NCBI GenBank assembly: GCA_963995505.1 | Contig: OZ023199.1 | Span: 9,345,373 to 9,409,372 of the forward strand | Direction: 5' to 3' | Length of the DNA stretch: 64,000 nt | Origin: Hypericum androsaemum | Taxonomy: Eukaryota > Streptophyta > Magnoliopsida > Malpighiales > Hypericaceae | Position numbers and translations under genes: made by a program | The notes under the pieces: model-generated | Told to the model about the DNA's origin: nothing | Database searches by the model: none | Seen by the model: the letters and a program-made list of their open reading frames with translations, nothing else | Part shown: positions 1 through 64,000 of the stretch, one piece after another | Position numbering within the stretch: position 1 is the first letter of the stretch | Layout of the letters: each line of letters starts with the position of its first letter

Positions 1-890
1 TCCTAAAGCTTAAATAATGAGGTATTGTATGAAGTGATTGGCCATGTATATTGCTTGTTATATTAAAATTATAGCTCTTGAATTTCCTAGAATGGATTGA
101 GTTAGATGACCTCCTCATATGATTTAACTTAAGCCGATGACATAAAAAATCACCTCTCCAAGCATTTCACTGTGCATTTGACCAAAAATAAGGTTTGTAT
201 AAGTTAACAAGCAAAGGAATTGTGTATATTATTTTTCTAATGTTAATTAGTCTCTACAATGTGCCAGCGACCAAGTTAAGATAAGACATGTAACCCACCG
301 TCGATATTGTAAATTAATATAAATCGCTAAACCCATGATTATAATATTACAATTGCAATCTCTTACGATATTCTTTTGCCTACTTAGACCAGGAAGAACA
401 TATATCTATCGATTATCAACAATCACTTAGCAAAGAGCATTTAACCTAGCGATACAAGGCGTAGAACTATTTGACAGTGGTCTAAAATTCAAATTCTTGT
501 AAAGTGTAATTACTTGGTGTAAAATTTTACCTTAAAAAAATTAACAATCACTTAGATTAATCAGTGATTGAGTTGTACTAATTTAATTAAAAAGTCTCGT
601 GTTTAAGCACTTGTATCGATAAAAAAAAACATATCTATCAAGTTTGAGTGTCTTGATCATTTTGGCTAAGTCCTTAATGAGAATAGATAAGCTCGTAAGC
701 CAATAATTTTTCCAATTGGGATTGAGACCGGATAACAATTTTTAGCTCGTCAACTTTGTGAAACATTCAGATTATAGTCATTCCAAGCAAATTGAGATTT
801 TTTTTAATGTTTGCAAAATTAATTAATGAAATACGGTCTTCACAAGAAATTAAAAGAAAATCTCTTCGCGCATGACCTTGCAATGTCCTC
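1..890. other. intergenic, no gene seen
   Basis: AT-rich sequence with only short chance reading frames. It ends in the promoter of the lipase gene that follows. I see no tRNA, rRNA or recognisable transposon ends. Confidence 0.6.
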
Positions 891-896
891 TCTCTC

Positions 897-903
897 TATA
901 TAA
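897..903 (+). promoter_or_regulatory. TATA box of the lipase gene
   Basis: The heptamer tatataa follows a CT-rich run (ctctctc). It lies about 157 bp upstream of the ATG at 1060, a normal spacing for a plant core promoter with a 5' leader of about 120 bases. The CT-rich stretch may be a Y-patch-type element. No TSS data are available. Confidence 0.6.
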
Positions 904-1059
904 GCCACAATATATCAACAAAGATGCAACATTTTACCATTCGCAAAGTTCAAAGCTACCTATATACACCTCCGCCAATTCATCTATGCTTCGTCCACGG
1001 AGTTAAATAATCACATACCCACAATCCGCACAAAAACGACCCTCCAACTTTCCCAAATC

Positions 1060-3971
1060 ATGCAAAAACAACACAACCTCACCTTCAAGAGGTGGTTCAG
1101 CAACAAGAAGAACAAGAACAACAAAGAAATGGTGGATCAAAATGGAAGCATAGCCAAGAAATGGAAGCAACTAAGCGGGGAGGACAACTGGAAAGGCCTA
1201 CTGGACCCTCTAGAGATCGACCTCCGGCGATACATCCTCCACTACGGCGACATGACGCAAGCCACCTACGACTGCTTCAACTCGGAGAAGTTCTCCAAGT
1301 TCGCCGGCAGCAGCATGTACGCCATGTACGACTTCTTCTCCATGGTGGGCTTGGAAAAGGGTAACCCTTACAAGTACAAGGTAACCAAGTTCTGTTTTTC
1401 GTAGAAGTAAATTTTTTACACCAATATTACAACCAAGTTATGTTTTTCATAGAAGTAAATTTTTTACACCAATATTACACCCGTCAGACGACTGAACCAT
1501 GGACTTGTGCCTTTTGTCAGGTGACCAAGTTCTTCTACGCCACCTCCTCGATTGACCTCCCCGATGGCTGCATCGTTCGGTCCCTTTCGCGCGAGGCGTG
1601 GAGCAAGGAGTCAAACTGGATGGGGTATGTTGCGGTGGCGACCGACGAGGGGAAGGCGGTGCTCGGGCGGAGGGACATTGTTGTGGCCTGGAGGGGTACC
1701 ATCCAGGCCATGGAATGGGCTAATGACTTCCAGTTCATATCGGTTGACGCTTCCAAGATACTTGGGAAGGTTGGTCATGAGGAACCTAAGGTGCACCATG
1801 GTTGGTACTCGCTCTACACTTCGGATGATCCTCGCTCGCCTTACAATAAAAGCAGCGCTCGAGACCAGGTAAATTATAAAATATTGGTTCATCCGGCTCA
1901 AAATTAGATTAGTTGGTCCAATAAACAAGATACTAATTGGTTTAAAAAAATGCATCTTTACGTATGAATTTTGTGAACTTTTTTAAAAACATTGTAAATT
2001 AATTGATTTTTTGGTAAAAAGTTGTAATGTTTTAATTTGGAAAGTTTACTGAAGTTGCTAAAGGTTAAAAGACTTTTAGGGACTTAAATAGTTATTTTCC
2101 ATTTTTATTTTTCGTAAATCTTCCTCCAATTTTTTGTAAACTTATTTAAAAAATTTTGTTACTATTGTAACAAAACTTAGCTCCGAAAGTGTGATACTCC
2201 GTAAATAATATGTTCTGTCTGAAATACTTAAGTAATTTAATTTGACTATCCATATTAACAAGGTGTACATTCTTTTCTGACACAAATCTTGAGAGAACTC
2301 CTAGATTAAACATGTTTGACCCGGAGTAGTCTTGGGCGGGTGACCTCCTGGGAAATATGAGTGAGGACAAAATACGCTAAAAAAGATCATTGTTGGTCTA
2401 TAGAGACAGTTGGTCGAATCACGGGACGAAAGAATCCAACTTTTTTTTGTTATAATAATAAAATTGGTAAATGGTTTTTTATCCAAAATGCACAAAAGTT
2501 TTTATCAAGAATTGCATGTTATCTGAATAGGAAATTAGAAAGAATTGCATGTTATCTGAACATGAATCTCACCAATGATGCGAAAACTGCTAACGATCCC
2601 TTACTTTATGAGAGATGGGCGTGGACGGACCCTTTCCGCCTCCACCTACTGCCGCCCTTGGCTGACTGTGGAGGTTTCTACCTGCCCCCTCTCTAATTTA
2701 CGTCTGCCGCCACTCTAGAGTTCTCCCGCTGGAAACTCAATAAATCGACCATCCATTTAAATTTTAAATTGTTAATTTTGGTATTTGTCAGTAATTTTTG
2801 TTAATAAAAAATAAAATTTAGTGAAAATGTTAGGTAGTTTACAAAAGATTTAAGGAATATTTACAGAGAATTGTGGCGCGGGATTAATTTTTTCTAATAA
2901 TTGTTATCCATATGGAATACTTTTAATAAACTTTACATACCAAAAATAATTGTTATCCATATAAAGGGCAGAATTCTGTACAATAATAGGGAAGCATGTT
3001 GATGGAATTAAATTTATACTCATCAACCATGATTCATAATCATGCGCCTAGTTCTATATGGTTATTTAAGTCAAACAAACGTTGTTTTTTCCAAAATTAT
3101 CAGCAGAAAGTTATTTAAAAAAATGCTCGATTCTCACGAGAAACGTTAGTCCATGTTTTTAATAATTAATTCATTATACCAAATTGTTAGTTAGAAATGA
3201 TATGAATTAATTGTCTTAAAGTTTGATTTAGATATAAGAATTTTAATATAGTATTAAATCAAATTCATTATGTAGTTCATTGTTGTTCGTACAATTCGAT
3301 GGTACCAAAATTACTAACCCATTCTTGTTTTTTTGCTCAAGATACTCCACGAAGTAAAGAGACTGGTGGAGCTATACAAGAACGAAGAGACGAGCATAAC
3401 CGTGACCGGCCACAGCCTAGGAGGCGCTCTAGCCACCTTAACCGCCGTGGACATTGTCACCAACGGCTTCAACAAGCCCAAGGCCCTCTCCCTCCATGGC
3501 AAGTCCTGCCCCGTCACGGCCTTCGCCTTCGCAAGCCCTAGAGTGGGAGACTCCACCTTCAACCAACTCTACACCAACCACAAGGACGTCCGCGTTCTCC
3601 GGGTCCGAAACGCCTTGGACATCGTCCCGAACTACCCTCTCCTCGGGTACTCGGACGTGGGGGAGGAGCTCGGGGTCGACACGGCCAAGTCTCCCTACCT
3701 CAAGAGCCCTGGAGGGCTGACCAACTGGCACAACTTGGAGGGGTACTTGCATGGGGTGGCGGGGACGCAGGGGTCGAAAGGCGGGTTCAAGCTCGAGGTG
3801 CGTAGGGACGTTGGCTTGGTTAACAAAACCATGGATGGGCTCAAGGAGGAGTACCTTGTGCCTGCCTCGTGGAGGGTCCTCAAGAACAAGGGTATGGTGC
3901 AGTTGGATGATGGGTCTTGGAAGATGGAGGATCATCAGGAGGAGAAGCTAGACGATAATTCTAAGGCTTGA
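1060..3971 (+). CDS. PLA1-II: phospholipase A1-II (DSEL/PLA1-II-gamma-like) class III lipase, three exons
   Basis: Predicted acylhydrolase that removes the sn-1 fatty acid from glycero- or galactolipids. Exons are 1060-1380, 1521-1868 and 3342-3971. All junctions are GT..AG and phase 0, giving 432 residues, normal for the subgroup. The nucleophile motif TVTGHSLGG puts Ser at about residue 248. The acid is probably the Asp of RNALDIVP (about 316), and the His lies in [11 protein letters not shown] (about 353-360). Other family blocks are [24 protein letters not shown] and the C-terminal [14 protein letters not shown], which favours the II-gamma/DSEL branch. There is no evident transit peptide, so the enzyme is probably cytosolic, unlike DAD1. 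Intron 1 (140 bp) holds a tandem duplication that repeats the exon 2 start motif accaagtt. Intron 2 (1473 bp) holds a 5S-like LTR. Function is inferred from family; the exon model looks secure. Confidence 0.93.
1383..1478 (+). repeat. 48-bp tandem duplication inside intron 1
   Basis: Units 1383-1430 and 1431-1478 differ at two positions. Each begins aaccaagtt, like the start of exon 2 (gtgaccaagttc at 1521). Exon 1 can be read through the donor to a stop at 1402-1404, so retention of this intron would truncate the lipase. Confidence 0.9.
2190..2425 (+). mobile_element. solo LTR of a Cassandra-like (5S rRNA-bearing) TRIM in intron 2 of the lipase
   Basis: It begins tgtgatactccgtaaata and is colinear with the two LTRs at 14651-14912 and 15009-15200. 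It contains a 5S rRNA-like core at about 2293-2355, including gggtgacctcctgggaa, which matches the internal promoter C box of plant 5S rRNA. Cassandra TRIMs are defined by 5S sequence in their LTRs. No primer-binding site or second LTR is adjacent, so this is a solo LTR in the same orientation as the host gene. The right end is approximate. Confidence 0.8.
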
Positions 3972-4244
3972 TTGTGTGTTTAATTAGTTGTTAATTTCTA
4001 GTTTTTGAATTGTTTCAGTATTGTGTTTTGATGACTTGATTAGGGTAAAACTGATTGGATGATTTTTAGTTATATCTATAAGGTTAATTAATCCGGATAC
4101 GAACTATAATATAGGTTTGGAGTACGTGTATAGCATGTTGTTTGGAGCTTCATTTGCCTAGTTCTTTGTACTATTTATGTGTGTTGCATTTAATCAATGA
4201 AGGGATATATTTTGCTCTTTGTACAAGAATGATTATTTTTCTTT

Positions 4245-4250
4245 AATAAA
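4245..4250 (+). terminator. possible poly(A) signal of the lipase gene
   Basis: An aataaa hexamer lies about 275 bp past the stop codon at 3971 in AT-rich DNA. The hexamer is weakly specific in plants, so this is only a candidate. Confidence 0.3.
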
Positions 4251-4389
4251 TGAAAAGGTGACAGCCACTTCTTTTTGTCTTTGTTAAGGTTTTGTGTTGG
4301 ATTATAACCGAGTCTCCCAAAAAATCCTAGAAAAAAAAAACTCTCCAAAAAAAGTAATTTTGAGGCGACCCAGTCCCCCACCTCTTTTC

Positions 4390-5365
4390 GGCACCGCCGC
4401 CAGCCCGTCTTGTTGCCGGTGACTATGGCGGGGCTCCTGCAGGTTCCGGGGGGGACGATGCTCCTCCTTGTGCGGTCGTTCCAGAAGAATAAGATCGGGG
4501 ATGGCCCGATTATGATTTCATCTCTTCTTCAACCTAGCCCTGCGGCTAGGGTTTTGTCAAGCGCTTATCCTAAAACTATTCCAGTGATCCCAAAGGTAGT
4601 TCCAGAAAGGTGTTTTGATGGTGCTCATAGGCCGTCAATGCCGTTCTTTTCCTCCCATCCGATGGGGAATTCTCCTCTGTGGTCGTGTCTACGTTTCTTT
4701 TCTCTCCGGGTTCGGTCACCCTCTTCAGGAGTCGTTCCTTGGAGTCATGGAGGGCGTTGTTCTGTCTGGTGGAGGTATTGGTCGTATCTTGGCTTTGATG
4801 ATGAAGACTGGTATTGTACGAATCAGATTTCAGATTGGGGTGATGCATGAGTCGGGAAGAAGGCTGCCATGTTCTCCACGCCCCCATTCATTACAGTAGT
4901 GGTCATCGGTTCATTGGCATCCAAGCAACATGGGCAGTTTGCTTTGTTAGAGGCTGCTCCATCCAACAATTGGCCTCCTTTATATCCCAATGTAGCATGC
5001 TTGATCAGAGTTTGGTCTATTAACTTTGAAGTCGAAGGATTTGAGTTTGGTTGCTTCCAAGATGGTTGGTGATGATGAGCCTTTGCTTGTCAAGATAAAT
5101 GGTGACCACTATCCTGTGTGCTACGCGACGAGATATTTTTCCAGGAGGAGGTAGTCACTAGATACGATATCATACAACTCTAGACTACCAAGTTTGTGGG
5201 TTAGTTTGAGTTGATTACGAGTTGTGGCAGCAAGTTAACATTCAGGTGCTCGTTTAGGTCTTGGTATTTTTTAGTTTTTTTTCCTTCTCTCTTTTCTCAC
5301 CACATTCTGTATTTTAATATTTTTTTGGGTAATAAAATTTCCTAATTTAGAAAGAAAAAGATGCA
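4390..5365 (+). mobile_element. possible degenerate non-LTR retrotransposon (LINE) remnant
   Basis: The region is richer in G+C than its flanks and carries several disjoint frames (4410-4850, 4615-4899, 4869-5072), none of which I can assign to a domain. Its right end has a T-rich block, then tttgggtaataaaatttcct and an A-rich tail (aaagaaaaa). That ending is common in plant L1-type LINEs. No reverse transcriptase or endonuclease motif is visible, so the call rests on the tail alone. Confidence 0.35.
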
Positions 5366-7397
5366 ACCAACTTTTTCTAGTGGGTCCGGAACAAGAATCT
5401 CTGGATGATAGGGTAGATAAAAGTTGAGATAAAAGTGAAAAGTAACAATATAGGAGTTGTTAGTTTAAAAAAATTCATGTTTGAACCTTATACCTATAAA
5501 GTGATCTCCTCTAAAGTGATAACCTCCCTAAACTAATAAAAAGTTCTAGTCCCAAGTCAAGACAAGTGTAAAAATTTAATAACTCCTCTATCGTAATAAT
5601 TAATACTTTTTTAGAAAATGTTAGTGTAAAATCTCTGTCTCAATTTTTACATAAAGTGATAATTTTGAATATGTACATATATTTTTACATACTTTACGAA
5701 TTTGAATAATAATTTAAGATGCTAGTTTGTGCTAAATTTCTTTAGTTGATAACTTTTACATCATCATTCATCTTTTGAATTGTCATCAAATGGTTCTTAT
5801 GATCGCCGTCTTGCTGTAAAAATAGTATTTTAATTGAGTGTAATATTTGAATAATATTGTAAGTCAATATTTTAGGTATTTTGTTATTAATTATTATTTT
5901 CTATGAGATATTAATTATTATTATTATTATTAATATATTTTTCGGAGGCTTGAATTTTGTCAAAAAAATAATTAAAATTTATTTATAATTTTTTGGTAAC
6001 TTAAATATAGATAAAATAATTTTTTTATAGTAACCTCTATAAAATGATAATTTTTTCAGATCCCGATAATATCACTTTAGAGAGATTTTACTGTAAAGCA
6101 AATTAAAATAATCCTTTCTAAATAAATATTGCATTGGACATCAAAGGTCATAGACAAAAAATATGAAAAGTGACCGTCGCAATCTCTATATACAAACTAA
6201 AATTTTAAAACAATAAGTATATGAATTTTTCACGCTTTAAACAAATTTATTGTTAGTATTATTAAAATGTAATAATCCTCACAGCAATGACTTCTTTTAA
6301 GAAATTATGATTTAACCATTTGCATCCCATGAAACTAAACAAGCATTAAAAGAATAAAATATGATGAGCAGCTGAAAAGGGTAACAACCTACCTAGGACG
6401 GCAGCTGCCATAATTTCACGATTCTGACAACATAAATCTGAAAGTTTAATAAAAATAAATTAGAAGATCAAAATTTTAATTTCGAAACAGTAGAAACTAA
6501 AATAATAATTTAGGAAAACTCCAAAGACACGAGGGTCATTTTCCCAAGAATAAAATATGATGAGCAGCAAAGGTAACAGGCTACCTTTGACGGCAGCTGC
6601 CATAATTGCCCGAAACTCCAACATTGGCTACCCTTTAGTCCAGAAAGCCCAAATTGCAGACGACAATACCCAGTCCATGAGTTCAATTTTTTGTACAAGT
6701 TATTTTTTTAGATAAATAATCACCGATCAGAAATTAAACTTAAACTTTCGTCAATTTATATCACACTTTGTGCCATTTTCCAACTTCAAGTGTTAACGTC
6801 ATCGTTAAATGGACAGTGGCCGACTCTTCAATAATTTAAATTGGAAATTTCCAACAGGTAGAAATTTCATATTCAATTAAAAAATCTTAAGTTAATGGAT
6901 ATATAAATTTTTTACAATACGTGTTTTGACTTTGCTGAAATATCATGAAACAGGAGTCGTGCGAAGAAACAATACACCGCGAGATCAACTCGCTCTGTTA
7001 TCATATTAGAGTCCTCATATTTAGCGAAAACTCTTTGACGCAATAAGTATGTAGATTTTTAATACTTGTAAACAACTTCTCCAAGGTTACGAACGCTGGT
7101 GGTCATCTCAAAACACCAACCATTGTACATCATGGGTTACACAAGAAAATACACAAAATGGTTCTGAAATGTGCCAAGTAATATTCGTTATTTGTACATT
7201 GGACACTTTTATTCCCTTCATCATGTAGCAGCTAGGATAGCAGAACTCAATTCTACAACAGACAACAATCGTGGTACAAACAGGATTAACCGGAAGGTAG
7301 TGAATAATTTCGGACCCGAAAAAGTAGAACAGAATGAAGGTGACAGCACTATGTACACGAATTCGCCTGTTTGCGAGGTAGTCTACACACCGAAGCA
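5366..7397. other. AT-rich intergenic DNA with small repeats
   Basis: No gene is seen. A motif of the type tctaaagtgata occurs near 5505 on the plus strand and near 6080 in inverted orientation, about 0.6 kb apart. This may mark the two ends of an old AT-rich MITE, but I could not define termini or a target duplication. Confidence 0.3.
6351..6630 (+). repeat. direct repeat of about 70 bp, two copies
   Basis: Copies start near 6352 and 6546, both with agaataaaatatgatgagc, and both later contain ggcagctgccataatt. They are about 190 bp apart. Sequence between and after the copies is unrelated. Origin unknown. Confidence 0.7.
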
Positions 7398-10300
7398 TTA
7401 TTGAGGATTAGGCGGCCGGCTGTTGGCAGACGAAACGCGAGATCCCCATTCGAGCAGCTCTTTGCTCGTATCGTCTTTATGCACTATAGTTTCGATGAAG
7501 CATAGAGCATCCTTTTGCTCCCCTGTTGCCGTGGCAATTGCTTCAACTAGTTCATCCTCGGTTTGCACCTGCAATTATCGACAGACTTTTCATATGGTAT
7601 AACCTTCATCATGCTGCTTAACAAGTAGGCCGCGTCAACCTGCTCGCTAACTGGTTCCATGCGCACCAAATTCAGTATCGACAGCCACTATATACTAGAA
7701 GCAACACACAACTGCGTACAATGTATGATTCATAGATCAACAATAGCTGATAATTTCGTAGAACAACAATAGCTGATTCAATAAAGTTCAGATAAACTAA
7801 TGCAACTGCAGGAAGTGAAACTAACCTTGGCTGTCCAGCATTTGCCTTCCCCGTTATGGATAGCTTTAACAAGGCCAGTGTAGTTCCAGTTCTTAATCAC
7901 ATTGTAAGGGCCATCGTGAATCTCTACTTCAATTGTGTAGCCTCCATTGTTGATCAGGAAAATAATGGTCTTTTGCCCACATCGAATCATTGTGGAAATA
8001 TCTTGAGCAGTCACCTGAGCAAGCAAAAAACTCTGTTTATACCTTCTAATCAGAAGAATCTTTTATCTGTTGCTCAATAACCATCAGCGGATACCGCATG
8101 CTCCTTTTTCTCTATGTTGCTCAAAACACAGGTTTGAATGCTAATTACAGCTATAGCCTATAATGACCTTGCTAACAATGACATCATCTAAATATTACCA
8201 AACGTTTTTGGAGAGATTTGATGATAGCTATTAGCATTAGTATATTTAATGTTTAGTCACCTGGCGGAGCGTTATCACCAGAATTGTATAACTAAAACAA
8301 CGTAACTGACCTGAAAACTTCCATCACCTATGCAAGCAATCACACGCTTATCAGTAGCGGCCTGAGCATAACCAAGTGTGGCGCCAACTGCCCATCCAAT
8401 AGATCCATACTGCATTTGAAATTCATATCTAAAGAATAAAAGTGCAAAATGATTTTCAGAGTGATGCACATAGTTCATAAAGAGGACCTGTATCACGAGG
8501 TTATTTCCAAAAGGTTAACTTACCCGCAATTCTCAGGGAGCCGGAGCTTCTGGCAGTTGAACCATGAATCTCCGGTTTCAGCAATTACTGCAGTATCTCC
8601 ACTTAGCATCTCCTGTTTTGTGTTCAAGTAAGTTCATGTCAAGAAATTCAGTGCAAACACAAACTAGGCACGCATGGAGCAAATTCCGGACGGAGTAATC
8701 ACAGATTCACAATCAGAATTATCACAGAAATTTGAACTTTACCTGAATGTGCTTGAAGAGTACATTGACCCTGAGAGGTTCGTCCTTATTACTCTTTAGA
8801 GGGATACCGGGAGGGACATAAATGCGCCGGTAATTCTCCACAGCAGCACTGTTTTTATTCAGTTTCTTTGCCAAGGCAGATAAGAAGTCGTCCATGAACA
8901 CCCAACCGAAGGAAGGTCCATTGCCGATAGTAACACGGTTAGGCTCCACAATAATCGCCTTTTCCTTCTTAATCAGCAAAGAATATCCAACCGAGCTATA
9001 ATCATTGAAGATGGGACCGGCGAAAAGGTAAGCATCCGCGGACTCCACTATCTCACCACAGAAGGTGGTACTGACAGCACCCCAGTAAGTACCAATGAAA
9101 TGCGGATGAGTCTCCGGGACTAGCCCTTTTGCTGAGGGCATTATAGCTATGGGATATCCACTGGCATCTGCAAGTTCAACAAACGCCTTTTGCGCCTTTG
9201 CAACCCTTAGCTTCGGTCCCCCAACAATGACCGGTTTCACGGCTCTATTCAGGAATTCAGCAGTTGCATCCACAGCTGCTTGTAACCCCAACTGATTGCT
9301 TACCCTGTAGGAATTGAAATATACAACCACTCAGCTGCAACATAGTCATAGTTCAGCTCTGACACTCTACAGAGGTCAGTTCGTCTCATTTCAAGGTCCA
9401 ACAATTTGCATTCAAGATCAAATCATCAGCCTACCAAACAGTCAATTGCATTGTTGAAACAATAAATTCGAACCAAGAGACGGCTTACTTGGGTGCGAGA
9501 AAGAACGGCACGGGCTCCCTGGTAAAAGTTGGATGAGGAATCCCAGGCAAATTGCAGGCGATACTGATATAAGCTGGTTTGCTTTCCTTGAGAGCAGTAG
9601 AAATAGCCGTGTCTATCAACTCATGTGCATCCTCCAGATTGCTCACTACTGCCTGTCACACAATACACTCCAGTTGAGCACATGCTCACATACAAATCCA
9701 AAAAAAAAAGAAAATTCAATTTTTCAATATAGCTCAAGATTTACAATACTATCAATAACGAAAGCACCAATGAGTTTGGTTGCAACCAAACAATATCAAG
9801 ATACTTCATAAACCAACTAATACATGCTCGAGCCAGGTAACACTACAACCGCAAAGCTTTCCCTACAGAATTCGAGTACAACTACATTCTCGGGGATTGA
9901 ACTGAGCTACGACGAACACGAAGTCGCGCACTTGATGTGTTTAATCTGAGCCAGTAGGGCACCAAATTTGTCATCGCTCTCTGTTTTTTTCTCTTCTCGA
10001 TACATTGACAGCTCTATGACATTGTTCTCAACATACCAACTCATATACTTAAAGCCGCCCGGATCATCTTCAAGTGGAAATCCATTCCACCTTCATAGGA
10101 CCAAAATACACAAGAAAGCAACAATTGATTCTTCAACCTCATCATCTTAAGTCAAGACGTTGACCAAATTAAACAAGTGTCAAGGGCATGTTTGGTTTGA
10201 CGGTAAGAATTTGCGTTTAAAATTAGGGAAAGGATTCCACCTAACGACAACACTATGTATAATGAATAGAAAATTATCGTCCTAAACCATACACAAGAAT

Positions 10301-11078
10301 AAGAATTATATCCCACATTTTTCCTTAATTACATACGTGTGCTCGTCGACCAAACATGACCTAAACTAAAAAGAGACCAAACACAGACTACTATCAATCA
10401 TTAACAATAATATGATGTTTTATACCGTCAAACACTTAGATCAACCAGAAATTTAACTAATTCTCAAGTTTGAATTTTGATAATCAGTTTAAAACTCGGT
10501 GAGAAATTACATCAGTGTTTGTGATCCGACCCGACTCTAGATTGATCGCTTCGATAAAAATATGGATACCAAGTAGTTACAAATAGAAACTTACTGAGCC
10601 ACTGACATTGAGAAAGAAAATAAATAAATAAATATGAGCTTACTTGGAAGCAAGTGACAGCCTGGAAGCACCTAAGCTCCTGAGAGAAATCGGGCAACCC
10701 GATGGTGTGGTGGAGGATCCGATTCGTCCCGTGGTCGTTGGAGTTGGGCCCACCGGCTATGCATATCACCGGCAGGTTCTCGCTGTATGCCCCGGCGATC
10801 GCGTTCAGCACGCTGAGCCCGCCGACGGTGAACGTCACGGCGCACGCGCCGACTCCGCGAGCCCGCGCGTAGCCGTCGGCGGCGTACCCGGCGTTGAGCT
10901 CGTTGCAGCAGCCGACGAGTCGCAGCCCCGGCTCGGCCAGCAGGTGGTCCAGCAGCGCCAGGTTGAAGTCCCCGGGCACGGCGAACACGTCTCCGACGCC
11001 GATCTCGACCAGCCGCCGGGCCAGGTGGCTCCCCAGGGTCCCGCCCGGGGAGAGGGGAATCGGGCGCGTGGAATCCAT
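7398..11078 (-). CDS. PDC: pyruvate decarboxylase, seven exons
   Basis: Thiamine-diphosphate- and Mg-dependent enzyme that converts pyruvate to acetaldehyde and CO2, the first step of ethanolic fermentation, acting in the cytosol. Exons in transcript order are 11078-10644, 9652-9489, 9304-8743, 8612-8524, 8428-8311, 8014-7826 and 7568-7398. The sum is 1728 nt, or 575 residues plus stop, slightly short of the usual 590-605 because the N-terminus is brief. All introns are GT..AG and every phase closes. Visible motifs are [13 protein letters not shown], the cofactor-activating Glu in [16 protein letters not shown], the His pair in RILHHTIG, the ThDP/Mg motif GDGSFQ...INN, and the C-terminus SRPPNPQ. 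Exon 1 is very GC-rich while the introns are AT-rich, as in many plant PDCs. Hypoxia induction is known for the family, but I saw no clear anaerobic element. Confidence 0.96.
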
Positions 11079-11190
11079 GCGCGTGTGTGAGGAGTGTGTG
11101 ATGATGTGTTCAAAGGGAGGGACACGTGGCAGACGTATTGGATTATTAGTGGAGGTTTAGGGTGGTTTTAGGGAGTAATTAGGGAGGGAG

Positions 11191-11199
11191 TTTATATAG
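11191..11199 (-). promoter_or_regulatory. TATA box of the PDC gene
   Basis: Read on the minus strand the sequence is cctatataaac, about 115 bp upstream of the ATG at 11078. Distance and orientation fit a core promoter. Upstream sequence to about 11300 is pyrimidine-rich on the minus strand. Confidence 0.6.
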
Positions 11200-11299
11200 G
11201 TTTTTGAGAGGGAGGGTTTTTGGTTACTATGGGCTCTACAATTGGCAAAGATTCTTTGAAGTGTGAGGAAAAAGTTAGCTAAAAGATGGAGAATTTATT

Positions 11300-12704
11300 A
11301 GCCCTGTCCTCATCCATGACATTTCTCAAGTTGGAAAATTATTGTTTTTTGTTTGTCAAAAAAGTTTGGTAGTCGGACCAATACTATACTGATTAATCAA
11401 AATTTGTTTGAAGTCGACTACAAATTCGAACCGGTTTGAATCACCGGATAAATCGGCAATTTCGAGATTAGACGAACTTCAAGTAGACTATCTATCGAGG
11501 CAAGGTTCGGGTTGAGGTTTGGAAACCTTGTGGCGCGGTCCAGTTTAGGAACCATAACTGCCGATTTTCGAACCACGGATTCCGCGGTTCAAAGGCTCGT
11601 AACCGGGGCTACTTGTGGGTGTGTCTCCAAGTATACAGTGTTATGTAGAGCAAGTCTGAATATTGATCAACGACAAAACTTATAATTAAGATAAAACAGC
11701 TAATTGCAGAAAGATATAAATATAAAGCTTACCGGTTGGTTTTAGTTTACATAGGTCTTCTCATTGAAGGAACACAAATACCAGGAGATGGGTTTGACGC
11801 TTAAGACGTGGTTCCGCCAGTTGGTTTGGGTCTGACTTGGACTCAATTGGAGGGTTCTACTCTAAGTTCTAGATGCTTAAGGTGTTATTTAAAGTTTTCG
11901 AGTTTAAACTCTTTAGAATGAAATAAATTTTGTAAGAGTTTAGTCGTCCCTAAAAAGTATCACTTGATTTTTTTTAAAGATAAATTTTATACAAATGTCA
12001 GAGTTTGAACTTTGAACTTCTAAACTATTTACAATGTTTTGTGTCGTTGAGGTACACGCCTTTTGGTAAAAAAGTTTCACTTGATTCAAATCTAAATTAA
12101 TCAACATAATAATAACGGGATACAAGGTAATTTATCATGTGAGATTTTAGACTCTTGTCGAGAATAATTGGCATTAATTTAATGTGCTGGGATTAGATGA
12201 GTTGATTTTTTAAATTTAATATAAAAATAGTAATACAGTGAATATTGATATTCTTTAAAATTTGATTGAAATTATTTTTAAATAAAAAAATGGAAACCAA
12301 GAACAAAACACTACACCTCGGCAAATACCAGTTCAGCGAATGTGCGTGGTTTACTGGGTTTTCAATTGATCGGCCGCCGTGGGACCACTTTCCGGTTCCC
12401 AAGGACCGCAACACGTGCTATATCAGATGCATTTTCGAGTTTTGTTTATGTAAAATTAAAAATACATCAATCGACTGATAAAAATTAATCTAAGTAATAA
12501 AATACTTGCATTAATTTAAAGAAGTTTTGGTTTTAAATTTCAAACAACCTACAAAAATTCATTAACAAAATTTTATTTTATCAGTCGGATGTTGACACTT
12601 TAGAGCAGTCAAAGTTGTCTCTTCACTTGCATGTCCACCAAAGACAGCTGAGCAGTAGTTAATAGGCAGCAAGTGGTGTGGATCAATTCTAGTCTTTTGA
12701 TCCT
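11300..12704. other. intergenic, no gene seen
   Basis: AT-rich DNA with short frames lacking recognisable domains. The segment 12570-12714 is less AT-rich and is the insertion target of the fold-back element that follows. Confidence 0.5.
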
Positions 12705-12953
12705 CCATAACTTGAGTTTTTTTGCTGGTGGGGGTCAAATTTTCTAACAAATTTCAGAATAGGGTTGTCAGAAAAAGTTTTCTTTGTCTGGGGTTGGTAA
12801 GAAATCGCACAAAATGTTGCAGTTTTATTTGCAAAAAAACCGCACAAATTAGTGCAGGTTTTGACCAAAAACGCACTATTTTGTGCGGTTTTAGTTGGAG
12901 CCGAGAGATGACAAAGTTTTGAGCCGGGAAAAAAGATCCAATAAAAATGTAGT

Positions 12954-13026
12954 TCTCTTGTTGTGATTCGAACTCATGACCTCCCACTTCTTCAATAGTT
13001 GCTCTAACCAACTGAGCTACGAGAGA
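12954..13026 (-). repeat. tRNA-like sequence in the left arm of the fold-back element
   Basis: This 73-nt tRNA-length segment has a six-of-seven-pair acceptor stem, a perfect D stem with GTAGCTCAGTTGG (A box), and GAGTTCGAATC (B-box-like). T-stem and anticodon-stem pairing is poor, so it is a tRNA relic, not a working tRNA. The central TTGAAGA resembles a Phe(GAA) loop, but I would not assign identity. Confidence 0.7.
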
Positions 13027-14000
13027 TCATTTTTAGGAATTTTATAATAAATTATATAATATAAAATACGGAGCATTGTTCTTATTTATAAATGCATAAT
13101 CGCTAATGCATTTATATTTTTACACAATGACATTAACAAAACTAACCAACCTTTCACTCAAAAAAAATAATTAACCAAATATATATTCAAGTAATTCTCT
13201 ACTTAGCTACGAAATCCGAACATATATTATTATTATAATGAATAGTATATTCTATACGAATTTAATATTTTCCTAAAAAAATATGAAGTTAATATAATTT
13301 AATATAACTTTTCATCAAAATATAATTTAATATAACTTAATAGATGAGAACAATGCTCTCAATACTTTGTTCTTGTTAGTTTATAAGAATATTATTACAA
13401 TTAATGGTATATGATTATTACAATTAATATTAGTAATCAAGAAAAATTAACAAATATTTTAAAACAAATAAATATTAACGATCTGCTTTGATGTCGAAGT
13501 TCTAGTCTGATTAGTTTTAAAATATTAACTATTTTCTTTGACAATAAGTATTTATTTGTTTTAAAATATTTGTTAATTTTTCTTGAATAATAATATTAAT
13601 TATAATAATCATATACCATTAATTGTAATAATGTTCTTATAAACTAACAAGAACAAATTATTGAGAGCATTGTTCTCATCTATTAAGTTATATTAAATTA
13701 TATTTTGATGAAAAGTTATATTAAATTATATTAACTTCATATTTTTTTAGGTGGAAAATATTAACTTCATATAGAATATACTATTCATTGTAATAATAAT
13801 ATATATTCGGATTTCGTAGCTAAGTAGAGAATTACTTGAATATATATTTGGTTAATTAGTTTTTTTTGGGTGAAAGGTTGGTTAGTTTTGTTAGTGTCAT
13901 TTTGTAAAAGTATAAATGCATTAGCAATTATGCATTTATAAATGAGAACAATGCTCCGTATTTTATATTATATAATTTAGTACAAAGTTCCTAACAATGA

Positions 14001-14073
14001 TCTCTCGTAGTTCAGTTGGTTAGAGTAACTATTGAAGAAGTGGGAGGTCATGAGTTCGAATCACAACAAGAGA
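14001..14073 (+). repeat. tRNA-like sequence in the right arm of the fold-back element
   Basis: This is the mirror copy of the tRNA-like segment at 12954-13026. It differs at a few sites, for example GTAGTTCAGTTGG in the A box. It has the same length and the same flaws. Together the two would direct divergent transcription out of opposite arms only if the pol III boxes still work. Confidence 0.7.
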
Positions 14074-14650
14074 AGTATATTTTTATTGGATCTTTTTCCC
14101 CGGCTCCACTTTGACATCTCTCGGCTCACATCGGCTCAAAACTTTGTCATCTCTCGGCTCCAACTAAACTGCACAAAATAGTGTGTTTTGGTCAAAACCC
14201 GCACTATTTTGTGCAGTTTTTTTGTCAATAAAACCGCGACATTTTGTGCGGTTTCTAACCAACCCCAGACAAAGAAAACTTTTTCTGACAATCCTATTCT
14301 GGGATTTGTCAGAAAATTCGACCCCCACCAGGAAAAAAACCCCATAACTTGGGTAAATTGGAAGATAGTTAGGATAGAAATATTTTTTGTTTATATTCGG
14401 GTCTGTTTGCTGTCACGACCTTGGGGCACTTGTGGATAAGGAATATTTTTGGTGTAGCTTTTAAATATGTAATCAGATATCGCATATCATTGTAGTGTCT
14501 ATGATATATGTTATCTGGTACCTTATGTACGATACTCTTAGTACAATGGTGTAACCTTCTTGGCTTGTTCTTTTAAGATGAATGTGATACTTTACTTATC
14601 AAAAAATAGGCATCAAACACGATATGTATGTGCTTTCATGGCTTAGACAT

Positions 14651-15200
14651 TGTGCGATACCCCGTAAATGATATGTACTATCTGAAACGCCTTAAGTGAT
14701 TTGATTGGTACTATCCATACTCATAAAGTGCACCTTTTTTCCGGCACACATCGTGGGAAAACTCCAACGTTAAACGCATTTTGCCGGGAGTAGGATCAGG
14801 ATGGTTGACCTCTTGGAAAGTTTTTCGGGAAGCGTGCGAGTGAGGACAAAGCACACTGGGAAAGACCTGTGTTGGCCTGTGGAGACAGTCAGTCGGATCA
14901 CGAGGCATTACATTTGGTCTCAGAGCAAAAATGATTCTGGGATTGTTTTGTGTTCTGGATTGTTCTTACTAGCGCGACGAGGACGTCGCGTATTTAAGAA
15001 GGGGTGAATGTGATACCCTAATTCTGAATAGCGATTTGATTAGTACTATCCATATCAACAAGATTAAACGTATTTGGCCAGTAGTAGGATCAAGATGAGT
15101 AACCTCCTAGGAAGTTTCTGGGATGCGTGTGAGTGAGGACAAAACACGCTGGAAAAAATCTCTGTTGGTCTGTAGAGACAGTCAGTCAAATCACGAAAAA
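14651..15200 (+). mobile_element. Cassandra-like TRIM retrotransposon with two LTRs
   Basis: The 5' LTR is 14651-14912 and begins tgtgcgataccccg. The primer-binding site tggtctcagagc at 14915-14926 matches, with one change, the tggtatcagagc site complementary to initiator tRNA-Met. A short internal region ends in a purine tract (aagaaggggtgaa), and the 3' LTR starts at 15009 (tgtgataccc). The LTRs contain 5S rRNA-like sequence (aactccaacgttaaacg ... gttgacctcttggaaag), the hallmark of Cassandra. The 3' LTR lacks about 65 bp of the 5S-like part and its right end is approximate. There is no coding capacity, as expected for a TRIM. Confidence 0.88.
14915..14926 (+). promoter_or_regulatory. primer-binding site of the Cassandra-like TRIM
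   Basis: The site tggtctcagagc lies two bases after the 5' LTR end and differs at one base from the standard initiator tRNA-Met site. Confidence 0.75.
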
Positions 15201-16600
15201 AAAATTTCAAAATTTTTAAAGGGCGATAGGTTAGTATTTGAATGTCCAAATGAGTTAACCTTTTTAAAGTCGTATAGATTTTTGAACTTTACATAAAAAT
15301 TTACCAATTTTTTGTAATCATTATTTATTTATTTTTTAAGAAAACCTGACACTACCACGTGGCGGCAGCCGGGTAGAGTCGACCCGCTAGTGGGAACACT
15401 CTCTTTCTTAAAAAAAGTTACACTATTTTGGAAAAAAAAATACCTAAACTTGTATCCGTTTAGAAAATTTTAGTGTACCCAAAATAAAAAACAACCAGTC
15501 TTCAATTATCATCCGTTGGACAAACGAGAAGCAAATATCAGGCTGCATGAATTAGGATAATGAGTTGGAGAGGCCAGCCTTATATGGACTGATGAACCGA
15601 GGGCTCTAATTGGTCGGAGTTGAGGCAACAAGAAGTCCATGGCTTCGGCTCTTTGATAAAACTCTACTTACCAAAACTTAACAAGGTTACGTTGTCTATT
15701 GTTCAGAATCCAAATTAGTAATTAAATTAGAATAACTCCCTATTTACTTTATAAAAAAAATAGAATAGTTCACTATCATTTAATCTCGGGTTCGAGTCGA
15801 ACAATATTTTAAAAGGAAAAAAATTCAAATTATAACAACACAATATTCCGGATGATACTCAATCTCAAAATTTTTAATTAAACTAGAACATTCCTATATC
15901 ATTTAAACTCCAAAGAGTAAAATATTTGAGATTAACATGGGGAATGGATCAATTTAAGAATTATACCCTACTTTAGAAGGGAGCCGACGTTGGTCATCCA
16001 TGTGTAAATATATTGCTCCTCAAAAAATGATTTTAAAAAAATAATGTCAAATAACCAATTTCTACCCAAATTTTTATCTTACGGATTAGGTGTAACAACT
16101 CTCCATTTTTTAATATAACGTCTCACGCTAGATTGGATGAAACGTCCCAATCAAGAAACCACTAAATAACTCTTTCCCTTTCACCAAGGAGGGCAAGGAC
16201 CAAAAAAAGAAGAGAGAAATCGCTATAAAGCAGATTAGCAACATGGAGGGACCAAGTGAAAGATCAAACCAAAAGAACTCTATTTATAATCCAACGGCCT
16301 CAAATAACTTGGCTGAAAAAAGTCAACTAAATCCAACGCTCTACAGTGCAGATCGCAATTGCAACAATTAACAAACGATTAACAATGAATTCCCCGAAGT
16401 AAATACAGCACCTAACCAAATCCACCAACAATCCGGATAATTGGTTATAATTTAACCGATAAGTCTTAAGTTCGAAATAAAATTTGTTGAAATTTTTTTT
16501 ACTATCATTTATAAATTTTACCCGACTCAAACTCAAATTGGTCAATCTAATAGATTTTTGAATATCACTCTGTTCAACCAATAACAAGAATTACAAGAAC
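15201..16600. other. intergenic, no gene seen
   Basis: AT-rich sequence. I see no coding exons and no clear repeat structure. Confidence 0.5.
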
Positions 16601-16637
16601 CCTAAACTTACACAAAAAAAGGAAAACCCTAAAAGGG

Positions 16638-16992
16638 CTAACAAGGGATCTTGGTGGTGAACCACTTCATGACCGAAATCGGAGCCTTGATCAAACCCAA
16701 CGCCAATTCCACTATCACCGTCACGCAGAAGCAGCACGGGCACAAACAACTCAACACCAACCTGCAAAAAAAACCCCAATAATTAAATTAATACCCAGAA
16801 CAAATTAATTCTGAACCAAGGAAATTAAAAACAAATTTTTACGGAAATTATAGAGAAATATTTGGACACGAACCCAACAATCCAGATGACGATCCCGATC
16901 AGGGTCAAGAGGAGGGAGAGGAAGGCGAAGGGTAGGCCTAATAGAAACCCTAGTGGCCTACATTCGCAATCTTCGCCACAGCAGCAACACAT
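16638..16992 (-). CDS. TAX: TAXIMIN-like cysteine-rich signalling peptide, two exons
   Basis: Exon 1 is 16992-16874 and exon 2 is 16761-16638, with an intron of 112 bp bounded by GT..AG. The sum is 243 nt, or 80 residues. The start [19 protein letters not shown] is followed by a hydrophobic stretch (about residues 18-42), then [18 protein letters not shown] and the C-terminal block [18 protein letters not shown]. This layout matches TAXIMIN peptides, first found as jasmonate-responsive regulators in Taxus and linked in Arabidopsis to lateral-organ fusion and salt responses. Exon 2 is short and would be missed by a simple frame scan. The Cys-rich N-terminus and hydrophobic core suggest membrane association or secretion. 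Confidence 0.92.
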
Positions 16993-17140
16993 GGTTTAAT
17001 TAATTTTGGGGTTTAGGGTTCTTATTTTGTGTTTTGGGTAGGGGAGGAAGGAAGGGCTTTTGATCTTGGTTCGAGGAGAAGGTGGGAGAAGAGATGATAG
17101 CGGGTATATTAATAGAGGAGGAAGGTTCCTTGGCGAAGGA

Positions 17141-17150
17141 TACTATATAT
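17141..17150 (-). promoter_or_regulatory. candidate TATA box of the TAXIMIN-like gene
   Basis: The minus strand reads atatatagta about 150 bp upstream of the ATG at 16992. A second AT-rich candidate lies at 17104-17114. Either could serve; which one is used cannot be told from sequence. Confidence 0.4.
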
Positions 17151-17159
17151 GAAACTTCA

Positions 17160-18098
17160 GTCTGAGACAAAATACGAATAGTGGTTAGGGGATGCAATAA
17201 TGCAAGTTTTATTTATAGGTCGATAAAATTCATTGTTTTAGAACTCGCGGATCTATCAATCGGACCACGACCTGATATTCACATTGTGTCATTTTTAAAT
17301 AAAATTCGGAGGGCGATTAGAATAGTGGTTAATATCATTGACTCTCAACACAACCAGTCACATTATACCGTAATTATTTTGTCTATGGGATAAAAAAGTC
17401 AAGCTATGATCATAATTAAGCTTAAATGTTGTGAATTATGCGATTTTAAATTTTTTATTTTATATAGTTCAATATCTTTACAAATTATAATTATATTAAA
17501 ATTATTTAAAATTCTACTTATCCAAAAAAAATACATCGATAAGATTAAGTCATTGTAAGCAACGGATATTAAGTACCAACTAATGCTAAAATTCCACGCA
17601 ACTTTGGCGTTACGATCCATCCATGAAGCTTCCTTGGTTTCTCTTTCCGCGTCCCATGAGTTGTTAGTGTCCCCACGTCATACACGAGGCCGGTAGTTGA
17701 CGTCCAATTTTGTGGACGGCAAAGTAGTTGATGTACATTGGTCTCCAAATAATTGTACAGTCCACACCCAATCGAACTTGTCAAATTTACATTTTTTTTG
17801 CACGTCACATTAGTTGTGATATTTGATTTTTATTTAGGAATGATTCTCTGAATAATATTGTTTTTCTTTATAAGGTATGAACTTAATATTTTATTAAAAG
17901 AACTCAAGTCAAACAAATTGGACCGGTCGAATGTCTTGCCTCAAATGCAATCACTATTTTTTTCGCAAACGCTATTGATACATTTAAGATATGTAGTTTG
18001 TCATTTAAAGTGACGATACGCGCTTGGTTTAAGATGATGGTTGGTACTATGATCCCTTATTTGTTAAGTATGCAATTAATTAACTAATAAATTTTTAA
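17160..18098. other. intergenic, no gene seen
   Basis: AT-rich sequence with short uninformative frames on both strands. Confidence 0.5.
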
Positions 18099-19040
18099 GG
18101 ATAAATTACTGTAGCACCTTTCTTGTTTGACATAATCGACGATTTAGTCCCTCTAGTTTCGAAAAATAGTCTGGCATCCCCTTCTTTAATTTTATTATAC
18201 TTCGGGATCCCTGGTGCCGAAATATTTAAATTTTTCCGACAAAAGGCCACTTGAAAAGACAAAAATGCCCCCTCCCTTAAAATAAAAAAATTGCTCCACT
18301 CTCCTCTCTCATCCAGGGGCGGAGGGACGTGTAATTGAGTGGGAGAAATTGTCCCCACTTAAATTTGTTTTATAACTAAGTATATTTTTTAATGTATGTT
18401 CCCACTAAAATTAGAAATTAACCCCACTAAAAAATTAACCAACCTAAAAAATTGGATAATTTTATCTTCGAATTTGGATCTGGATTATCCAAAAAATTTA
18501 TTTCGTATTCGAATTCGGATAGAAAAATATAAATTTGAATTATCTTAATATCCAAATAATAAATATACTTAGAAATTAGGAGTTGTAGTCCAAGAAGTGG
18601 ACTGGGCCGATTTGTTCAAGAAAGAAAGTTATGATCCAAAAATTTAATTTTCTTAGTGCTCACCGCACTTTTTTTTTCACTTCCCAATTTTTTTATTTAT
18701 TCTAATATAGTAAACTATACGAGTTTAAAATCAAAATCATTATGAAACCCTAAAATATTCAAGCTGCTCCGATCACCCCTAAAGTTCTCCGGTCATCTCA
18801 ATAGGATAACTGGTATTGTATTTGTTGTTATTTACGTTTTGGTTGCTTTGGGTTAGTTGTTCAATGGATTTTTTTTTTTTGCAATTTATTTTCGTGATTT
18901 GTTTTGATTGCTTTATCGTTGTTTCTTGAACTTTTATGATCTCTATGTGGGTAGTCTTATTGTCATTTTTTTGTAAATTGTCTTCCTTATTGCAGTATTG
19001 ATTTATATTAATCTGTTTAGTTTTATATTTCTGATCAGTT

Positions 19041-19880
19041 ATGGATAAGTACGTGACAAAAGGTAAGAGGCCTATTGACGAAGTTAGTAGTTCTAAAAGC
19101 ACAGAAAGGAGTTTCAAGCAAGTTTATATCGAGATTGATTTGGAAAATCTTCCTTCAGATTCTGGTTTGAGACCAAAAATTTTATTATATCATCCTGATA
19201 TCCGTGATAGAATAAGAAGAAAGTATCTATTATCTGGACCTTGTCAGCCTAGGCGACACAATTTTCAGAAAAAGAAATTTGGAACTGTGGCAGGTTCTTT
19301 AAATCCTGTTTGGTTTAATGATCATAAAACTTGGTTGGAGTATAGCATAAACAAAGAAGCTGCATTTTGTCTTTGTTGCTATTTATTTAAGTTTGAAAAT
19401 GACAAGCACGGAGGTGGAAACTCCTTTGTTGTGGAAGGTTTTAGTTCCTGTAATAAACCAGAAAGGTTTACTACTCATGCAGGAAAACTTAACAGCAGTC
19501 ATTTTCAATCCGTGAAAAAATGTCATGCTTTGATGAATCAGAAACAACATTTGAGCACCTATTTTAATAGGTATTCTGAGTTGAAAAAAAGACATATATC
19601 GAACACGCTTATGTGTTTCTAATGTAACTATTATGCAGGAAAACTTAACATCAGTCATTTTCAATCCGTGAAAAAATGTCATGCTTTGATGAATCAGAAA
19701 CAACATTTGATGACCTATTTTAGTAGTTATTCTGAGTTTAAAAAAAGGCAATATCAAACACGCTTATGTATTTCTGATTGTTTGATTACATATATCGAGA
19801 AAGACGTATTTGATTGTATTGATAATGTAATTATTATGGAGCAATTTCAGTGCATGAATAATCGTAGAGAACAATTATAA
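19041..19880 (+). pseudogene. truncated zinc finger MYM-type protein 1-like (hAT transposase) remnant
   Basis: The frame from 19041 encodes 193 residues to a stop at 19620-19622. The TTF-type finger region is clear: RRKYLLSGPCQPR, then LNPVWFNDH, WLEYSINKEAAFCLCCYLF and FVVEGFSSCNKPERF, with the cysteines in place. The DUF4371/hAT dimerisation part that should follow is missing. A 156-bp tandem duplication brings in the stop, and a second frame (19668-19880) repeats the last part before ending. This is the N-terminal DNA-binding part of a dead transposase. Confidence 0.85.
19481..19785 (+). repeat. 156-bp tandem duplication in the hAT remnant
   Basis: Both copies begin aggaaaacttaaca, at 19481 and 19637, and run colinear to about 19780 with a few substitutions. 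The duplication disrupts the transposase frame. Confidence 0.88.
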
Positions 19881-20194
19881 ATGTTGTAATTACATACGTT
19901 GAATTTTTTGAAAAAAAATTATATTGTCTTCGCTCCGGCTCCGGCCCTCCTCTCCTCCCCTTTCTTTTTACTCCTCTCCGCCTCCCCTCTCTCCTCCATT
20001 AAAGAGACAACTAAAGTTCCCAGATCTAAAACCTTTTAACTCCCAGATCTAAAACCTCCAAAATGTAATAAATTTGTTGTGTTTTTAAGACAAAATCAAT
20101 TGTCGATTACTAAATTATCTATTTCCACAAACAAAAAAAAAACAATGAACCGCACCGACGACGACGACGGCGGCTGGCGTAATTCAAGCTCGGG

Positions 20195-20515
20195 CTAGGG
20201 GAAGCGGCGGGGGCGGGGGCTGGGGCTAGGGCTAGCGGAGGGGCGCCGGTGCTGGGAGTAGAGGGGCGGGTCGCCGGCGAAGATGGTGGAGAGATGGCGG
20301 ACGAGGTCGACGAGGTCGACGAGGTTGGAGCTGGGGTAGACCCAGTTGTGGAGGTAGGGGACGGAGACGAGGCCGGAGGGGTTGACGTGGGGGTGGGGGC
20401 GCTTGATGACCATATCGCGCGTGGGGTTCACGTAGATGCAGGGCAGATGGCGGGGGTAGGACTCCATCAGCCAGACGACGACGGGGATGTTGTAGGTGAC
20501 GCCCTGGAAGGGCAT
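20195..20515 (-). pseudogene. ELC: captured fragment of ELC/VPS23 (TSG101 homologue, ESCRT-I) UEV domain
   Basis: The minus-strand frame contains [20 protein letters not shown], then [40 protein letters not shown] and FAGDPPLYS. This is the ubiquitin-binding UEV domain of plant ELC/VPS23, which sorts ubiquitinated cargo at endosomes. Only the middle and end of the UEV are present. The upstream part and the C-terminal steadiness box are absent. A DLV triplet is repeated by a small gtcgac expansion. It lies inside a TIR element and is GC-rich compared with its flanks, which fits gene-fragment capture. It could be read as a 106-residue product but is unlikely to function as ESCRT-I. Confidence 0.88.
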
Positions 20516-20938
20516 CGGGAATTTATTGGTAATGAAGATTAATTAATTAAATTTTTGCTTTTGGTCGGATTCTGAACTGGTGTTTGGCTTCAAGATGGTG
20601 TTTGGCTTTTGAACGAGGGGAAGATGACGATTTTTTGCTTTTGGGTCATTGATGGTGTTTGGCTTCAAGAAGGGGGAGAGTGGAGAGGAGAGGGGAGAGA
20701 TTTTTTTAGGGAAGGCGGAGAGGAGAAAGAAGAAAGGAGAGGGGAGAGATTTTTTTATTTTTAGGGAGGGGGTATTTTTGGTCTTTTCAAGTGACTCGCC
20801 GGAAAAAATCGAATATTCTGATACCAAGAACTCCAAAGTATAATAAAATCAAAGAATGAGATGTCATAATATTTTTCAAAATTAGAAGGACTAAATCGTC
20901 GATTAAGTCAAACAAGAGGGGTACTATAGTAATTTACC

Positions 20939-22560
20939 TTATTTTTTAATAGCTTAATCAAGAAAATTCGAATTCTATTTAACAAGAATGCAGCTATACT
21001 TATTATGAAATTTTGTTATTTCAAAAATATCACCTTTGAATATGTAAGTGTCTATATATATTTGGGTACTATTCACGTATCAATTAAGTAAAAGTAAGAT
21101 CCACGAAATAAGAAAAAGTCCAGATACTATCTCGTGATTTTACCATTTTCACTACAGGGGTCTTAGGCCTGGGTTGGTTTAAAATACTTGTATTTTTTAA
21201 TAATTAAATACTTGTAGTTTGCTCGACGATATTCTAGACAAAACTTCTCTCTCGGCCTCTTTAATAATTTTTGTAATTTAAATAAAATCCTCAAGAAATT
21301 CATTCGAAATAAATTCTTTCAAAACGTGTAGGAGTTACAAAAATTCCAAAAAAAATCAAAGAATTTATGTTGTGTATTTACATATAACATCAATAACCAA
21401 CTAAGCAAGACTATTTAATATATATAAACAAAATTTCTAATTTTAATCAATACAGCATAAAATTGTGGATTATTCTTAATCCGAATCCGACCTTCACATC
21501 TGCTCGTCGTTCCCGGTTTCTTTTAACCGTCAACAGGTCAATAAAAAATTTCCTATAACAAATGGAATTTTGTCCTTTTTTAAATAGGTATCGCGAGATA
21601 TTTTATGGTGGTTTCTCTATACCAAGTCATAAACCGTACCAACTAAATAGAGACATGTGGACAAATGAGGCCACTTCATATAATCTTGTGTAATGAGTAT
21701 TTAAAATATATAATCTTCTCATTAATGAAAAAAGTTGTCAAAAATTTTAGATTAAGTAATTGTGGTTCATTCCATGATAAATTCAATTAATTACGTTCTT
21801 TGTACCGAGTATTATTTTTACAAACTTAATGTGTTCCATGTATTAAAAAATTCACCGTAACAAAAAAAAGTTAGAAAATTTAGAGAATTCATAAAATATC
21901 TAAAAAAAATTAATAATAGATGATTTTCAAAAATATAATTTATTTTCTCGTTATAGAACGAACTTCTTTAACTTTTGTGTTTCAAAAGTATCTTAATTTT
22001 AAAAATGAATACCAAAGCTTTAAATCTTATAATCAACTAATAATGTGTAATATTCTAACCTACTAATCAATCTCCTTTTGTTTTTTTTGGTGAAAAATCA
22101 ATCTTCTTTTGTTGTGGACACCGACCATTATGATAACATAATTATTCAACTTTTTTTGCACCATAGATATCAATTTTTACTACACCTAAACTCTCCATGA
22201 TTTTTCATCAAACGTTGCATCATTTTCAATCTCCGAAATACAAAATATATTTATTTATAATCTCTAGTATCATATTTGTACGAGCATTAATTATTTTTTT
22301 AACGAATTGAGTCTCCACTCAGAAAAAGAAATTAACTTAAAATATTCAAGAATCAAGCTGATTATTTAATATAATTTTTTGTGACAACTTTTTATTTATT
22401 TTTGAAGACAGAAATGCGCCAAAATCAGTTAAGAATAAGATCCGAAACGTGAGAGTAGGTGGTAAGCACATCAAAGAGAAGTGTACCGAACCAGGATTTA
22501 GAGAGAGATAAAGGCTGATCCGGTTTATCGGAGTGGTACAACATACAAATACAAATACAA
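20939..22560. other. AT-rich intergenic, no gene seen
   Basis: Very AT-rich sequence without supported coding regions. The last part may be 3' flank of the BUBR1 remnant. Confidence 0.5.
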
Positions 22561-22816
22561 GAAAAGAACGTGGATGCAATCCAGGAGGCGAAAGCGTCCT
22601 CCTTTATCAACGAGGAAGGCTGTTTAGAGGAAAATTGCGTAAAGGATGCTCTCTCAATAACTCCGTCTCCTTTTTGGTATCGATGCTATCACCACCCGGC
22701 CTGAGCTGCAACGACAAGGGCTTTTCACCTTGACTATGTGACTTGTCTTTTGCGCATTCCTCGTCAACAAAGACTTCAATACAAGACATTCCTCTAGATA
22801 CAGGTCTTGTTGGGAT

Positions 22817-23364
22817 TGATGGGATCATGCCCACTAATAAGTGGTTGATAAAAGTATCTATTAGTGATGGGTGAAGTCTCCATTAGTGATGAGTGGAGTC
22901 TCCATTAGTGATGAGTGGATTAAGAAATCATGACATTCCTCTCTATAAAAGGAGAGATGATTTTCCATTGTGAGAGATATCCACAAAATGAAGAAAAACT
23001 CAAAGTATAAAGTTTATAGAGAAATAGATAGTTTACAAGTTCCAGAGAGAGAGAGCTTGAGGTAAAAATAGAGTGAGTGAAAATTCTCTACTGTAAAATA
23101 CGAGTGAAACACGAGAGTGGGATAACTCGGGGTATCGGGCAGTGAGGATATTTTTACCACTGTAGTTTCTCTATTTACTAGTGGATATTTTCGGAGCTGG
23201 TCCCGTGGTTTTTCCCTCTAGTATTTAGAGGGTTTTCCACGTAAATCTTGGTGTTCCCTCTTGGTGGTATTTTTTTTTTCCCATATACTTTTGACCGTGG
23301 TAATTATTAATTACCGGGATAAATTTTATTTACCGCTTCTGCTGCACGAGTCAAATTTTCAACA
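22817..23364 (+). repeat. 5' LTR of the Copia element at 22817-27639
   Basis: 548 bp. It contains a probable TATA (tctataaaagg, near 22943) and a run of short repeats of the type ccattagtgatgagtgga near its start. Confidence 0.92.
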
Positions 23365-23366
23365 AG

Positions 23367-23379
23367 TGGTATCAGAACC
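23367..23379 (+). promoter_or_regulatory. primer-binding site of the Copia element
   Basis: tggtatcagaacc lies two bases after the LTR, the usual form complementary to initiator tRNA-Met. Confidence 0.85.
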
Positions 23380-23413
23380 TTGGCTTTGTAGCTGAGATCT
23401 TTGTGCGTTGAAG

Positions 23414-26400
23414 ATGGAGGACAAGCCTGTCGAAAAAGCCATCAAGTTGACTTCGTCAAATTATGCCGTCTGGAAGACTCTGATGATGGATGTTTTATAT
23501 TGCAAGGATCTTTTTGATCCTATTGAGTTAAAAGGTATAAAAGATGAGGCAATAGCAGATGCTCTCTGGAACAAGATGAATAGCAAAGCCTGTGGGTTAA
23601 TTCGACAGTCGATTGACCCCAGTCTTATTCACCACGTGGCTGACGAGACGGATGCATTTAAGCTCTGGGAGAAGCTGGAAAATTTGTTTGAGCGGAAAAA
23701 TGCTATTGACAAGGCTTTTCTGCTCAAACGGCTTATCACAGCCACATACCGTGATGGATAAAATGCGTCTGAGCATTTGAGTACGTTCCAGGAGTTTGCA
23801 AATCGTCTAGTAGCAGCAAAGGTTCAGCTAGACGATGAGTTGCTGGCTTTGATGTTGCTGAATTCCTTGCCAGATAGTTGGGAAACACAAGTTTGACATT
23901 GTCTATGGTCAAGGATAGTATCCTGAATGAAGAAACTCAGAGAATAGAGAATGGCATGATGAGCTCTAGCAATGAGGCCATGGTCACAGAGAACCGTGGG
24001 AAAGGCAAGTTTGAAGGAAGATTCCAGTCGAGAAAAGGACTGGAGTGTTACTATTGTGGCAAAGAGGGGCACTTTAAAAGAAATTATAGATTATTCAAGA
24101 AGAAGCAGGGAGGCGAGCAGAAGAATGAGAATGACCAAAGAGCTACCACATCTACACTAGAGGAGGTTGCATTATTTTCTTGTGAAGAAGATATTTGTGC
24201 GGTCAGTGATTCGTACACTGAATGGGTCATTGATTCTGCTGCATCATACCATGCAACTCCCCACAAGGAGATGTTCACCTTGTACAGAGCAAGAGACTTT
24301 GGCAAGGTTAGAATGGGGAATAGCAGTTTTGTTAATATTGTGGGAGTTGGTGATATTTTGGTCAAGACAAATGTTGGCCATAAGTTAACATTGAAAGACG
24401 TCAGACATGTTCCTGATCTGCGTCTGAACCTGATATCTAAAGATGCCCTGGATGTGACTGGTTTCCATAGCCATTTTGGCAATGGATTATGGAAGCTGAC
24501 TGCAGGAGATCTAGTTACAGCTAGAGAAAAGATATCTGGTACACTTTACAAGACTCAAGTGAAGCTGCTTGGAGATGAGGTGAATGTAGTAGAGGACTCT
24601 ACCTCACCAAATCTGTGGCACAAGCGGCTTTGACACTTGAGCGAGAAGGGAATGAAAGCATTACGGTCCGTTGTTCCAATTGCCATAGACCAGGTGTTTG
24701 ATCTCTTCAAGAAGTTTCATGCTATGGTGGAAAGAGAGAAAGGTACATCCTTGAAGTGTATCCGGTCAGACAATGGCGGGGAGTACACGTCAAAAGAGTT
24801 TGAGCAGTATTGCGCAAACCATGGCATCAAACATGAGAAGACAGTTCCAAGCACCCCACAGCACAACGGTGTTGCAGAGAGAATCAACAGAACTATAGTG
24901 GAGAAAGTGAGATGCATGCTCAAAATGGCTAACTTGCCTAAGCTGTTATGGGGGGAAGCAGTTCGTGCTGCCTACTACCTAATCAATCGGTCTCCATCAG
25001 TTCCGCTAAACTATGACACCCCAGAGAGAGTGTGGACCGGTAGAAGTGTTTCTTACTCATATTTGAAGGTGTTTGGATGCAAAGCTTTGGCTACAGACTG
25101 TGGGATCTAGAGAGAAAGAAAGTCATCAGAAGCAGAGATGTAGTGTTTCATGAAAATGAGACATGTTCAACCCCAGTAATAACAGAGGCAAGGATAGAGG
25201 CTGGTGGTGGAATTGATTTGGCACCTGAATCTTCTCCAATGACAACTGGTGGAGAAGATACAGATCAATCTTTTTGGGTGGGTGCTGAATCAGAAGAGAA
25301 TTTTAATCAGGGGGAGCAAACGCCTGAGGTTGGCGAAGTAACTTCGAAATCTCAGGAGGATGAGCAACTCAGAAGGTCAACAAGACAGATGATGTTGTCA
25401 ACCAGATACTCCAGTTCTGAGTATGTCCTTGTCACTAGCGAGGGGGAGCCAGAGAGCTTTGAAAAAGTCCTGGAGCATGAGGACAAAGCTCGATGGATGG
25501 AGGCTATGCTTGAGGAATTGAGTTCTTTGAGAAAGAACGGTACTTATGAGCTTGTGGAATTACCCCAAGGAAGGAAGACCTTGATGAACAAATGGGTATA
25601 CAAGGTAAAACGAGATGGTGATAATCTCATAAAATACAAGGCTCGGCTAGTGGTGAAAGGTTTCAGCCAGAAGAAAGGCATTGACTTTGATGAAATATTT
25701 TCACCAGTCGTAAAGATGACCTCGGTTCGAGTAGTACTTGGACTAATAGCTAGTTTGAATCTGGAGTTAGAGCAAATGGATGTCAACACTGCTTTCCTCC
25801 ATGGTGATTTGGAGGAGGAAATCTACATGCAGCAACCTGAAGGTTTTCAGGAGAAAGGGAAGGAAGATCTGGTGTGCAGGTTAAGAAAGAGCTTGTACGG
25901 CCTGAAGCAAGCTCCTAAACAGTGGTACAAGAAGTTTGACTCATTCATGATGAGTCATGGCTATACCAGGACAAACGCATACTATTGCGTTTACATCCGT
26001 AGATTTTATGATGGTAAATTCATAATTCTTTTGTTGTATGTGGATGATATGCTGATCGTTGGACATGATGCTGAGATGATAAAGAAGTTGAAAGAAGATT
26101 TATCAAAGTCCTTTGACATGAAGGATCTTGGTGTAGTAAGGCAAATTCTGGGCATGCAGATTATTCATGATCGACAAGCTAGGAAGCTGTGGTTATCCTA
26201 GGAAAGATACATTGAGAAGGAACTAGAGAGATTCAATTCAAAAAATGCGAATCCAGTCAGTACACCTCTTGCTGGCCAGTTTAAACTCAACAAGAAAGCA
26301 TGTCCTACAACAAAGGAGGAGAAGGAAGACATGGCAAAGGTTCCATACTCCTCAGCAGTTGGGAGTTTGATGTACGCCATGGTATGCACGCGTCCAGATA

Positions 26401-26990
26401 TTGCTCACGCAGCTGGTGTGGTGAGCAGGTTTCTCTCTAACCCGGGGAGACAACATTGGGAGGCTGTGAAATAGATCATAAAATACTTACTAGGCAGTTC
26501 AAAAATGTCTTTGTGCTTTGGAGGCTCGGAACCAATCTTGGAAGATTTTTCAGATGCAGATATAGCAGGAGATATTGACTCCAGAAAATCAACTTTTGGA
26601 TATCTGTTTACTTTTGCAGGGGGAGCTGTGTCATGGCAGTCCAAACTGCAGAAATGTGTTGCCCTATCTACAACTGAGGCAGAGTATATTACAATGACCG
26701 AGGCAGGAAAAGAGTTGTTTTGGTTAAAGAGGTTCCTTCAACAGCTGGATTTGGAGCAAGATGAGTATGTGATTTACAGTGATAGTAAAAGTGCTCTAGA
26801 CCTGAGCAAGAATGCCACCTATCATGGTCGCACTAAGCACATTGATATTCGGTACCATTGGCTCCGAATGGCCATTGAAGAGGGGAGATGACGTTCCAGA
26901 AGATTCATACAGATAAGAACCCTGCTGATATGTTAACAAAGGCAGTGCCTCGTGAGAAACTCCAATTCTGTGCTAGGTCATCTGGCACGG
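23414..26990 (+). pseudogene. Copia gag-pol remnant
   Basis: Gag starts at 23414 and meets a stop at 23759. The frame resumes near 23878 with a zinc knuckle CYYCGKEGHFKRNY whose last Cys is Tyr. The protease site reads WVIDSAASYHATP, with Ala replacing the usual Gly after DS. Integrase is internally deleted: the zinc-binding HHCC region and first catalytic Asp are gone, while SDNGGEYTSKEFEQY and the HNGVAERINRT segment remain. Reverse transcriptase (25077-26201) keeps [25 protein letters not shown] and YVDD. In-frame stops follow at 26199 and near 26474. RNase H ends near 26891 with a frameshift, then DKNPADMLTKAVP-like sequence. It cannot encode its own mobility. Confidence 0.93.
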
Positions 26991-27050
26991 GGGTTCATCA
27001 TTAAGCTCAACCAGAAAGTTTCTCCCTCAAGTGGGCATGAGGAGAAAAAT

Positions 27051-27639
27051 TGATGGGATCATGCCCACTAATAAGTGGAAGATAAAAGTATCCATTAGTG
27101 ATGGATGAAGTCTCCATTAGTCTCCATTAGTGATGGGTGGAGTCTCCATTAGTCTCTATTAGTGATGAGTGGAGTCTCCATTAGTGATGAGTGGATTAAG
27201 AAATCATGACATTCCTCTCTATAAAAGGGGAGATGATCTTCCATTGTGAGAGATATCCACAAAATGAAGAAAAACTCAAAGTAGAGAGTTTAGAGAGAAA
27301 TAGATAGTTTCTAAGTTCCAGAGAGAGAGAACTTGAGGTAAAAATAGAGTGAGTGAAAATTCTCTACTGTAAAATACGAGTGAAATACGAGAGTGGGATA
27401 ACTCGGGGTATCGGGCAGTGAGGATATTTTTACCACTGTAATTTCTCTATTTACTAGTGGATATTTTTCGGAGCTGGTCCCGTGGTTTTTCCCTCTTGTA
27501 TTTAAAGAGTTTTCCACGTAAATCTTGGTGTTCCCTCTTGGTGGTATTTTTTTTTCCATCTACTTTTGACCGTGGTAATTATTAATTACCGGTGTAAATT
27601 TTATTTACCGCTTCCGCTGCACGAGTCAAATTCTCAACA
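27051..27639 (+). repeat. 3' LTR of the Copia element at 22817-27639
   Basis: 589 bp. It is longer than the 5' LTR mainly because the tctccattag(t) repeat block near 27110-27190 has expanded. Confidence 0.92.
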
Positions 27640-28438
27640 GGGATCTTGTCTTGTGCTTTCATCTTGGACTTGGAACTCCATGTACAAAGCATATACTATA
27701 TAGAACACTCCCCAATTTTGTTGGAATCAAGGAAATTATAAAATGACCTCCGCATCTACACAGTTCTCAGCATATTCTAACCAGACTTTGAGGTAACACT
27801 GGTCATCTTTGTACTGATCCAAATGCCAACAACTCCAGATGAGTCTCCCCCCCGATTGGAAATGCCTCCTGAACCCACTCTATGCACTCCAGCCATGGAA
27901 GGAGTGGAGTAATCATCAATTCCCTGGATCAACTTCCTCCGGGTTTCGAGTAGAGAGAGGCCTTGAGTTGATTCTGGGTATGAGATTTGAGTGATTGGTT
28001 CAATTGACCATCATTATGCCCTCTCTTCAAAGGCCTCACCTTCTCCTTAAAGAGCTCCCACTCGGTCCCCATCTCTTCCATCAGCGCTATAAACTCCGTC
28101 TCCGCATCCACAACCACCTCGTTCCTCGTCCCTTCTACCTCTGCCATTGCTTTTTCTCCTATACTCCTTTCCTCTCAAGAAGGAACGAAGACCGACCAGA
28201 AGAAGGGTATTTCGGGAACCGGAAATCTGGACACTTGGGTGTGGGAAAGTCTCGATCTTGGTGGCGAAAGCCAAAAGGTTAAGAAAATGGATAGGAAGAT
28301 TAGGGATGGAGAAAATTCTATACCTTAAATATTCATTATACTAGCTTATATGAAATGACCTTATTTGTCCACATGTCACTATTTAGTTGGTAAGGACATA
28401 CCAAACTATCAAATGACATGGTATAGATAGACCACCAT

Positions 28439-28865
28439 GGGTATGGATTGGGTACGGAATGCCCAGATTCCGAACCGTTCAGAATGAAGACACGCGGGAA
28501 CTTTTTTGTAAAAATGTAAAAATACAGGGACCAAAATAAAAAAAGTCACGCACAAACACAGGCCTGAAACAAATGCCATTATGACATAACTGCGAATACC
28601 AGTATCACATAACAGTGCATGCCAGTATCACATAACTGCGCATGCCAGTATTACTTTTTTGCAAAAATGCTAAAATATGAGGACCAAAATGAAAAAAGTC
28701 ACGCACGCCATTATCATAAACGGGACTTGCCGCTATCACAAATACACATGCCATTATGACATAACTGCGCATGCCATTATGACATAACTGCACTTGCCAG
28801 CGCGAACCCCCCTTCACTCCAAACCGTTCGGAATAATTTCTTCACTCCGTACCCAATCCACTCCC
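28439..28865. mobile_element. MITE of a Mutator-like family, copy 1
   Basis: 427 bp. The ends gggtatggattgggtacgg (left) and ccgtacccaatccactccc (right) are inverted repeats. The target duplication gaccaccat is perfect and 9 bp long (28430-28438, 28866-28874), which fits Mutator-like elements. The paralogous position in copy B (near 31335-31343) has a single gaccaccat and no insert, a true empty site. The interior has short tandem repeats around catgccagtatcacataact. Confidence 0.93.
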
Positions 28866-28874
28866 GACCACCAT

Positions 28875-29457
28875 AACGTTTCTCGTCGCGCTCCTTTTTA
28901 TAAGGGGTTGTTTTTTTGGAAGGTCCAAATCTGGAGGCTAAAATACATGTATAATTTACGCGGGAAAATTATTGCCTCACACTTTTAACGCCACGAGCTC
29001 AGACGAGGATCTTGGCTCCCTTCTGAAAACTTTCTTCAAGAATTCCCGTCGGTCTCCTACCTTTACGAGTCCCTGGATACAAAAAAAAAACGATATTGGA
29101 CATGGCGCTATATTGAAGAATACCGAGGCTAGGTTCAGCACGGTAATATTTTGTTTGACCAAGTTGCTTAAAAATGTGTACGGACTGACAGAATTTTAAA
29201 ATTACTCTTTAATATCATTAAATAAAAAATTGAAAACATGAATCAGACAATATGAAAAAAATCATATGAAAAAACCAACGAAAGAGAAGTGTTTTCAATT
29301 TTGATTTATTTCTCAAACAAATTTAAAACCAAAATTTTCCTAACTATGTTTAAGTGTGTCTTTGTCTAAAAAATGCAATTAAATAGTGGGTATCAACCGG
29401 AGAAACATCTTTCACATAATCGAGTAGTGGTGTACAAGTCGATCAAACCACATAATA
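28875..29457. other. BUBR1 upstream / TNL downstream spacer, copy A
   Basis: Non-coding spacer shared with copy B at about 31344-31985. Short frames such as the one at 28972-29199 are also seen in copy B (31447-31716) with a different end, but have no recognisable domain. Confidence 0.5.
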
Positions 29458-31050
29458 CTAGAGTAATTTTTTACCTTTGTTCTTTTTTTTTATAAATAAT
29501 TTTTTTAACCTTTGTTCTAAGTCAACTTTAAAGACTAAACTGGAAAATAAACTATTTACTAGCTTGTTTTGAGAATTGAGAAATGTCTTACAGAATGTAG
29601 CCCGGCTCCGTCCCTTTAAGCTTCCAGGGGCAGATTCTCTGATCATCTTCTCCTGTACTTTCAGGTTCGAGTCCTCGTGGATTTTCCAGATGGAGAAACA
29701 GCAGTTTTTCCTCTTCTGCTCAGAAGCTAGCTGTTCCTCTAGCTTGGCTATCATACTTTTCAATCGATCAATCTCCGCATCCTCGGATTTTGTATTCTGC
29801 GCAGTTGCTTCCTTCTTTGCCATCAGATCCTCGTACTTCTCCTGTGGTGTTTGGATTTTCGAATCCAATTCCTGCATTCCAGAGTTTTCATTGTTAGAGG
29901 GTTCGGTCGGTAGACCCCATGGTTAGAGAATAATAATGAGTACCTCAAGGTGACTAGTTGGCTCGAAATGTTGAACTGTCTGTGCTTGAGACGACTGAGC
30001 AATTTCAATGGTACCATTCACAGGAATCGAGCGAGCAGAAGTTACATGCGCTGCGCACGCCAAATTGACGTTACAAAACAAAGAGCAAGCAACAAAGAAG
30101 AAAAAAATGTGTATTAGCTTTCGGGTACCATTTGAGACAATGTCTGAAGAATGTCCTAACAAGCTAGTAGTTGATGATCCCTCAGTCGTATTGTCGTGGG
30201 GTTGCAAGAGTTTCGTGCAGCCGGCAATGTCAATTTTTTTAGGGGCCTTCTTCAACTCATAGATACTTTCAAGATTAGTCAGCATTGTGCATTTTCTCAG
30301 ATATAAATATTCCACGTTTCTTGGCAGGGGAGGAAGTATCTGGAGATTGGAGCAGTCTGAGAGATCAAGGGTCGTCAAAACCTCTGAGCCGGCCAGACTC
30401 GGAAGACCGTTAAGATAAGAGCAAGCATGAAGGTTTAAGTACTCGATCATGTTCAGGTGCTCAACGGATGAGACATCAACCAACCTTCTACAATTTTGGA
30501 GATTCAAGTGCTTAAGCTTCTTGGCCTCTGATAAATCCGGTAGCTTTATCAAGTCCGAGTGCTTGAGGTCAACAACTTTTAGGTACATGAGAGGCTGCAT
30601 CCGAGTTTCCAAGATCAACAGCAAGAATAGTGAAAGAAAGAAAAGCAACGTGCAAGAACTTGGGTTGAAGGTAATAAGAAAAACCTGCTTTTCTTCCCAG
30701 AGCATTTCGATACTGCTGTACGGCAAGTGAAGCTCGACAAGATATTTTGCAAAAAAACCCAGCGGCAATACTTTGGCAGGAAATGCATCCCAACGGAAGT
30801 ACTTCAGTCCTTGGGAAATAGAAACAAAGTAATCACCCTCAAGTTGGACGTTGCAAGTTTGTCTATCATACTGCGGATGATTATCGTAATGCGGATGATA
30901 GAAGTTGAACAATCTGAGTCCTGACATCTTCGTGAAAGCTTCACGTTTCAAGGGCATTATTTCTGATTTAGACATATCGAAAAATATGCCTTCAACTTTT
31001 AGAGATCCCTCCACAACCACCTCGTTCCTCGTCCCTTCTACCTCTGCCAT
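29458..31050 (-). CDS. chimeric gene: BUBR1 start fused to TNL leucine-rich-repeat and coiled-coil exons
   Basis: Exons are 31050-30685, 30594-30129, 30050-29944 and 29871-29458. The sum is 1353 nt with all phases closing, giving 450 residues. Residues 1-13 (MAEVEGTRNEVVV) are the BUBR1 N-terminus. From EGSLKVEGIFFDMSKSE on, the sequence is TNL exon 3: AFTKMSGLRLF, LKYFRWDAFPAKVLP and LVELHLPYSSIEMLWEEK. The next exon has LRRs (LKVVDLKHSDLIKLPDLS, LTTLDLSDCSNLQILP). The last exons give a charged tail with heptad-like IDRLKSMIAKLEEQL. The 90-bp first and 78-bp second introns are open and multiples of three, so unspliced RNA is also readable. There is no TIR or NB-ARC. The promoter would be the duplicated BUBR1 upstream DNA. 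Expression is unknown. Confidence 0.72.
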
Positions 31051-31059
31051 TGCTTTTTC

Positions 31060-31985
31060 TCCTATACTCCTTTCCTCTCAAGAAGGAACGAAGACCGACC
31101 AGAAGAAGGGTATTTTGGGAACCGGAAATCTGGACACTTGGGTGTGGGAAAGTCTCGATCTTGGTGGCGAAAGCCAAAGGGTTAAGAAAATGGATAGGAA
31201 GATTAGGGACGGAGAAAATTCTATAACTTAAATATTCATTACACTAGATTATATGAAGTGATCTTATTTGTCCACATGTCACTATTTAATTGGTAAGGAC
31301 ATACCAACTATCAAATGACATGGTATAGATAGACCACCATAACGTTTCTCGTCGTGTTGCTCCCTTTTATAAGGGGTTGTTTTTTTGGAAGGTCCAAATC
31401 TGTCACAGGAGGCTAAAATACATGTATAATTTACGCGGGAAAATTATTGCCCCACACTTTTAACGCCACGAGCTCAGACGAGGATCTTGGCTCCCTTCTG
31501 AAAACTTTCTTCAAGAATTCCCGTCGGTCTCCTACCTTTACGAATCCCTGGATACCAAAAAAAAACGATATTGGACATGGCGCTATATTGAAGAATACCG
31601 AGGCTAGGTTCAGCACGGTAATATCTTGTTTGACCGAGTTGCTTAAAAATGTCTACGGACTGACAGAAATTTTAAATTACTCTTTAATATCATTAAATAA
31701 AAAATTGAAAACATGAATCAGACAATATGAAAAAAGATCATATGAAAAATACAACAAGAGAGAAGTGTTTTCAATTTTGATTTATTTCTCAAACAAATTT
31801 AAAACCAAAATTTTCCTAATTATATTTGGGTGTCTTTGTCTAAAAAATGTAATCAAATAGTGGATATCAACAAGAGAAACATCTTTCACTTGGTCAAGTA
31901 GTAGTGTACAAGTCGATCAAACCACATAATAACTAGAGTAATTTTTTGACCTTTGTTCTAAGTTAGACTAAACTGGAAAATAAAC
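31060..31985. other. spacer of copy B: duplicated BUBR1 upstream region
   Basis: Non-coding. It equals the BUBR1 promoter-side DNA of copy A (28157-29450 without the MITE) and would now serve as promoter for the chimeric gene that starts at 31050. Confidence 0.55.
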
Positions 31986-33585
31986 TACTTACTAGCTTGT
32001 TTTGAGAATTGAGAAGTGTCTTACAGAATGTAGCCATGCTCCGTCCCTTTAAGCTTCCAGGGGAAGATTCTCTGATCATCTTCTTCTGTGGGTTTTCCAG
32101 ATGGGGAAACAGCAGGTTTTCCTGTTCTGCTCAGGAGCTAGCTGTTCCTCTGGCCTGGCTATCTCACTTTCCGATCGATCAATCTCCGCACCCTCCTGTG
32201 GTGTTAGGATTGACGAATCTAATTCCTGCATTCCAGAGTTTGCATTGTAATAGAGTTCGGTCGGTAGACCCCATGGTTAGAGAATAATGAATGAGTACCT
32301 TAAGGTGACTAGTTGGCTCGAAATGTTCAACTGTCTGTGCTTGAGACGACTGACCAATTTCAATGATACCGTTCACAGGAATCGAGCGAGCGGAAGCGAC
32401 ATGCGCTGTGGACGCCGAAGTGATGTTACAAAACAAAGAGCAAGCAACAAAGAAGAAATAATATGTGTATTAGCTTTACGGTACCATTTGAGACAATGTT
32501 GATACTCGTGCTTCCAGGGGCAGATTCGCTAATCATCTTCTCCTGTACTTTTTTCAGGTTCGAGTCCTCTTGGATTTTACAGTTGCAGTTATTCCTCTTC
32601 TGCACAGAACCTAGCTCGGAATGTTCAACTGTAGCCTGCGTTTGCGACGACGACTGACCAACTTCAGAAGTACCATTCGCAGGACTCGAGCGAGCAGAAG
32701 CTACATGCGCTACATAAACCGAAGGGACATTACAAAAACAAGGAGCAAGAATCGAAGATGAAATAATATGTGAATTAGCTTTACGGTACCATTTGAGACA
32801 ATGTTGATCCTCGTGCTTCCAGGGGCAGATTCGCTAATCATCTTCTCCTGTACTTCCAGGTTCGGGTCCTCATGGATTTTACAGTTGCTGCTATTCCTGT
32901 TGTGCTCAGAAGGATTTTGTTTCTTTAGCTCGGCTATCACACTTTCCAATCGAGCAATCTCCCTTTTCAATTGATCATTCTCCGAACCCTCGGATTTCGA
33001 ATCGGATTCCTGCATTCCAGAGTTTGCATTGTTAGGGAGTTCGGTCAGTAGACCCCATGGTTAGACAATAATAATGAGTACCTCAAGGTGACTAGTTGGC
33101 TCAGAATGTTCGACTGTAGCCTGCGCTTGAGACGACTGACCAATTTCAATGGTACAATTCACAGGAATAGAGCGAGCAGAAGCTACAACATGCGCTGCGT
33201 ACGCCGAAGTGATGTTACAAAACAAAGAGCAAGCAACAAAGAAGAAATAATATGTGAATGTTACCATCTGAGACAATGTTGATCCTCGTGTTGTCTGAAT
33301 AATGTCCTGCCAATCTAGTACTTGATGATCCTTCAGTTGTGTTCTCCTGGAGTTGCAAGAGTTCCATGCAGCCGGCAATGTCAATATCTCTAGTGGCCTT
33401 CAACTCCCAGATACTTTCATCAAGAATTGTCAGCATTGTGCAATTTGTCAGATATACATATTTCAGATTTCTTGGCAGGGGAGGAAGTATCTGGAGAATC
33501 GAACAGTCTGAGAGATCAAGGGTCGTCAAAACCTCTGAGCCGGCCAGACTTGGAAGACCATTAAGATAAGAGCAAGCATGAAGGT
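31986..33585 (-). pseudogene. amplified 3' exons of the TNL (out of frame with its 5' part)
   Basis: Two exon types alternate. One encodes AHVASARSIPVNGTIEI..TSHLE. The other encodes a charged coiled coil with KIHEDPNLEVQEKMISESAP. Transcript order from the LRR is 33744-33265, 33194-33082, 33009-32790, 32709-32485 (a fused pair), 32405-32299 and from 32225 on. All boundaries have GT and AG in place. The chimeric gene has one such pair and this locus has about three. Because of the frameshift near 33597 these exons are not read in the frame of the TIR-NBS part, unless a second start is used. Confidence 0.75.
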
Positions 33586-36334
33586 TTAGGTACTCGATAT
33601 CTTCAGGTGCTCAACAGATGAGACATCAACCAAACTACTACAATTTTGAAGATTCAAGTGCTTAAGCTTCTTGGCATCTGATAAATCCGGTAGCTTTTTC
33701 AACTTCGAGTGCTTGAGGTCAATCACTTTTAAGTACGTGAGAGACTGCATCCGAGTTTCAAAGATCAACAGCAAGATTGATTTAGCTAAAGATAGAACTT
33801 CTAAAGAAAGAAAAAAAAAAGCAACGTGCAAGAACTTGGGTCTAAGGTAATAAGAAAAACCTGCTTTTCTTCCCAGAGCACTTCGATACTGCTGTATGGC
33901 AAGTGAAGCTCGACAAGATATTTTGCACAAAAACCCAGTGGCAATACTTTGGCAGGAAATGCATCCCAACGGAAGTACTTCAGTCCTTGGGAAATAGAAA
34001 CAAAGTAATCACCCTGAAGTTGCACGTTGCAAGTTTGTCTATCATACTGCGGATGATTATCGTAATGCGGATGATAGAAGTTGAACAATCTGAGTCCTGA
34101 CATCTTTGTGAAAGCTTCACATTTCAAGGGCATTATTTCTGATTTAGACATATCGAAAAATATGCCTTCGACTTTTATAGATCCCTACAAGCAAGAAGAT
34201 ACTAGTTAAAAGTAAGCTCAGAATGCAAGTGAGATTATAGTTTGACTGCTACTTACCATACTTCCGGTCAAGCAATTCCGGATATCATCTGCATCCCACA
34301 ACCTACTCCGTCCTCCTGGATCTTCACTTTCTTCTTTGACGATTTGCTGACCCACTTGTCCATGCAATTCGTTCATATTGAGTTGGTTGCTCAAAATACT
34401 TATCAAAGCCTTACTCTTCAGAATTTTAAATGCCCTTTCCGGTATGAAACCACAGGCATCTAGAATATCTGCAACTGTGTCCTTGTCCATTCCGTTGAAA
34501 AAGCATGCAATATCAAGAAATACCTTTTTCTCCAACTTGTCCAATCCATCAATGCTCACTTTTAGCATCTCTGAAATCGCCCGGTCAGGAATGTTTTTCA
34601 ACTTAACCAATTCCCATTCCCATTCTGCCACAGACTTGTTGGACTGAGATGATCCGAGGATCTCCAGAGCAAAGGGATTGCCTTGAGCATAATCCACAAA
34701 TTTATGGGACAACTCCAAGTAACCATCTTTTGGTTGGTTCTGCTTGAAGGCACACCGACTAAAGAGTTGAAGAGCTGCATCAGTTGCTAGAGGCTCGACC
34801 TCATATATATGATCCACCCCGTGTGCAGTAAGCAGATCTCTGTTTTGAGTTGTAACGATGATTCTGCTTCCAGGACCAAACCAGTTACACTCTTTAGCCA
34901 ACAATTGTAACTGTCGCAAATCATCTACGCCGTCCAGCACAACGAGAACATTTCTATTAGAGAGCCTTTTCTTTATGATGTTGGAATCGTACAAAGGCCA
35001 TCCAGTAAGGTCTTTCTCCTTAAATATTGCAGACAGGAGTTCTTTTCTCAAAGCAAACTTACCCTTTCCCTTCAGAAATTTGTGTCCAACGTCGGCAATA
35101 AAGCAACAAGCTCCAAACTTTGAACGGATCTTATCATGGACGACACGGGCGATGGTACTCTTGCCAATCCCTCCCATACCCCAAATTCCTACAATGCGAA
35201 CCGAATCCGAATCGACATATAATTTCTTCAACATTTCCTCCACATGAGCACCAATCCCGACCAAATCACTACTATCATATGAGAATGCACAGTTCACCTT
35301 ATCTGAAACATCTCTAACGATGTCCGAAACAAGATCAGCTTCATTCCTGCCAGACAAAAGAGTAAAAATGAGGCAGGCCGATTAGCACTCATTTAACTCA
35401 TTCAAGATCATCTCTAATTTGTATTTAGGAGAAGAATAGGCTCATCAAGTACTTCAATCACTATGCACGTATCCTTAAGCCTTGGTTAAAGGGAGTGGAT
35501 AATGATTTTATAGAACTCTATTTGTATTTGTTGGATATATTCAAGTCTTAAACCCTGCACCCCTAAATAGGATCATCTAGTAATATATTACACTATGATA
35601 ACACAAGTCAGAGCTTGAACTCGTAATTCAATGATTTTGTACACTCCATGTTCCGTTAGACTACATGCCCTTTGGCAGATCATGTAGTAATTGACTAATG
35701 AGTAATGGACTTCGATTCAATTAAACAAATTTTGATTGAAAACTTACAAATGTAAAATATACAATTGAACCACTCGTAAATAGGGGCTAAAATAGAGCCC
35801 GATAGTACTCAAAACCTTACATCAGCAAGGTTAAGGACAAAAAAAGTACAGAGAAGAATAAAACCGTTACCTATTCCGAGAATCCCAGCCGCAAATGCGG
35901 GAGACGTAAGTCAAAGCATCCCTCCACCGCCTAACCGTCTCCTCCTCGACGCTCGCCGCATGTTCCGCAATCGCGGCCCCGAAACTCCCGCTCACCTCCT
36001 CCACGTCCGACGGATCGATGTCGTAGAAGACGGGGACGACGACGCCGTCCCTGCTCCTTGCTTGCTCGGCTATCTCCGTCAGCTCATCCAGGCACCAAGG
36101 CGAAGACGCGTAGTTCGCGGACAGGACGACGACGTAGAGGGTCGAGTCCCTGATGGCCTCCACTATCTCCTGTGAGATGGATCCCCCTTTCGGCAGCTTC
36201 CGGTCGTCCAAGAACGCGTATATACCGTTGGTGGTTAGCTTGTCATGCAGGTGGGCGACGAAGCTGAGCCTTGTGTCGCAGCCGCGGAAGCTGAGGAAGG
36301 CGTGGTACCTCCGGTCCTTTTTCGTGGCGGCCAT
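33586..36334 (-). CDS. TIR-NBS-LRR (TNL) immune receptor gene, truncated by a frameshift
   Basis: Intracellular NLR receptor. Exons are 36334-35871 (TIR), 35346-34257 (NB-ARC), 34184-33861 and 33744 on (LRR). Phases close through the LRR. The TIR has YHAFLSFRGCDTR, LPKGGSIS and SPWCLDEL with the catalytic Glu. NB-ARC has the P-loop GIWGMGGIGKSTIA, kinase-2 VLVVLDGVDD, RNBS-B GSRIIVTTQNRDL and GNPFALEILG (GLPL variant). At the MHD position it reads NMNELHGQVG, a strong departure. A one-base deletion near 33597, relative to copy A (tactcgatcatgttcag at 30450), shifts the LRR and stops at 33586, giving a product of about 675 residues. It could be a pseudogene or encode a short TNL. The frameshift is visible; loss of function is inference. 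Confidence 0.85.
35350..35870 (-). other. TNL intron 1
   Basis: 524-bp intron between the TIR and NB-ARC exons, AT-rich, with GT at 35869-35870 and AG before 35346. No nested element seen. Confidence 0.85.
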
Positions 36335-36480
36335 GGTTCAATAATGCTACAATCGACCGTTTTGGTGGTTTCAGGCGGGTTGGACTTGTTCGTTCTTGGT
36401 TGACTCGACCAACCCCGGTAAAATAATTGAGCTTTAGTAACAATACTATAATAATTTCTGTGTACGTCCCTCGGGTTCTG

Positions 36481-36882
36481 GGGTATGGATTGGGTACGGA
36501 ATGTCTAGATTTCGAACCGTTCGGAATGAGAACACGCAAGGAATTTTTTGCAAAATGCTAAAATACGGGGACCAAAATGATAAAAACTGCGCACAAACAC
36601 AAGCCTGAAACAAATACCGTTATGACATAACTGTGCATGCCAGTATCACATAACAGCGCATGCCAGTATCACATAACTGTGCATGCCAGTACGACTTTTT
36701 TGCAAAACTACTAAAATACAGGGACCAAAATAAAAAAAGTCACACGTGCCATTATCATAAACGGGACATGCCGCTGTCACAAATACACATGTCAGTATCA
36801 CATAACTGCGCTTGCCAACACGGTCCCCCTTTACTCCAAACCGTTCGAAATGATTTCTTCACTCCGTACCCAATCCAAACCC
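36481..36882. mobile_element. MITE of a Mutator-like family, copy 2
   Basis: 402 bp, with the same ends as the copy at 28439 (gggtatggattgggtacgg ... ccgtacccaatccaaaccc). The target duplication cgggttctg is perfect and 9 bp long (36472-36480, 36883-36891). It lies about 150 bp upstream of the TNL start codon, within the probable promoter. It has the same internal catgccagtatcacataact repeats. Confidence 0.93.
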
Positions 36883-36891
36883 CGGGTTCTG

Positions 36892-37270
36892 TGATATCTT
36901 CTTTGTGGTTCTCTTATCTTTCAAAATATATATTTTTTCCATTTGATTTTATTATATTCTCATATCTGTTATCATTCAATTTATTTTTAAAATGACTATT
37001 ATACTCTTACAATTAAAAGAAAAAAATTATATCCTCCCATATCTCTCTTGAGGACGAACTTAGTGCTCACAACATAGAATTGCCAACACCATACTGTTTG
37101 AATGTGCAGTGCCAATTTTGTCCCTTGCTACACCTCAAATTCGTCAGGACAAGGACTCCTTTCTTCTCTGGCGTCGATCTCGGTGGTTCCCTTTCCCCAA
37201 CCTCCCTCACAGTCCTCTCGCCATGTCTCCCAAGCTGGCCATCGTCCTGGTTGGTCCACCGGCAAGAGAT
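36892..37270. other. intergenic, no gene seen
   Basis: A short GC-richer patch (37080-37260) has small frames on both strands, none with a domain I recognise. Confidence 0.4.
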
Positions 37271-38806
37271 TGATATACGAAAAATTGCAAACAATTAAAC
37301 TCGTTATCAAATAGTATAGTGGATAAGTAGGATTTCGAACTGAGGATTAGAACGCAAAATTAATCAATCAATTATGCAAAGCGGGAGAATCAAAAGTTGT
37401 AAATGAGGTAAATTAGATTGTAAAGGGACTAAACGAAATCAGGAACATAAATAAAAGAGTTGTGATTCAGTGGAGACAAACGAGCACGATACCTTTATGA
37501 ACTACATATCTATGTCGAGACTATGGTTTTTATGAAGATCTAACTAGTACCCGGAGTGTTCTAGTGCATCTCTCTAACGCTTCAGCTCATTAGGATGATA
37601 AAACTAAGCTAGAGTAGATCATGATTACTAACCAATATTTCCACTCATTTAATTAGACCAAGAACTAAACTAAATTCAATTATGAAGTTAACTCCCATCG
37701 GGTTGTCCCTTAGTATTAAGATTCCTCATTAATACCTAAGGACATGTCAATTGACTTTTCTGTTGATTCTAATGCGTTCTAGTCCACTACCATCAACTAA
37801 AATCATAATCTAAGTGATCAAGTTAGATTAAGCAATACGATCATCAATTAACAACTACCATGAAAGATAATCAAACCATTGGCAACATAGACAAGTAATC
37901 ATATAATTAAGGCATCGCACTCACAAGAGAATTACTCGCTAAGTATAATCATGAAGCATAAGATAACAATGAAGAACATGGTGTAAACTAGCATAAAAGG
38001 TAGAGAAAGAGAGGGCTTAGTCATTGGAGCAAGCCGTTCCAATCTCCTCCTCCAGCTAGACCACCACGTGCACTTTATTAATATCAAAGAGTAATTCTCA
38101 AGGTCAGGAATAATAATTTTTAAAGGTGAGGGCTAATAGTCTATATATAGCCAAATGTCTAGCTATAAAATAGGAAAAACCTAGAGGAGGTTAACCAAAA
38201 TAATAAGTCTTTCTAGCTAATTACAAGTGGTCTAGAATAAGGAAAATAATATAACTAGGGTCCTATGGCAGAAAAAAAGAGGCCAAAAGTCGTCCAAATT
38301 TGGAATGGGTCGAATACTCGAGAAAACAAGAAGTCGAGAAAATCTGCAATCGCAGGGACTGGCGGCCGCTAGTTAATTGGCGCCCGCCAAAATTTGGTTC
38401 GAGAGTTCCAATCTGCCAACTTGCGGCCGCAATTTGGGCTGCACAGCTTTGTCATATCTTTGTATTTTCTATTTTTGACCCTTTTCTTCTCTGAATTTGA
38501 CCTTGGCTATAAAAGACAAAATGTAGATCCTTCTTTAAGCTTTCCAACGATATATCATTTGTTATAATCCAATGCTCGAAAAGAAAGTTGTGGCTCTTGC
38601 GACATGGTCCCTCAAAATTACCCCTTCAACGGCCTTCAACGAGCTTCACTTCCTATCATAAAATACGACAAAGGGTAGAAGCCCACTACAAGAGTCAAAC
38701 ATATAGAAAAAATAAAAGACTCAATGGAACAAAAAAAAAGCAAACGAAAATACGACTAAACACATACGAAATGCATAATAAAATATGAGCATTTACACAC
38801 TCATCA
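37271..38806 (-). mobile_element. Athila-like LTR (3' LTR of an older element)
   Basis: On the minus strand it begins tgatgagtgtgtaaatgctc (plus end cacactcatca at 38806). It is preceded by a purine tract read from plus catccccacactt, the same terminus and tract seen at the better-preserved element at 44849-53839. The left boundary is approximate. Part of the LTR recurs at 38920-39398 and 54755-54890. Confidence 0.6.
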
Positions 38807-38919
38807 CATCCCCACACTTATTTTCTTGCTTGTCCTCAAGTAAGGAACATCAGGCACACCTTGAAATCTCGAACTTTCATCAAAAAACCACCCCACAATC
38901 TAGTAGTTCACTACCTGAG

Positions 38920-39398
38920 CACAAGGAGTAAGCTGTTCCAATCTCCTCATCCAGCTAGACCACCATGCGCGCTTTATTAATATCAAAGAATAATACTCAA
39001 GGTCTGGAATAATATATAAAATCTGAGGGCTAATGGCCTATATATAGCCAAACGTCTAGCTAAAAAATAGAAAAAAATCTAGAGGAGGTTAACCAAAATA
39101 AGAAGTCTTTCTAGTTAATTACAAGCGGTCTAGAATAAGGAAAATAATATAATTAGAGTCCTATGGCCAAAACAAAAGGTCAAAAGTTGTCCAAATTTGG
39201 AATAGGTCGAATACCCAACAAAATAGAAAGTCGAGGAAATCTGACATCGCGGGGGGCTGGCGGCCACCTGTTAATTAGCATCCACCAATAATTTTGGTTC
39301 GAGAGCTCCAATCTGCCCAACTTCTAGCCGCAAGTTGGGCTGCACAGTTTGTCACATCTTTGTATTTTACATTTTTGACCCTTTTTGGCTCCGAATTT
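38920..39398 (-). repeat. second, truncated copy of the Athila-like LTR, left part
   Basis: Colinear with about 38030-38500 (landmarks cagctagaccacca, gaggttaaccaaaata, aagtcgtccaaatttgga). It is broken by the Copia insertion at 39399 and continues at 54755 (ggctataaaagac) to about 54890, where similarity stops. Confidence 0.75.
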
Positions 39399-40365
39399 TG
39401 TTGTTTGTCGGAGGTGGTGTACTTGATTAGGATCTTGTAAAGTCGAGGCAAGAGTTAGACTCTTTCTTCGTAAGACTAGATTGCCCCGTATTCAGTGCTT
39501 ACGGGCTGCGGCAATCGTCCCCAAGATACAACGACTGGGCTGCTTCCGAGTTCATAGCATAACGACCCTCGAAGCTTCAAGCGAACCTTAGAAATTCAGA
39601 ACTTTCTGAGAGAGGGAGAGAGAGCCTACAATTGCTAATGAATGCTTATGCAAGTTGTAGTGGGGTGGTTTGCAAATGAGAGGGAGAGGCCTATTTATAG
39701 GCGCTGGAAGAGTGGCAGTCAGGTACTCCGAAGGGGAACGAGGCACTTTCGAAGAGATGCCACTCAGGCAGGCAGCCAGATCGCTCGTGGCTCTTCGGAG
39801 ATGTCCCTTTGGTAGGCAGATTGCTTCAGCCTCTTCGCGTCCCTTCATGGATTGCTCGCAGCTCTTCGTCCGTCTAGAAATTTCTGGGATATTCCAGCCC
39901 TTCGTGCCTCTTTGGTGGCCATCCTGGAACGTGCTCGCAGCCCCTCGTCACTTCGGTAGATACGCAGCTCTCTCCGAAATTGGGAAATATACTTAAGGCT
40001 CCTCTAGCTCCTCGCGATGATGCGCACGTGGGAAGTGCCAAGTGCGCCACAAAGTGCCCATTGCGACCTGCGTCCAATGCGCCATGCGCACACGGACACA
40101 CGCGTGCACATGCGCGTACGCATGCTCATGCACGTGCTCGTGCTCGGATGGTGTTACGCACCATCCTCGCCGCGGTCCGAGTTGGCTATCCTTCCAGGTG
40201 GTCAACTTATTTCCTAGCTAACAAGGAGTTTCTCCTTATAAACTAGAAAAAGTTGGTGCCACTTTCCAATGTGGGATTGCACTTTTCATTTCCCTTTTGG
40301 GCCTTCCACTTTGGGCTTTTCCACTTTGGGCTTTGCATTGAATTTTCATTCAAGCTTTTCCAACA
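39399..40365 (-). repeat. 3' LTR of the nested-host Copia
   Basis: 967 bp, with tg..ca ends. It has a distinctive GC-rich block with alternating cgcacacgg/acgcgtgcacatgcg dinucleotide-like sequence near 40080-40150. Confidence 0.9.
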
Positions 40366-40916
40366 ATCCCCCACATGAATGATGATTAATGCTTGCTGAC
40401 ACTTTTTTAAGAAAAGTTACAACGAAATATTATTGCATCGAGAAAGGTAGCTTACGGCTTTGAACCTTCCCTAGTAAAATGCTATCGGATTTACTTGCTG
40501 CTCAGTGAACGCGATGTCTTGAACTGGTCAGCTTTTTTTTATGTAAACCAAGACAATGACATTTACACAATGATATCTCTAATATCCTTTGGTTCTCACG
40601 TTGTGTCTGTTTCGGCCATGGACCTTAACTTGGATTCATAAGTGTTTTTCCTTTTGAAGTGGCCTCACTTCACACTTATATAGGTGATCTCCCATTAAGA
40701 GTATCCTGCCATACTCCACCTTTTTTCTGGTATAGAAATCATTAAAAGCGTAGACGCTTAACCTTACCACACCTGTGCAGGTTCGTACTTGGGCAGCTTC
40801 TGAGAATGGGACGGTTTTCAAGTATTCATCTGAACCATCCATAACTTAGTTGTCTCGTTGAACCAAGTTTGTGGGATCTCCACTCATCATGGTTGAGTTA
40901 CCGCTATGAACGTTCT

Positions 40917-43900
40917 TTAATGTGTGGGTTTTAACTCCATTCCCCTTACTGCGTTATACATTTGATCTCTGTTGATTCCTTTCGTCAAAAGATCAGCTAT
41001 GTTGTCCTTGGACTTCACATAATTAATGGTTATTATTCCACTTGAGATTAATTGTCTAACGGTGTTATGTCTCCTACGGATATGTCGAGACTTACCGTTG
41101 TACATAGTACTTTGTGCTCTCCCGATTGCAGACATGCTATCACAATGTATCAATACAGGGGGCACAAGCTTATTCCAACACGGAATATCCTCTAGGAAAT
41201 TTTTGAGCCATTCAGCTTCTTCCTCAGCTTTGTCTAGTGCTATAAACTCCGACTCCATGGTGGATCGAGCTATGCACGTTTGTTTAGAGGATTTCCAATA
41301 CACAGCTCCTCCACCTATGGTGAATACATAACCACTAGTAGATTTGGAGTCTTTAGTGTCTGATATCCAATTCGCATCACTGTATCCTTCCAATACAGCT
41401 GGATACCTAGTATAAAGTATGACATGGTTCATGGTATATTTCAGATACTTTAGAACTCTTTCCAGAGCTAGCCAGTGGTCTGGTCCTAGATTGCTCGTGA
41501 ATCTACTAAGCTTGCTAACTGAGTATGCAATATCAGGGCGTGTACAATTTGTTAAGTACATTAGACTCCCGATGATCTTTGAATATTTCAGTTGAGATAC
41601 TGGGTCACCTCTGTTCTTAGCTAAGTGTAGACTTAGGTCTACCGGAGTCTTAGCTGGAGGTTTATCAAAAGTATCAAACTTCTTGAGTACATTCTCAACG
41701 TAGTGAGATTGTGACAAGACAATTCCTTCAGTCGTCCTAGAGATTTTAATCCCTAGTATAACGTCAGCTAGACCCATATCTTTCATGTCAAAGTTGTTCC
41801 TTAACATGTTCTTAGTTTTCACGATAAGATCATTACTGCTTCCCATGATTAGCATGTCATCTACATACAGACATACGATTACGTAAGCATCAGGTGTGCC
41901 TTTAATATCACACTCATTGATCTTAAAGCCATTTGACATCATTATTCTGTCAAATTTCTCATGCCATTGTTTCGGCGCCTGTTTTAGCCCGTACAATGAC
42001 TTGACCAGCTTGCACACTTTATGTTCTTGTCCGGGGCCAACAAACCCTTCAGGTTGTTCAATATATATTTCCTCTTCCAGTTCTCCATTTAAGAAAGCTA
42101 TTTTTATATCCATCTGATGTATCTCAAGGTTATAGAGTGCTGCGACAGCTATGATCACTCTAATGGATATGATTCTTGTGACCGGCGAATAGGTGTCAAA
42201 GAAATCATATCCTTCCTTCTATTTGAACCCTTTAGCTACCAACCGAGCTTTGTACTTGTTGATTGATCCATCAGCTTTGTATTTCCTTTTAAGGATCCAC
42301 TTGCAACCTAAAAGTTTGCAACTTTGTGGAAAATCCACGATTTCCCACGTATGGTTTTGCATGATGGACTCTATCTCACTATTGATAGCTTCTTTTCAGA
42401 GAGGAGTATCCGGACTAGATAACGCCTCTTGGATTATTCCAGGTTCATTTTCTAACATGTAATTTAGAAAATCTGGACCAAACGACTGGCTACTTTGGTC
42501 CTCTTACTCCGTCTAGATTCCTCAGCACCTTGATCAGAGCCTTGTATAGCTTCATAACTTCTTTTGTTTGAGCTTACTTCTTTCTTTTCCTTTTTAGGAA
42601 AGATATTCTCAAAGAATGTTGCATTCCTTGATTCCATGACCATTCCCTCGTTAATTTCAGAGTTTTCAGACTTGTGCACTAGAAATTGGTGTGCGCTACT
42701 GTTGTGGGCATATCCGATAAAGATGCAGTCAACTGTCTTAGGTCCTATTCTCACCTTTTTAGGTGGAGGTATTTCTACCTTGGCTAGGCACCCCCATACT
42801 TTAAGGTAACGGTAGGAAGGCTTCCTACCTTTCCATAATTCATATGGGGTTTTGTCCCTTTTCTTGTGTGACAATTTGTTTAGAATATGATTAGCTGATA
42901 GCACAGCTTCCCCACACAAGTTCTGTGGTAAGCCCGAGCTAATCAACATAGCATTCATCATCTCCTTAAAAGTTTGATTCTTGCGTTCAGCTACGCCATT
43001 TGATTGAGGTGAGTATGGAGCTGTTGTCTGATGAATAATGCCATTTTGTTGGCAGAATTTCTCAAACAGAGCTACATATTCTCCCCCTCTATCACTTCGA
43101 ATCATTTTGATTTTAGTGTTAAGTTAATTTTCAACCTCATTCTTATAAATCTTGAAAGCTTCTAGAGTTTCGTCTTTTCCTTTCAAGAGGTGTACGTAAC
43201 AGTACCTCGTGCAATCGTCAATAAATGTGATGAAATACTTTTTCCCACCTCTAGTTTGCACTTGTTTCATATCGGATATGTCGGTATGAATTAACTCTAA
43301 ACGTGTAGTACTTCTTTCCACTGAATGAAAAGGTGCTTTGATCATTTTTGCCTCTATACATTCTTCACATTTATTGTTTGGGTCAAACTCCATTTTAGGC
43401 AATAAATTTAAACTTACTAACTTTCTTAGTGAGCTCAAATTTACGTGTCCTAATCTATCATGCCATAAGTTAGAACACTCAGCCAAATAAGAAGAATTAA
43501 CAACTTTATTAGGGCCATTAAAGACGCGTTTGACAGTTATTACATTCATCTTAAAGAGCCCCCTCTCGAGGTAACCCTTTCCTACAAAGGCCCCGGCCTT
43601 GGTTAGAACAAACCTATCAGCCTCAAATACTAGTTTCATCCCAGCTTTGCTTAACAGTGAGCCGGATACTAAATTCTTACGAATGTTTGGAACATGCAGC
43701 ACATCCTTGAGGGTCAACTCTTTTCCGGAGGTCACCTTCAGCACCACCTGGCCTAGTCAGTCTACTCGAGAAGTTGCGGAGTTACCCATAAATAACTTCC
43801 GGTCGTTGATCGCGATATAGGTCGAGAACATCTCCTTGTCTGAGCAGATGTGTCGGGTTGCCCCTGTGTCAATAAACTACTCTCTTGGGTTATCCACAGA

Positions 43901-44796
43901 TTGGCTTCAAACACCATGGCGGATAAGTCTAGCTCAGATAGGTCTTTGGCCAGATTTGCCTTCTCACGATCGTCCCTCTCGGGTAGGCGATAATCTTTTG
44001 CCATGTGACCGGGTTTGTCGCAGTTGTAGCAATTGCCCTTGATCTTTTTAGCCTTCTTTTGCTTTGGCTCTTGCTTCTCCTGCTTATTCCCGATCTTCTT
44101 CCTCTTCTTGCCGGTACCACCTTCGGCGAGGTGTACCTTAGCCTCAGAGTTGATCCTGCCAGTCTTGACTTCGGACTTTCAGTTGTCTTCCTTGATCCTT
44201 AGTCTCATGATCAGGTTTTTCAACCCCATGTCCTTCCTCTTATGCTTGAGGTAGTTCTTGAAGTCCTTCCACAGAGGGGGTAGCTTCTCGATCAGAGCAG
44301 CCACCTGGAAGGATTCACTGAGTTGCATGCCTTCGGCGTGAATCTCGTGTAGAATCAGCTGCAGCTCTTGGACTTGGTCAATGACCTTCTTGGAGTCCAC
44401 CATCTGGAAGTTGAGGAACCTTCCGACGATGAATTTCTTCATCCCGGCATCCTCTGTTTTGTACTTCTTCTCCAAGGAGTCCCACAATTCTTTCGCAGTC
44501 TTGGTACCTGCATAGACATTGTAGAGGGTGTCGTCTAAATTATTCAGGCCATAGTTACGACATAGGAAGTCGCTGTGACTCCATGCATCGAGGGCGTTGA
44601 TCTTCTGTGGATCAGCCTCATTTTCTGCCACCTTTGGAGCCTCTTCCTTCAAGAATCGGACCAGGTTGAGCGTCGTCAGGTAGAACAGCATCTTCTGTTG
44701 CCATCTCTTGAACTCGGTACTGTTGAACTTGGCCAGCCTTTCAGCGTGGACAGTTCCTGGGACCGCTGGCACTGGTGCTGAGCTTGTTGATGCCAT
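40917..44796 (-). pseudogene. Copia gag-pol remnant on the minus strand
   Basis: Gag starts at 44796 ([20 protein letters not shown]) and stops near 44179. The zinc knuckle CYNCDKPGHMAKDY (about 44030-43985) has Tyr in place of its last Cys. Integrase pieces are 43747-43124 ([14 protein letters not shown] and the CEECIEAK zinc-binding part) and 43105-42464 (SDRGGEY, SPQSNGVAERKNQT). A stop lies between them near 43120. Reverse transcriptase and RNase H run from 42158 to 40917, with [20 protein letters not shown] and the end [11 protein letters not shown]. The RT N-terminus (42160-42460) is broken by stops. Several disabling changes make it non-autonomous. Confidence 0.93.
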
Positions 44797-44848
44797 CTTC
44801 AAGTACACAAATCTCGTCTTACGATTTTTGTTTGTAGGAGGTGGTATA

Positions 44849-46438
44849 TGAAAGGAAAGATTTTCACCCTTCTTGCAATAATGAGTAAGTAAGGGATTGT
44901 CGTCCCACAAGGACTAAGCTAGGCCGCAAACTCGACTTTATCACTAGTTTGGGACAATAATAAATGGAGGTGTCAATTCCAAATACGAATTGGCTACTAT
45001 AACGACTAAATACAAGAAGATTTAAACAATAAAGGAAAGAGTGGGCTTGGTGCCAATGACACTAAATAACCAAATGGCGTGTGGGGTTTATTAAGTTCGT
45101 GTTATGGTCCGGATGTTTCGAAGGCAACTAATCAATGCTCTCGCGACAAATTAGTCTAAATCGATTCTTAACTAGACTTAGATGAACTAACCACGCTCTT
45201 GCGACAAATTAGCCATCTAATCTAACTAATTACCAACTATACTTACCATCCTTTGGACAACTAGTCACCTAAGGTGATCTCTCATCAATAGGCAACTAGT
45301 TAACTAGTTAAATGGTCCGTCAATCCTAACCCCTCTCGGCGATTAGCATTAACTTAGTTCATAATCAAGGTGATCAATCAAGATTAAGCATTAAACACAT
45401 TAACTAGTTCATAATCCTTAACATATTAACCCCACAAACCAAAGGTTAAGTAGATGCCATTAAGGCACCTAACCCACAAATGAACTACTCACACATATTC
45501 AACATACAACTCAACACATCCATTGAACAAAGCAAGCAAAACAAGAACATTAAAAGATAGAGAAAGAGAGAGCTCAAAATGGTCTTCAAGCTTCCAATCT
45601 TCTTCCTTCAAGTTTCCTTCACAAGCTTCAACAATGGCTTCCTCTCCTAGCTTCTTCTTGGCCACGTTTTTCTCTTCTTCTCCTCTTCAATGGTGAATCA
45701 CGTTTTTTGCTTTGGAGGAAGAGAAAGAGGCAGCCACGGATTTTTGCTCTTGGAGAAGAGGAAGAGTGAATGAATGATGGTGAATGGTGTAGTGGGAGAG
45801 AAGGTGGAAGACAAATTGGCTCAAAATATGGAAGTGGAGCACTAATGTCTTAAGTTGTCCACTAAGGGAATCAAAAGAAGGCACTTATACTAGTTTTTGG
45901 CAAGAGAAGTGCCAGCCACGAAATTCACTATTCATGCCCAAAAATGGGCCCAAAACAAATCCTAAGATTTGGCCCACTCGTCAGATTTGTTGGTAGATTC
46001 GAAGGTCAATTTTAGACACGATTTTCCTCCCACTTGGACTCCGAATTTGAAGAAGTCCATGGATACAAAGTTGCAGCTCCGGATATCTTCTTTCCAACGC
46101 CACCTTGCTTGCCTCCATTGGACTTTGGATGAGAAAGTTATCGGCATTTGAGTCGCAAGGGGTCAGTTTTGGTCCACGCTCTCTTGGGTCTCGCAACACG
46201 CCAATCGTTCCGGCTGATCCGATCACCTATGACGCGTCCCTTGGCACACGAACGTCCACCATGAACCTACTAAGACTCCTATCAAGAAAGAATCACAATA
46301 AAAATCACAAGACTATACTAAAACGAACATAACACATAATACGAGACAATGATGTCAAATAACGAACAAACATACTAGAAACAATAGAAAATCAAAACTA
46401 AAACATAGACAGATGATAGAGTGTTTTCACACTCATCA
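44849..46438 (-). repeat. 3' LTR of the Athila-like element
   Basis: 1590 bp, plus-strand ends tgaaaggaaag and cactcatca. Confidence 0.94.
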
Positions 46439-49055
46439 CACCCCCACACTTGAATCATTGCTTGTCCTCAAGCAATGCTCATACAAACACAATCACAATA
46501 ACAATCACAAAAGAAAGAAAACATGATAAGGACAAGACAAGGCATGATAAATTCACAAATTGACTCCCCTCAAAATCTCAAACTCACATCAAAAGTCCAC
46601 CTCACTACCTAGTTAGTTCATCAACCCAAACACAAAGAGTAAGAACCGGTAGACACCTCACCACTCGATAGTTTATTCAAGTGTTATCACTATGTAAAAG
46701 ACACTAGAAGGTTAACCACTCAGAGGTTCGGAAATTTTTCGCTCACGATTTGTAAGTAGCCAACTTCCTATTTCTCGCGTGCATGACCGATGTCTTTCAA
46801 AGTATCCTACGTCCTACTCAACATTTTCTCCAAGTCGTGTGGTTGCTCGTGAACCAGAGGGTTTCAATCGGGTTGTAATGGGGCTAAGGTAAATGTGAGA
46901 AAATATGTATGGATAGTAGTTAAACCACCCAATCTGAGGACATGTTACAAAAGTACTCTAGTCACTCGTCAATTTTAAACATCTTCACCATAACTAGCTG
47001 AAGCACACTCCCAAAATTTACCCATTTCCTAAGACCGTGTAGCACGAGTAATGCCAAATATTAATGCCTTATTCAACCTTTGCTTTTTTTCTTTCTTCTT
47101 TTTTTTCTTTTCTTTTCTTTTTCAACTTCTCTTTTTTTTTTTTTTTACAAATACGAACACAAACTTGGCATTTTCTAGGCAAGAACTCGGCTTCTTTGTA
47201 TGGCCTCTTAATTACCCAAATTCCCAATGAAGTAACCCATAAAGCTACCAACAAAACCCAATACATATCATATCCCCAAAAAAATGTAAACTTATGTGTC
47301 CTCGGATCGGATGACCAAAGGTCGGGAAGATGGTGGATATAAGGCTTAAAGTTGGTGTAAATATAATATGATCAATGAATGGCTAGGCTCAATGGGTTAA
47401 AGCAATGGATATAAAGGTTCTTGGCTCTAAAGCTCTAGGCTCAATTTCAAAGGATTAGCCCCCGTCATTCACTAACACCACACAACCAAGACCATGTCAA
47501 GTACTAGTAGGATAATTCAATCAACCGAACTCATGTAGGCACCTCATGAATAAATGAAGACGGTTGTCTCCTCCTTCGGCTAAAAGTTCCTCACAAGGTC
47601 ACTCATCAACCCTCTACTCTAATCTACATAGTGAGACCACTAGTCGAAACAACCGAGGGTGAAGTTTCTACAAGTTCTTAGGCCTTGTGCTCGAGTTTAT
47701 TTCCTAACTAGGTGTGTGGTAAGCTTCTAACATAAGTTAAAGAATTTTGAAAGGGGTCAAATTTTGAAAATTCATGCCAAATCATTACCTAAATAAGACA
47801 AACTAGACCTAAACACACAAAGGATTCCTAAGTGGAACCCCACCCCCACACTTGAAGTACACCTTGTCCTTAAGGTGTAGGGAGCACACATACATCTAAA
47901 CAATTGAACGATACTAACAAATGCATTAAGAAGCAAGCATGAACATCAAACAAACATGAAGAACAAGACATCACAAAGACATAAAGCAAACTCAAGACAT
48001 CACGAAGACAAAAAAAAAATTTAACAAAAATTAAAAAAAAAATTAATTAAAGAAAAATAAAGTGCTAAGAAACTCCCCTTAGTCTTGAGGTGGAGAAGGT
48101 GGTGGTGGCGGGATGTTGTATCCGGATCGTTCCATCGGTCATTTGCGTGGATTGGGAGGATTTAGGAGGTAGGATTCTAATAGGTTTAGTTGGCAAAGAT
48201 TTGAGACCCCTTCCACCCTGAACTCGAAGAAGTCATAAAGTACAAAGTTGTCGGCCTATCTCTTAGCTTTCCGTAGCAACAAGAATCACCTCAATCCGAG
48301 TCTCGAGCACCAAGATATGGCCGATTTACTAATGATAGCGCCAGGCTGGGTCATGACCGTGGCCTTTGATGATGAGCCACGATCGTGGCATGTTTCGGCT
48401 TGGCTGAGCCACGACCGTGGCCTCTGCGTTTTTCCTCTATGCTGACTTACAGAGAGTTTGCCACGAACGTGGCCTTGATGTGACCTTGATGGCCACGACC
48501 GTGGCCTTCAGATTTTTTCAAGTAGTGGACTTACAGAGATTTTTCAAGACGGTGGCCTTTATATTTCTTCGATTTGAGACTCCTTCCACCCCGAACTAGA
48601 AGAAATCATCAACTACAAAGTTTTAGGCCTACCTTTTAGCTTTCCATAGCAACAAGAATCCGCTCCATCGGATGCTCGAGCACCAAGATATGGCCTTTTT
48701 ACGGAAGGACGCCAACTCCTGAATGCTCGAGCCCCCCTGTAACTTGGTTGGCGTACGCCGGGAAGATGGCGTCCGCCAAGCCCTCTCGCCAATGTCCAGA
48801 GAAATTTTTGCCTTGTTGGGCCAGGTCAATCCCAGTTTGGGACGGGGGCTTCGCCCCCCGTATCCCTTGTCGAGCATCCAACCGTCCAAATCACCTTCAA
48901 AATACAAGAGATCCCATAAGCATGAACTAACACTTCAAAAATCGTACAAGAATAAGAACAAACATAAAAGAAACAGACACGTAGACTATGACAATATAAA
49001 GACAATACAAAAACATGCTAAGTTATAGTCGTTAGCTTGACTTTACTCCCCTTTG
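46439..49055 (-). other. non-coding 3' internal region of the Athila-like element
   Basis: Long non-coding region between the coding frame and the 3' LTR, as in Athila elements, where an env-like frame may occur; none is visible here. It contains a T-rich run (47090-47150), a cluster of palindromic gccacgaccgtggc-type motifs (48340-48560) and a direct repeat of about 110 bp (48200 and 48573, with ctcgagcaccaagatatggcc in both). Confidence 0.7.
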
Positions 49056-52000
49056 TCATGCATCGGAGGGTGAGGTGATGGAGTGCACCTCCGAACTTCG
49101 TTCAACATCGCCACCAAGGTAACTCTTGCACCTTTGGCCATTTACCTTGAAGACCCCTCCATTACTTCGTTCCAATTTGAGGGTTCCAAATGGAAAAACC
49201 TTTACCACCTTGAAAGGTCCACTCCACTTGGACTTGTGTTTTCCCGGAAAGAGTTTCAAACGGGAGTTGTAGAGTAACACTTGATCACCCTCCTTGAACT
49301 CTTTCTTCGCGATGTGGGCATCATGTGATCTTTTTGTCTTCTCCTTATGAAGCCTTTCCAACCCTGGCTTGGCTTCCTCCTCCAAGTGGATGTAATGCAC
49401 AATCATGTCGGGATTTGTCCCCTTGATATCAGATTGTTGGCATGCCATGCCCTTAATCTGCTTGTTAAGCACTTCAAGTACCTTCTCCTCTTGCTCCTTA
49501 GAGAGCTTGTTGGAGATGATATTGGGGAGTCTTTCTTCATCCTTTAAGAATGCATGTCGTAAATGGGAGGGTAGCTCTTTCTTCTCCAAGCTTGGAGCCT
49601 TAATGATGGAAGGTGGAGTAGGATACTTCAAATCAAGCTCCGAATCTTCATGGAGAGTTCTTTTATCAACTTTTCCCACGAACTCTTCCAGGTTTTCCTC
49701 TTCGTGTTCTCCATCATTCTCTTCATCTATTCCATCTTCACTCTTCAATGAGCTCTCCTTGCCCAACTTGAGGACAGCATCTTCAACCATATCAATTTTC
49801 ATACACATGCCTTCATCAAGAGGGTGGTGCATTGCATTGGACATCTTAAACTCTACTTTCTCCTCCCCTATTCGGAGGACCAATCTTCCTTCATGTACGT
49901 CCACCAAGGCACGTTCCGTGTTGAGAAACGGTAGGCCAAGAATTAGTGGACAACTCTTGTCTTCTTCGTAATCCAACACCACAAAGTGCACGGGGAAGAT
50001 AAACTTATCAATCTTCAACAAGACATCCTCCACAACCCCGAATGGCTTCTTTATGGTTTGGTCCGCCAATTGGAGACGCAAAGAAGTGGGTTTCACCTCA
50101 CACAAACCAAGTCTTCTCATAATAGACAAAGGCATCAAGTTAATGCTAGCGCTTAAATCACATAAGCACTTGGGAAACTCAACATCACCAACAAAACCAG
50201 GAATAGTAAAACTCCCCGGATCTTTTAACTTTGTCGGGAGATCTTTAGAGATGAGAGAGCTACACTTCTCCGTGAGGGTCACCGTCTCTCCATCTTTCCA
50301 CTTCCTCTTCTTTGTGATGAGTTCTTTGAGAAACTTCGAGTATTGCGGCAATTGATCCAACATCTCAAGAAAAGAAACACTGATCTGGATGTTCTTCATC
50401 TTCTCCATGAAGCCAATAAACTTGTCATCCATCACATTCTTCTTCTTCAATCTTTGAGGGAATGGTAGTCGAGGAGCTTTAGGTGGTGGTGGCACATACT
50501 CCTCTTCTTCCTCAATCTCAGCAAAATGACTTTTCTCTTTCTCCACCTCTTTATTTTCCTTGGCATTCTTCTCTTTTTCATTGGCCTCCTCATACTTTTC
50601 TCTTGATTTTGGGCTCGTCTCTTGACAAATGGTTTCCTTGCCACTCCTCAAGGTAATTGCACTCACATTTCCTCGAGGATTAGCCTCCGTGGAGCTTGGA
50701 AGAGAACCGGATGCTCTGTGGGCACTTGCATTTGCTATTTGCCCAAGTCGCCTCTCCATATTATGCATGGCGGTTGCTTGACCCTTGAGGATTTGTTCAA
50801 GGTTATCTTGCCTTGATCCTTGTTGTTGTATGATGGCCAAAATTTGGCCTTGTTGACTAACCACCCCTCCGACTTCTTGTATGAACTTGTCCATCTTGTC
50901 GATCCTCTCCTCAATAGCTCCCATCCGATCCATCAAAGAGAAACGTGGTTGGAAACCCGGAGGAGGCCCTTGAGGTGCATTATGAAGAGGAAGTCCCTTA
51001 TCCAGAACAATTGCCATGTTATCTCCATTACTTGCTCCGGTACCCCTCCAAGAGAAGTTCGGGTGATTTCTCCAACCGGGATTATAAGTAGATGAATATG
51101 GGTTGTTTCCCATCCTATTTGCTTCTTGCCCTTGGCCACCCACGAAATTCACTTGCTCCATAGAAGAGCCCAACATGGCACACTCATTCATCTCATGGCC
51201 AACATTGCCACAAACTTCACAATTCGTCCTTACGGCTGCCGCATTGGTTTTGTTCAGGCTAAGATCGTTCACTTTTCTTGCCAACAATGCCAATTGGGCT
51301 TGAATAGAGGAGACAACATCAACATCAACATCAATCACTCCCTTTTGCTGGCTAATAGGTTGTCTTCCTCTCTCATTTGCCATAAGGATGTTTGTAGCTG
51401 CTAATTCTTCCACGATGTGGTAGGCATCATCCCTCTCTCTTCTCAAAAAGGATCCATTAGAGGCAGCATCAACCGTCCCCCTTGTAGAGGGTCCAAGACC
51501 AAAGTAAAAAGTTTGGAGTAAAGACTCCTCTGATATGTTGTGGTGTGGACAACTCCTTTGTAATCCCTTGAATCTCTCCCAAGCTTCACTCAACGACTCA
51601 TTCTCGAATTGTTGGAAGTTGCTAATCTCCTTCACGAGTCTATTGGTCTTGGAGAATGGAAAATACTTGTCAAGGAAGGCATTGGCTAGCTCTTCCCATG
51701 TCGTAATTGTTGTCCCAACTAGATCTTTATACCATATCTTTGCTTTGTCCTTCAATGTAAATGGGAATAACCTAAGCTTCACAGCATCATCGGTAGCTCC
51801 ATCGTGCTTGAAGGTATCGGCTATCTCCAGAAAATTAGCAATATGGTCGTTGGGATCTTCATTCGGTAATCCATAGAATTGGACCGAAGCTTGGAGCATG
51901 TGAATCACCGCTGGCTTGATCTCGAAGGTGTTAGCTTGAATAACAGGCCTAGGAACTCCATGAGAGACCTTCGAGGAACTCCAACTCCTTGCGCATCTCT

Positions 52001-52141
52001 TTGTGCGTTCATCCTTGCTTGAATTCTTCGCTCTTGTCGCAATGTCCTTTCCAAGTATCCAATGTCCACTTCTATTTCCACCGGTCGGTTGTTGGTGGAA
52101 CGAGTTCGGGGCATGCGACAAACAAGTACCTTGCAAGACAA
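49056..52141 (-). pseudogene. Athila-like gag-protease frame fused to the integrase C-terminus
   Basis: Gag begins at about 52114 (MPRTRSTNN) in one frame and continues after a shift near 51960 as one open frame of roughly 960 codons to 49056. Gag landmarks are FYGLPNEDPNDHIANFLEI, LRLFPFTLKDKAKIWY and the knuckle-like CEVCGNVGHEMNEC. The protease reads CDLSASINLMPLS near 50150, with Ser where the family has Gly after Asp-Leu. RT, RNase H and the integrase core are missing. The frame then jumps to KEFKEGDQVLLYNSRLKLFP and the GPF-type integrase tail (KWSGPFKVVKVFPFGTL). The deletion is in frame, which keeps one very long reading frame. Confidence 0.9.
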
Positions 52142-52229
52142 ACCACAAAGGAACTAAGTAACCAAGTAAACAAAAAAAATAAATATCCCAATCCAAGTTC
52201 GTAAGCCAAATTAAGCGTCTAGTACTTAA

Positions 52230-52247
52230 TCCCCGGCAACGGCGCCA
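52230..52247 (-). promoter_or_regulatory. primer-binding site of the Athila-like element
   Basis: Minus strand tggcgccgttgccgggga, separated by three bases from the LTR edge at 52250. Confidence 0.85.
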
Positions 52248-52249
52248 AT

Positions 52250-53839
52250 TGAAAGGAAGGATTTTCACCCTTCTTGCAATAATGAGTAAGTAAGGGATTG
52301 TCGTCCCACAAGGACTAAGCTAGGCCGCAAACTCGACTTTATCACTAGTTTGGGACAATAATAAATGGAGGTGTCAATTCCTAATACGAATTGGTTACTA
52401 CAACGACTAAATACAAGAAGATTTAAACAATAAAGGAAAGAGTGGGCTTGGTGCCAATGACACTAAATAACCAAATGGCGTGTGGAGTTTATTAAGTTCG
52501 TGTTATGGTCCGGATGTTTCGAAGGCAACTAATCAATGCTCTCGCGACAAATTAGTCTAAATCGATTCTTAACTAGACTTAGATGAACTAACCACGCTCT
52601 CGCGACAAATTAGCCATCTAATCTAACTAATTACCAACTATACTTACCATCCTTTGGACAACTAGTCACCTAAGGTGATCTCTCATCAATAGGCAACTAG
52701 TTAACTAGTTAAATGGTCCGTCAATCCTAACCCCTCTCGGCGATTAGTATTAACTTAGTTCATAATCAAGGTGATCAATCAAGATTAAGCATTAAACACA
52801 TTAACTAGTTCATAATCCTTAACATATTAACCCCACAAATCAAAGGTTAAGTAGATGCCATTAAGGCACCTAACCCACAAATGAACTACTCACACATATT
52901 CAACATACAACTCAACACATCCATTGAACAAAGCAAGCAAAACAAGAACATTAAAAGATAGAGTAAGATAGAGCTCAAAATGGTCTTCAAGCTTCCAATC
53001 TTCTTCCTTCAAGTTTCCTTCACAAGCTTCAACAATGGCTTCCTCTCCTAGCTTCTTCTTGGCCACGTTTTTCTCTTCTTCTCCTCTTCAATGGTGAATC
53101 ACGTTTTTTGCTTGGGAGGAAGAGGAAGAGGCAGCCGCGGATTTTTGCTCTTGGAGAAGAGGAAGAGTGAATGAATGATGGTGAATGGTGTAGTGGGAGA
53201 GAAGGTGGAAGACAAATTGGCTCAAAATATGGAAGTGGAGCACTAATGTCTAAAGTTGTCCACTAAGGGAATCAAAAGAAGGCACTTATACTAGTTTTTG
53301 GCAAGACAAGTGTCAGCCACGAAATTCACTATTCATGCCCAAAAATGGGCCCAAAACAAATCCTAAGATTTGGCCCACTCGTCAGATTTGTTGGTAGATT
53401 CTAAGGTCAATCTTAGACGCGATTTTCCTCCCACTTGGACTCCGAATTTGAAGAAGTCTATGAATACAAAGTTGCAGCTCCGGATGTCTTCTTTCCAACG
53501 CCACCTTGCTTGCCTCCATTGGACTTTGGATGAGAAAGTTATCGGCATTTGAGTCGCAAGGGGTCAGTTTTGGTCCACGCTCTCTTGGGTCTCGCAACAC
53601 GCCAATCGTTCCGGCTGATCCGATCGCCTATGACGCGTCCCTCAGCACACGAACGTCCACCATGAACGTACCAAGACTCCTATCAAGAAAGAATCATAAT
53701 AAAAATCACAAGACTATACTAAAACGAACATAACAAATAATACGAGACAATGATGTCAAATAACGAACAAACATACTAGAAACAATAGAAAATCAAAACT
53801 AAAACATACAAAGATGATAGAGTGTTTTCACACTCATCA
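52250..53839 (-). repeat. 5' LTR of the Athila-like element
   Basis: 1590 bp, colinear with 44849-46438. Plus-strand ends are tgaaaggaagg and cactcatca. Confidence 0.94.
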
Positions 53840-54754
53840 GTATACTTGATTAGGATCTTGTAAAGTCGAGGCAAGAGTTATACTCTTTCTCCGTAAGACG
53901 AGATTGCCCCGTATTCAGTGCTTACGGGCTGCGACAATCGTCCCCAAGATACAACGACTGGGCTACTTCCGAGTTCGTAGCACAACGACCCTCGAAGCTT
54001 CAAGCGAACTTTGGAAATTCGGAACTTTCTGAGAGAGGGAGAGAGAGCCTACAATTGCTAATGAATGCTTATGCAAGTTGTAGTGAGGTGGTTTGCAAAT
54101 GAGGGGGAGAGACCTATTTATAGGCGCTGGAAGAGTGGCAGTCAGGCACTCTGAAGGGGCACGAGGCACTTCCGAAGAGATGCGACTCAGGCAGGCAGCC
54201 AGATCGCTCGTGGCTCTTCGGAGATATCCCTTCGCTAGGCAGATTACTCCAACCTCTTCACATCCCTTCATGGATTGCTCGCAGCCCTTCGGCCGTATGG
54301 AAATTTCTGGGATGTTCCAGCCCTTTGTGCCTCTTCGGTGGCCGTCCTGAAAGGAGCTCGCAGCCCCTCGTCACTTCGGTAGCTACACAACTCTCTCCAG
54401 ACTCGGGCAAAATACTGAAGGCTCCTCCAGTTCCTCGCGACGATGCGCACGTGCGAAGTGTCAAGTGCGCCACAAAGCGCCCATTGGGACCTACGTCCAA
54501 TAGGCCATGCGCACATGCACACGCGTGTGCGCGTGCTCGTGCTCGGATGGTGCGCTCGTCGCGGTCCGAGTTGGCTATCCTTCCAGGTGGTCAACTTATT
54601 TCCTAGCTAACAAGGAGTTTCTCTTTATAAACTAGAAAAAGTTGATGCCACTTTCCAATGTGGGATTGCACTTTCCATTTCACTTTTGAGCCTCCCACTT
54701 TGGGCCTTTCCACTTTGGGCTTTGCATTGAATTTTCATTCAAGCTTTTCCAACA
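53840..54754 (-). repeat. main part of the 5' LTR of the Copia, displaced by the Athila-like insertion
   Basis: Begins with the duplicated gtata and is colinear with 39424-40365. The remaining 23 bp lie at 44826-44848. Confidence 0.92.
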
Positions 54755-54890
54755 AATTTGACGCTGGCTATAAAAGACGAAATGTAGATCTCTCTTTAAG
54801 CTTTCCAAAGATATCTCATTTGTTATAATCTGATGCTCGAGCAAAAAGTTGTGGCCCTTGTGACATGATCCTTCGAAATTACCCCTTGTG

Positions 54891-56640
54891 ACAAAAACCC
54901 AAAGGGCGATCTCGCAACCGCACCTGTTGCCCTTTCCCTGTTGGTGAGGACATCAGTGGATTAAGTGACGGTTGATGTGCCCTTGCAATATTTTTTTTTG
55001 TTCTTGTGCTCTTGCAATATTTATTTGTTGTTTTTTTTTGTCTTTAAAAACTGATGTATCCTTGTATTTTTTCTTTGAAAACTGATGTGTCACTGGTCTT
55101 GTTTGATGTGCTGTTAATCTTGCCTCTTGTACCGTTCAACTTTACCGATGTGTCGTTCAAGTCTATGTTGGGGTTGGAGTCGTAATTCTACCTACGACCG
55201 AGGGAGGAGGAGAGGAAGTCGTCAGAGGAGCTGCTGGGCTTGGAGATGACGGTGGTTGGGGCCACAATTACGGACAGAGTCATTATCGTCAGACTTCATT
55301 GGCAAAGGCTCGACATTCAGAGGTCTCGACTATAGAGTAGGACTCCAGCACTAGCTGTCGTTTCACGGACGGATGAATTAATGGGATTTCTATCTTCCAA
55401 TAGAGTTTAGTTTTGGGTTTGTCTAGATCGTGCCCTTTGGGACTGCCTATTTTCTTCGGGATGATGACTCTGTTCCTGGATGGACAATGCCGAAGGAAAG
55501 GAGGAGAATGGCAACAGGCCAACACGGGGGGAGGTATTAGTAGTCGGTTGGGAGAGACCTCTTGGGGGACATTGCTGTGAATGGAAAGATTTAGATGGAA
55601 GGGATGAAATTTGTTGTGCCTTTTGTTCAAGGGTATAAAGACCATTTCATATGACAAAAGGAGAAAAAAATGAGCCCATGACATCAGTGAGGGATCTCAA
55701 AGTATAATAAAACAAAACAAAGGAGACAACAAAATGATTTTTCAAATACACGGGACTGAATCAGTTATTTGACCAAACACGAGGGATCTTAGCATAATTT
55801 GCCCATAATTTTTTGTTTATACCATTTAGTATCCGGACTCACTGGACCGTCTAATCCAAATTCGAGTCGGGTACAGCCTTTGAATGGTGGTAAAGTTTTT
55901 CCAACAAGGCATGAATTTCTGTTTATGCAGAACTTGGTCTACACATAGTTGTCGACTTGATGACTCTCATAATAGTATCTTTAGAGACTTGAAATCAATT
56001 CCTCATTTTTTGTTATTCCAGCTGTTATTTAGTGTCGACTAGTCCAGTTGATTTAACACTACTATGTTCTGAAGGCTTGAACTAGAAATTTTTTGATTAA
56101 GCTAGAGCAACGCCTTTACGAGTTGATCTAAATACTTGGGTCTAGCAGCTGATGTCTTCGTCAATAGTACTACCCGTATGTAACAGCCTTGCCTTACGAT
56201 ATTGGAATATGTTGCGGTCTACAGTTATCCAAGTTGAGATTTTTTGATATCTTTAACATTTATGATATGTTTGGTAATCCACTAATTTGTGCTTAATAAA
56301 GAAATGCTTCTGGTCCACCCCATTTTACTACAATCAAATGGGTTGTTTTTTTTACTACAATCAATTGGATTGTTTTACCGACAAAAATCTTGAAACAAAA
56401 ATCTTGAATTTCAAGAAATAACCCAACCAAATAATTGTGGTGTGTTTCTATTATTGGGGTTTGGTCGAGGATGAAGGAGATGGGTGTGCCTCCATCCACC
56501 ACACAAAGGATTTCCCGGGTCTGACTGACCCCCCTAACCAAATAATTGTGAGAACGTGGGCAGACCCAAAAATGCGGTCCATGTCATCAATTCAAATCTT
56601 GCTTTTCTTTTAGACCACCCACATCGGTGATCGCTCACCG
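54891..56640. other. unassigned repeat-rich DNA
   Basis: No gene is supported. The block 55140-55500 recurs at 58466-59065. The segment 55740-55810 (gggactgaatcagttatttg ... cataatttgccc) resembles the right end of the Pack-type TIR element at 20870-20938 and may be a relic end of the same superfamily. Confidence 0.4.
55140..55500. repeat. dispersed repeat, copy 1 (second copy at 58466-59065)
   Basis: Both copies contain cagagtcattatcgtcagac, ccagcac(t/c)agctgtcgttt and ggactgcctattttcttcg. The minus-strand frames in both encode a similar run around KLYWKI(E/K)IPLIHP. I do not recognise the protein or the element. Confidence 0.75.
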
Positions 56641-57600
56641 CTCCACGACAAAGGGCAAAACTAAAAAAAAAATAGAAAAGCTCGGCATTTTGGCCGATCC
56701 GCTCGGCCGAGCGGTGCTCACGGTCTTTTATTTATTTTTAATTTAATTTTAATGATATGTGACACAATATTATTCGTTGAAATAGATATTATTTGTTATT
56801 TATAATAATAAATAATATCTTTTGATAAAATTAAAAATATGAAAATTATTAATTTTCAATTCTCTACGGAATAAGAAGTTGTAGCTCTCTAATCAAAATT
56901 ATTTTTCAAACATATTTTCGACATTCTTACACTCCGAATTTAAAAAATCATAAACTAAAATGTTGTAGATATACATTTTACCTTCGCAAAGCAACTTGAA
57001 TCAACTCAATTGGACTCCGGAATAAAAAGTTGTGGAAACTTGTCCTCGTAACTCGCTCGACTATTAACTTCAAACGTATTTTCAAAATTCTTACACTCCG
57101 AATTTGAAGAAGTCATAAACTAAAAATTGTAGATATACGTTTCACCTTCGCAAAGCAACTTGAACCAACTCAATCGCACTTCGGAATAGGAAGTTGTGAA
57201 AACTCTTCCTCGTAACTCGCTCGACTATTGACTTCAAACGTATTTTCGACATCCATTTGTAGCTCGATTTATTTCTTTCTAATTTTGTATTCCAACTTTA
57301 GTAATTTTAATTTTGTTATTTTATTTTAATTTTTTCCTTGTTATAATTATAGACTCATAATTTTATATATTTATTGCAATTTATATTTAAACATAAATTA
57401 AATTATAGATAATACGTAGATGAGAGAGAAATTAATTGTTTATTCGGTGAGCAGATTGGATGAGATCACTAATAAAGATGATAAAAGATTGGGTTAGATT
57501 GGATTGGATAGAATAGTAATTTGATGAGAGAGAGATTAATTATTTATTCGTGGATCCGCTCACTAATAAACGTAGTCTTAGGGGAACAATTGGAATCTAA
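56640..57600. repeat. degenerate element with internal ~170-bp tandem repeats
   Basis: A unit containing gtagatatacgtttcacctt and cgtaactcgctcgactatt is repeated at about 56890-57063 and 57064-57235, with the start of a third copy. The flanks have ccgctcggccgagcgg (a perfect palindrome, 56699-56714) and gatccgctcactaata (57553), which may mark the ends of an old element. Superfamily unknown. Confidence 0.5.
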
Positions 57601-58465
57601 CTCACAAGGATGGTTTTTGAAATTTACGGTTTTACCGGTCCAATTGTTACATCTAATTATCAAATAAATAATTAATTTTTATCAACATGTAACTCAATCT
57701 AACCAAACATTTTTCTACCCATGGTCTAACCAAGTTACCAAATAAATAATTAATTTTTCTTTTATCTACATACATGTGTTATCTATACGAATTTTCATAG
57801 AAAATTAAAAATATGAGTTGAAAATATTGGGCTAGATTTATAGAGAATAAAAAATATAAATTTTTATATTTTTATCGGATAATATTGTATCATGTATCAC
57901 TAAATTATTATTTTTTTGTAAAAATGGTAGAGTCATGTCCCTATATAAATATAAAAAGTGAAAACAGATACATCAGTCATACAACTATCCATGATCAGAC
58001 GAAATGTGACTAGGGAAACTACTGGAAAATCTACTGGCCTGAGTCAGAGGAAGTATTTGGTCACGATTTGGCTAGTCTCACGAAGTACTTAAAACTCTGG
58101 TGGGTGGCAGCTCAACTTTTAAATGATCTCAATTTGTTCTCTTTGGAAGACAACAGAGGGCTTCTAGTACTATGCTGTAGGTCTATCGCGCCCATGTCAG
58201 TAATTTTTAAAAGTAAGTGGCTTTGTGCCAAAAAGAAGTGGTTTTCGAGGCTAAAACCATCAAAACTTCGATGGAACATAATTTTTGACTTATTTAGAAT
58301 TTTTGATATTATAATATATTTTTGAAAAGAGAATAATATGATTAGACTTGGCCATTGTTACAATACGATTCGCGATTTGATTTGTCAAATATTTGATTCA
58401 AATTTGTTCTGAGACGAATTGAATACGGTTCAAATCATGCAAGCTTAAGAGCACATCAATTTGCC
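57601..58465. other. AT-rich DNA, no gene seen
   Basis: The only sizeable frame (58068-58325) has no recognisable domain. Confidence 0.4.
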
Positions 58466-59065
58466 TGATGTGTCGTTCAAGTCCATGTGGTTAGCCAACA
58501 ACATCGAATCCATCCATCTCTCTCTCCTCCATGGACGTCCACCATCAACACTTCAAAAGTGAAGACCCTTCACATCGGAAGTCACCTGCAAGCTGGAAGC
58601 GGCTAGGTCAACGTCGAAGTCTGCTCCATACATCCAACAAATTATTTCTTCACAAAGAAAGAAAAGGAAAGGAATTAGAGAGAAAGAGCAGCCCGTCGAA
58701 CATGGTGGCGATGGTCTTAAAGGCGAGGATGAGGCCACAGTTCGGGTTGGAGCCTTAATTCTACCAACGACCGAGGGAGGTAGAGAGGAAGTCATCGGAG
58801 GAGCCGCTTGGCTTGGCGATGACGCTGGTGGGGCCGCCGACACGGACAGAGTCATTATCGTCAGACTCGCTTCATTGGCCGTCATTCTGAGGTATCGTCT
58901 ATAAAATGGAACTCCAGCACCAGCTGTCGTTTCATGTATGGATGAATTAATGGGATTTTGATCTTCCAATAGAGTTTAGATTTGGATTTGTCTAGATCGC
59001 GCCCTTTAGGACTGCCTATTTTCTTCGAGGCAAAGACTTTGTTCCTGACTGAATGATGCCGGAGG
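58466..59065. repeat. dispersed repeat, copy 2
   Basis: Colinear with 55140-55500 but diverged, with indels. See the copy 1 landmarks. Confidence 0.75.
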
Positions 59066-59084
59066 TGGGGAGGATTGATAGGGG

Positions 59085-60070
59085 TAAAATTGAGAGAATA
59101 ATCTATCATTCCTATGCAAATAATATAGTAGTAGGAGGTTTGAACTAAGGGATTAGCACGAGAATCGATGCAAAAAAGGTTCGCATGTGATGATTATGAG
59201 AGTAGTATAACGAGTGAACGAGAATGGAAATAAAGAGAAGGACAAAAATACGAAGAGTGTAAAAGAGTAAATGCAATAATGATAAAAAAGAGCACGATAC
59301 CCTAACATGTTGACAGGATCAATTATGAATTTCTTATGAAATGATATTCGGAATTTCCTACGACACTATTACTAATAGATGGGTGCTAGGCAACTACCAA
59401 TGCTACTAATAGTGTAACCGATAAACCTATAGTGCGAGGCAATGATCTAGATGATTCATTAAGTTCCTCCATGTAAATCACCTACAGAGAGTTTCCTCCG
59501 TCCAGACTGCAAGGTATATTACTCGGTGTTTCGACTTCTCTACGTCTGCTAGAATTGTAAATTAGCTAGAGATCATACCACACTTCATATTATTAAGCTT
59601 GAACCAATAACCTATATCTACTCTTCCCGAGGGTATGAGGCAACGACCTAGAGTTTATAGGTTAGGCCTACTCCAGTCTTAACAATATGAAAGTAAAAGT
59701 AAGCATTAAGTATACCGAACAATAACCACATCCGTAATCAATCCATAATCTAACCCATCAAATGTGCCATACGGGTACCGCACTCAAAGGAAACTACTCC
59801 CTACTCATGGCAATCACATTTGTCATAATCATATTAAAGAACATGAAAAGTATAAGAAAGAGAGAGCAGGAAAGAAGTCACCAATAATAGAAGTCTCAAG
59901 AATACTTCACTGAAAATCAAACCCGAACCTGAGTAACATGAAAAATGTGTAAAGAAATGTAAGTGGAAAAAATGGATGTATAAAACCTAGAACTAGTAGG
60001 GTATGTATAGAAAATTAGATGCCAAAAACTCTAGTTCTAGATTCTTCTCGATAAAATGGTAGAAATGACT
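59085..60070. mobile_element. possible degenerate LTR
   Basis: The layout recalls the LTR at 37271-38806: an 'agcacgatacc' motif after an A/G-rich stretch, a text-like AT-rich body, and an end with 'agaaagagagagc'. No partner LTR or target duplication was found, so this is tentative. Confidence 0.3.
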
Positions 60071-60981
60071 TGGCGGCAGTGACTTTTCTGACGTGGCTGA
60101 GAGCCGTACGCACGTTATTTAGATCATCTCAATTATCTTATTTTCTTAATGTTTTTATTTTTGCTTGTATTTGTAAAGTTCTACTATAGTTCAAATCTCT
60201 CAACAACTACTTAAATCAATTAAAAGAGCATTGTTCTAGTTTAATTAAGAAATTTCGAGTACTTGTAAAAACAAAAGTGTTAAATAATTATTAAGAGAAT
60301 CTTGCCACTTTTAAAAGATTTTACTGTGCTCGGATCTGGATTGGTTTAAAATGTGTTATTGCCCCTATGGAACAAAGAAAGAAGACCCATCTTTGAGCAT
60401 CAGCCAAGCCATATCCGTTTCAGTTTCATGGTTTTGTTTTCATGGGCTCTCTTCCATTAATTAATTAGATGTCACCATTAACAATCTTGGTTTTTCGTTT
60501 GTGCCGTGTGGCCTCTGCTGTAGGGTCGGGGATAACCCCATGTCGAAATTTTTTTTGACCCGGGTCTTTCTCTCTCCTCAGGTCGAAAAAAGTTTTTGAC
60601 TTCAAATAAAGTCGAAAAGATTCTTTCGTTTGAAAAAAAATTTCGACATGAAGAGAACAATCAAAAAATTTTTTCGATCCGGATAAAGAAATACCATATT
60701 CGGAAAAAACCCATTTCTAGGCACTCCCAATTCCCAGTTTAATCTTTTTTCTCTTACCCCTTTCCTTTGAGCCATCTCTCTCTCTACCTTCCACTTTCCC
60801 TTCCTCAAGGACTTGCTGTTTGTTACCTGAAGTCCCATGGTTGCCTACTTGGGTATCGTAACAGGCCAGATAAGTTTGTTTCCTTTGATTCACTCTTTTT
60901 TGCTCCGAGATTCCCCAAGACAGTAAACGAAACAAGGAAAATAGTATATAAACTAAAAAAAAGAAAGAAAAGCTCTCGGAT

Positions 60982-62218
60982 ATGGAGTTGGTAGTTGGTG
61001 CTGTTTCAGATGCGGTTGTGAAGGTTGTTGTCGATCCAATAAAAAAGCACATCGGTTATGCTTTAGGGTTTAGGGGCAAGGTCAATTCACTGAGCGATGA
61101 GGTCCAGAAGCTTCAGGTGGAAAGAGATGGATTGCTCAAGTCTATTGAAGATGCGCCACGACTAGGGGAAGATGTGGAGCCCTATGTTGCTCGATGGCGA
61201 GATCTGGTCGAAGAAGCAATTGCAGAAGCTGAAGCAGTTATCCAGACCGGCCAGGTCGCCGCACAGAGGAGTTGCTCTAGCAATTTGAGGACCAGATACC
61301 GAATGGGCAAGAAGGCAGATCAAGGAAAGCGAGGTACTTTTAAAATGCCATACATATTTCCTTTGGTTTTTGGCGCCATTGTTTAGTTTATTTTATTTTA
61401 TTTTACTAATTTCAATTGGTTGTTAGTTTCAAGTTATTGTTTGGATGTCAGGTATTATTCAGCTACTGGAGGAAACATATAAATTTGATACCACGATGCC
61501 CAAATTTGGTAACATGCAGCAACCTGTAAAACCATCTGTAGAAGACGACGAGGCACAATCAATGCAGCAAACTGTAAAGCCGCCTGTAGAAGACTACGAG
61601 GCACAATCAAGGACTAGAATCATGAATGATGTGATGGAGGCACTATTGGATCCCGATATTACCATGGTTGGAGTCTATTGCATGGGTGGGATTGGGAAGA
61701 CCACCTTAGCAAAGGAGGTCCTCCGTGAAGCTATGTTTGAGGAGTCATTTGATTATGTGGTAATGGTGACCATAAGCGCGGCGCCAGAGCTGAGGAGGAT
61801 TCAAGATGAAATTGCACAATCATTGACTGGATCGAAGTTGCAAGAGAGCACCGATGCCTCTAGAGCTAGTAGGCTATGTAACAATCAATTTTTTTTCCAA
61901 CAACCGTATCATCAGTCGGAGAACCGTCTATTGTCGACAAGCTCAGTATCCTACCACCAGATCCACCTCCATAAAAACCCTAACCTGCACCGTCCCTGCC
62001 GTCCTCCTCCGCGCCCGATCTCCACTTCCACTGACCCCATCACAGTCGAGACCTCCATCCCCTTCGTCTTCACCGACCTTATGGCAGATTTAGAAAGATC
62101 GTTAAAGCTCATCAAACTGGGAAGATTATTAAAGTCAAGGGCTCTGCAAAATTCGTCGAAGGAGAATCGTGAAGGATTGATCACTGTGGTGGAATCCAAC
62201 AACATTTTTTGGTTTTGA
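60982..62218 (+). pseudogene. truncated RPS5-like CC-NBS (CNL) gene, two exons, fused to foreign sequence
   Basis: Exon 1 is 60982-61333 and exon 2 starts at 61452. The junction (KRG|IIQLLEE) closes the frame across a GT..AG intron. Residues 1 to about 120 are a coiled-coil domain (MELVVGAVSDAVVKVVVDPI, ERDGLLKSIED, then RTRYRMGKKA). NB-ARC starts with DITMVGVYCMGGIGKTTLAK and the RNBS-A block FDYVVMVTISAAPELRRIQ. NLR similarity ends at about 61885 (SRASRLCNN). The frame then runs through unrelated Pro/Ser/Thr-rich sequence to a stop at 62216. Kinase-2, GLPL, MHD and LRRs are all missing. A 48-bp tandem duplication (61514-61609) repeats a 16-residue block starting MQQ(P/T)VKP. A TATA-like tatataaa lies at 60947, and the upstream CT-rich region recurs near 62733. 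Confidence 0.82.
61514..61609 (+). repeat. 48-bp tandem duplication in the CNL linker
   Basis: Units start at 61514 and 61562 (both atgcagcaa) and encode two 16-residue blocks with a few substitutions, between the CC and NB-ARC domains. Confidence 0.88.
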
Positions 62219-62295
62219 TTCATCTGCATGTTCTGGTTTTCTTTATTCGACATGTTCTTGGATTCCTCTTTGTTAGTATCGTTGTCCAGAGTTTT

Positions 62296-62630
62296 TTTTT
62301 GGACCCAGATCCTGCCCAAATCAATACAAACAAATCAAACAAATAAATTCGAAAATAATTAAAGTCTGGTAAGTTAAAATTGAGAATTTGGTATTATATC
62401 TAATAATTAATATGCATATATATTATTTTAATATTAATTTAAAAAATTCGGGTAGGATCAGGGCAGGATCTTATAGATTCATATCCATGCCCTTATCCTT
62501 TTAAAATATCAGGATCTGGGCAGGATCAGGGTCTAGACCCGGTCAAAGTTAACGGATCTTGAACCCTTCGGATCTGGATCAGGGTAGACCATCAGTATAA
62601 GGGTCTAGTTGCCATCCCTATCTGAGACCA
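62296..62630. mobile_element. possible hAT-type end relic
   Basis: The right end, read on the minus strand, is tagggatggcaactagaccc, typical of Ac-like hAT termini. Only one convincing end was found. The interior repeats gggcaggatcagg-like sequence in both orientations (62308, 62458, 62518). Confidence 0.35.
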
Positions 62631-62788
62631 ACATTTTTTTGAAAAGTAGTGATGGCTAAATAATTTTTTAAATAGTAGGGACCCATGAGATAATTTTACT
62701 ATAGATCAGGACTAGAGTGTAATTTGTCCTTAATCTTTTCTCTCACCCCTCTCCTTGAGCCATCTCTCTCTCCCCCCACACCTACCTT

Positions 62789-63028
62789 GGGTTTTTTTTC
62801 TTTATGGTGTTACTATTCACCATTTTTTGTGAAAAAAGCGTCCGAAATGAAAGTATTGCGGGGATGGTGTCCACGTGGCACGGACGCCGGAAAAAGTCGG
62901 ATCTTGGAGGGTTTTTTTTCTTTATGGTGTTACTATTCACCCTTTTTTGTGAAAAAAGCGTCCGAAATGAAAGTATTGCGGGGATGGTGTCCACGTGGCA
63001 CGGACGCCGGAAAAAGTCGGATCTTGGA
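62789..63028 (+). repeat. 120-bp tandem duplication
   Basis: Units 62789-62908 and 62909-63028 are almost identical (one visible change, cacca/caccc). Each contains a perfect ccacgtgg G-box core and ends in aagtcggatcttgga. Confidence 0.95.
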
Positions 63029-63205
63029 CCAAGATCCGACTTTTTTTGTCGGATGACCAAGATCCGACTTTTTTAGTCGAATCTTGGTCGATAGGCCATA
63101 TCCGAAATCTGAAAAGGAGATTTCGGATATGACCAAGATCCGACATTTTTTGTCGAATTTATCATATTGGTCCAAGATCCGACTTTTTTGGTCGGATCTT
63201 GGTCG
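62894..63205. repeat. cluster of inverted aagtcggatcttgg motifs
   Basis: The motif aagtcggatcttgg or its complement ccaagatccgactt occurs about eight times with few changes (62894, 63014, 63029, 63057, 63074, 63133, 63170, 63190) in both orientations, so the RNA or single strand could form nested hairpins. A separate palindrome, atccgaaatc..gatttcggat, lies at 63100-63129. Confidence 0.85.
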
Positions 63206-63330
63206 TCATATCGCCTATATAATGGATACCTCGCAGAAGCCTTTTGTCATCCATACGAAGACGTCCTGCGTACCACGAAGACCCTGCCCAAAACCAGGTA
63301 AATTAATTTACTTTAATATTTTGGTATATA

Positions 63331-63560
63331 TGTAGAGTTTGTTCATTAATTAAAAATAATTAGTATATTTTAGCTGTGAAATTATTAATTGTTTCTATTT
63401 TTTGAGTGTGATATCTGATTGTTTAAAATTTTGTGGGTGTATATATGTAGAGTTTGTTCATTAATTAAAAATAATTAGTATATGTTAGCTTTTGAAATTA
63501 TTAATTCCTTATATTTTTTTAGTGTGATATCTGATTGTTTAAAATTTTGTGGGTGTGCGA
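63331..63560 (+). repeat. 115-bp tandem duplication in the 5'-UTR intron
   Basis: Units begin tgtagagtttgttcattaat at 63331 and 63446 and end near gattgtttaaaattttgtgg. They differ at several sites. Confidence 0.88.
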
Positions 63561-63604
63561 ATTTTATAAACTGACCAACCCCAATGGCCAGACCGGTTTA
63601 ATGA

Positions 63605-63662
63605 GTCGGACCGGTCGGGTCGGTCGGGTCGGTCGGACCGGTCGGGTCGGTCGGACCGGTCA
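63605..63662 (+). repeat. GGTCGG-type microsatellite
   Basis: Repeats of ggtcgggtc/ggtcggacc. The stretch is unusually GC-rich in an AT-rich intron and contains ggaccggtc palindromes. Confidence 0.9.
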
Positions 63663-63879
63663 GATTGTGAATTTTTTCTTGGTAAATTCCGGATGGTCGA
63701 GTACAAAAAGTGACCACCCTGCCAGTCCGATTAAATTTCATCTGGTTCTTAAGGTGGTCTCGGACCAAAAAATTGATGGAGAAGAATGTATGTTTATATG
63801 ATATTTTCGTTAATATAAATTATGTTTTGTGTTGCTAATATAGAATTGCATACTGTTTTCTTTTGTTGTAGTATTCATA

Positions 63880-64000
63880 ATGGCTAACCGGGTTATAAGA
63901 ATAAAGTTGAAATACGATGGAGTAATTTTCAACAACAATGAAACCGGTTTTGATTACCAAGGTGGTAGGAAAGAGAAGTTGAAGTTTCATGCAGCATTTG
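63880..64000 (+). CDS. start of a reading frame of the putative Mutator-like element (partial)
   Basis: The start codon at 63880 follows a 3' splice site (ttttgttgtag) by 9 bp. The first 40 residues begin MANRVIRIKLKYDGVIFNNN and continue to HAAF at the window edge. The basic start and beta-strand-like pattern fit the N-terminal region of MuDR-type transposases but are not diagnostic. The rest lies outside the window. Confidence 0.45.
   Translation, partial: MANRVIRIKLKYDGVIFNNNETGFDYQGGRKEKLKFHAAF

Follow-up and report, generated by a model that had tools for sequence, protein, structure and literature searches.

An apparently intact open reading frame that joins the first codons of the checkpoint gene BUBR1 to the leucine-rich repeat (LRR) part of a TNL-type immune receptor gene raises the question of how such a chimera came into being and whether it is a working gene. 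The frame lies at 29458..31050 on the minus strand of a window of 64,000 nucleotides from Hypericum androsaemum (contig OZ023199.1), which is the whole stretch of DNA analysed here. When read on the minus strand, it has four exons (31050-30685, 30594-30129, 30050-29944 and 29871-29458), GT..AG at the junctions and 450 codons up to the stop, corresponding to a product of 450 aa. The first 13 codons plus 1 nt (31011..31050, minus strand) derive from a BUBR1 retrocopy and are the same as 28147-28108 at 40 of 40 nt; in a self-comparison this match was part of a 332-bp block of 97% identity, which is far above chance. The remainder is TNL exon 3 and everything 3' of exon 3, the fusion site being 1-2 nt 5' of that exon. 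The first-pass annotation of this DNA, which had described BUBR1 start codons fused essentially at the splice boundary of TNL exon 3 and four GT..AG exons giving 450 residues without a stop, was borne out on each of these points. It should be noted that the C-terminus of the product is uncertain, since the codons beyond ~29528 use sequence that is located after a same-frame stop in the other copy.

On the basis of Pfam matches at E<=0.01, the 450 aa contained LRR families (LRR_3, E 2.6e-7) and one weak match of the coiled-coil type, whereas no match was found to TIR, NB-ARC or C-JID, and the Mad3_BUB1_I (Mad3/BUB1) domain was absent as well. This agrees with the earlier description of the product as an LRR plus coiled coil lacking TIR and NB-ARC, the tail being coiled-coil-like. 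When the chimera was used as a protein query, a single match to one distant LRR protein was returned and no orthologue was obtained. Alignment across the exon 3/4 splice was unbroken in all three of the distant TNL proteins shown, and an intron at this position was also present in two paralogues from the same genome. On the other side, the chimera introns are 90, 78 and 72 nt long, each divisible by three, and introns 1 and 2 are without in-frame stops, so that the closing of four exons into one frame carries less weight.

The BUBR1 sequence in the window is in two pieces. Its 5' part (27640..28311, minus strand) comprises the leader and codons 1 to ~170 and is intronless and frameshifted, and its 3' part (22389..22807, minus strand) comprises the last ~74 codons, the 3'UTR and a poly(A)-like tract. 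Together they span about residues 4-168 and 307-380 of a Hevea homologue, the gap being filled by an LTR retrotransposon (22808..27639, plus strand; LTR pair, K2P 0.054) whose ORFs we take to be Copia-type. The remnant had 249 protein matches, with plant BUBR1 among the top of the best 120 of the 249, and its read-through matched Mad3_BUB1_I with E 5.8e-7 and 29.9 bits, just under the cut-off of 31.4. In the genome of the plant itself (385 Mb, 29 contigs), further BUBR1 genes were identified on C8 (88% identity over 66 of the 72 residues) and C7 (79%). Coding introns are present in both genes and missing from the window copy, and the 5'UTR intron of the C8 gene is likewise missing. The homology of the window copy to C8 begins at 28311 and takes in the leader exons, the coding pieces and the 3'UTR. 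Immediately after the 3'UTR homology stands the poly(A)-like tract AAAAATAAATAAAAA, which is short and decayed. Because coding and 5'UTR introns are missing and a poly(A)-like tract follows the 3'UTR, the window BUBR1 is, on this comparison, a processed retrocopy of an intron-bearing gene, closest to the C8 gene. No target-site duplication adjoined the ends of the retrocopy, the two sides having a 9-nt word in common away from the ends. Plant BUBR1 exon counts were not found in the literature searched, and genome comparison was used instead. The C8 (L002/L004) and C7 (L003/L005) genes show 78-88% DNA likeness over long stretches, including introns, and represent an older duplicate pair. In addition, an inverted repeat of ~130 bp (77%), at 21594-21720 versus 31212-31351 (also 28309-28438), flanks the retrocopy locus and is perhaps a transposon end or a MITE.

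The origin of the BUBR1 piece bears directly on the sequence that might drive the chimera. The 5' leader of the chimera (31051..31214, minus strand; 164 nt) comes from spliced BUBR1 mRNA, as it matches the C8 5'UTR exons with the 5'UTR intron missing. Upstream of 28311, which corresponds to 31214 in the chimera, no match to C8 BUBR1 was found, the homology ending 164 nt 5' of the ATG. Next to the leader, on its upstream side, is local sequence that is not BUBR1 and has no C8 match (31215..31331, minus strand), the likely promoter region. Thus, the proposal that a duplicated cell-cycle-gene promoter drives the chimera did not hold: the BUBR1 piece is a copy of spliced mRNA, a duplicated BUBR1 promoter is ruled out because C8 homology stops at the start of the leader, and the chimera is without an inherited cell-cycle promoter. 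A motif scan placed a TATA-like site at -321 and an E2F-like site at -392 from the chimera ATG, both further up than 31215..31331. The AACGG (MSA) core was absent from the 1.2 kb upstream of the chimera in the same scan, whereas the C8 sequence has one AACGG, located by eye, ~65 nt above the point where the homology ends.

The order of blocks on the minus strand is full TNL, intergenic DNA, BUBR1 leader with 13 codons joined to TNL exon 3, TNL 3' end, intergenic DNA and BUBR1. According to self-comparison and the junction contexts, this is a head-to-tail repeat with the fusion point as its inner junction. The first copy of the duplication unit (31011..34185, minus strand), delimited by self-BLAST and piecewise alignment, runs from TNL exon 3 through the TNL 3' end and intergenic DNA to BUBR1 codon 13. 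The second copy (28108..31010, minus strand), delimited by self-comparison and alignment, includes the body of the chimera and a later transposon insertion. Comparison of three junction contexts placed the tandem-duplication junction at 31009..31011 (minus strand), with 1 nt shared. At the DNA level, the TIR and NB-ARC exons are single in the window and 100 kb on each side, and the BUBR1 3' part is present once within the window. As read from this arrangement, the chimera is a true in-frame fusion produced by tandem duplication across gene boundaries. The transposon in the second copy is a MITE-like element of 427 bp (28439..28865) with a 9-bp target-site duplication, ATGGTGGTC; since the first copy has the empty site (31332-31340), the element was most simply inserted after the duplication. 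A further copy of it (82%), at 36481-36882, precedes the start of the TNL by a few hundred bp.

The relative timing of these events could also be examined. Over 204 columns of leader and first codons there were 13 differences, 10 of which were common to both window copies versus C8, 1 being confined to the chimera and 2 to the retrocopy, which indicates that retroposition preceded duplication. The LTRs of the Copia-type element differ at 29/557 sites (5.2%) and the window copies, outside a divergent tract described below, at 33/1105 sites (3.0%); since the LTR divergence exceeds that of the copies (z 2.1), it suggests that the retrocopy was already broken by the time of the duplication. If between 2.5e-9 and 1.3e-8 substitutions accumulate per site and year, the duplication is about 1-6 million years old.

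We consider it very probable that the locus arose by retroposition, then tandem duplication and then an in-frame junction, leaving a by-product with coding potential. First, the mRNA of an intron-bearing BUBR1 gene (closest to that on C8) was reverse-transcribed and inserted just downstream of the TNL gene, as the comparison with C8 shows. Second, a tandem duplication of ~3 kb began at the TNL exon-3 acceptor, took in the TNL 3' end and stopped at retrocopy codon 13; TNL exons 3 to the last were thereby present twice, and the second set came to lie immediately 3' of the leader and start codons of the retrocopy. Third, the break fell in frame and 1-2 nt short of exon 3, which makes the junction a single ORF. 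Three observations count against this origin: a breakpoint <=2 nt from the acceptor is a coincidence of ~1% if breakage is random, the divergence between the copies is mosaic, and no target-site duplication adjoins the ends of the retrocopy. If the chimera is transcribed, this would presumably be from sequence upstream of the retro-derived leader, and the product would be an LRR plus coiled-coil-like protein incapable of signalling alone; a protein without TIR and NB-ARC cannot signal as an NLR. The chimera itself is most likely such a by-product.

The source of the body is a TNL gene at 31965..36334 (minus strand), with TIR at 36334-35871, NB-ARC at 35346-34257, exon 3 at 34184-33861, exon 4 at 33744-33265 and repeated post-LRR exons, an exon pair being present in ~3 tandem copies (78-84% alike) at 32053-33290. 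The view that both parent genes are damaged was correct for the frameshifted BUBR1 copy and needs qualification for the TNL, which has a 1-nt deletion near 33599 in exon 4, a last exon 22 nt shorter than in the fused copy and a premature stop, but is open across TIR, NB-ARC and exon 3. Its best other matches in the genome were NLR genes on C10 (76%) and C14 (75%), with shorter matches elsewhere (nine candidates scored, at least 14 matches); in both of these paralogues, the NB-ARC and LRR exons were matched. The NB-ARC exon of the C14 paralogue (L030) is open, with a 376-aa ORF, and that of the C10 paralogue (L029) is split across two frames, so that the latter gene may be broken. Two other C14 sequences, L033 and L035, are similar to the chimera in its exon 5/intron 5 part (77 and 73%, respectively) and point to a TNL cluster on C14.

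Divergence between the two copies was not uniform. It amounted to 9.4% from intron 3 to ~220 aligned sites into the intergenic DNA and to 2.7% elsewhere, and the mosaic test gave a likelihood gain of 23.2, which was reached in 0/100 shuffles (largest 10.6). In view of this mosaic, simple duplication was not the whole history of the locus, which counts against the proposed origin in its plainest form. No close conversion donor for the 9.4% tract was seen among the matches listed in the own-genome search, and eight queries gave no DNA-level match within 100 kb. When changes were polarised by the C10 and C14 paralogues, the counts for the chimera, the full-length copy and unpolarised changes were 8, 0 and 2 in exon 3, 15, 20 and 13 in exon 4, and 5, 4 and 1 in intron 3, respectively. 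The exon 3 and exon 4 counts place the tract excess more on the full-length copy.

The same origin is compatible with a functional new gene under purifying selection, for example a decoy or regulator of TNL signalling, a reading that we consider rather unlikely. In its favor, when exons 3 and 4 were polarised with the C10/C14 outgroups, silent and replacement changes numbered 12 and 11 for the chimera lineage, compared with 3 and 17 for the full-length copy (Fisher P 0.023). Omega from simple site counts was 0.25 and 1.56, respectively, and at kappa 1-6 it was 0.27-0.41 (P 0.002-0.026) for the chimera versus 1.7-2.5 for the full-length copy. Also, both exon-4 indels of the chimera lineage (15 and 3 nt) are divisible by three and keep the frame, while in the full-length copy 1 nt has been deleted and 3 nt inserted, all as counted by eye from the alignment. 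The changes on the chimera lineage thus hint at constraint. However, pairwise dN/dS, a measure that the first-pass annotation had proposed for the LRR exons, was 0.72 (bootstrap 0.44-1.34; 355 codons), a range that includes neutrality. In the last exon, compared pairwise without an outgroup, 1 silent and 17 replacement changes were the opposite of constraint, and exon 3 alone, outside the mosaic tract, had 4 silent and 4 replacement changes on the chimera (P 0.07-0.18). Moreover, the silent changes of the chimera (12 over ~167 sites) were well above half of the flanking divergence, whereas its replacement changes (11 over ~607 sites) were about equal to it. This pattern is better explained by an older history under constraint than by constraint acting after the fusion, and constraint may predate the fusion. 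Polarising 35 residue differences by 105 distant TNL proteins gave 22 chimera-like, 12 parent-like and 1 tie, which was too weak for use.

The openness of the frame was assessed by simulating a neutral chimera. With substitutions alone, it stayed open with P 0.51 at 2.7% pairwise divergence and 0.10 at 9.4%; with frameshifts added at half or the full rate of the flanks, for which they were counted by eye in the aligned copies, the probability was 0.07 and 0.013, respectively. Since these values run from 0.51 to 0.013, the open frame as evidence of selection is suggestive only. Its earlier reading as a hint at selection therefore gains from the polarised counts of 12/11 versus 3/17, but the pairwise dN/dS is compatible with neutrality and the timing of any constraint is confounded by the mosaic. 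If the chimera acts at all, for which we see a limited chance, the likeliest mode would be that of an LRR-only decoy, or of a dominant-negative partner for TNLs related to it. It is distinctly unlikely that tandem duplication turned the leader of a retrocopied mitotic-checkpoint gene into the 5' end of an expressed LRR-coiled-coil immune protein under purifying selection, with the full-length TNL in decay; if true, this would be a plant fusion gene caught early, with all steps of its birth readable in one locus.

The same final block order would also result if the whole TNL-BUBR1 pair had been duplicated and the part from BUBR1 codon 14 to TNL intron 2 then deleted. We regard this two-step origin as very unlikely: it requires one extra event, self-comparison of the window found no repeat reaching past TNL exon 3 or BUBR1 codon 13, and the TIR and NB-ARC exons are without a second DNA-level copy within 100 kb on either side. 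An assembly artefact, in which two heterozygous haplotypes were wrongly joined in tandem, is extremely unlikely, for although copies 3-9% apart with a transposon in one of them might be divergent haplotypes, the overlap at the join is just 1 nt, the join keeps the frame and coincides with an exon edge, and the window is without Ns and inside a 14-Mb contig.

Compared with known systems, retroposition followed by tandem duplication is a variant of a described route. Going by their names, TNx, TN2 and CbCN are TIR- or CC-NB types, whereas the chimera keeps just the LRR and tail, under a foreign leader. With the plant BUBR1/MAD3 checkpoint protein, it has the leader and first 13 codons in common, that is, 13 residues and nothing more. 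Judging from titles and the openings of abstracts, the literature searched gave no description of this fusion and no match for a plant BUBR1-leucine-rich repeat gene fusion. In Drosophila, tandem duplications that ignore gene boundaries are reported to unite a gene's 5' end with the 3' end of the gene next to it, often with a change in expression; 15 Drosophila yakuba lines yielded 76 chimeras of this type, of which 24 showed increased expression (Rogers et al., 2017, PMC5460883). The present chimera resembles these in its 5'/3' join at a duplication junction, with a new leader and an old body; it differs from them in that the 5' donor is a processed retrocopy and the body a plant TNL. Thus, the mode of origin is already known and the added twist is the retrocopy leader, and the expectation of something undescribed applies at most to this instance. 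Truncated NLR proteins acting in immunity, such as TNx (PMC9786959), are known, and the chimera is like them in its partial NLR architecture. The TNL Ma of Prunus has five post-LRR domains (PMC6141779), which the ~3 post-LRR exon-pair repeats of the full-length TNL recall in being repeated; the chimera is without a Pfam C-JID match at E<=0.01. NLR read-through chimeric RNAs are of another kind (PMC8116057).

The locus is an unusually complete record of gene birth in a plant, with the source gene, the retrocopy, the tandem duplication, the fusion, later transposons and an outgroup for each half in one genome. If the chimera is transcribed, one could ask directly whether a leader taken from a retrocopy is able to start part of an immune receptor, and whether selection acts on pieces of this kind; if it is silent, it would be a warning that an intact chimeric ORF by itself tells little about function.

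Several other features were observed in the window. A Lipase_3 ORF, an ORF for the N-terminal part of a TPP enzyme, a tRNA-Pro gene (ARAGORN) and an Rfam tRNA match were located at 3318-3971, 10512-11156, 11795-11888 and 12953-13026, respectively, the two tools disagreeing in that they place their tRNAs in different positions. Direct repeats of 1590 bp (44849-46438 and 52250-53839, 98% alike) flank a gag-bearing ORF (49056-52319) and mark a young Ty3-type LTR element, inside which a snoR71 match was found (51535-51641). Finally, an ORF at 61427-62218 (plus strand) matched NB-ARC with E 3.1e-15 and represents a further NLR piece nearby.
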